From Alphaproteobacteria bacterium (GTDB lineage: Bacteria > Pseudomonadota > Alphaproteobacteria > Sphingomonadales > Kordiimonadaceae), in NCBI GenBank assembly GCA_021774735.1, contig JAJFIS010000040.1, positions 1 to 34,671 on the forward strand: DNA of 34,671 bases, in the 5' to 3' direction. Every line of letters starts with the position of its first letter. The first letter of the stretch is position 1. Under the pieces are notes generated by a model. That model did not search any database, had not been told where the DNA came from, and was given only the letters and a program-made list of their open reading frames with translations. Shown in pieces: positions 1 through 34,671 of the stretch. The translations under genes and the position numbers were made by a program.

Positions 1-140
1 AACGATGCCAAGGCAGAACGCCTATGCAGACGCTTCTTGACGGGAAACAAATCTGGAAAGACAAATTTGTAGACCAGATTTAAACTGACAGTCACTAACT
101 GAAAAATCGGTAACTGTCAGATAAGGTCGGAACTATTACA
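1..140 (+). mobile_element. Right (3') end of an IS481-like insertion sequence, cut by the window edge
   Basis: The stretch holds the last codons of a transposase (3-83) and then about 57 bases up to a likely terminal inverted repeat ending in CTATTACA near position 140. CTGACAGT (85-92) and ACTGTCAG (113-120) form an inverted repeat just inside the end. Ends of the TGTAATAG...CTATTACA type are known from IS481-like elements; the exact border is inferred, since the left end and target duplication are outside the window. The element stops about 5 bases from the stop codon of mobC, so it probably inserted into the mobilization operon. Confidence 0.55.
3..83 (+). CDS. IS481/IS3-like transposase, C-terminal fragment
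   Basis: The open frame enters from the left edge and ends at TAA (81-83). It encodes about 26 residues, including RCQGRTPMQTLLDGKQIW. A segment of the type (R/G)xTPMQTxLDGK is typical of the C-terminus of integrase-core (DDE, rve) transposases of the IS481 group. The catalytic residues lie upstream of the window. The family call rests on this short tail and on the terminal repeat that follows, so an IS3-group element remains possible. Confidence 0.55.
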   Translation, partial: RCQGRTPMQTLLDGKQIWKDKFVDQI

Positions 141-145
141 CATAA

Positions 146-511
146 TCACACCTTTTTAATAGTTTCGCCAATAGCTTCAAGCAAACGCTTAAGTTCGGCT
201 CTATCCTCCTCAAGCCCCCATGTGTCTTGCGCGTAGCCCCTAAGGTTTGCTTGTTTGGCTAGTTGATTAATGTTGCCGCCAACGCGCCCAAGCTCAGCCA
301 TTAATTTTGACAGTGCGAAAACAAGGTTTTGTGATTGCTGGTGACGCTTAGGCCTAATTTTTTGCGCGAGCACAGCCATGCGCATGAAAGCTTGAAACGA
401 TAAATCTGTTGCTTGCGCTGCTAACTCTGCTTGTTGCCATTCTTCTTCAGAGAAATTAGTCTCTTTTTTAATTGGCCTTGGCCTGCTTTGGTTTCTAATT
501 GGTCTAGTCAT
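146..511 (-). CDS. mobC: MobC-like relaxosome accessory protein
   Basis: About 121 residues. In MobC-type mobilization proteins the role is to help a relaxase open the DNA at oriT. The sequence has a basic N-terminus (TRPIRNQSRPRPIKKE), a ribbon-helix-helix-like stretch, and the family's C-terminal segment GRVGGNINQLAKQAN (xxGNNxNQxA type). I chose ATG at 511 because GGAGG lies 7 bases upstream; an in-frame ATG at 556 would overlap traG. The gene follows traG by 13 bases and was probably co-transcribed with it. Downstream, where a relaxase gene is expected, an IS begins at once, so the natural C-terminus may be altered and the mobilization module is incomplete. Confidence 0.75.
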   Translation of the reverse strand: MTRPIRNQSRPRPIKKETNFSEEEWQQAELAAQATDLSFQAFMRMAVLAQKIRPKRHQQSQNLVFALSKLMAELGRVGGNINQLAKQANLRGYAQDTWGLEEDRAELKRLLEAIGETIKKV

Positions 512-524
512 TAGGACACCTCCA

Positions 525-2051
525 TCACCCTTGCCAATTACCAAATTGGCCAGCAAAGCATTTATCTTTATAGTAAATAATGCGATTTACAAGATATGGT
601 CGTGATCCCGCTATCATCAATAGCATAACAGTATTGGGTAGGCAGAGTATTTCATCTGCCGTAAGAAGGCGGCGCGTGGCACGAGTTTCGCTATCAGAAT
701 AGTTTTTGTGCATCGCAGCAATTGGCACATTACTACTGCGAGACTTGCTAAATGTGCGCACTGTTTTATCACCAAGTGTTTTTGATAGATGTTCAGCCGT
801 GGCCACATCAGTTGGTGCTACCGACCACATTTGTGTGACTGCACAGTTTGATAAAATGAGACCTGCATTTTTGCCGTAAACGGCTTCAAGTTGGGCAATA
901 CTTTGGGTGAAAGCCCAAAGCTTAACGCCGTATCCTGCAAGATAAGCAAAGCCGCCAATGGGCATTTTGCCAAGACTTGGGAACTCATCAAGCAAAAACA
1001 AAACTTCATAGGGCATTTTACGCTTGGCTTGGGTCATGCTGGCCTGAGCAAGCCCCACCATCAACCGCATGAAAGGTTTGTAAACAGCCATTTGATGGGG
1101 AGGGATGATTAAATAAATGCTGGCTATTTCACGCTTAAGCGCTGTGAAGTTAAAATCACTACATGATGTTACTTCTTGCACCCTTGCACTGTCTAAAAAG
1201 CGTGTATGGCCTTGGGCAGTGGAGATAACGCCGCTTCGTTCTTTATCGGCTTTTTGCATAAAGGCCGTGGCGGCGCGGCGTATCCACCATTCTTTAGCTA
1301 TGGCCATTCCTTGTAATAATTCGTCAAACTTTTCAGGGGGCAGGGTAAGCAAACGCCGTACCTCAGCAAGGTTACGTTTATCGTTTTCACTGTGGCGGAT
1401 GACATAACAGATAAGTCCAACAAGCAAGCTTTTGGCCTCTCGTTCCCAAAAGCCGTTATCACTGCTTGAAGGTGTTATCATAAGCTCTGTAATGAGCGCC
1501 ACATCATCAAGTTCATTTTGGCCAAGGCGGATAAAATCAAGTGGATTAATATGGGCTGAGAACTTCTCAAAAGGAGCGATGGCATAGACGTTGCCATATT
1601 TTTTGCGCTCTTTATGAGTTAACGCATAATTTTCGCCCTTTATGTCAATGCAAAAAACTGAGCCTTTATAATCGAGCAAGTTGGGAATAACCGCACTAAC
1701 CCCTTTGCCACCACGGGTGCGGCTGATGGTCATTATATGCCCCGCACCACCAAAGCGCAGATATTTACCACTTTGCTTTGCCAGCAAAACGCCTTCACCA
1801 TTTAACAACCCAAATGCCTTGGCTTCACCCATGCCAGCAAAGCGCGCTGTGCCTAAAATGCTTATCCGCATATCAGCAAGCCACTTCCAAAGACGGCCAG
1901 CGCAGAAGGTGAACCCAGCCCCAGCGCCATATAAAGCCATCACAACAAACAGCACGTCCTTGCTATAAAGCCCTTGCTCAACAAACCACCATAGCCAAAC
2001 CATAAGACTTATTATAGGCAGCACCACTATGCTCATTATTAGAACCCACAT
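525..2051 (-). CDS. traG: Type IV coupling protein, VirD4/TraG family
   Basis: About 508 residues. Coupling proteins are inner-membrane ATPases that bring relaxosome DNA to a type IV secretion channel. Visible features are two N-terminal membrane segments (about residues 1-55), a Walker A region with TRGGKGVSAVIPNLL, the family's FCIDIKGENY, a Walker B with VLFLLDEFPSLG, and the downstream motif AFTQSIAQL. I chose ATG at 2051 because AGGAGAGGG stands 7-8 bases upstream; an in-frame ATG at 2099 has no such site. At 508 residues it is slightly short for the family but keeps all core motifs. No mating-pair (virB/trb) or relaxase genes are in the window, so this is part of a larger or decayed plasmid-like or integrative element. 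Confidence 0.88.
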   Translation of the reverse strand: MWVLIMSIVVLPIISLMVWLWWFVEQGLYSKDVLFVVMALYGAGAGFTFCAGRLWKWLADMRISILGTARFAGMGEAKAFGLLNGEGVLLAKQSGKYLRFGGAGHIMTISRTRGGKGVSAVIPNLLDYKGSVFCIDIKGENYALTHKERKKYGNVYAIAPFEKFSAHINPLDFIRLGQNELDDVALITELMITPSSSDNGFWEREAKSLLVGLICYVIRHSENDKRNLAEVRRLLTLPPEKFDELLQGMAIAKEWWIRRAATAFMQKADKERSGVISTAQGHTRFLDSARVQEVTSCSDFNFTALKREIASIYLIIPPHQMAVYKPFMRLMVGLAQASMTQAKRKMPYEVLFLLDEFPSLGKMPIGGFAYLAGYGVKLWAFTQSIAQLEAVYGKNAGLILSNCAVTQMWSVAPTDVATAEHLSKTLGDKTVRTFSKSRSSNVPIAAMHKNYSDSETRATRRLLTADEILCLPNTVMLLMIAGSRPYLVNRIIYYKDKCFAGQFGNWQG

Positions 2052-2316
2052 GACAAACCCTCTCCTTTTTAGTTGATAACACTTTATGGAAATGGCCAAA
2101 ATGGGAGGATTTTGAGTGGTTATGTGAGTGTTTTTAGCAAAATATCACCTTGGCAAAAGATAGATAAAACTATTGAAAATCAGTATATTAGGCAAAAGTT
2201 GAGCATGAACAAAAGTTTCAAAAAAGAAAAAGCAATGACTCGAAAAAAGGTAAATAATAAGAAAAGTTTTTTCCAATTACCCCTTTTTTACCCCTTTTTT
2301 GATTTTTCCACTAAAA

Positions 2317-2344
2317 AAGGACTTAACATTTCTGCTAAGTCCTT
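2317..2344 (-). terminator. Rho-independent terminator after tRNA-fMet
   Basis: A 9-bp perfect stem AAGGACTTA/TAAGTCCTT (2336-2344 with 2317-2325) with a 10-base loop is followed on the minus strand by a T-run (2313-2318). It lies 8 bases past the CCA end of the tRNA gene and reads in the same direction. It separates the tRNA from the traG-mobC region. Confidence 0.8.
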
Positions 2345-2352
2345 GTTTTTAT

Positions 2353-2429
<77 letters not shown>

Positions 2430-2918
2430 TCAAGTGGAGCGCATGCCTTTTGGGCTGCGGTTGGCATGGTGTAATAGCTTTCCCCCTTATGTGCAAGGTC
2501 CTTTTTCGCTAAATATGCACAAAGTTTGCTTTACTGTAATTGCGCTATTTAGGGCAGCGATATTTTGGCTTAAAAGCGCGCTTAACCATGGGCATGCAAG
2601 AAGCTTAGGCAGAAAGACAAAATAGGGAGATGGGTATCAAAGGCTGATAAACCCCGCAAACAAGCTTTCTTGTTTCGCACTATAGGCAAGAGCTTTTCAA
2701 ATTTTCTGGTGGTTGCTAAGTTTCAGCCCTTTCATAAGATAATGATAAAGAATGTGTTATTATCGCAACTATATTTCATATTTTAAATAAATTGCTAACT
2801 ATCTAAATCAGCTAGCCCTTGACCATAGCAATATAGAGCGTAGGGTTGAGGCGGACGTCTGCGCCCCTATTCATTTTTGCAGGCGAATGAGGAATATTTA
2901 AGAATTGAGGGAGTTTAC
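2430..2918. other. Non-coding stretch between tRNA-fMet and the TonB-dependent receptor
   Basis: I see no convincing gene here. It must hold the promoters of the tRNA (minus strand) and of the receptor (plus strand). From about 2730 to 2810 it is very AT-rich and contains a partly symmetrical GATAAT...ATTATC element, listed separately. A TTGACC hexamer at 2819-2824 could be a -35 element, but no good -10 lies at the right distance. Confidence 0.5.
2738..2764. promoter_or_regulatory. Possible Fur-like operator upstream of the TonB-dependent receptor
   Basis: GATAATGATAA (2738-2748) is identical to the left 11 bases of the classical 19-bp Fur box, and ATTATC (2759-2764) gives a partial inverted half further out. 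The right half does not match at consensus spacing. It lies about 155 bases upstream of the receptor start. The match to a known motif is seen; binding and iron control are inference, and alphaproteobacterial iron regulators often use other sites. Confidence 0.28.
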
Positions 2919-5618
2919 ATGATTAGGAAATTTATCGCATCCACAGCGATCGCAACAGGCACTTTGGCATTGATAGTGGCCCCCGCCGCCATTGCACAAG
3001 ATGACGCACAAAGTGATTCTGATGTATCGCTGGAAGAAATTGTCGTTACGGGCTCTTTCATTAAGGGCCAAACCCAATTTAACAGCCCATCGCCCATTTC
3101 CGTTATTGGTGCAAATGACCTTAGCAAAATGGGTGCTTCCAATATCGCTGATTTGGTGCAAAGCCTAACCATTAACAATGGGGCGCAAAATAATCCCGAT
3201 GCTTTCACCCAAAATGCCACAACCGGCACATCCAACTTTAACTTACGCGGCCTTGGTGTTGCCTCTACGTTGGTACTGCTAAATGGCAAGCGTCAGGTTT
3301 CTGCCGGTACCGTTACCAATGACGGCGTTGCTTTTGTTGATACCAGCTCGCTGACACCGCAAATCGCCATTCAGCGCGTTGAGATTTTGAAGGACGGTGC
3401 TGCGGCTATTTATGGCACCGATGCGGTCGCGGGTGTTGTTAACTTCATCACCGACGATAAATTTGAAGGCGTCGCGATCAATGCAAAAGATCAATTTGTG
3501 ACCGACCAAGGCTCACAGCGGGACCTTCTTATCGAAGCGAAATTTGGTTGGGGTAATGACACCACCAATTTCATGATTGCGGGTAGCTATTATGACCGCA
3601 CACCGCTTACGACAGAAGAGCGTCGCTTATCTCGCATCCAAGATGATAGCTCAGTGCTGGGTAATCCGGGTGCTTTCTTCCTAACCGGTGGTGGCGGGCT
3701 TCCAGCAGGTGTTCCATTTGTTGACCCAACAGGCTGTGAGAGTGAAGGCGGTATCTTGACCCGTTTGGGCGGGGATGTTCCGATCGGGCCTCTTTCCATA
3801 ACTCCGGGCTTCTGTGGTTTTGACTTCGGCAACTTCTTTAACTTGGTGCCAGAGGAAGAGCGCAAACAAGGTATTGCAGTATTGAACCAGAGAATGGGTG
3901 AAACTGCGAACCTGCGCCTTGAGGCCTCATACGCTAAAAATGAAGCTAGTCGCGGCAATTCACCAACTTTCCCATTCTTGCAATTGGGCAGTGCCGTTGT
4001 GCCAGCAACGCACCCTGAATTTCCACTGGCCTTCCAGTTAACCGGTGAGCCAGCGGCAGTGTTCTTTGGCCGCGCTAGCGGTAATGGCGGCAAAGTATCG
4101 CCCAATGCATTTGAAAGCGAAACTTGGCGGGTAAACGCTACGCTCGACGGTGAGTTTGCTAATGGTTGGTCGTGGGAAGTATCTGCGACCCGCGCCAGCA
4201 ATGATTATATTGTTTCGACCCAAGATACAGTAACCGCCAACTTCCAAGCTGCACTGTTTGGTTTTGGTGGTAATGGCTGTGATGCAGCGGCGGGTGTGCC
4301 GGGGGCGAATGGCTGTGAATATTTCAACCCATTCTCCACTAGCTTTACAACAGCACCAAACTCGCAGGGCATATTAGACTTTGTGACCGGCACACAGGTA
4401 ATTACCGGTAAATCACGCCTCACAGTTTTGGATGCTGTTTTTTCCGGAACCGTAGGTGAAACGGCATCGGGTGATATCGGTGTGGCGGTTGGTTTCCAAT
4501 ACCGCGATGAAACATGGGGCAGGGACTATGATGATTGCTCCAATGCGGACTGTTTTGCCTTCATCATTGGTGACCAAGACTTTGAGGCCACCCAAGATGT
4601 GAAAGCAGCTTTCATTGAAACCCGCATTCCGCTAACCGAAAGATTGGATCTGTCTGCGGCGCTACGCTATGAGGATTACGGCGGCAATATCGGCAGCACG
4701 ATTGATCCCAAGATATCCTTAATGTTCCGCCCCAATGATACGGTGGTTCTGCGGGGTAGCTTCTCAACCAGCTTCCGTGCCCCAAGTGTTTTCCAAACAA
4801 AGGGCAATGGCACTTCTTTGCAGCAAGTAGCTGACCCACGTAATGGCGGTGCGGCTTTCGCGGCTGTTCGCGGTCTTCCAACCCCGGCTGGTGGGCGTGA
4901 TCTCTCGCCAGAGCAATCAGAAGCCTTTAACTTTGGCATTTCTTGGGAACCATCAGACGGCGTAGCGATTTCTGTTGATTTCTGGAACTATAATTTCTCT
5001 GATGCCATCATCGTTGAAAACAGCCAAGCGGTTGTTGATGCCTTCTCTGAAGATTCTAGCCGGGTGATCAGATCGCCAGCAGGCTCTATTTTAATGGTAC
5101 TTGTTGACCGGGTTAATGCCTCAAGCGTTAAAACTAACGGTGTTGACTTTGGCCTGAAATATGACATGGAAACATCAGCTGGCACTATTACACCAGCGAT
5201 TGATGCTACTCGGGTCTTTAGCTATGACATTGATGATCCACAAGCTGGTAAAATCAGTGGTGCGGGCAAGCGTAACTTTGCTAACTTTGGTACACCAACA
5301 CCCAAACTACGCGGTAATGCTAGCCTTACATGGAGCGGCGAAACCATGCAGCTTGCAGGCTTTGTGCGCTATATTGGCGGCATGGATGATGACCAAAACC
5401 CTGGAACGCGGATTGGCAGCATGACAACGGTTGATCTTCAATACCGTTTGAATATGTCGGCTTTCTATGACGGCGGTGAAGGCATTTCGCTTACCGTGGG
5501 CCTGATCAATGCCTTTGACAAAGCCCCACCACAGGTCTTCACTAATGGTGGCTTCGAGAGCCGCACCCATGACCCACGTGGCCGCATGGCTTATGTGAAC
5601 CTGTCCGCTAGTTTCTAA
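2919..5618 (+). CDS. TonB-dependent outer-membrane receptor
   Basis: 899 residues. Such receptors import scarce ligands (iron complexes, vitamins, oligosaccharides or peptides) across the outer membrane using TonB-ExbBD energy. Residues 1-26 form a signal peptide ending APAAIA before Q. A TonB-box-like EEIVVTGS follows at 39-46, then a plug domain (roughly 55-180) with FNLRGLG and LLNGKR motifs and the VEILKDGAAAIYGTDAVAG segment. The rest is a 22-strand-type barrel ending in Phe (LSASF), as outer-membrane proteins do. I chose ATG at 2919 because GAGGGAG stands upstream and the signal peptide begins there; an in-frame ATG at 2877 would add 14 polar residues. The long loops and plug resemble the large alphaproteobacterial/gammaproteobacterial receptors of unknown or glycan/peptide ligand. 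The ligand cannot be read from sequence. It is a single-gene unit with its own terminator. Confidence 0.93.
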   Translation: MIRKFIASTAIATGTLALIVAPAAIAQDDAQSDSDVSLEEIVVTGSFIKGQTQFNSPSPISVIGANDLSKMGASNIADLVQSLTINNGAQNNPDAFTQNATTGTSNFNLRGLGVASTLVLLNGKRQVSAGTVTNDGVAFVDTSSLTPQIAIQRVEILKDGAAAIYGTDAVAGVVNFITDDKFEGVAINAKDQFVTDQGSQRDLLIEAKFGWGNDTTNFMIAGSYYDRTPLTTEERRLSRIQDDSSVLGNPGAFFLTGGGGLPAGVPFVDPTGCESEGGILTRLGGDVPIGPLSITPGFCGFDFGNFFNLVPEEERKQGIAVLNQRMGETANLRLEASYAKNEASRGNSPTFPFLQLGSAVVPATHPEFPLAFQLTGEPAAVFFGRASGNGGKVSPNAFESETWRVNATLDGEFANGWSWEVSATRASNDYIVSTQDTVTANFQAALFGFGGNGCDAAAGVPGANGCEYFNPFSTSFTTAPNSQGILDFVTGTQVITGKSRLTVLDAVFSGTVGETASGDIGVAVGFQYRDETWGRDYDDCSNADCFAFIIGDQDFEATQDVKAAFIETRIPLTERLDLSAALRYEDYGGNIGSTIDPKISLMFRPNDTVVLRGSFSTSFRAPSVFQTKGNGTSLQQVADPRNGGAAFAAVRGLPTPAGGRDLSPEQSEAFNFGISWEPSDGVAISVDFWNYNFSDAIIVENSQAVVDAFSEDSSRVIRSPAGSILMVLVDRVNASSVKTNGVDFGLKYDMETSAGTITPAIDATRVFSYDIDDPQAGKISGAGKRNFANFGTPTPKLRGNASLTWSGETMQLAGFVRYIGGMDDDQNPGTRIGSMTTVDLQYRLNMSAFYDGGEGISLTVGLINAFDKAPPQVFTNGGFESRTHDPRGRMAYVNLSASF

Positions 5619-5650
5619 AAAGCAGCTACAAGACTTCTTAAGAATGAAGA

Positions 5651-5677
5651 GGGTGCCTCACGGGGCACCCTTTTTTT
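5651..5677 (+). terminator. Rho-independent terminator of the TonB-dependent receptor
   Basis: GGGTGCC and GGCACCC pair over a short loop and are followed by seven T residues (5671-5677). It starts 33 bases after the receptor stop codon. There is no equivalent T-run on the minus strand, so it serves the receptor only. Confidence 0.93.
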
Positions 5678-5703
5678 AGGCCCCAAGGGAATGATTACAT
5701 TCC

Positions 5704-6924
5704 TTAGAGCGGTTCACTTTTGTGCGTTGGGCTCTTATGCGCGAAAAGCACACCGGCAATGATTAGAATGCTAGCCCGTGCGCCCCAAGCGATGGCAATA
5801 GTATAAAGTACACTATTGATCTCTTGAGGATTTACCCAGCCAAGAAAGCCAACAGCAAGCACGACTGCAGCCAATAAATTTGCCAAAACTATATAGGGAA
5901 CCCGTGCCTGTAAAGTGAGACTCTGCTCAAAACCAGCTGGGGCAAGTAAGATGCCCGTTAGCAGCATGCACGGGCCAATGATTTGGCCCGACAAAGCAAA
6001 TTCAAGGCCGATGATCGTGGTGAATGCCAATTCACCGTATAGTGCGCCGATAAAGCCTGCGATGCCCATGGAAATTCCAGCGCAGAGTAAAATAATTGGC
6101 CCGTAACTCCTCAGCCTTGGGTCTTTACGGTCATTGGCGCGGCTAAGAACCGGCAGTGCAGCAGCCAGAAACGCTTGGAGCAGGGCATATAGCAATAAAG
6201 CTATATTGAAAGGTAGGGCGAATATGCCAAGCAAGCCTGTGTCACCGCTGATGTGAGCGAGAAGCAACAAAGGGGAAGCCATCAGCCACATCATTAAGGC
6301 ACCAGAGAAACCTAAGGGTAAACCAGCTCGTAAATGCTGGGTTATGGGGACAATGCTATAGGTTAGTTTGATTGGTGTAAGTTGCTGACGGACCATCCAC
6401 ATGCCTATAGCGCCATGTAGACACCAAATAGCGGCGTGGAGTGCCAGAATAAAGGCTAATTCTGTGCCACTGATAAGCAGTGCAATACCGAAAAGAGGTT
6501 CAGCGATTGCCAACGGCATTGAAAGTCGGAGCCATTTAATAACCTTCTCATGGGCGGTAAAGCATACACGCACCCAAAGGGCGATTGAGCGTCCTATGAA
6601 GGCAGGTAACACCCATAGTAGGACTAAAGGAGAAGCTGTTGGTACATCAGCAACCAATAAAAAAAGTACCATGAGTATTGCTATAATAGCTATCAAGGCA
6701 AACCGCATGGACAGGGTTTCGTTCAGATAGCTTGCCACGCCTTCCTTGCCAGAGCCAACCCGAAGGGGCATCAAGCTTTCCATACCAAAGTTAATCAGTG
6801 ACATCAAAAATGTGTAAAGTGCCAAAGCATAGGACCAAAGGCCATAATCCGCCACACCTAGGTAACGCGCTAAAAATATGATATAAAGCGCACGTGCCCC
6901 ATATTCAGCGAGATTGTTCCCCAT
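5704..6924 (-). CDS. Oligosaccharide flippase (Wzx/MATE-like polysaccharide exporter)
   Basis: About 406 residues from ATG 6924 (a TTG precedes it directly). Flippases of this family move lipid-linked sugar units from the cytoplasmic to the periplasmic face of the inner membrane. The protein is almost wholly hydrophobic, with about 12 membrane segments and the N-terminal family pattern ALYIIFLARYLGVADYGLWS. It is the last gene of the minus-strand glycan operon. The start is doubtful: the in-frame sequence upstream reads YGIGSIIKNGSALMGNN, which looks like the natural first helix of these proteins, yet it has no ATG, GTG or TTG before an in-frame stop. Either a rare start (ATT/ATA) is used or the N-terminus is damaged. 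No clear terminator follows. Confidence 0.85.
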   Translation of the reverse strand: MGNNLAEYGARALYIIFLARYLGVADYGLWSYALALYTFLMSLINFGMESLMPLRVGSGKEGVASYLNETLSMRFALIAIIAILMVLFLLVADVPTASPLVLLWVLPAFIGRSIALWVRVCFTAHEKVIKWLRLSMPLAIAEPLFGIALLISGTELAFILALHAAIWCLHGAIGMWMVRQQLTPIKLTYSIVPITQHLRAGLPLGFSGALMMWLMASPLLLLAHISGDTGLLGIFALPFNIALLLYALLQAFLAAALPVLSRANDRKDPRLRSYGPIILLCAGISMGIAGFIGALYGELAFTTIIGLEFALSGQIIGPCMLLTGILLAPAGFEQSLTLQARVPYIVLANLLAAVVLAVGFLGWVNPQEINSVLYTIAIAWGARASILIIAGVLFAHKSPTHKSEPL

Positions 6925-7086
6925 CAAAGCTGAACCATTTTTTATTATTGAACCTATGCCGTAATTTGAAATTATCCTGCCCCTACTATACTGACACCAA
7001 AATTGTTAGGCATGCTAGCACATGTTGCGACAAGCGAAAGTATGTTTGCGCAGCGGTTTTGATGAATGGTCGGCCAGAACGAAAGA

Positions 7087-8160
7087 TTAATTACTATTTG
7101 AGCTGCGGACGATATAGCGTTTTCGTGTTTTTAGGAAAGGCATTTCTATATAAGTGTAGCTTGCATACGCCACTGGTAATAATGCAATAAATGCTAAGGG
7201 CGCAATGGCAATTGCCATGTAAATATTTGATAAAGAGATAATATTTTCATCAATAAATTTTGCCGCGTGAAACACATAAAAGAAATGGAGTAAGTAAATA
7301 GAATATGAGTAGCGACCAATTTTTGCCAAAGCTTGGGATGCCATACCGCTGCTATGCTTGAAAGAATTATCATACCATGAAGTTAGAATTGCGAAGGCTG
7401 CTCCCTCAACCGTCGGAATGATGATCCAATTAGGGCTAGCTGAGGGGAAACTACCGTTATTATAGAAGCCACCAACCGTATCAAAATAATATAGTGCTAG
7501 CAAAAATAGGGTAGCTGTGATTACGGCAAATATGTGGTTTTTATTCAATAATGACCGATGTTTCCACGCGAGAATACCAAGTAAAAACTGATCAACCCGG
7601 CCAATGATTGTAAAGTAAGAAATGCCTTGTATGCTTCCATTCTGCATGAAGAGTACCCACCGTAAAGTAATGGATATCAGCAAAAAAAACAGGAGCCATA
7701 TAGATGTTTTTTTGGAGCATGCTAACAAAAAAGGCAGTAAAATATAAAAATGCATTTCTACAGTTATCGACCAACCTCCATTTGGCCATAGGGGTTGAAT
7801 TATTCCCAGCACCAACAATTGAATAAATAACAAGGGATTGATACCGTTCAGATATTGAATGATTCCTTCAATGAAGAATAATATTAGCAATAATGGTGCA
7901 AGCCTAAGTAGGCGGTTCCACAAAAATCTTGAAAAATCTATCAATCGTCCATCTAATAATTTGGCAAAAAGATAGCCACTTAAAGTCATGAACATTGATA
8001 CGCCGATATGGCCTTCGGTGAAAATTGATAGAGGGAAAATGGGGGCGTTAGCATATTGACCATTCCCAATATGAATGAAGTGCCATACAAATACTAAGAA
8101 AGCGGCTATAGCCCTAACATGGTCCAGCGCAATAAAATATTTTCCATCAGATGATTTCAA
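7087..8160 (-). CDS. Membrane O-acyltransferase (acyltransferase family 3, OafA-like)
   Basis: 357 residues. Family members move acyl groups, usually acetyl, onto sugars of surface polysaccharides. The N-terminus has LDHVRAIAAFLVFVWHF with the conserved His, then HIGVSMFMTLSGYLFAK, then the RxxR-type NRLLRLAP, followed by about eight more membrane segments with WSITVEMHFYILLPF. The frame begins at TTG; an in-frame stop lies four codons upstream, so no better start exists, and the ribosome site is weak. AT-rich relative to the GT genes upstream in the operon. Position between a methyltransferase and a flippase supports acetylation of the operon's own glycan unit; the acceptor sugar is unknown. 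Confidence 0.9.
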   Translation of the reverse strand: MKSSDGKYFIALDHVRAIAAFLVFVWHFIHIGNGQYANAPIFPLSIFTEGHIGVSMFMTLSGYLFAKLLDGRLIDFSRFLWNRLLRLAPLLLILFFIEGIIQYLNGINPLLFIQLLVLGIIQPLWPNGGWSITVEMHFYILLPFLLACSKKTSIWLLFFLLISITLRWVLFMQNGSIQGISYFTIIGRVDQFLLGILAWKHRSLLNKNHIFAVITATLFLLALYYFDTVGGFYNNGSFPSASPNWIIIPTVEGAAFAILTSWYDNSFKHSSGMASQALAKIGRYSYSIYLLHFFYVFHAAKFIDENIISLSNIYMAIAIAPLAFIALLPVAYASYTYIEMPFLKTRKRYIVRSSNSN

Positions 8161-8226
8161 GTGTCGGCTCTATAATTTCACGCGTTATCTATAATCATTA
8201 TGATTTAGTCATTCTTTAAAATTCAT

Positions 8227-8898
8227 TTATTTGCTCACCTTGACCAAATATTGACGAGTAATGAAGCGCTCAATTAGGCCAAGTGTAAGTTTGTTTACAA
8301 AGGAAAATACACGGGCGTGATAGCGGGCAGGGCGAACATCTTTCAGTGTTAGCCCTCCGCTTGTCATCAAGGCAATTGCTGAGCTGCGTACAAAGAACCG
8401 CAGGTGGGTGCGGTCCAACACACCTTCCTCGACCAAGTCCCATCGTCCTTTAAACAATAAGGGGAATAGCACACTCATATGCGATACATTGGGAATACTG
8501 GCGATGATAATGCCACCGGGGGCAAGAGTTTCTGACAGTTTTTTGATTTCAGCCCACGGATTTTGCAGATGCTCTAGAACATCCATGCATAAAATCACAT
8601 CATATGGGGCATTATCAAAGTCAGAAGCTTTTAGGTTTTCAATTTTTTCTTCAATTACTGTATCAACTTTGCTACGAGCTAGAGCAGCGGCAGCTTTAAA
8701 GGGTTCCACAGCAGTTGTCTTGGCATTCGGCCTATTTTGGCTAACAAACCACAGAGTGTCCCCATTTCCTGCGCCCACTTCCAATACAGACTTTATTTGC
8801 GGGGGTAACATGGGCAGTATTTCTTGGCGTGCACCTGCAAAATAGCTCGCTTCTTTTTCACTATATAAATCGTGAGGTTTATTTTCTCGTAAAGTCAT
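8227..8898 (-). CDS. Class I SAM-dependent methyltransferase of a glycan operon
   Basis: 223 residues with the Rossmann methyltransferase fold. Motif I is VLEVGAGNGDTLWF, the acidic end of strand 2 is TAVEP, and the motif following strand 4 is DVILCMDVLEHLQNPW. A later segment, GRWDLVEEGVLDRTHLRFF, is frequent in methyltransferases of O-antigen and capsule clusters. GGGAG lies 6 bases before the ATG. It is third in the minus-strand operon. Methylation of a sugar in the repeat unit, or capping of the chain end, is the likely job; the substrate is inferred from context only. Confidence 0.9.
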   Translation of the reverse strand: MTLRENKPHDLYSEKEASYFAGARQEILPMLPPQIKSVLEVGAGNGDTLWFVSQNRPNAKTTAVEPFKAAAALARSKVDTVIEEKIENLKASDFDNAPYDVILCMDVLEHLQNPWAEIKKLSETLAPGGIIIASIPNVSHMSVLFPLLFKGRWDLVEEGVLDRTHLRFFVRSSAIALMTSGGLTLKDVRPARYHARVFSFVNKLTLGLIERFITRQYLVKVSK

Positions 8899-8968
8899 AG
8901 CTTCTCCCAGAAGTCACTATAGGAAACTTCCGAAGTTTGTCCAAATTTTTGGCATGATTGATGGACTT

Positions 8969-9874
8969 TTATGGAGTAGGAGCAGGTCCCATTCGGTTCC
9001 TCAGGCCGTGCCAAATGCCTCTGAGAAGCAATTTCATATGCAATAGCCATGGCCGTCCAAGAAATAGTAATTTCATCGCAAGAAATATGAACTTCAGCAA
9101 GCGAGCAAGAAAAAACTTAGGATCTTTGAATATTACTTCTTTCATTAGCTTTACCGCATTGCGGCTTCGGTAGTAGGTGCGAAAGGGACTGTGAACCGCA
9201 ACACCACCAAGAAATTTGATCGGCTGGGTTACCCCTAATTGGTGCTGCATGTGAGCGTTTTTAGCCACGAGCATTTTTAACCCTTTGCGGCGTACCCGCC
9301 AACAAAATTCAATATCAACCATATCAATGAAAAACTCTTCCCGCATGGGGCCGATGATATCCATCAGGGCAATCGCCATGAGCGTGCCTGATGTAATAAG
9401 CTCTGGTACCGTTGCGCTATCTGGCCAGTGCTCATAAGGGCTGTGAACCGCATCTTGCAGACGGTTAGGGCCACTATAATTTGGACCAGCCATGGCGATT
9501 TTGGTAGATAATGGATGGCTTGCCCAGCAACGGACCATTTCTGCAAGGCAGCCATCAGCCAGTTTGCTGTCTTGGTCCATCAGTAATACCCATTCATATC
9601 CCAATAGCTGTGCTTTAGAAATGCCAGCATTCAGGGCGGCTGCAATGCCGCGATTGTTAGGCCATTTAATAGGTGTGCATTTGAGAGTATTCAGCGGTGG
9701 TTGATTGAAAAATCTTTTGTCGCTTGAGCCATTATCCACCACAATTAAGTGGTCTGCCTGAGAGAGGATGGCCGCAGCATTCTCTGACAGATCTGCGTCC
9801 GGATTATACGTCACCATCACCGCGCAAATAGGCTTAGTGTTGTCAGGGGCAGGAATGATTGGCACTTGGGTCAT
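8969..9874 (-). CDS. Glycosyltransferase family 2 (rhamnosyltransferase-like)
   Basis: 301 residues, GT-A fold. The N-terminal nucleotide-binding part has ICAVMVTYNPDADL and LIVVDNGSSD (44-52), then NRGIAAALNAGI and the metal-binding DQD at 100-102 in WVLLMDQDS. The acceptor side contains EEFFIDMVDIEFCWRVRRKG, a pattern shared with bacterial rhamnosyltransferases. The C-terminus is basic and hydrophobic and may touch the membrane. Its start overlaps the stop of the upstream GT4 gene in ATGA, so the two are translationally coupled. Donor sugar is inferred (dTDP-rhamnose) and not certain. Confidence 0.92.
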   Translation of the reverse strand: MTQVPIIPAPDNTKPICAVMVTYNPDADLSENAAAILSQADHLIVVDNGSSDKRFFNQPPLNTLKCTPIKWPNNRGIAAALNAGISKAQLLGYEWVLLMDQDSKLADGCLAEMVRCWASHPLSTKIAMAGPNYSGPNRLQDAVHSPYEHWPDSATVPELITSGTLMAIALMDIIGPMREEFFIDMVDIEFCWRVRRKGLKMLVAKNAHMQHQLGVTQPIKFLGGVAVHSPFRTYYRSRNAVKLMKEVIFKDPKFFLARLLKFIFLAMKLLFLGRPWLLHMKLLLRGIWHGLRNRMGPAPTP

Positions 9875-11004
9875 GACGTATTGGCCTTAGAGGACAGAAC
9901 AATATTTAAAACGTCTAAGGCTTGCGCCCCTATTGCTTTGGGGGCGATTTGATCTCGGGCTTTGTCATTAATCTTTGGCAAATTAGGGGCTTGTCTAGCG
10001 GCTATTATAGCACTGGCGAGGGCCTCAGGGTCTTCCGGTGGAACCAGATGCACCCTGCTTAAAAGGTCATCCGGCAATTCATTCATGGCAGGGCTTTGCC
10101 GTGTAATAACAGGTTTGCCTGTCGCCAAACACTGAAAGACTTTGTTAGCAATTACGCGGGATGCTTTATCGCCAGCAGAAAAAATTCCAAGGCAAATATC
10201 ACTCTCGGAAATTTGTTGGCTTAGGCTTTCATAGGGAATCCATTTTTTCCATAAGATAGTGGCCGCCATGGTGGGGTCATTTAACGCGCTTTCCAGTATA
10301 ATACGCTCTTGACCGTCACCTATTATGGTGAATTGTATATTTTCATGCTTTAATATTTCGGCTGCGGCCAAAATGGTTGCAAGGCCATGCAGTGGGATAA
10401 GTTGGCCGTAAAATAAAACCTCATAGGCTGATGTGTCTTTATCATCCTGCTGGAGGGCTATATCAAAATTCTCACATTCTGCACCAACCCAAACATGGCT
10501 GATACTATCCGATTTTTGGTCAAAGCAATCTTCAAAAAACTGCGCGTGAGCGTTGGTGTCAAGCAGGGTGTGGTCCGCCAGTTTGCAGGCAAATTTATCC
10601 GCCGTGAATAGAGCCTTAGCCGTTAAGCTGGTTGGTGCTGCTAGCTTTCTATCCAATATTGTTGTGTCATAAAGCGACAGGAAAGCATCCCAAACCAATG
10701 GCTTGCGGCGCAGACGGGTCAACAGCCATATGAAGGGCATATCAAATTGGGCCGGATAGCTCACCAAGACCAGATCATGGCTGGGCATGAAGAGATAGCG
10801 CAGTGATAGCAATGGCATAGCAACCAGCCACTTCAGGGAAATCCAAGTTTTTTTTGCAAAATTAAGCTGACTTTTGTCACCGGCACTAGCCCATATATTC
10901 CAGTGGCAATAGTGAATTTGCACGTCATTTTCTTGCAAGCCCTGATGCAATATCCGGGCCCTAGGCATTCCAAGATCACAAGTTCCCCAAATGACTATTT
11001 TCAT
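9871..11004 (-). CDS. Glycosyltransferase family 4 (GT-B)
   Basis: 377 residues, first gene of the minus-strand glycan operon. GT-B enzymes use a nucleotide sugar to extend a glycan on the cytoplasmic face. The N-terminal domain begins MKIVIWGTCDLGMPRARILHQ; the C-terminal donor domain has VLFYGQLIPLHGLATILAA, FTIIGDGQERIILE, and the EX7E-like region SDICLGIFSAGDKASRVIANKV followed by CLATGKPVITRQSP. The acceptor half resembles mannosyl- or glucosyltransferases but does not settle the sugar. The 209-bp divergent spacer upstream should hold the operon promoter and that of the neighbouring methyltransferase-like gene. Confidence 0.9.
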   Translation of the reverse strand: MKIVIWGTCDLGMPRARILHQGLQENDVQIHYCHWNIWASAGDKSQLNFAKKTWISLKWLVAMPLLSLRYLFMPSHDLVLVSYPAQFDMPFIWLLTRLRRKPLVWDAFLSLYDTTILDRKLAAPTSLTAKALFTADKFACKLADHTLLDTNAHAQFFEDCFDQKSDSISHVWVGAECENFDIALQQDDKDTSAYEVLFYGQLIPLHGLATILAAAEILKHENIQFTIIGDGQERIILESALNDPTMAATILWKKWIPYESLSQQISESDICLGIFSAGDKASRVIANKVFQCLATGKPVITRQSPAMNELPDDLLSRVHLVPPEDPEALASAIIAARQAPNLPKINDKARDQIAPKAIGAQALDVLNIVLSSKANTS

Positions 11005-11213
11005 AACGTATAGTTTTCAACTCGTTATTTACTTCACAATGTACAAACTTCGCATTTTCAGCTTGGCCAGTCTAGATGGAATGAAGCAATGCATATTAAT
11101 CTTTGGGGCTGATGTAATATAATAAACTTTCACTTAGCGGTGGTTTTCATGCTTGCACGGATGGGTCTTAAAGGCATAGATTTATTCTTAAAGAAGTAAG
11201 TGGAGATATATCT

Positions 11214-11981
11214 ATGAAATTAACAAAGAAAACAATGTTGGCTGCCAGCCTTGGTGTCGCAGTCATATTTGCACCGATGCAGGCGTTTGGTGAGGATATT
11301 CCATCTTACATTCAAGCTGCGGTCGATAGTAGTGAGCGGCCCAAGGCGGATGTATCCCGTGACGTTGGCCGTAAACCTGCTGCTATTCTTACTTTTGCTG
11401 GCATCAAACCTGGCATGACAATTTTAGATGTGAACTCAGGCAGTGGTTATTATTCTGAAATTCTATCAGTGACAGTGGGGGATGCGGGTAAAGTTTATGC
11501 CCATAACGGCAGTGTATATTGGGACTTTGTTAAAGCGAACATAAAGCAACGTTATGATGGGCGGCTTAGTAATGTGACTTTGGTACATACAGGGCGCGAG
11601 GAAATTGATCTAGCCGAGGGCAGCATAGATGTGGCAATCGCCGCGCTTGCTTATCATGACTATTGGTATGTTCACCCGGCACGCAGTGCTCCGGAAGACA
11701 TCATCGGCATTAACAAAACAGTCCTGAAAGCTTTAAAGCCCGGTGGGCATTATATCATTATCGACCATATTGGCCCCAAGGGCAGCGACGCTGAACTGAT
11801 TAATAGTTTGCACCGGATTGATCCGGCTATTGTTCAAAAACAAATGGAGGAAGCTGGCTTTAGATTACTTGAGACAAGTGACATTTTGCATAATCCAGAT
11901 GATCCAGCGGACGCATCGCCCTTTCGGCAAGGCTTTCGCTTCAAGACCAACCGCTTTGTTTATAAATTTGTGAAAGAATAA
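11214..11981 (+). CDS. Exported methyltransferase-like protein (COG4798 type)
   Basis: 255 residues. A signal peptide covers residues 1-26 (KLTKKTMLAASLGVAVIFA, cleavage near AFG/ED). The mature part has a methyltransferase fold: KPAAILTFAGIKPGMTILDV, a modified motif I DVNSGSGYYSEIL, and AIAALAYHDYWY, a hallmark of the small family of predicted methyltransferases with signal peptides. GGAG stands 10 bases before the ATG. A SAM enzyme outside the cytoplasm is puzzling, since SAM is not known to be available there; members may have another ligand or activity. It stands alone between two divergent or convergent glycan genes, and there is no evident terminator. Confidence 0.85.
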   Translation: MKLTKKTMLAASLGVAVIFAPMQAFGEDIPSYIQAAVDSSERPKADVSRDVGRKPAAILTFAGIKPGMTILDVNSGSGYYSEILSVTVGDAGKVYAHNGSVYWDFVKANIKQRYDGRLSNVTLVHTGREEIDLAEGSIDVAIAALAYHDYWYVHPARSAPEDIIGINKTVLKALKPGGHYIIIDHIGPKGSDAELINSLHRIDPAIVQKQMEEAGFRLLETSDILHNPDDPADASPFRQGFRFKTNRFVYKFVKE

Positions 11982-12020
11982 ACCAAAGCGGATTGATTTT
12001 TATTGGTAGAATAGCTGGGC

Positions 12021-13190
12021 TTATAAAAATCTGTTTGGTGGCGTATAGTTGATTTTTTCATCGGTTTTCATCCAATTTTGTCTAGCGCGCAGTTTGCGGC
12101 CTAACCAATTGGGCAAAATTGCTTTGATGAATTCATCAAAAGCATGGCGAACCAGATACCGTTTGCGGTATTTGAGCAGAATTTTTTCAACCTCGCTGTT
12201 GCCAACACGTCTTGCCAGATCAACGATGTCTTCCAGTAACACCAACGCCGCATGTTCCACGGGTTTTAAAATTTTAAGTCCAATTTTTGCATAGTCATAA
12301 GGCAGAGCGGGGCTTTCCATGCCAAGCAGGTATAAAGCTATACCTGTGCGGACACATTTTGGGCAGGCCCCACAATTATGGCTAGAGCTTTTCCAACATA
12401 CTTGCAACGCGTTTAGCAGGTATGGGTTGCTTGCGATGGCCTCGGTCTTTTCTGTTCGGCTAACTTCCGCCCCTGAATGAATAACCTCTGTTCGGTTTGT
12501 GCTCCACAGCGGGTCCATCAGTGAGTGGCTGCCGTCTGGTTCAAGATGACCATAGGAATAGCCCGACGAAATAATATTCATATCATGGCCAAATAAGGTA
12601 CCAAAAGACGTAATGACGGCACCGTGGGCAAGGTGCCAAGAAACACCGGCATCATGTGTTACATCGCGAATATTGGTCTCTACCGTGATGAGGTTCTTAC
12701 CAAAATGATCAGCAACTTTTTGCTTCTGGGCAATGGTTTTTGGCCAGTGGTCTTGATTCTTCCAGTCGTCAAAACAATTGATCACCAGAATATCGCTGAT
12801 TTCATCCATATATTTATTAAGCGAATGTGACCCGTCTATCCCGCCAGAATAATTGCACAGCGCCCCTTGGACATGGGCTTTGGTCTCTTGTATTTTGGCA
12901 TGGACTTTTATGTGCGTTAGAGCCGGATTCCAGCGATGCATGATATCTTGCACGGCAGACAGGTTTTCTGCGAATGTGGCGGACAGCGGCAAATCATCGG
13001 GCATTTGGATATCACAGCCCCGGTACATCGCGATAGACAGTAAGGGTGCCACAAAAATTTCACCGCGCTTTTCTGGAATAACACGCCCTGATGTGCGGAA
13101 AAATATTTTTTCATCGTTCCAAATTGCGCTCAGCTCTGATCCCCCTTGGGTGGCTTCAAGTGCCGCGTCGTTCAATTGGATTTTCGTCAT
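12021..13190 (-). CDS. PP-loop ATPase-like protein with QueC-like cysteine cluster
   Basis: 389 residues. Residues 115-123 read SGGIDGSHS, a variant of the PP-loop SGGxDS that binds ATP and adenylates a carboxyl or carbonyl group. At 265-279 lies CWKSSSHNCGACPKC (C-x7-C-x2-C-x2-C), very like the zinc site of QueC, which makes a nitrile from a carboxylate with ammonia. The segment DGSHSL occurs twice (119-124 and 219-224). The N-terminal third (1-105) is not recognisable. I know no named function for this architecture. Context among glycan genes suggests it activates a carboxyl group or amidates a sugar, as the PP-loop protein WbpG does in O-antigen synthesis. It diverges from an ATP-grasp gene over a 200-bp spacer. 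Confidence 0.72.
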   Translation of the reverse strand: MTKIQLNDAALEATQGGSELSAIWNDEKIFFRTSGRVIPEKRGEIFVAPLLSIAMYRGCDIQMPDDLPLSATFAENLSAVQDIMHRWNPALTHIKVHAKIQETKAHVQGALCNYSGGIDGSHSLNKYMDEISDILVINCFDDWKNQDHWPKTIAQKQKVADHFGKNLITVETNIRDVTHDAGVSWHLAHGAVITSFGTLFGHDMNIISSGYSYGHLEPDGSHSLMDPLWSTNRTEVIHSGAEVSRTEKTEAIASNPYLLNALQVCWKSSSHNCGACPKCVRTGIALYLLGMESPALPYDYAKIGLKILKPVEHAALVLLEDIVDLARRVGNSEVEKILLKYRKRYLVRHAFDEFIKAILPNWLGRKLRARQNWMKTDEKINYTPPNRFL

Positions 13191-13391
13191 CAGTGCATAC
13201 CCTTGTTACATAACTAATCTAAGCTTTCTGTCAGTATTATAGCTGTTGAAAAACCAACACAGCTTGAATACATTAAGAAACAACTTACCCATGTGTCTAG
13301 CATTAGTTTGTATGACATGAGACAATGTATATTTACAATTCTCTGGTTCAGATTCTTTAGATTATTAACTTGGTAAGCATGAGGGGGAAAT

Positions 13392-14438
13392 ATGAATTTC
13401 AGAAAATGGCTTTTTAAACGTACCTATTTTTGGCGCTATTTTTGGCGGAATGAATTCAATGATAAAAGCGCTGCGGCATTTCCTTTTTGGACACGCATAT
13501 ATTATCTAATTCGCGGGTTTACATCAGAAAGCAGGACTGTTTCAGGCGTTGGCCAAAGCCATCCGCTGTCAACTTATGTTAATGATATTGTATGGGGGCA
13601 TACAATGCAGTTTCTGGCAGGTAACCCAAACATATTTAATGATAAAGAAATTTTTGAAAAAGCAGCAAAAGAAAAAAGTATTAATACGCCTCCTTTATTA
13701 GCCGTGTTTTCTAACCAAGAGATGCGGATTGGCGGTGTAGTGGTTGATGCCTGTACTGGAGTTCATCAATTGCTGGACGATCATGGTGATTTAGTCTTCA
13801 AAATGGCTGTAGGCCATGGTGGACACGGTCTCCACATTGTTACAAAAGAGGCTGGGAAATTTTTGGTGGGTGGTGCTGAGGTTAATATTAAGCAGTGGTT
13901 AGCGCGTTTGGATAAGAAATATTTGATCTATAATAAGCTAGTGAATCACTCTTATGCACAAAACATATATTCAAGATGCCTGAATACAATCAGACTGTTG
14001 ACCCTTTGGGATTACGAAGAGGATTGCCCCTATGTTGCGGCGGCAGTACACCGTTTTGGTGGTGGCACGAGGGGTCCAGTTGATAATGTCACAAAAGGAG
14101 GTGTTCTCGCCAATATTGATCTTGCAACGGGTGTTCTTGGTGAGGTTTGCTTGCCTAGATATGGTAAGCCATTGGAAAGAACGGATTGTCATGATCAGAC
14201 GAACGCTTTAATAACGAGAGTACAGATCCCCTTCTGGGAAGACATAAAAAAAGCATGTCTGCATGCAGCAAAAGAATTTCAGGAAAATCCATTTATTGGA
14301 TGGGATATTGCTGTTTTAGAGGATGGCTTTACGGTTGTTGAAGCGAATGAATCTTCTAATATCTCTATGCATCAGGCGTTTCTGCCCATGCGACTTGATC
14401 CGCTTTTCATTCCATTTTTAAAGCACCATAACATATGA
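13392..14438 (+). CDS. Sugar-transfer-associated ATP-grasp protein (ATPgrasp_ST type), copy 1
   Basis: 348 residues. ATP-grasp enzymes join a carboxylate to an amine or thiol through an acyl phosphate; this subfamily is predicted to act in surface polysaccharide synthesis. Visible are an ATP-binding Lys and glycine loop FKMAVGHGGHG (136-146), LNTIRLLTL (197-205), GGGTRGPVDNVTKGG (223-237), and the metal/ATP site GWDIAVLEDGFTVVEANES (303-321) with D305, E317 and N319. AGGGGGAAAT stands directly before the ATG. The gene is AT-rich compared with grxD next door. It diverges from the PP-loop gene and converges on grxD. It is related to the protein at 22341-23390 but not a recent duplicate. The substrate is unknown. 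Confidence 0.85.
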   Translation: MNFRKWLFKRTYFWRYFWRNEFNDKSAAAFPFWTRIYYLIRGFTSESRTVSGVGQSHPLSTYVNDIVWGHTMQFLAGNPNIFNDKEIFEKAAKEKSINTPPLLAVFSNQEMRIGGVVVDACTGVHQLLDDHGDLVFKMAVGHGGHGLHIVTKEAGKFLVGGAEVNIKQWLARLDKKYLIYNKLVNHSYAQNIYSRCLNTIRLLTLWDYEEDCPYVAAAVHRFGGGTRGPVDNVTKGGVLANIDLATGVLGEVCLPRYGKPLERTDCHDQTNALITRVQIPFWEDIKKACLHAAKEFQENPFIGWDIAVLEDGFTVVEANESSNISMHQAFLPMRLDPLFIPFLKHHNI

Positions 14439-14467
14439 TGCTCTAATTTTTTTGGTGGCATTTAGGC

Positions 14468-14782
14468 CTATTGGGTGACCATTTTCTGTAGCTCGCCGCT
14501 TTCAAACATCTCGCGGATGATATCGCAGCCACCAACAAATTCACCGCCGACATATAGCTGCGGGATGGTGGGCCAATCGCTGTATGCTTTAACTCCTTCA
14601 CGAATTTCTGCATCTTCCAGCACATTATAGCTTTCATACTGTACCTGCAGGTGGGCTAGCACTTGCGCTACTGTGCTGGAAAAGCCACATTGAGGAAACG
14701 TTGGCGTACCCTTCATAAAAAGGACGACGGGGTCTTTTTTAACGATTGTATCGATGCGGTCAAAGGTGGCTGTATCGGTCAT
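14468..14782 (-). CDS. grxD: Monothiol glutaredoxin, Grx4 family
   Basis: 104 residues, a single thioredoxin fold. The active-site CGFS is at 32-35, preceded by FMKGTP and followed by WPTIPQLYV and GGCDIIREM, the glutathione-binding elements of the class. These proteins bind a [2Fe-2S] cluster as a dimer or with BolA, and work in Fe-S transfer and iron sensing. It is 136 bases downstream of bolA on the same strand, and in many alphaproteobacteria the order purL-bolA-grxD is contiguous. The length is normal for the family. Probably co-transcribed with bolA. Confidence 0.97.
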
Positions 14783-14918
14783 AATTTACCTCTTATTGCT
14801 ACGGAAAAGCACGAAGCCATTTCCATATGTGTGTGGCTGTTAGTCATCATGTAATAGAGCTACATGCAAATTCCAACCATTATAGTATGATTTATTGAAA
14901 TTTAGTGAATTTTAAAGG

Positions 14919-15158
14919 TTATTGTTCTTCGGGGACGCTGGTTTGTAGGGCAAGCGCATGTAGTTCGCCGCCCATTTTGCCTTTCAGCGTCGCATAGACC
15001 ATCTGGTGTTGCTTGACCCGCGAAAGGCCTTCAAAACCTTTGAACTCAATATGGGCCGCATAATGGTCCCCGTCCCCACGCAGGTCCTCAATGTTGACCT
15101 TGGCACCGGGCAGGCCTGTTAAGATAAGCTTTTCAAGCTCTGTAATTGGCATGGGCAT
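14919..15158 (-). CDS. bolA: BolA family protein, Grx4 partner
   Basis: 79 residues, the short BolA type. The core has LPGAKVNIEDLRGDGDHYAAHIEF, with the His in the fold's ligand position, then FEGLSRVKQHQMVYATLKGKMGGELHALAL, the family's helix-turn-helix-like signature with conserved FxGxxxxxRHxxVY pattern. BolA proteins bind monothiol glutaredoxin and share an Fe-S cluster; they act in Fe-S delivery rather than as classical repressors. AGGAG stands 7 bases before the ATG. It is separated from purL, its usual upstream neighbour, by more than 8 kb of glycan genes. Confidence 0.95.
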   Translation of the reverse strand: MPMPITELEKLILTGLPGAKVNIEDLRGDGDHYAAHIEFKGFEGLSRVKQHQMVYATLKGKMGGELHALALQTSVPEEQ

Positions 15159-15291
15159 TATCTGTCTCCTAAGTTAAAGTATCACTGGCATGGGACGGCG
15201 GGCAGGTCAATGCAAGATGTATTTATTTCTACATAATATATTGACATTTCACGCTTTAATATTGTCCTCTGACGGAAAGGAGAAATTTCAT

Positions 15292-16233
15292 ATGCAAATG
15301 CCATGTAAACCTAATGTGTTTTTAGTGGGCGCGGCAAAATGCGGCACATCTGCGTTGAATGATTTTTTGCATATGCATCCAGAGATTTTTGCAGCAAAAG
15401 AACCAAATTACCTATGTCGAGACCTTTTCCCCCCAAATGCAAAGTCTTTGAGCGAGGCTGTATATGCTTCTCATTTTCAAGGATGGAGCGGAGAACCCTT
15501 TATCATGGATTCTAGCGTGTTTTACCTTTATTCTGCAACAGCAGCTAAAGATATCAAAAGCTTTAATCCGGACGCAAAAATATTAATTCAATTACGCAAT
15601 CCCTTAGAGGTTTTACCGTCGCATCACAGTCAATTAGTCTTTGAGCAATATGAAAAAATTGAAAGCTTTGAGGCAGCGATAGCAGAGGAAGATAGGCGTA
15701 AAAAGTTAATTAACGGATCAAAAACATGGGGAAATAAGATATTATTATACCGAAATTTTGTACATTTTTCCACTCAAGTAAAACGATACTTTGATGTCTT
15801 TGGCCGCGAAAATGTGCATGTCTCAATTTTTGATGACTATAAAGCAGATATTGAAAAAATCTATGGCTCGGTTCTTGAGTTCTTAGGAGTTAAAGATACA
15901 GAGTTCAAACCCTTCATCGATCTTTCAGACAAAGACAGGCAAAATGCAAATAGAAGCATGAAGAACCAATGGGTTATGACAAATTTTGTCCGCGACCCAC
16001 CACAGTGGATTTCAGTTCCGGCAAAGCTGTTATTTCCCTTAAAGGCCCGAAATAAATTGAAAAAATTTATCAGAGCGAAAAATACCGTTTACCACAAAAG
16101 AGAAGCCATGCCAGATTGGCTATATGAACAGCTCCGCGTGGAATTAACTCCTGAAGTGAAAGCGTTGTCAGCATTGCTGGATCGGGATTTGATGCATTGG
16201 GTTGAGCCTAGAAAAAGGGTGTCAGGTGACTGA
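15292..16233 (+). CDS. Sulfotransferase, PAPS-dependent, 1
   Basis: 313 residues. Sulfotransferases move sulfate from PAPS to a hydroxyl or amine of a carbohydrate or lipid. The 5'-phosphosulfate loop is GAAKCGTSALNDFL (13-26), and the 3'-phosphate site is ILIQLRNPLEVLPSHHSQL with R102 and S110. I chose ATG at 15292 because AAAGGAG lies about 9 bases upstream and the loop then falls at the usual distance from the N-terminus; the frame is open to 15190. It diverges from bolA and overlaps the next flippase by 8 bases. AT-rich, unlike bolA. The acceptor is presumably the glycan made by neighbouring genes. Confidence 0.92.
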   Translation: MQMPCKPNVFLVGAAKCGTSALNDFLHMHPEIFAAKEPNYLCRDLFPPNAKSLSEAVYASHFQGWSGEPFIMDSSVFYLYSATAAKDIKSFNPDAKILIQLRNPLEVLPSHHSQLVFEQYEKIESFEAAIAEEDRRKKLINGSKTWGNKILLYRNFVHFSTQVKRYFDVFGRENVHVSIFDDYKADIEKIYGSVLEFLGVKDTEFKPFIDLSDKDRQNANRSMKNQWVMTNFVRDPPQWISVPAKLLFPLKARNKLKKFIRAKNTVYHKREAMPDWLYEQLRVELTPEVKALSALLDRDLMHWVEPRKRVSGD

Positions 16234-17710
16234 AAACCCTGATAAGCCACTCGGCCAAACCGTTGTTCGTGGTGCCGTTTGGATGGTGGCGATGCGTTGG
16301 TTGATGCGTGGAATTGGCTTTATTAACATTGCATTGCTGGCACGGCTACTTGCTCCATATGACTTTGGCATGGTGGCGCTGGCTTTGCCGCTGCTGGGTA
16401 TTTTAATGGGCATCATGGATGTGGGGGCGCGGATTGCCCTTGTCCGCCATCCACACGCTACTGACACGCACTATCATACCTTTTGGACCATAGGTATCAT
16501 TCAGGCTTCGCTTTGCTGTTTGGGCATGCTGATAGCCGCCCCCTTCGCGGTTGATTTTTACAATGAACCTGCGGTTTTTGAACTTTTCGTCGTGCTGGGG
16601 GCCAGCACTTTGCTGCGGGCTTTTGAAAATGGCTATGTTGTGGCCCTGCAAAAGGATATGCACTTTGGCAAGGATTTCGCCTATAACACTTCGGTGACGG
16701 TCATCCGGGTTGGTATAACCATTGGCCTTGCTTTTTATCTGCGCGATTACCGGGCGCTGTTGTATGGTCACCTTGCGGGAAGCATTGCCCAGGTTGTTAT
16801 CAGCTATCTTATTTGCGGGAACCGCATGTGCCGCTTTTCACTGAAAGCTTTCGACGACCTTTGGGGCGTTTCCAAATGGCTTTTTGTTCAAAATCTCGGT
16901 ATATTAATGTCAGAGCATATTGATAGGTTAATGTTGGGGCGCCTTACGTCACTTGATAAATTAGGTGGGTATACGGTTGCTGCACAAATTGCGGCTTTAC
17001 CATTTGAAGTTCTTTTGGCCCCACTCTCTAGAGTGATCCAGCCAGCATATAGCAAGAAATCTGAAGCAGGAGAGAGCTTATCTCAAGCATTTTTGTTCGT
17101 TCTAAGCGGTCTTTCACATATTTCATCTGCTTGCTACATAGGGCTTGCATTGGTAGCTGAGCCATTCATTTCGCTTGTTTTCGGTACCCAATGGCTTGAG
17201 GCAGTGCCTTATGTTGTTTGGTTTGCCTTAATTTTAGGAGTAATATCCCTTACTAATCCTATAAGGGCCTATTGGATAGGCATAAAATTTATGAAGCTTC
17301 CAGCTTTAGTCACCGTGATAAACGGTGTATTATTGGTAGCAGGAATAGTGCCAGCATTTAATTTGTTCGGTATTATTGGTATAATTTATTGGCGTATGAC
17401 GATAGTTATTATTGAGACTATCATTCGCATTACTCTTCTTCACCATTACCAAGGAATAGATGCCCGCCAAATTTTAATGATTATCATTCGCCCCGTAATG
17501 GCAGCAGTATTTATGGCTGGAATTATTTTATTGTCTCGAGATTATATACAAAGCGATAGCGCTTTTCTTACTCTAGCTCTGAATGCTTTACTTGGTGCAT
17601 TTAGTTATGTGATTGGCGTCATATTAGTTTGGAATTTATTAGGACGGCCAGATGGGGCGGAGAGATGGGTGTTGGAAATAGGCCGTAAAAAACTGCGGAC
17701 TATCCTTTGA
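16226..17710 (+). CDS. Lipopolysaccharide/oligosaccharide flippase (PST-type, WzxC-like)
   Basis: About 494 residues from GTG 16226, chosen because AAAAAGGG lies 6 bases upstream; an in-frame TTG at 16202 lacks such a site. It has about 12-14 membrane segments and the N-terminal family pattern VVRGAVWMVAMRWLMRGIGFINIALLARLLAPYDFG. It differs from the flippase at 5704-6924 and belongs to the longer lipopolysaccharide-export branch. Translation is coupled to the upstream sulfotransferase by an 8-base overlap. Odd point: the first 650 bases are GC-rich (33 of 60 at 16261-16320) and the rest AT-rich (22 of 60 at 17281-17340), with the change near 16880, which suggests a recombinant gene. Confidence 0.9.
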   Translation: MTENPDKPLGQTVVRGAVWMVAMRWLMRGIGFINIALLARLLAPYDFGMVALALPLLGILMGIMDVGARIALVRHPHATDTHYHTFWTIGIIQASLCCLGMLIAAPFAVDFYNEPAVFELFVVLGASTLLRAFENGYVVALQKDMHFGKDFAYNTSVTVIRVGITIGLAFYLRDYRALLYGHLAGSIAQVVISYLICGNRMCRFSLKAFDDLWGVSKWLFVQNLGILMSEHIDRLMLGRLTSLDKLGGYTVAAQIAALPFEVLLAPLSRVIQPAYSKKSEAGESLSQAFLFVLSGLSHISSACYIGLALVAEPFISLVFGTQWLEAVPYVVWFALILGVISLTNPIRAYWIGIKFMKLPALVTVINGVLLVAGIVPAFNLFGIIGIIYWRMTIVIIETIIRITLLHHYQGIDARQILMIIIRPVMAAVFMAGIILLSRDYIQSDSAFLTLALNALLGAFSYVIGVILVWNLLGRPDGAERWVLEIGRKKLRTIL

Positions 17711-17762
17711 TCATTATTTAGATAAATTCACATTATTTGGTATAGATCTTTGGTGTCATTTC

Positions 17763-18836
17763 TTATGCTTTTTTTAAAAATTTAAATGACAGGTAATACT
17801 TAATAAGCACTTTAATCGTAGCACTCATATATTTAAATAAATTTGGTTTATACCAGTGGGGGGATGTAGTTGAGTTGAAGATCTGTAAAATTGATAACCC
17901 CTTTTCAATCCCAGTAATTGTTATCGCACGCCACCAATTTTCACAAGCATTCTGACGAATGGCTACCAACTCATCTGGTGTAAGGTTATACGATGTGCAG
18001 AATGCTTCACAAATCGAATGCATTAATTCACCAACCTTTAATAAAGTTTGAATATCAGGAGATGCTTTGCCGCCATTTAGTATAGAAAAATATTGATTAA
18101 CTAATAATTGGTCATAATTGCCACCGGTGAGTAAATTAATCTCTCCATGCAATAAAACGCCTCCATTACTAGTCATTTCCTCGGTAGCTTTAATGCTCCA
18201 ATTCTGTCCATGTAAGTGGTAGTCGGTTAGAGGCTCTGGCAGCTTCATTATTTTTGAAACTTTAGCGTATTGATAATAGATATCCCAGTCGTCAGCGAAG
18301 GTGAGATCAGCAGAATAATTGATATTATATTTTTTTACTACTGAAGCCCTAGCCATTGTTGAGGAATGAAGAAACGTAGAACTTTGAAATAAACGGTATT
18401 TTAAAAAATTTGAAGTGTAGGAAGCTGATTTAGTTGTATAATTGAGTTTGTTGTTTATGACGATATTTATTTCGGTGCCACATAAACCTACGTCTGGATT
18501 AGCTTCCATAGCATTTGTTTGTAATTCAAGTTTTTGGTGGTTCCAAATGTCGTCATGATCACAGTGGGCGATGTATTTTCCTGTTGCTAATCTCATGCCT
18601 TTTTTACGGGAATGCACGACGCCTATATTTTCTCCATTTATCACTATTTTGATTCGATGGTCATTAATGTTTTGGATGACATCTGAAGTGCCATCGTTGG
18701 AAGCATCATCAATTATGATAAGCTCAAAATTTGTGTATGTTTGGCCTAATATCGAATTAATTGTAGGTATTATCTTTTTTTTACATTTGTATGCACACAA
18801 TATAATACTAATATATGGCAATTGATGAGTTGTCAT
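17763..18836 (-). CDS. Glycosyltransferase family 2
   Basis: 357 residues, GT-A fold. The N-terminal half holds ISIILCAYKCKKKIIPTINS, LIIIDDASNDGTSD with D43-D44, ENIGVVHSRKKGMRLATGKYIA and the metal site DHDD (93-96). The C-terminal half (from about 240) has no recognised motif and may bind the acceptor. Very AT-rich and rich in Asn, Ile and Lys, unlike the purine genes, as expected of a transferred gene. It points against the flippase and stands alone on this strand. The sugar donor cannot be told from sequence. Confidence 0.9.
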   Translation of the reverse strand: MTTHQLPYISIILCAYKCKKKIIPTINSILGQTYTNFELIIIDDASNDGTSDVIQNINDHRIKIVINGENIGVVHSRKKGMRLATGKYIAHCDHDDIWNHQKLELQTNAMEANPDVGLCGTEINIVINNKLNYTTKSASYTSNFLKYRLFQSSTFLHSSTMARASVVKKYNINYSADLTFADDWDIYYQYAKVSKIMKLPEPLTDYHLHGQNWSIKATEEMTSNGGVLLHGEINLLTGGNYDQLLVNQYFSILNGGKASPDIQTLLKVGELMHSICEAFCTSYNLTPDELVAIRQNACENWWRAITITGIEKGLSILQIFNSTTSPHWYKPNLFKYMSATIKVLIKYYLSFKFLKKA

Positions 18837-18946
18837 AGAGTCGAAGCCTTTTCGTCAGAGATTAGATGGTTTTCATTTACTGTTTCTGAAAATTATATTT
18901 AGCAATATGATAAGCGACTTAATACCACTTAGAAGGAACTATCGCA

Positions 18947-19948
18947 ATTACATTAGATAACCCTAAAAAGCTTGTAATAGTTGCCGGAATGCATCGATCG
19001 GGCACGTCTGCTTTTACAGGTGCGCTGGAAGGCATTGGCGTAAAGTTGGGTGGGACTCTTGCTGAAGGGCACACAAAAATAAATGAAAAAGGGTATAAAG
19101 AAGATATAGCTCTTATTGATTTGCATGAGAATTTATTGTGGTCACTACCTTCTTCATGGGATGATATTTTTCCATTGAATTTAGCTCAGATTGACCAACA
19201 AGTTCTTTGTGATTCTAAGCTAAAAATCCGCAAAATTTTGCTAAACTATTTTAAGCGACATAACTGTTGCGGTCTTAAAGACCCAAGAGTGTGCCTTTTC
19301 TTACCTTTATGGCTTGAGGTTTGTGCTCAGGAGGAAATTGAGGTGTGCTTTGTTGTCCCGTTTCGAAACCCTTGTTCAGTGGCTAAATCATTACATGCTC
19401 GAAATGGATTTCTATCCGACAGATCGTCTGTTCTTTGGGCTAAATATCTAATCGCGGCTGAACATTATTCTAGGGGGTACCCAAGGGTAATGATTTCTTA
19501 CGAGAGTTTGATTATAGACCCTAAGAAGGCATTGAAGGTCATCATGCAAAACTTAGAGTTACCAATAAAAGGAAATTTAGAGGACCAAATTGTTAAGGGA
19601 TCAAAATTTGTAACTACGCGCTTAAACCATTCTGATTCTATTGTACCTATTGATAATTTCTCACCGTCATTTGTGGTGGACTTATATAAAATATTATTAG
19701 AGTTAGATGGAGAAGGTCCTTCTTCCGACTTTAATTATAAATTCGATGAGGTCAGCAATTCATATTTTCAATATTTTGAAAAATTGGATCCTGTATTTTT
19801 AGATCAATTAAATACATTTAAAGGGCATGCAAAAACATTTAGATCTTATTGGAGGAATGCAATGAATTCTAAAGCGATAAAAATTAGTCAAACAATAAAA
19901 AAATTCCCGCAGATATTCATCAAACTTTTAAATGGAAACAAACATTAA
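18947..19948 (+). CDS. Sulfotransferase family protein, 2, with a probable ATT start
   Basis: About 333 residues from ATT 18947, or 319 from the first ATG (18989). The PAPS-binding strand-loop reads KLVIVAGMHRSGTSAFTGAL; ATG 18989 lies inside this loop (its Met is that of MHRSGTS), so translation must begin upstream. After the in-frame stop at 18920-18922 there is no ATG, GTG or TTG, but AGAAGGA (18931-18937) stands 9 bases before ATT 18947. Further motifs are CGLKDPRVCLFLPLW and FVVPFRNPCSVAKSL, the 3'-phosphate site. The C-terminal 90 residues are not recognised. AT-rich. It faces away from the GT2 at 17763-18836 and probably modifies the same glycan. Confidence 0.82.
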   Translation: MTLDNPKKLVIVAGMHRSGTSAFTGALEGIGVKLGGTLAEGHTKINEKGYKEDIALIDLHENLLWSLPSSWDDIFPLNLAQIDQQVLCDSKLKIRKILLNYFKRHNCCGLKDPRVCLFLPLWLEVCAQEEIEVCFVVPFRNPCSVAKSLHARNGFLSDRSSVLWAKYLIAAEHYSRGYPRVMISYESLIIDPKKALKVIMQNLELPIKGNLEDQIVKGSKFVTTRLNHSDSIVPIDNFSPSFVVDLYKILLELDGEGPSSDFNYKFDEVSNSYFQYFEKLDPVFLDQLNTFKGHAKTFRSYWRNAMNSKAIKISQTIKKFPQIFIKLLNGNKH

Positions 19949-19998
19949 CAACACACTAGAAGATATACTCGTTTTATTGATATCTAACAATTGCATTA

Positions 19999-21207
19999 TT
20001 ATTTTAAAAAATAGCCCTTCAGCCAATTTTTGATCGAAAGCAGATAAAGCCAGCGGTCACCCGGAAAAAGCAAGTCTGATTTTAGGCGGGGGTCTAAGAA
20101 CCTCAGGAAAAAGCCCAAAATGCTTTTCACTTTGCGCCCGAAGCTTAGTTGGCGGTCTTTCAATACTGAAACCAGATACCCTATTTCGCCCGGGAAAGTT
20201 TGGCGGCAAAATAGATTCAATGGATAGTCCATGATTTTTTCTGCCGAAATTCCTGTCCAATGATCCATTTGGATGCGCGGGGCATCGACACCCGCAAAAA
20301 GATCAAGATGTAAATTTGCCCAAAAACGGGTGTTTGCTTCGAGGAAGTAAAAGTTTCCGCTGGCATCATCATAGCGATATTCCATCATCGCAGGACCGTC
20401 CCACCCCATGGCTTTCAGGCGCATTACGGCGTCTTTTGTAAGCCAGTCATCACCAAAGGTATGGCGCAAAACGGTTAAGCCACCACTATGGGGGGTTTCA
20501 TGGTCAGCAATAGTTAAGCATTTGCTCAGCATTTCGCCCTTGGAAAAAATAACATTCACGCAGGCTTTGCGCCCCGGCACAAACCCTTGGATCAGCACTT
20601 GGCAGTAGCTATCCAGCAGTTCGGCGGTTTGTTTGTGGGCATCTTCATGCGTGACGACCTTGATAACAAGGTCATCCCCGTCCCCTGTGAGCGCGTCAAC
20701 AGATGATGTCTTGATAAAGCAGGGCAGGGCCAAGCTTTGGTATGCGGCAAGGTCTTTTGGCTGTTTTTTAGTGACTACCAAGGCAGAGGGCACATTCATG
20801 CGCGCAGAAGGGTCCTCAGCGCGGTCAAATACAGACTGTGTTTCTGCTTTGGAAAAAGCGATCCGCAGGGTGGCGGGTGAATTATGCTGCGGGAAGAAAG
20901 GCAGAAAATAGTCGATGTCAGCCATCAGTGTTTTTATCAGCCCGCCGGACGGCACAATATGCTGGATGTCGTTATCTTCAATATATTGCTTCAACCAAGG
21001 GATAAAATTAGCCGAACCCTTGTTTGGGCAAATTATTTTATGAGCAGCGAAATTAGATTTAAGCCCAAGAGCATCCGCCTTGTCAGAGACTGCATGGACG
21101 TCATAGCCTGCACTGCCAAGCGACCGCACGACCCCAATCATGCCCAGTGCTTGAACATGATCAACAAGAATAGAATGTTTTGCGCGCAATGAAGCAATAT
21201 TAGGCAT
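19999..21207 (-). CDS. ATP-grasp ligase (carboxylate-amine ligase type)
   Basis: 402 residues. The N-terminal domain (1-110) is Rossmann-like with SILVDHVQALGMIGVVRSLG; a central part carries LPCFIKTSSVDALTGDGDDLVIKV with K166 as a likely ATP contact; QVLIQGFVPGRKACVNVIFSKG follows; and the catalytic end is PAMMEYRYD...FYFLEANTRFW with E276, E290 and N292. This layout matches CarB-like ATP-grasp ligases, some of which join amino acids to sugar acids or other amino acids. It is unlike the two ATPgrasp_ST proteins in the locus. The gene is GC-richer than its AT-rich neighbours on both sides. Substrates are unknown; a role in amidating the glycan is inferred. Confidence 0.85.
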   Translation of the reverse strand: MPNIASLRAKHSILVDHVQALGMIGVVRSLGSAGYDVHAVSDKADALGLKSNFAAHKIICPNKGSANFIPWLKQYIEDNDIQHIVPSGGLIKTLMADIDYFLPFFPQHNSPATLRIAFSKAETQSVFDRAEDPSARMNVPSALVVTKKQPKDLAAYQSLALPCFIKTSSVDALTGDGDDLVIKVVTHEDAHKQTAELLDSYCQVLIQGFVPGRKACVNVIFSKGEMLSKCLTIADHETPHSGGLTVLRHTFGDDWLTKDAVMRLKAMGWDGPAMMEYRYDDASGNFYFLEANTRFWANLHLDLFAGVDAPRIQMDHWTGISAEKIMDYPLNLFCRQTFPGEIGYLVSVLKDRQLSFGRKVKSILGFFLRFLDPRLKSDLLFPGDRWLYLLSIKNWLKGYFLK

Positions 21208-21306
21208 GTATTTCCGCTTTCCATTTTATAAATACCACATATAGTGTATAATAGAGAAATGTTCTTGATGATTTGAGGTGGTCGTAAATCTTTTAAATCA
21301 ACTTAA

Positions 21307-22326
21307 ATGGGATTAATGAGAAAAATATTACTCATACTAGCAAAATACTCCGGCATGTTCTTCTTAGCGCGCTTTCTAACTCGGAGAAGTGTGAAGATAA
21401 TTAGCTATCATGCTATTGCTGCTTATGACTTAAATATATATAACCCAACTTTGTTTCTAACGGTAGATAAGCTTGCCCGCCGCATTGCTTGTATGAAAGC
21501 TAAAAAATATAAATTTATCTATTTAAACGAAGCAGTTAGTCGCTTGAGGGCAGGCACAATTGAACCCAATTCTGTAGTAATTACCATTGATGATGGGTGG
21601 CAGAGTTTTCAGGACATTGCATGGCCTATGTTCAGGCAAGCTGACATGCCAGTATCCTTATATGTATATACAGAAGCTGTCGAAAGCGGTGAGCCCAACT
21701 TTAATGTAGCCTTGTGCTATCTGCTGTGGCATGCAGAGCTGAAAGGCTTGGGGGAGGTCACTTTTCTAGACGGCTTAGGCGAAGAAATATCTTTTGCGGC
21801 AACAGATATGAGAGCCCAAGATGATTTAATGGACCATGCGGCAACTTTGCAACCCCCTGATCGAACTGATATTTTAGATGCCATAGCAGAGAACGCTGGG
21901 CTTAGTTCTTTATGGGCTGAGCGCCGCGACGCCTTTGTTTTTTCCAGCCCAGATGACCTTCGCAAGATGGCTGCAGATGGATTAGATATCCAATTGCACA
22001 CGCACACCCACAAGTTCGGAGGCCTATCAGAAGCTGAATCAAAATCTGAGATTAGCCAAAATATTGATAGGCTATCTGCTTGGTTGCCGGGCAAGAAATT
22101 TACGCATTTTTGTTATCCAAGCGGGGATTACGAAGCCCCACAATTGCCGTGGCTGGCGGACATGGGTGTGAAAAGCGCCACCACCTGTGAAGCGGGCTTG
22201 AATAACCCTGGCGTTAATCCATTTTTATTGCGCCGTTTTTTAGACGCTGATACTGTCAGCGATATTGAGTTTGAGGCAGAAGTTACGGGTTTCCTGCCAT
22301 GGCTTAGATGTTTAAGGCGCGGGTAA
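21307..22326 (+). CDS. Polysaccharide deacetylase (NodB/CE4 family)
   Basis: 339 residues. CE4 enzymes remove acetyl groups from N-acetylhexosamines in polysaccharides. Motif 1 is TIDDGW (93-98, normally TFDDG), motif 2 is HTHTH with H231 and H235 as metal ligands, and HFCYPSGDYEAP supplies motif 3. Residues 130-205 form an insertion before motif 2. The N-terminus has a hydrophobic stretch (MRKILLILAKYSGMFFLARFL) that may anchor it. ATG 21307 has a poor ribosome site; ATG 21316 is an alternative. Composition changes within the gene: 22 of 60 G/C at 21421-21480 and 37 of 60 at 22141-22200. It is followed after 14 bases by an ATP-grasp gene on the same strand. Confidence 0.9.
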   Translation: MGLMRKILLILAKYSGMFFLARFLTRRSVKIISYHAIAAYDLNIYNPTLFLTVDKLARRIACMKAKKYKFIYLNEAVSRLRAGTIEPNSVVITIDDGWQSFQDIAWPMFRQADMPVSLYVYTEAVESGEPNFNVALCYLLWHAELKGLGEVTFLDGLGEEISFAATDMRAQDDLMDHAATLQPPDRTDILDAIAENAGLSSLWAERRDAFVFSSPDDLRKMAADGLDIQLHTHTHKFGGLSEAESKSEISQNIDRLSAWLPGKKFTHFCYPSGDYEAPQLPWLADMGVKSATTCEAGLNNPGVNPFLLRRFLDADTVSDIEFEAEVTGFLPWLRCLRRG

Positions 22327-22340
22327 TTTAGGGCAGGCTA

Positions 22341-23390
22341 ATGAATATATTGAGCAAAACAGTCGCCCTTCTTAAGGGCCGGTCAAAATTGCCGGGGTTT
22401 AAATCTTTTTCGCGGCAACTATTTGAAATCATAGTTTTATTTACCCTTCGCGGCATTGGACCCGGCTATTATCACTTGGCAGAAATGGGGCGCAAGGACA
22501 GGGGATGGGACTATCTTTTTGGTTTTGCGAGGGCACCTGAATATCACCGGGCGGTTAACCGTATCAATGATCCCTTGTTTCGCAAATTATCGCAGCATAA
22601 AGCGCTGGAGAAAGCAGTGCTAACGGCTTATGGCATCCCCACCACGCCCTTGCTGGGTCATTTGCACCCCCAAAATGGTTTAACAACTAAGGGCGAAGGT
22701 CTGAAAGATGCAGCGGCGCTTTCAATGCTTCTGGCGAACCACTTGGGTGAAATTATTTGTTTTAAGCCGGTTGAAGGCGTTGGTGGTTCAGGGTTCAAGG
22801 CTTGTATGATAAGTGAAAAGTCTGGGGATATAACACTCAAAAACCTGAAAGATGGGGCTGTATTTTTAGTGCCCGAGTTTTTAGAAGCCATTACTTGGGA
22901 TATTGGCATGGTGATCGAGAGCTATGTTGAACAGCATGCCGAACTCGCTAAATTTCATCCGACAAGCGTCAATACGATGCGGGTTCTGGTTCTACGCGGC
23001 GCAAATGGAAAGGCGGGTGTTGTTGGCTCTACTTTCAGAATTGGCTGTGGTGGCTCTGTGGTTGATAACGCCACTGCAGGCGGCATAATGGCCCATGTTA
23101 ATACTGAAACAGGGGTGATGAACGCGGGCGTTTTTATGGAACCATCGCTTAATCACTTTGCATGCCATCCTGATACAAATGTCCCATTGGAAGGGGCCGT
23201 TTTGCCATTTTTTGATGAAATGCAAGACCTTGCTTGTCGCGCCCTTGACGCTTATCCCCATATAGGCTTTGTCGGCGCTGATGTTGCTTATACCAAATCA
23301 GGCCCGATGATTATCGAGATGAACCCCGAACCTGATTATGTCTTTATGGCGATCAATCAGCTTGGTTCGCGTAAATTGCTGGGTGTTTAG
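22341..23390 (+). CDS. Sugar-transfer-associated ATP-grasp protein (ATPgrasp_ST type), copy 2
   Basis: 349 residues. ATP-binding loop FKPVEGVGGSGFKAC (141-155, K142), SVNTMRVLVLRG, GCGGSVVDNATAGGIMAHV and the metal site FVGADVAYTKSGPMIIEMNPE (about 310-330, with D314, E326 and N328). These are the same elements, in the same order, as in the protein at 13392-14438. The N-terminal 60 residues are basic and have an amphipathic or hydrophobic stretch FEIIVLFTLRGIGPGYY. It follows the deacetylase by 14 bases and is presumably co-transcribed: a free amine made by deacetylation could be the acceptor of the ligase, which is inference. It converges on purL with a 31-base gap and no clear terminator. 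Confidence 0.85.
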   Translation: MNILSKTVALLKGRSKLPGFKSFSRQLFEIIVLFTLRGIGPGYYHLAEMGRKDRGWDYLFGFARAPEYHRAVNRINDPLFRKLSQHKALEKAVLTAYGIPTTPLLGHLHPQNGLTTKGEGLKDAAALSMLLANHLGEIICFKPVEGVGGSGFKACMISEKSGDITLKNLKDGAVFLVPEFLEAITWDIGMVIESYVEQHAELAKFHPTSVNTMRVLVLRGANGKAGVVGSTFRIGCGGSVVDNATAGGIMAHVNTETGVMNAGVFMEPSLNHFACHPDTNVPLEGAVLPFFDEMQDLACRALDAYPHIGFVGADVAYTKSGPMIIEMNPEPDYVFMAINQLGSRKLLGV

Positions 23391-23421
23391 ACCGACCGCA
23401 TTCGTAAAATCATCTATTTAT

Positions 23422-25614
23422 CTATTCAGCCGTCATATAATTTGGCATCCAACCTTCATGGGCTTTGGTCAAATCATCCAGCGCGATGTTAACAACACCA
23501 TCATTCACGGTGATTTTGTCACCGCCGACAGTGCCAAGTTTGGCAACCGGGATGCCCGCGTCCATCGCTTCATTTATCACTGTTTCAGCGAGTGAGGCAT
23601 CAACCGCCAGCAAATAGCGCGCTTGATCCTCACCGAAAAGCACGGCGTGCAAGGGGATTAAATCCCCAACCGTTATCACCGCACCCATTTTGCCGCTAAT
23701 GGCCATATCAGCAAGCGCCGCGATTAATCCGCCATCAGACAGGTCATGGCAGGTATCCACTTGGCCATTTTCTATGAGCGCTCGAACAAAGTCACCGTTG
23801 CGGCGCTCGGTCGTCAAATCAATGGAAGGCGGACAGCCTTCGTCTAATCCCAGAATTTGTTTCTGGTAGAGGCTAACACCCAATTCGCCCTTGGTCTCGC
23901 CGAGCAGGATGATGACATCACCGTCGCGCTTAAACGGCACCGTCGCCATTTTGCTGCTATCTTTCATCAGCCCAACACCGCCGATAGCAGGGGTCGGTAA
24001 AATCGCCGTGCCGTTGGTTTCATTATAGAGCGATACATTACCGGAAATTACTGGGTAATCGAGCGCTTCGCAGGCTTCGCTAATACCCTGCAAGCAGCCA
24101 ACCAATTGGCCCATAATTTCTGGACGCTCTGGATTGCCGAAATTCAAGCAATTGGTAATCGCCAGCGGCAAGGCGCCCACTGCGGTCACATTGCGCCATG
24201 TCTCCGCCACCGCTTGCTTACCGCCCTCAAAAGGGTCAGCGTAACAATAGCGCGGCGTAACATCGGTGCTGATGGCAATGGCTTTCTCTGTGCCGTGAAT
24301 GCGCACGACAGCCGCATCCCCGCCGGGGCGCTGGATGGTGTCAGCCATCACCATATGATCATATTGTTCCCATATCCACCGGCGCGAGCATAAATGCGGG
24401 CCGCCAATCAGATCTAATATGGCTTGGTTGATATCATCTGGTGCGGCAACCTCGACCGCTTGGCGCTTCGGTGTTGGCACATGGGGGCGGTCATACTCGG
24501 GCGCATCGTCCACCAGGCTGTTGATCGGCATATCACCGACAATCTCGCCGCCAAATTGAAGCTCTAAGTGGCCACTATCGGTAATTTCGCCGATGACGGC
24601 AAAGTCCAGCTCCCACTTGCGGAAAATGGCTTCAGCCTCCGCCTCATGGCCGGGTTTTAGTACCATCAACATGCGCTCTTGGCTCTCGCTCAAACACATC
24701 TCATAGGGCAGCATATTTTCTTCGCGCTGCGGCACTTTGTCTAAGTCTAGCAAAAAGCCAACCCCGCCTTTGGAGGCCATCTCAACGCTAGAGCTTGTCA
24801 AGCCAGCCGCGCCCATATCTTGGATGGCGATAATGGCGTCCGTGTCCATCAGCTCAAGGCAGGCTTCAATGAGGAGCTTCTCAGTAAACGGGTCGCCCAC
24901 TTGTACCGTTGGGCGTTTTTCTTCGCTGTCTTCGGTGAATTCAGCCGATGCCATGGTGGCCCCGTGGATGCCGTCGCGCCCAGTTTTGGAACCGACATAA
25001 ACAACCGGATTGCCGACACCTGCGGCGGCGCTGTAAAATATTTTATTAGCGTCCGCTAGGCCGACATTCATCGCATTAACCAGAATATTACCGTTATAGC
25101 TTTCGTCGAAGTTGGTTTCGCCGCCCACAGTTGGTACGCCGACACAGTTACCGTAGCCGCCGACACCTTCCACGACACCGGCCAGCAAATGCCGGGTTTT
25201 AGCATGCTCGGGGGCACCAAAGCGCAGGGCGTTCATATTGGCAATGGGCCGCGCCCCCATGGTGAAGACATCGCGCAAAATGCCGCCGACACCGGTTGCC
25301 GCCCCTTGGTAAGGCTCAATGTAAGATGGGTGGTTATGGCTTTCCATTTTAAAGATCAGCGCTTGGCCATCCTCAATGTCGATAATGCCAGCATTCTCGC
25401 CGGGGCCGCAAATAACCCAAGGCCGCTCGGTAGGCAGCTTTTTAAGATGGATTTTGGACGATTTATAGGAACAATGCTCTGACCACATGACGCTGTATAT
25501 ACCAAGCTCGGTCATATTGGGGGCACGTCCAAGCGCACCTAGGATGCGCTGGTACTCTTGCGCGCTCAGCCCATGCTCTTTAACAATCTCTGGGGTTATT
25601 TCTTGCTCTAACAT
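23422..25614 (-). CDS. purL: Phosphoribosylformylglycinamidine synthase subunit PurL (small type)
   Basis: 730 residues, the usual length for the small PurL that works with PurS and PurQ. It makes FGAM from FGAR, ATP and ammonia. Visible are the substrate-binding segment [17 protein letters not shown]-type His, [22 protein letters not shown], the [14 protein letters not shown] region, and the second half domain with GGDAAVVRI and [16 protein letters not shown]. It is the last gene of the minus-strand purC-purS-(unknown)-purQ-purL block, 9 bases after purQ. In many alphaproteobacteria bolA follows directly; here glycan genes intervene. Confidence 0.98.
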
Positions 25615-25623
25615 GTTTTCACC

Positions 25624-26298
25624 TTATCCAATGCCTGCAAGGACGCTTTCAAAAAGCGCTCTACCGTCATGTATACCGTCAAAGCCACCAAGGGCAGGGT
25701 CTACCATGCGCTCAGGGTGGGGCATCATGCCTAGGATGTTGCCAGCCTTGTTGGTAACCCCCGCGATGCCATTGCAGCTACCATTGATGTCTTCCGTATA
25801 ACGAAAGGCCACTTGGCCGCCATCTTCCAGTGCGGAAATAGTGTCGCTGTCGGCAAAATAATTGCCGTCATGGTGGGCGACGGGAACGGTGATCTCTTGG
25901 CCCCCGTCATAACCACTTGTGAAGCGGGTATCGGCGTTGACCACTTTTAAGCTTACGTCCCGGCAGACAAATTTTAGCCCCGCATTACGCATCAAGGCAC
26001 CGGGCAGTAAGCCAGCCTCGGCAAGTACCTGAAAGCCGTTGCATACCCCCAGCGTTGGCACGCCTGCTTTGGCCCGCTTGGCAACTTCACCCATTATGTG
26101 GGAACGGGCGCTCATGGCGCCGCAGCGCAAATAGTCGCCGTAAGAAAAACCACCGGGCAGGGCGATAAAATCAACCGGGTCAAAGTCATACTCTTGGTGC
26201 CAAACCATGGTCGGCTTAACCCCGGTCACCTTCTCAATCGCGACAGCCATATCCCGGTCACAGTTGGAGCCGGGGAATACAATGACAGCTGATTTCAT
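25624..26298 (-). CDS. purQ: Phosphoribosylformylglycinamidine synthase subunit PurQ (glutaminase)
   Basis: 224 residues, a class I glutamine amidotransferase that gives ammonia to PurL. The nucleophile is C86 in [15 protein letters not shown], and the His-Glu pair is in MMPHPERM near the C-terminus. [13 protein letters not shown] is the oxyanion region. The start codon overlaps the stop of the upstream unknown gene in ATGA, an arrangement that could make its translation depend on that gene. Normal length. Confidence 0.98.
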
Positions 26299-26804
26299 GG
26301 CTGTTTACTCTTGAGTGGGCCTTCAATTTTTTGGCAGACTAGGTTTCGGAAAGAATATTTTATTCTACCATTTTCGGTATATATATTTTCTATTTTGAGA
26401 ATGTTCTTCTCAGCCAAAAAAATAAATTGGCCTCTACTCTTTTTCCACTTAGATATAAAAGTCCGACCTAATTCGCTGTAGGCTTTCTCTTTAGAGATTT
26501 TTACCTTAGTATTTTTTTTGCTGCCCTTATAGCTAACCTTGCCTTTAGTTTTAGAAGAAATTTTAACTTTGTAGTTCCATTTTTCTTCTATTTGAGAAAG
26601 GAAATCCACTATTCGCTTATCTGATGGTATCTCAGAAGGCCATTTCGATACTCTATAGGTATTGATAAACTTTGTATTACCCCAAAATGACCTCTCTATA
26701 GAGGCAAATGTGCAGATATAGGTATCTGTTTCTGCTATAGCTTTCGTTGTCCCAAAATGGAAAAACAACATTGTCAGAGTCAATCCAAAAAGCATATTTT
26801 TCAT
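26295..26804 (-). CDS. Unknown secreted basic protein inserted between purS and purQ
   Basis: 169 residues, not recognised. Residues 1-24 form a signal peptide ([20 protein letters not shown]). The mature protein is Lys-rich ([20 protein letters not shown] in the middle) with two cysteines, one at 31 and one near the C-terminus (LVCQK), so a disulfide is possible. The gene is AT-rich (20 of 60 G/C at 26521-26580) while purQ is GC-rich (36 of 60 at 26041-26100). It starts 6 bases after purS, using the GGAG at the end of purS as ribosome site, and ends in a 4-base overlap with purQ. purS and purQ usually adjoin, so this is an insertion that kept the operon coupled. A nutritional role in purine synthesis is unlikely for an exported protein. 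Confidence 0.75.
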
Positions 26805-26810
26805 GGGGTT

Positions 26811-27050
26811 TTACTCCAACTCAACGGAATAATTTTCGATCACCGTATTGGCGATCAATTTTTTGCACATATCTTCGACCACGCTAAGCGCTTTTTCGCG
26901 GTTGGTTTCTGCCAAGTCTAGTTCGAAATATTTGCCTTGGCGGGCGCTGTTAACGCCGTCAAAACCAAGGTTGCCTAGGGCGAGTTCAATGGCTTTGCCT
27001 TGCGGGTCAAGAACGCCGTTTTTCAAGGTTACGTGAATGCGGGCTTTCAT
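26811..27050 (-). CDS. purS: Phosphoribosylformylglycinamidine synthase subunit PurS
   Basis: 79 residues, the normal size. PurS dimers bridge PurQ and PurL in the three-part FGAM synthase. The signature MKARIHVTLKNGVLDPQGKAIELALGNLG begins the protein and FDGVNSARQGKYFELDL follows. The reading frame sits directly against purC (purC ends at 27051). It is separated from purQ by the unknown gene. Confidence 0.97.
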   Translation of the reverse strand: MKARIHVTLKNGVLDPQGKAIELALGNLGFDGVNSARQGKYFELDLAETNREKALSVVEDMCKKLIANTVIENYSVELE

Positions 27051-27818
27051 TTAACTGTCCTTTTTACGGTGTTCAGCAATTTTGGTGACATCCGCTTCGG
27101 GCAATATGCCCAAGCGACGCGCCACTTCTTGGTAAGCTTCCATCTCGCCGCCAAGGTCCCGCCGGAAGCGGTCTTTATCAAGCTTTTCGCCAGTTTTTAA
27201 GTCCCACAGGCGGCATCCATCGGGGCTAATTTCATCTGCCAGAATAACCCGGCATTCTTCGCCTTCATAAAGACGGCCAAATTCCAGCTTAAAATCAACG
27301 AGCTTAATGCCGATTGCGTGAAACAGCCCGGACATGAAATCATTGACGCGCAAGGCGTTATGCATCATTTCATCCAGCTCTTCGCCCGTGGCCCAGCCAA
27401 AGTTAAGCGCATGTTCTTCTGAGATAACAGGATCACCAAACTCGTCGGATTTATAGCAATATTCCACGAGCGGTTCGCGCAGCGGTGTGCCCTCAGCTAT
27501 GCCAAGGCGCTTACAAATGCTGCCGGCGGCGATATTACGCACAATCACTTCAACGGGGATAATTTCCACGGCTTTCACCAATTGTTCCCGCATGCTGGTA
27601 CGCTCAATAAAATGATTTTCCACGCCGATGTTTGATAGCGCGGTCATAACATATTCACTGATGTGATTATTGATCACGCCTTTGCCGTTCAAAGTGCCTT
27701 TTTTTTCGGCATTGAAGGCGGTGGCATCGTCTTTAAAATAGGTGATTATTGTGCCAGGGTCAGGACCTTCAAAAAGGATTTTGGCCTTGCCCTCATAAAT
27801 CTTGGTTCGACGTGTCAT
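27051..27818 (-). CDS. purC: SAICAR synthetase PurC
   Basis: 255 residues from ATG 27818. It joins aspartate to CAIR in purine synthesis. The protein starts [20 protein letters not shown] and includes [43 protein letters not shown] and [15 protein letters not shown], the family's signature blocks. I chose 27818 because CAGGAA lies upstream and homologues start MxRRxxIYEGKAK; an open frame continues to 27893 without support. First gene of the minus-strand pur block. Confidence 0.98.
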
Positions 27819-27949
27819 ATAACAGTGTTCCTGTACACGGAATTGGACGTTCAGATTCGCCGCGAACATAGCCGAAGCATTCTTTTTTCTCAATCATTGT
27901 TTCGCGATAAAAGCCGCTTATATGATAAAAGATAGCAGGCGGGTCTTTT

Positions 27950-27980
27950 TGGGGCAAAAATATGCAAAAAAGTTGCCCCA
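27950..27980. promoter_or_regulatory. Perfect inverted repeat between purC and the DUF1476 gene
   Basis: TGGGGCAA (27950-27957) and TTGCCCCA (27973-27980) are perfectly complementary with 15 bases between them. The pair lies in the divergent 243-bp spacer, so it could be an operator for either gene. A T-run is present on the left side only outside the stem, so it is not a typical terminator. It does not match the enterobacterial PurR box. Function inferred from position. Confidence 0.4.
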
Positions 27981-28061
27981 ATGGCCTTGGAAGTATGATA
28001 GTTAGCAAGCGAATAAAAAGAATCAGTCTTTAGGCTTGTAAATATTTTGGAGAAACTACCG

Positions 28062-28385
28062 ATGACCACTTTTGAAGGCCGTGAAAAAGCCTATGAAGAT
28101 CGTTTTGCCCGTGATGAGGCAATGATGTTTAAAGCCCGCGCACGCAGGAATAAGCTTTTTGGCTATTGGGCGGCAAGTGAGATGAATATAAGCGGCGCGG
28201 ACGCTGATAAATATGCGGGTTCCGTTGTGATTGCTGACCTCGAAGAAGACGGCGATGCGGATGTCATCCGTAAAGTGAAAGCCGATTTTGATGCCGCAGG
28301 CATTGATATGAGTGAGCACCGCTTAGAAAAGCACCTCTCAGAAGAATTTGCCCGCGCTAAGGTGCAAATCGAGAGCGAAGCTTAG
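28062..28385 (+). CDS. DUF1476 protein, ATP synthase inhibitor subunit zeta
   Basis: 107 residues. In alphaproteobacteria this family is the zeta inhibitor that blocks the F1-ATPase rotor, using an N-terminal inhibitory helix. The protein begins MTTFEGREKAYEDRFARDEAMMFKARARRNKLFG, which is highly characteristic, and continues with a four-helix fold including DVIRKVKADF. I chose ATG at 28062 because GGAGAA stands 8 bases upstream; the frame is open to an ATG at 28047. The neighbour purC, divergently oriented, is a frequent partner in this class. Confidence 0.94.
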   Translation: MTTFEGREKAYEDRFARDEAMMFKARARRNKLFGYWAASEMNISGADADKYAGSVVIADLEEDGDADVIRKVKADFDAAGIDMSEHRLEKHLSEEFARAKVQIESEA

Positions 28386-28434
28386 GCCGTTACTGACAAA
28401 AAATGGGTTTATACTCCAAATGCATGGTTTGATA

Positions 28435-29610
28435 TTAAGCCATGGGGTATAGAAGTGGTAGCCATCGCTCAATAGCATTCACAGGGAAACCCAACCTGAC
28501 TGGCCCACGGACGCTGTCGGAAACCAGATAGCCTTCCTGTAGCAAAGCACCCATTACATCGCGGGCTTGGCGTTCTTTATAGCCCGTTATTTCGCTCGCT
28601 TGACCTCGCTTAAATTCCCCTGCAAGGACGGCCTCCCTTAAAAGCTTAAAGGACCCTTTTGGTAATCGACGCGCTGCGGTTTCATCATTAATATATCTTT
28701 CAATACGACCAAGAAATTCACGCATGTCCAACAGCTTAGCCATATAGTCTACTTGGTCGATGCAGCATTTTAAGAAGAAAACACAAAAATCTGTTAAAGC
28801 GGTTTCGCTTAAATTACCGCGACCATCCAAGTCTCCCCGACGTGGCTCATCAGCACTAGCAAGAAGTTCTTTATAGGCCATAACATTTCTGGCCAGCCCC
28901 CTTGATATTGACCATAGATTACTGCCAATACCAATCTGTTGGAGATAGGCATGCGAAAATAATCGTACAACCCGGCCATTGCCGTCTATGAAAGGGTGGA
29001 TCCAAACAAAACGATGATGTGATGCGGCGACGGCTATAATTTGTTGCACTTTTGAAAGCCGATTGGGCATATATGCTTCTTCAAACCGTCGCAAAAACCG
29101 GTGAAGATTCTGCGCTTTTGGCGGTAGATGCTTGCCAACTTGGACTTCGGTCATTCTAATTTCACCAGGCGTTATAGCCAGATGTTTTTTGGTGTTTGGG
29201 TTTATAGACCATAATAATTCCGGCGGTAGATGTTCATAGAATTCCCAGTGAATTGCTGTGAAAAAATCAGGCGATGTGATGTTGGCACCGAACTTATTAT
29301 TGTCAATCTTCTGCTGGACGTGAATATGGGCGACCGCTTCAAGTTGAAGGTTTCTTTTTTCTATATCGTCGGAAAAATCTTGAGCAAGTGCCGCATCAAT
29401 ATCCTTTGGGTGGGTGTTATGGCCTTCGATCAAGTTGCTGTAATAGCAATTCATGGAGCGCACCAAATTACCCACAGACTTTTGGAGCACAGGATTTATC
29501 GTGCCCGCAAGGGCACCCGCCCTTGTCGCCAAAGTTAGGGCTAGGTCCTCAAGCTCGCGGTTCCCTGTTGGGGGCAGCATTGGTTCCATATATGTTATAT
29601 CTTGAGGCAT
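28435..29610 (-). CDS. fic: Fic family protein (AMPylase type, class II)
   Basis: 391 residues. Fic enzymes move AMP or similar groups from nucleotides to target proteins. The active site HPFIDGNGRVVR is at 205-216 with the catalytic His205. An N-terminal inhibitory helix motif SNLIEG (S58 to G63) fits the (S/T)xxxE(G/N) autoinhibitory pattern, so class II with intramolecular inhibition. The C-terminus (about 310-385) has helical turns with KGSFKLLREAVLAGEFKRG and ASEITGYKERQARDVMGALLQEGYLVSDS, a winged-helix DNA-binding domain, so it may regulate its own gene. Paired repeats lie directly upstream. The gene follows speE by 155 bases. Probably accessory. Confidence 0.93.
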   Translation of the reverse strand: MPQDITYMEPMLPPTGNRELEDLALTLATRAGALAGTINPVLQKSVGNLVRSMNCYYSNLIEGHNTHPKDIDAALAQDFSDDIEKRNLQLEAVAHIHVQQKIDNNKFGANITSPDFFTAIHWEFYEHLPPELLWSINPNTKKHLAITPGEIRMTEVQVGKHLPPKAQNLHRFLRRFEEAYMPNRLSKVQQIIAVAASHHRFVWIHPFIDGNGRVVRLFSHAYLQQIGIGSNLWSISRGLARNVMAYKELLASADEPRRGDLDGRGNLSETALTDFCVFFLKCCIDQVDYMAKLLDMREFLGRIERYINDETAARRLPKGSFKLLREAVLAGEFKRGQASEITGYKERQARDVMGALLQEGYLVSDSVRGPVRLGFPVNAIERWLPLLYPMA

Positions 29611-29624
29611 TCAAAATACCATTT

Positions 29625-29650
29625 AAATTGCCGGTATTATTGCCGGTAAT
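29625..29650. repeat. 26-bp direct repeat upstream of fic, copy 1
   Basis: The unit runs AAATTGCCGGTATTA then T then TGCCGGTAAT. It differs by one base from copy 2 at 29728-29753. Within it TGCCGGT occurs twice at an interval of about 12 bases, so each copy is itself a tandem pair. It lies 15 bases before the fic start codon on the minus strand, where a repressor or activator would sit. Confidence 0.85.
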
Positions 29651-29727
29651 GATTATGCAATATTAAATATATATAACAGATAATTATGTTATTAACAAGC
29701 ATGATATTATTGATATTAATGCCTGTA

Positions 29728-29753
29728 AAATTGCCGGTATTAGTGCCGGTAAT
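29728..29753. repeat. 26-bp direct repeat upstream of fic, copy 2
   Basis: Same unit as copy 1 with G in place of T at the sixteenth base. The repeats start 103 bases apart, with an AT-rich stretch between them. On the minus strand the 12-base period ACCGGCAnTAAT can be followed in weaker form beyond the copy, as ACAGGCATTAAT near 29713-29724. Copy 2 lies 13 bases past the end of speE. The most likely reading is an iterated operator for fic, possibly bound by the Fic winged helix; this is inference. Confidence 0.85.
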
Positions 29754-29765
29754 ATATAGCCAAAA

Positions 29766-30662
29766 TTACTTGCCCAGCCCCAGCCATTTTCGTTGCCAAG
29801 TGGGCAGGGCGAAGGCGGCTTGGTGAATATCGCTGTTATAATGTTTGGCGGTAAAGTCCTGCACGGGGTTGCGCAAGCTGACACCATCATGACTATAGAG
29901 GAAAAAGCCAAAGTCCGCCCCCGGGTATAATGGTATTCTGGTGTGATACATTTCCATATGGGGCAAAAGCCCAGTACGGCGCATGGCGCTGACCAAATTT
30001 TCACCGCCGCCGGATACTTCTTGCAAGAAACTACCGCCATCCATATCTAGGTATATGCTATCAGAATCGACGATGACGCCACCGCTTGAAAGTGTCGCGA
30101 CTAAGTTGGTCAAAAACTCTTCGGTAAATAGGCCTGCTGACGGACCAATAGGCTCGGTGAGGTCTAATATTATTACATCAAATTTATGACCTGCATATTT
30201 GGCTTTGCTAACAATTTTGCTGGCGTCTTCGGTGAATAATGTCACGCGGGGGTCGCTGTAGTTGCCCTCAACGCCCAAATATTCGTTCGACAAGTCAATG
30301 ACGCGGGCATCAATTTCTGCCATGGTGATATGGGTGACAAAGTCATGCTTTAGGGTTTCGCGCAAAATGCCGCCGTCACCACCGCCGATGATTAGCACCG
30401 ATGTATCGCGGCGCTCACGGCCCAACAGCGGCACATGCACCGCCATTTCATGGTAGATAAATTCGTCCGTTTGGCTGGCTTGGATATAACCATCCAACAC
30501 TAATATCCGCCCAAACTTCGCGTGATTATATATCTCAATGAGCTGATACGGGCTTTGCTCGCGGTGCAGCAGGGTCACGTCAAGTGCGGGGGCGATGCCC
30601 ATGCCGTCACTGCGCTCATGCCACCATTTTAGTGCTGCTTCTGATTCTGCGTCTCTGCTCAT
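29766..30662 (-). CDS. speE: Spermidine synthase (polyamine aminopropyltransferase)
   Basis: 298 residues. It adds an aminopropyl group from decarboxylated SAM to putrescine. The N-terminal beta part has SPYQLIEIYNHAKFGRILVLDGYIQASQTDEFIYHEM, the family signature; then VLIIGGGDGGILRE (GGGDGG at 93-98), MAEIDARVIDLS, and FDVIILDLTEPIGPSAGLFTEEF with the catalytic Asp. Its start overlaps speD by 4 bases, so the two are coupled. Length normal. Confidence 0.97.
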   Translation of the reverse strand: MSRDAESEAALKWWHERSDGMGIAPALDVTLLHREQSPYQLIEIYNHAKFGRILVLDGYIQASQTDEFIYHEMAVHVPLLGRERRDTSVLIIGGGDGGILRETLKHDFVTHITMAEIDARVIDLSNEYLGVEGNYSDPRVTLFTEDASKIVSKAKYAGHKFDVIILDLTEPIGPSAGLFTEEFLTNLVATLSSGGVIVDSDSIYLDMDGGSFLQEVSGGGENLVSAMRRTGLLPHMEMYHTRIPLYPGADFGFFLYSHDGVSLRNPVQDFTAKHYNSDIHQAAFALPTWQRKWLGLGK

Positions 30663-31063
30663 ATATCTTTGCCGCGCAAAATCTCATTCACTTCCATGCG
30701 CTCCGCCTTAAAAGCTTTGGCCAGAATTGGGGCGCAGGCTTCAGGCAGCGTGTCGCCGCACATAAAAACATCAAAAGCAGCATAATCATCGTCAGGCCAT
30801 GTATGGACAGAGATATGGCTTTCGGCCAAAACTGCCACACCACTAACACCGTTGGGCTCAAAAGGGTGCAGGTGAATATGCAGCAGGGTGGCGCGGGAGG
30901 CTTTGATGCAATCCCGCATCACTTTTTCAATGAAAGAGATATCGTTCAGCCGCTTTGCGCCGAACAGGTCGATAATAATATGCACCCCAGCATAACGCAC
31001 ACCGCCACGGGTTACGGTATAGTCGGCTTCTTTAACTTCTGTTTTGACGGTTTTATATTCCAT
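30659..31063 (-). CDS. speD: S-adenosylmethionine decarboxylase proenzyme
   Basis: 134 residues, the small prokaryotic class. It makes the decarboxylated SAM used by SpeE. The self-cleavage site is E81-S82-H83 in AVLAESHISVHTWP; S82 becomes the pyruvoyl group. Cys102 in FDVFMCGDT fits the conserved catalytic Cys. The gene is upstream of and overlapping speE. It diverges from the aminotransferase gene over a 104-bp spacer. Confidence 0.97.
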   Translation of the reverse strand: MEYKTVKTEVKEADYTVTRGGVRYAGVHIIIDLFGAKRLNDISFIEKVMRDCIKASRATLLHIHLHPFEPNGVSGVAVLAESHISVHTWPDDDYAAFDVFMCGDTLPEACAPILAKAFKAERMEVNEILRGKDI

Positions 31064-31167
31064 GGGGCGGTATTATCAGGGCAAAGCGCCATTGGAAAGA
31101 TGATTTTTGTGGCACTGCCCGCCGTGGCTGGTTATCTATAGACATAATTAAGTTCAAAGGATTTTCA

Positions 31168-32343
31168 ATGACCAATATTTACCCGCCCAAACGCATTTTA
31201 ATGGGGCCCGGCCCGTCTGATGTCCACCCCCGTGTTTTGCAGGCTATGGCGATGCCAACCATTGGTCATTTGGACCCTGTTTTCCAGCGCATGATGGACC
31301 AGAGCAAGGACTATTTGCGGGCGCTGTTCAAGACCGAAAATTCGCTGACCTTTCCCATCTCGGCCCCCGGCAGTGCGGGCATGGAGGCCTGCTTTGTCAA
31401 CTTGCTTGAGGCTGGTGACACGGCAATTGTTGTGCGCCACGGCGTTTTCGGGGACCGGATGCGTGAAAATGTTATACGTTGCGGCGCTAATGTCATTGTG
31501 GTGGACGCTGTTTGGGGTACCGCGCCGGATATGGCTTTAGTTGAAGATGCCTTGAAAGCTAACCCGCATGCATCCGTCCTTGCCTTTGTGCATGCGGAAA
31601 CCAGCACGGGCGTTGAGGCCGACGCCGGGGCGCTATGCGGCCTTGCGCAAAAATATAACTGCTTGAGCATTGTTGATATGGTCACCAGCCTTGGCGGCAT
31701 TCCTGTGGACGTGGACGGTTGGGGCGCAGACGCGGTTTATAGCGGCAGTCAGAAATGCCTGTCTTGTCCACCGGGCTTGTCTCCCGTTAGTTTTAGCGAA
31801 AAAGCACTGAACCGCATTCGCAGCCGCAAAACCCCGGTGCAAAGCTGGTTTTTGGACCTGTCCTTGGTGATGAATTACTGGGACGGCGAAGGGGGCCGCA
31901 GTTACCACCATACGGCGCCCGTGAACGCCATGTACGGCCTGAATGAAGCGCTCGCCATGCATATGGAAGAAGGCACGGACAATGTTCATGCCCGTCACCG
32001 CTTAATGCACACTGCGTTGGTTGCGGGGCTGGAGGCTATGGGCCTATCCATGTTGGTGGATGCCAGTTGCCGCTTGCCGCAGTTGAATGTGGTTACTGTG
32101 CCAGAAGGCGTCGATGAAGGCGCAGTGCGCGCGCATCTGCTTGCGCATTACGGGCTGGAAATTGGTGCGGGACTTGGGCCGCTCGCAGGCAAGGTATGGC
32201 GTATTGGCCTGATGGGCGAAGCCGCAAGGGCCAGCAATATCACCGTCTGCTTAAGCGCTCTCGGTGAAGCCCTGAACTTGCAACAACATAGCGCAGATAC
32301 GGGTGCGGCGCTTAGCGCTGCTCAAGCGGTTCTGGCAGGGTGA
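31168..32343 (+). CDS. Class V aminotransferase, alanine/serine-glyoxylate type
   Basis: 391 residues, fold-type I PLP enzyme. It has LMGPGPSDVHPRVLQAMA, the N-terminal signature of alanine-glyoxylate and serine-pyruvate aminotransferases; the cofactor Asp is D170 in SIVDMVTSLGG and the Schiff-base Lys is K196 in YSGSQKCLSCPPG. The C-terminal IGAGLGPLAGKVWRIGLMG is also typical. Such enzymes convert glyoxylate to glycine or make hydroxypyruvate from serine. The exact amino donor is not determined by sequence. It has no operon partner here; the next gene (parD) has its own promoter. Confidence 0.92.
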   Translation: MTNIYPPKRILMGPGPSDVHPRVLQAMAMPTIGHLDPVFQRMMDQSKDYLRALFKTENSLTFPISAPGSAGMEACFVNLLEAGDTAIVVRHGVFGDRMRENVIRCGANVIVVDAVWGTAPDMALVEDALKANPHASVLAFVHAETSTGVEADAGALCGLAQKYNCLSIVDMVTSLGGIPVDVDGWGADAVYSGSQKCLSCPPGLSPVSFSEKALNRIRSRKTPVQSWFLDLSLVMNYWDGEGGRSYHHTAPVNAMYGLNEALAMHMEEGTDNVHARHRLMHTALVAGLEAMGLSMLVDASCRLPQLNVVTVPEGVDEGAVRAHLLAHYGLEIGAGLGPLAGKVWRIGLMGEAARASNITVCLSALGEALNLQQHSADTGAALSAAQAVLAG

Positions 32344-32373
32344 AGGTGAAATGCTTGCGCCCTAGTTGCCAGT

Positions 32374-32402
32374 TTGCAAAATGTAGTAATTTTTGCTACA
32401 AT
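32374..32402 (+). promoter_or_regulatory. Sigma-70-type promoter of parD
   Basis: TTGCAA (32374-32379) and TACAAT (32397-32402) are separated by 17 bases, a near-ideal spacing. The -10 ends 29 bases before the parD start codon. An operator-like palindrome overlaps the spacer and -10. Confidence 0.75.
32382..32400. promoter_or_regulatory. Palindromic operator overlapping the parD promoter
   Basis: TGTAGTAA-TTT-TTGCTACA is an inverted repeat with one mismatch in 8 pairs. It covers the end of the spacer and most of the -10 hexamer. Type II antitoxins with a ribbon-helix-helix domain bind such sites and repress their own operon. Binding is inferred. Confidence 0.6.
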
Positions 32403-32431
32403 TTGTATTATGTAAGCAAGGAGTAAGGCAA

Positions 32432-32692
32432 ATGACACGTAATCCAAGTATCTCATTAACCGAGCATCAACAAAATGATATTGGCGATCTACTCAAGGGT
32501 GGACGCTACCAAAGCGTTAGCGAGATTATGCGGGCAGGTTTACGTCTTTTAATGGACCAAGAACAGCAAAGAGAAGCCGTTATTAAAAGGTTAGAAACCG
32601 CCGCCATTGAGGGATTAAATAGCAAAATTGTTGAAGATTTCGACGTTGATGACTTTCTAGCCCATAAGCGCAAACAACATAGCGAGGGCTAA
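32432..32692 (+). CDS. parD: ParD-like type II antitoxin
   Basis: 86 residues from ATG 32432, chosen because AAGGAG and AAGG stand just upstream; an open frame starts at 32393 without support. ParD neutralises the ribosome-independent gyrase toxin ParE and represses its operon. The N-terminus NPSISLTEHQQNDIGDLLKGGRYQSVSEIMRAGLRLLMDQE is a ribbon-helix-helix domain of the ParD/CC2985 type; the acidic C-terminus (VEDFDVDDFLAHKR) is the toxin-binding tail. The promoter and operator look intact. The toxin gene that should follow is a remnant, so this is probably an orphan antitoxin. Confidence 0.9.
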   Translation: MTRNPSISLTEHQQNDIGDLLKGGRYQSVSEIMRAGLRLLMDQEQQREAVIKRLETAAIEGLNSKIVEDFDVDDFLAHKRKQHSEG

Positions 32693-32834
32693 TGGGTGGC
32701 AAATATCATTTGGCGACAAAGCAAAATTTTTATCCGCTAATCCAAATGTGGGTGAAACAAAAATTCCAAACTTGCCAAGCGTTTGTGTTTTCCCACATAA
32801 AAATTATCTGTTTTTATTTGAAGCTACCAAAAAC
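32692..32834 (+). pseudogene. Remnant of a parE-like toxin gene
   Basis: An ATG overlaps the parD stop in TAATG, the usual ParDE coupling, and the frame opens with GGKYHLATKQ, like the start of ParE toxins. The frame then diverges. In another frame, 32781-32834 encodes CVFPHKNYLFLFEATKN, resembling the ParE C-terminal strand that reads FPxxxHLIFY. About 40-50 residues between these parts are missing and the end runs into the 3' end of purB, so the toxin cannot be made. Identification rests on short matches. Confidence 0.45.
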
Positions 32835-34121
32835 CCGCCCAAATATCGTATCTACATGTTTGGTGTGATAGTCCATGTTGAAGAGCGCGTCGAGTTGCGT
32901 GTGGCTGAGCTTGTCGGTGACAGTAGTGTCGGCTTTTAGCAGGTCGAGCAGCTGCAGCGTACCCCGGCTTTCCCACACTTTCATCGAATTTTCCTGCACC
33001 AATCGGTAAGCGTCTTCGCGGCTAACGCCCGCTTGGGTGAGCTCGAGCAGCACCCGCTGGCTGTTGGGAAGCCCGCCCATTTTGTTCATATTATCGGTCA
33101 TGTTCTCGGGGTAAACCAGCAGCTTATCCATCACCATCGTCAGCCGTGCGAGGCTGAAGTCCAGCGCCACCGTCGCATCGGGGCCGATGTAGCGCTCAAC
33201 CGAGCTGTGGGAGATATCACGTTCGTGCCAGAGCGCGACATTTTCCATCGCCGGGATGCTCATGGCGCGAATATACCGCGCTTGGCCGGTGAGGTTTTCG
33301 GTCAGGATCGGGTTTTTCTTGTGCGGCATAGCGCTGGAGCCTTTTTGGCCCTTGGAGAAATATTCCTGCGCTTCCAGCACTTCGGTGCGTTGCAAGTGGC
33401 GCACTTCGGTCGATAACCGCTCAACACAGCTGGCGATTACCGCGATAACGGCGAAATACATGGCGTGACGGTCGCGCGGTATCACCTGCGTCGATATTGG
33501 CTCAACGGTCAGCCCCATGGCGGTGGCGACATGCTCTTCCACGTAAGGATCTATATTGGCGAAAGTGCCGACAGCACCAGAGATAGCACAGGTGGAAACC
33601 TCGGCCCGTGCGGCAATCATGCGGCTGCGGCAGCGGTCAAATTCCGCGTAAGCTTGCGCCATTTTCAGGCCAAAGGTGATGGGTTCGGCGTGGATGCCGT
33701 GGCTGCGGCCAATACAGACGGTATATTTATGCTCTTCGGCCCGGCGTTTCAGCACCACCAGCAACTTGTCCAAATCGTCAATGATGATATCCGCCGCCCG
33801 CATTAGTTGCACGCTCAGGCAGGTATCAAGCACATCAGAGCTGGTCATGCCTTGGTGGACAAAGCGGGCTTCGTCGCCCACATGCTCGGCCAAATTGGTC
33901 AAGAAAGCGATCACATCATGCTTCACCTCGGCTTCAATTTCGTCGATGCGCTCAACCGACCAAGCACCCCGTTCCCACACGGCTTTGGCGGCGGCTTCGG
34001 GGATGCGCCCCAGCTTTGCGTTGGCGTCACAGGCGTGGGCTTCAATTTCAAACCAAATGCGAAAGCGGGTCTCAGCTTCCCAAATATCGGTCATTTGCTT
34101 GCGAGAATAGCGTGGGATCAT
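32814..34121 (-). CDS. purB: Adenylosuccinate lyase
   Basis: 435 residues from ATG 34121. It acts twice in purine synthesis, releasing fumarate from SAICAR and from adenylosuccinate. The start MIPRYSRKQMTDIWEAETRF, the TSSDVLDT segment, GRSHGIHAEPITFG and the mobile signature loop KGSSAMPHKKNP with the catalytic Ser are all typical. I chose 34121 because homologues start MIPRYSR and GGAG stands about 10 bases upstream; the frame is open to 34151. It is apart from the pur block here and has no co-directional neighbours. Its 3' end abuts the parE remnant. Confidence 0.97.
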   Translation of the reverse strand: MIPRYSRKQMTDIWEAETRFRIWFEIEAHACDANAKLGRIPEAAAKAVWERGAWSVERIDEIEAEVKHDVIAFLTNLAEHVGDEARFVHQGMTSSDVLDTCLSVQLMRAADIIIDDLDKLLVVLKRRAEEHKYTVCIGRSHGIHAEPITFGLKMAQAYAEFDRCRSRMIAARAEVSTCAISGAVGTFANIDPYVEEHVATAMGLTVEPISTQVIPRDRHAMYFAVIAVIASCVERLSTEVRHLQRTEVLEAQEYFSKGQKGSSAMPHKKNPILTENLTGQARYIRAMSIPAMENVALWHERDISHSSVERYIGPDATVALDFSLARLTMVMDKLLVYPENMTDNMNKMGGLPNSQRVLLELTQAGVSREDAYRLVQENSMKVWESRGTLQLLDLLKADTTVTDKLSHTQLDALFNMDYHTKHVDTIFGRVFGSFK

Positions 34122-34275
34122 GGGGTGTGAACTCCGTAATTTTATATGCACGAATTACTCTGCGGGTCATAGCCCATGAGCGGCAAATAGTCCAGCTTTG
34201 TCATTGTCTTCACTAAGCTTTGAATTGCCAATGAAAGCAAGAAGGAGCATCATACATTAAGGAAAAATAAAAAAT

Positions 34276-34407
34276 ATTTTAAGGCCGTCTGAAGTTACTA
34301 TTGAACAGTTCGATGAGTGTTTGCGAAATAACCTTTGGGGCGATGACTGTTGGGCTGAAGAACAGGAAGAGTATTTGAAATCCATTGAAAATGATCGATC
34401 TAAATAG
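34276..34407 (+). CDS. Small acidic open frame without a normal start codon
   Basis: About 43 residues, e.g. RPSEVTIEQFDECLRNNLWG followed by an acidic tail. Not recognised. An in-frame TAA at 34258-34260 separates it from ATG 34231 with AAGGAG nearby, so it is either a gene with a nonsense mutation, the remainder of a larger frame, or an ATT start (34276) with weak TAAGGA upstream. It ends 19 bases before the next open frame and may be cotranslated with it. Low certainty that it is expressed. Confidence 0.25.
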   Translation: MLRPSEVTIEQFDECLRNNLWGDDCWAEEQEEYLKSIENDRSK

Positions 34408-34426
34408 CAATTGAGAGAGGATGAAG

Positions 34427-34531
34427 ATGACATCGGGGAGTGAAGCTTTGTCGAAAGATTATAGGCAAATTTTTAATCAAGCTGAAAAACTTGCTGATAA
34501 TAACCAATATGTTGAATCAATTGCTCTTTAG
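34427..34531 (+). pseudogene. 5' end of an unknown gene, cut by the IS256-like element
   Basis: 34 residues, MTSGSEALSKDYRQIFNQAE and a further 14, ending in a stop TAG formed across the IS boundary at 34530-34531. AGAGAGG lies 6 bases before the ATG. The residues resemble the start of a helical repeat (TPR-like) protein, but the fragment is too short to name. The IS begins directly after the last native codon, so the gene was interrupted by the insertion. The rest is outside the window. Confidence 0.45.
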
Positions 34532-34572
34532 GTAGTGTCCTAAATTCCGTGTAAGTGACCATTTGGTTATAT

Positions 34573-34600
34573 TTCCAACATCAATATATTGATGTTGGAA
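34573..34600. repeat. Perfect 28-bp palindrome at the end of the transposase gene
   Basis: The half-site TTCCAACATCAATA (34573-34586) is followed directly by its exact complement (34587-34600). It contains the transposase stop codon (34581-34583) and sits 23 bases inside the terminal repeat. As RNA it would form a strong hairpin without a long T-run. It may stop translation or transcription readthrough, or be a protein site for the IS. Confidence 0.95.
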
Positions 34601-34671
34601 AACGGTCATGGAACAGGACGGCGAATTGGTTCATGGCCTGCTTCCACACTCTGGGGGCCATTGTCCACTTT
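34581..34671 (-). CDS. IS256-family (mutator-type) transposase, C-terminal fragment
   Basis: 29 residues are visible: KWTMAPRVWKQAMNQFAVLF and then HDRFPTSIY to a TGA stop at 34581-34583. The core W-x8-xAMNQFAxLFxDRxP is the classical C-terminus of mutator-type IS256 transposases. The DDE catalytic part and the start lie beyond 34671. The frame comes in from the right edge. Confidence 0.8.
   Translation of the reverse strand, partial: KWTMAPRVWKQAMNQFAVLFHDRFPTSIY

What the first reader, a model, noticed from the sequence alone, without database searches (positions are those of the whole stretch)
12021..23390. Three ATP-grasp proteins and one QueC-like PP-loop protein in one sulfated-glycan locus: possible undescribed amide decoration system
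The window holds two ATPgrasp_ST proteins (13392-14438, 22341-23390), one CarB-type ATP-grasp ligase (19999-21207) and a PP-loop protein with a C-x7-C-x2-C-x2-C cluster (12021-13190). They are mixed with two sulfotransferases, a deacetylase, glycosyltransferases and flippases. Each of these ATP-using folds can activate carboxyl groups; the deacetylase directly before ATP-grasp copy 2 (14 bases apart) could free an amine as acceptor. The motifs are seen; an amino-acid- or amide-decorated sulfated surface glycan is inference. I know no characterised locus with this exact set.
Basis: partly seen in the sequence, partly recalled or inferred. Interest (0 to 1): 0.72.

Follow-up and report, generated by a model that had tools for sequence, protein, structure and literature searches.

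The report
Deacetylase–ATP-grasp cassette for glycan decoration
A bacterial sugar-polymer locus carries a set of enzymes (a deacetylase, ATP-grasp ligases and a QueC-fold protein) that recurs in a distant relative and probably hangs amide-linked groups on surface sugars, although no product has been seen.

Summary
In detail: two ATPgrasp_ST proteins, a further ATP-grasp protein, a CE4 deacetylase and a PP-loop protein with C-x7-C-x2-C-x2-C lie at the stated coordinates. A MAG labelled Rhodoferax carries the whole set plus a flippase within 12 kb, beside exosortase-A genes. Next to close relatives of the ATP-grasp protein 19999-21207, a deacetylase lies within 1.3 kb in 7 of 8 other genomes and ATPgrasp_ST within 13 kb in 6 of 8. 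One Omnitrophota protein fuses deacetylase and ATP-grasp domains. The PP-loop model is nearest QatC and QueC (Z 13.7, 12.4) but fails QueC membership. The ATPgrasp_ST model is nearest RimK, ArgX/LysX and Ddl, with carboxylases close behind. Most likely the deacetylase frees a sugar amine and the ligases attach amide-linked groups; no chemistry is shown. New variant of a known kind: the Wbp/Vim deacetylate-then-aminoacylate logic with ATP-grasp ligases in place of an acyltransferase. 'Sulfated' rests on one clear and one doubtful sulfotransferase.

The parts
12021..13190 (-). PP-loop (N-type ATP pyrophosphatase) protein, QatC/QueC fold, Cys265-x7-Cys273-x2-Cys276-x2-Cys279
   Evidence: AlphaFold2 mean pLDDT 89.1; below the QueC PF06508 cut-off
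13392..14438 (+). ATPgrasp_ST copy 1 (divergent from the PP-loop gene, 201 bases between)
   Evidence: PF14397 111.8 bits; conserved Lys, Arg, Asp, Glu, Asn kept
19999..21207 (-). CarB/biotin-carboxylase-type ATP-grasp protein, core partner of the deacetylase
   Evidence: sub-threshold Pfam hits, family profile A6
21307..22326 (+). CE4/NodB-type polysaccharide deacetylase with intact Asp-Asp and His-x3-His motifs
   Evidence: PF01522 60.2 bits; D95, D96, H231, H235 in 9 of 9 rows of A5
22341..23390 (+). ATPgrasp_ST copy 2, 14 bases behind the deacetylase
   Evidence: PF14397 140.8 bits; fold nearest RimK/ArgX/LysX/Ddl
16202..17710 (+). Wzx/MOP-type flippase; a relative (32% identity) follows the CarB-type ATP-grasp gene in L030
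   Evidence: PF13440 189 bits
15190..16233 (+). sulfotransferase (locus context, not shown to belong to the cassette)
   Evidence: PF00685 42.3 bits
18989..19948 (+). doubtful sulfotransferase (locus context)
   Evidence: PF00685 12.6 bits, under the cut-off of 22
17763..18836 (-). family 2 glycosyltransferase (locus context)
   Evidence: PF00535 103 bits
5704..11004 (-). rest of the glycan locus: second flippase, acyltransferase 3, methyltransferase, family 2 and group 1 glycosyltransferases

Best explanation
This is a glycan amide-decoration cassette. Shown by sequence: a CE4 deacetylase and a CarB-type ATP-grasp protein form a recurring pair, usually with an ATPgrasp_ST protein and sometimes with a QatC/QueC-fold PP-loop protein; in two other genomes the pair lies beside exosortase-A exopolysaccharide genes. 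Inferred: the deacetylase removes N-acetyl from a hexosamine of a lipid-linked or nucleotide-linked glycan intermediate. The paired ATP-grasp ligase activates a carboxylate (amino acid or small hydroxy/keto acid) as an acyl phosphate and joins it to the freed amine. The ATPgrasp_ST ligases add a further residue, or amidate a uronic acid, in RimK/LysX/Ddl manner. The PP-loop enzyme adenylates a carboxylate on the product, to make an amide or to change the attached residue. The flippase exports the unit. The confidence is for the general statement (deacetylate, then form ATP-dependent amides on a surface glycan); order and substrates are guesses.
For: 1) Whole set in another lineage: L030 (MAG labelled Rhodoferax) holds ATPgrasp_ST (34% identical), PP-loop (40%), a second ATPgrasp_ST (C-terminal part only), deacetylase (32%), CarB-type ATP-grasp (37%) and flippase (32%) within 12 kb, next to exosortase-A genes TIGR03098, TIGR03100, TIGR03101, all over their cut-offs. 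2) Pair: a deacetylase relative lies within 1.3 kb of the close CarB-type relative in 7 of 8 other genomes (G083, G051, G087, G062, G048, G556, G396; not G261). ATPgrasp_ST lies within 13 kb in 6 of 8 (not G051, G062). 3) Fusion: a 950-aa open frame in an Omnitrophota MAG matches the deacetylase profile (residues 13-322, E 2e-37) and the CarB-type profile (569-883, E 1e-22), about 5 kb from a PP-loop family member. 4) PP-loop gene within 2 kb of ATPgrasp_ST in 4 of 7 other genomes: G051, G071 (2+2 on one strand), G396 and G400; not G048, G073, G261. 5) Genome level, 396 genomes of the order: close CarB-type (E<1e-40) in 7, close PP-loop (E<1e-50) in 6, both in 4; hypergeometric 5e-7, or 2e-5 without the window's genome. 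6) ATPgrasp_ST fold nearest RimK Z 15.0, ArgX 14.9, D-Ala-D-Lac ligase 14.8, LysX 14.8, which are tied. 7) PP-loop fold nearest QatC and QueC; QueC turns a carboxylate into amide and nitrile, and Cap9 joins a carboxylate to a protein amine (PMC13279940, passages). 8) Conserved ATP-grasp and deacetylase residues intact.
Against: No chemistry is known for any member. The CarB-type profile's best PDB sequence matches are carboxylases, and in the ATPgrasp_ST fold list biotin/pyruvate carboxylases and carboxyaminoimidazole ribonucleotide synthase follow at Z 13.0-13.7 (a biotin carboxylase is Foldseek rank 2), so the fold does not single out amide formation. That model is middling (pLDDT 71.2, 5 sequences). 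For the PP-loop model Foldseek had no match at E<=0.001 (best 1.9e-3). P0001 has Gly for the last Ser of SGGxDS (5 of 28 rows lack the Ser, P0001 included) and may be weak or altered. The PP-loop gene is often alone; in G051 the two halves of the set lie about 1 Mb apart. Of the 34 named loci L035-L068 (several on short contigs), 0 hold ATPgrasp_ST and 1 a CarB-type domain, the fusion. G261 shows no deacetylase in the 20 kb held. Relatives are not independent: G051, G062, G073, G083 and G087 share one genus label, and the E-value cuts for 'close' were set after seeing the lists. The chance models ignore that glycan genes cluster.
Confidence: 0.5

Rival explanations
1. Junk-drawer locus: the enzymes are separate tailoring genes that gather in surface-glycan islands by lateral transfer, each acting on a different residue or polymer, with no joint pathway.
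For: The locus is full of tailoring genes. The PP-loop subfamily moves about: beside glyQ in L019, between semialdehyde dehydrogenase/hexapeptide transferase and phaC genes in L022, near an integrase in L024, near a Rep-like gene in L020. PP-loop and CarB-type genes are about 1 Mb apart in G051.
Against: Recurrence of the set in L030; deacetylase/CarB-type pairing in 7 of 8 other genomes; the fusion protein. The third ATPgrasp_ST of the same genome (C15) has none of the partners within about 9 kb (L021).
Confidence: 0.2
2. [quoted passage not shown]
For: In G083 the ATPgrasp_ST-deacetylase-CarB-type set lies directly behind a MurL-family paralogue (152.8 bits; another MurL-like gene at 411 bits lies elsewhere in that genome) with GGGKDS and C-x9-C-x2-C-x2-C by eye. 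MurL needs ATP, releases AMP and lacks known conserved domains (PMC5808125, passages).
Against: One genome only; in the other loci held no relative of that protein was found (tblastn of 167 loci and the window). P0001 has no NCBIfam MurL hit; the profile match between the PP-loop family and the MurL-like protein is only the Cys knuckle (hhalign prob 9).
Confidence: 0.1
3. PP-loop enzyme as an amide- or amidine-forming enzyme (QueC-, WbpS- or WbpG-like) that makes a uronamide or acetamidino sugar, independent of the ATP-grasp ligases.
For: QueC/QatC fold. Distant relatives sit in glycan loci next to AsnB-like and pyruvyl transferase (L045), pyruvyl transferase, formyltransferase and Mur ligase genes. 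WbpG lies among the PF06508 clusters (PMC13329287, passages).
Against: No glutaminase recognised beside it (the GATase at 25624-26298 is PurQ by context); the close subfamily is tied to ATPgrasp_ST rather than to amidotransferases.
Confidence: 0.15
4. PP-loop enzyme as an anti-phage protein modifier like QatC or Cap9, unrelated to the glycan.
For: Best structural match is QatC (Z 13.7, 291 residues, rmsd 4.8, first to last aligned model residue 1-344). Two of four relatives gave weak PADLOC QatC matches (E 0.11 and 0.023). Some relatives lie near DNA methylase or integrase genes.
Against: No QatA (PF07693) or TatD (PF01026) hit among the 28 window proteins scanned; no PADLOC hit for P0001 at E<=1; neighbours are glycan genes.
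Confidence: 0.05
5. The ATP-grasp proteins do other ATP-grasp chemistry (carboxylation, phosphorylation or ester formation) on the sugar, not amide bonds.
For: CarB-type profile A6 matches carboxylases best (E 4e-4); carboxylases at Z 13.0-13.7 in the ATPgrasp_ST fold list.
Against: ATPgrasp_ST copy 2 is nearest amino-acid ligases; a deacetylase partner makes sense if a free amine is the acceptor.
Confidence: 0.14

Closest known systems
Wbp/Vim pathway of Porphyromonas/Tannerella (VimE, VimA, WbpS; PMC7468200, passages)
   Same: A putative CE4 deacetylase frees a sugar amine that then receives an amino acid by an amide bond; in Porphyromonas the uronate is amidated too. VimA matches the pepcterm_femAB family TIGR03019 and WbpS-like proteins match TIGR03108; both models hit the exosortase-A locus on contig C42 of the window's genome.
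   Different: VimA is a putative acetyltransferase-type enzyme; here the candidates are ATP-grasp ligases. No Wbp-type or FemAB gene was recognised in the window; no product known.
ATPgrasp_ST (PF14397), 'sugar-transfer associated ATP-grasp'
   Same: Both copies are members by score (111.8 and 140.8 bits, cut-off 31.4).
   Different: No close relative with a solved structure (best profile match an alpha-L-glutamate ligase, E 0.0082) and, to my knowledge, no tested function; the link to a deacetylase/CarB-type pair is what this work adds.
QatC / QueC / Cap9 superfamily (PMC13279940, passages; PMC13329287, passages and parts 1-2 of 5)
   Same: Rossmann-like PP-loop core and four-Cys cluster; extra residues before and after the core as in QatC; HP motif in 27 of 28 rows (P0001 itself has HS).
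   Different: Below the PF06508 cut-off; no YPDC or VPxRN; Cys spacing differs from both; sequence-profile match limited to the Cys knuckle; glycan-locus neighbours.
HfsH/HfsK of the Caulobacter holdfast (PMC8449245, passages)
   Same: A deacetylase and a second modifying enzyme tune a surface polysaccharide in C. crescentus.
   Different: HfsK is a putative acetyltransferase, without effect in H. baltica; P0004 is far below the HfsH model cut-off (23.4 of 400 bits).
TupA / teichuronopeptide (PMC8153356, passages)
   Same: A wall polymer of polyglucuronate with poly-gamma-glutamate whose synthesis involves the tupA product (that it is an ATP-grasp protein is recalled).
   Different: No ATPgrasp_TupA hit for any of the three ATP-grasp proteins at E<=0.01.
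MurL (PMC5808125, passages)
   Same: ATP-dependent, AMP-releasing enzyme acting on a sugar-linked amino acid; a MurL paralogue lies beside the set in G083.
   Different: P0001 has no MurL hit.

Membership tests
ATPgrasp_ST (PF14397) | Score over Pfam's gathering cut-off | tested here: met
   111.8 and 140.8 bits against 31.4
ATPgrasp_ST (PF14397) | Conserved Lys, Arg, Asp, Glu, Asn of the family kept | tested here: met
   K142, R214, D242, D314, E326, N328 identical in all 14 rows of A7
QueC (PF06508) | Score over the gathering cut-off | tested here: not met
   12.2 of 22 bits; a canonical QueC is elsewhere in the genome, C51, 256.6 bits
QueC (PF06508) | C(x)8CxxCxxC, VPxRN and YPDC motifs (as given in PMC13329287) | tested here: not met
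   P0001 has C-x7-C-x2-C-x2-C and contains neither YPDC nor VPxRN (read from the sequence)
QueC-superfamily fold | Rossmann-like PP-loop core with zinc knuckle | tested here: met
   QueC 2pg3 Z 12.4 over 181 residues, rmsd 3.2; Cap9 9nto Z 11.1 over 165; Foldseek best only E 1.9e-3
QatC | C(x)19CGxCxxRR pattern and qatABD partner genes | tested here: not met
   Cys spacing x7 and CxRT ending; no QatA/TatD Pfam hit among 28 window proteins; no PADLOC hit for P0001 at E<=1
QatC | N- and C-terminal extensions on the QueC core | tested here: inconclusive
   residues before and after the core are present (core about 105-293 of 389); alignment to QatC runs from model residue 1 to 344, Z 13.7, rmsd 4.8; that they are the same domains is not shown
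MurL (NF041275) | Score over the curated cut-off (700 bits) | tested here: not met
   no hit for P0001 at E<=0.01; the G083 paralogue 153 bits
CE4 polysaccharide deacetylase (PF01522) | Score over the cut-off; Asp-Asp and HxxxH motifs | tested here: met
   60.2 of 23.1 bits; D95, D96, H231, H235 in 9 of 9 rows
HfsH (NF050820) | Score over the curated cut-off | tested here: not met
   23.4 of 400 bits
Wbp/Vim pathway | Deacetylase plus FemAB-type aminoacyl transferase plus Wbp sugar genes at one locus | tested here: not met
   within this contig: deacetylase yes; no FemAB or Wbp-type hit among the 28 window proteins; a FemAB TIGR03019 is on C42
Wbp/Vim pathway | Amino acid amide-linked to a sugar amine in the product | not testable with these tools
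   needs glycan analysis
TupA (ATPgrasp_TupA) | Pfam model hit | tested here: not met
   no such hit at E<=0.01 for the three ATP-grasp proteins
Sulfated-glycan locus | Two sulfotransferases | tested here: inconclusive
   15190-16233 42.3 of 22 bits; 18989-19948 12.6 of 22 bits

The most novel reading that the evidence does not exclude
The cassette is an ATP-grasp-based counterpart of the Wbp/Vim pathway: it makes an aminoacyl (amide-linked) sugar that ends or caps an exosortase-A-type exopolysaccharide and offers the amine to which a surface protein is joined. The QatC-fold enzyme is a further use of that fold, on a glycan-borne carboxylate rather than a deazaguanine.
Probability: 0.13. Interest if true: 0.85.

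Novelty: new variant of a known kind. Interest (0 to 1): 0.6.

Why it matters
Amino acids and amides on bacterial surface glycans are well described chemically (recalled), but many of the enzymes that install them are unknown, and ATPgrasp_ST has, to my knowledge, no tested function. A recurring deacetylase/ATP-grasp pair with a fusion protein gives a concrete reaction to test. The compound that exosortase joins to its proteins is described as unidentified in PMC7468200 (passages); this cassette lies beside exosortase-A genes in two genomes and, in the window's case, in a genome that has such a locus on another contig. A QatC-fold family outside the QueC Pfam model widens the known uses of that fold.

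Tried and rejected
Viral contigs: no relative of the PP-loop protein. PDB sequence searches for P0001 and P0005 alone gave nothing useful. PADLOC at E<=1: no hit for the five window proteins; two of four PP-loop relatives gave weak QatC matches. Sequence-profile proof of QueC or QatC kinship failed: hhalign aligned only the Cys knuckle, prob 21 for each, while QatC against QueC gave 97.7. For that test I used 5 of the 7 QatC loci, and of 28 QueC readings the 21 with 181-279 residues. The middle part of the fusion protein looks like an acetyltransferase by eye, but the PDB search was not significant (best acetyltransferase E 0.29), so I do not claim it. A deazaguanine-conjugation reading was set aside because the motifs YPDC and VPxRN are absent; I did not search QueE or QueD in the genome. 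The fold lists shown do not name WbpG or PseA; absence there proves nothing. Plasmid searches gave only distant relatives; two loci were read. Paper searches listed no paper that by title or abstract describes this set; the library holds open-licence papers only, and Iyer et al. 2009 (PMC3268129), which as I recall predicts amidoligase roles for such ATP-grasp families, is not held.

Rows dropped before counts: L020, L023 and L024 are the same loci as L032, L031 and L033 and were counted once. Weaker hits of P0003 (E worse than 1e-40) and of the PP-loop protein (E worse than 1e-50) were left out of the 'close' counts; those cuts were chosen after seeing the lists. An ATP-grasp/ATPgrasp_ST pair in Emcibacter (L105) is only 21% identical to P0003, fell outside tblastn E 1e-4 and is not counted. 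My simple ORF caller chose some wrong frames (e.g. in L103), so final positions come from tblastn.

Full report
What is there. The window is a whole contig (C34, 34,671 bases) of a 2.78 Mb genome in 51 contigs. All coordinates are right, including the 14-base gap between the deacetylase and ATPgrasp_ST copy 2.

Co-occurrence. I searched the PP-loop protein in 396 genomes of the order (10 with a match; 6 close, E better than 1e-50) and the CarB-type ATP-grasp protein in the same number (38 with a match; 7 close, E better than 1e-40). Four genomes, from four families, have both close forms; the hypergeometric chance is 5e-7, or 2e-5 without the window's own genome. The PP-loop profile found 39 loci in named genomes. 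The nearest, in a MAG labelled Rhodoferax (L030), holds ATPgrasp_ST, PP-loop, a second ATPgrasp_ST (only its C-terminal part), deacetylase, CarB-type ATP-grasp and flippase within 12 kb, beside exosortase-A genes (TIGR03098, TIGR03100, TIGR03101).

The core pair. In the nine genomes with a close CarB-type protein, the window's included, tblastn places a deacetylase relative within 1.3 kb in 8 of 9 (not G261), and ATPgrasp_ST lies within 13 kb in 7 of 9 (not G051, G062). A simple chance model for ATPgrasp_ST gives 2e-10 for 6 or more of the 8 other genomes, and 5e-8 for ATPgrasp_ST within 5 kb of the PP-loop gene in 4 or more of 7; both ignore that glycan genes cluster. Two observations bear on that. 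The third ATPgrasp_ST of the window's own genome (C15) has none of the partners within about 9 kb. And the 34 more distant PP-loop loci L035-L068, several on short contigs, hold no ATPgrasp_ST and one CarB-type domain, although a cluster that includes a family 2 glycosyltransferase (one member checked) occurs in 15 of the 48 loci compared. That one CarB-type domain is the best single piece of evidence: in an Omnitrophota MAG a 950-residue open frame carries the deacetylase and the CarB-type ATP-grasp domain in one chain, about 5 kb from a PP-loop family member, in a locus with AsnB-like, pyruvyl transferase and Wzt genes.

The PP-loop protein. AlphaFold2 gives mean pLDDT 89. The second structural look places QatC first (Z 13.7, 291 residues, rmsd 4.8), then QueC (12.4) and Cap9 (11.1); Foldseek itself has nothing at E<=0.001, with QueC best at 1.9e-3. 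By sequence it is not a QueC: it is below the cut-off, lacks YPDC and VPxRN, and profile comparison aligns only the Cys knuckle. The family keeps an HP motif (27 of 28) like the one described for QatC, but P0001 itself reads HS, and it has Gly at the last Ser of the PP-loop. So it looks like a QatC/QueC-fold family of its own. All 14 plasmid records with a relative annotate it as hypothetical protein; two loci read, in Azospirillum and Gemmobacter, have a pyruvyl transferase next to it or nearby. It lies within 2 kb of ATPgrasp_ST in G051, G071 (two and two on one strand), G396 and G400, but not in G048, G073 or G261.

The ligases. ATPgrasp_ST copy 2 models at mean pLDDT 71 from 5 sequences and lies nearest RimK (Z 15.0), ArgX (14.9), D-Ala-D-Lac ligase (14.8) and LysX (14.8), which are tied; biotin/pyruvate carboxylases and carboxyaminoimidazole ribonucleotide synthase follow at 13.0-13.7. 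The CarB-type protein keeps the Glu/Asn/Arg set in 7 of 7 rows and its profile matches carboxylases weakly. Because of the carboxylase rows, which I had not weighed at first, I lowered the main confidence from 0.52 to 0.50 and raised the 'other ATP-grasp chemistry' rival from 0.12 to 0.14.

How it probably works. A deacetylase frees an amine; the partner ligase, in one case fused to it, acylates that amine; further ligases and the PP-loop enzyme extend or amidate. The nearest known logic is the Wbp/Vim pathway, where VimE is thought to deacetylate and VimA to add Ser or Gly to the sugar amine, and whose authors already point at exosortase loci (PMC7468200, passages). The window's genome has an exosortase and an XrtA-type EPS locus with FemAB, deacetylase and amidotransferase on another contig, so the cassette would be an addition to it, not a replacement. 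All chemistry here is inference.

Limits. Relatives in the order share ancestry, thresholds for 'close' were set after seeing the lists, many loci are MAG contigs cut short, organism names come from record titles, and no substrate is known.

Noticed in passing
window 146-2429: MobC/NikA-like protein, T4SS coupling protein (TraG/VirD4 type) and a tRNA-Met side by side near the contig end: possibly the edge of an integrated mobile element.
   Followed up: no
window 28435-29610: Fic/DOC-family protein between purC and the spermidine synthase/AdoMet decarboxylase genes.
   Followed up: no
window 11214-11981: Methyltransferase-like protein that seems to start with a signal peptide (by eye), next to the PP-loop gene.
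   Followed up: no
window 14468-14782: Glutaredoxin gene inside the glycan locus, minus strand.
   Followed up: no
L120:6351-7724 (G083): Diverged MurL paralogue directly before ATPgrasp_ST, deacetylase and CarB-type ATP-grasp; another MurL-like gene is elsewhere in that genome.
   Followed up: partly
L103 (G261/G399 C9:22783-27259): Four ATPgrasp_ST genes in tandem behind a CarB-type ATP-grasp gene.
   Followed up: partly
L027, L061, L022, L034, L062, L036: Two or three PP-loop paralogues close together; three in a row in L027.
   Followed up: no
L019:11842-12138: 98-residue ATPgrasp_ST fragment beside the full gene, perhaps a remnant of a second copy.
   Followed up: no
G000 C42 (L107, L108): Exosortase and XrtA/PEP-CTERM EPS locus in the same genome.
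   Followed up: partly
L045:16180-19032: The stretch between the deacetylase and ATP-grasp domains of the fusion protein looks like an acetyltransferase by eye; not supported by a PDB sequence search.
   Followed up: partly
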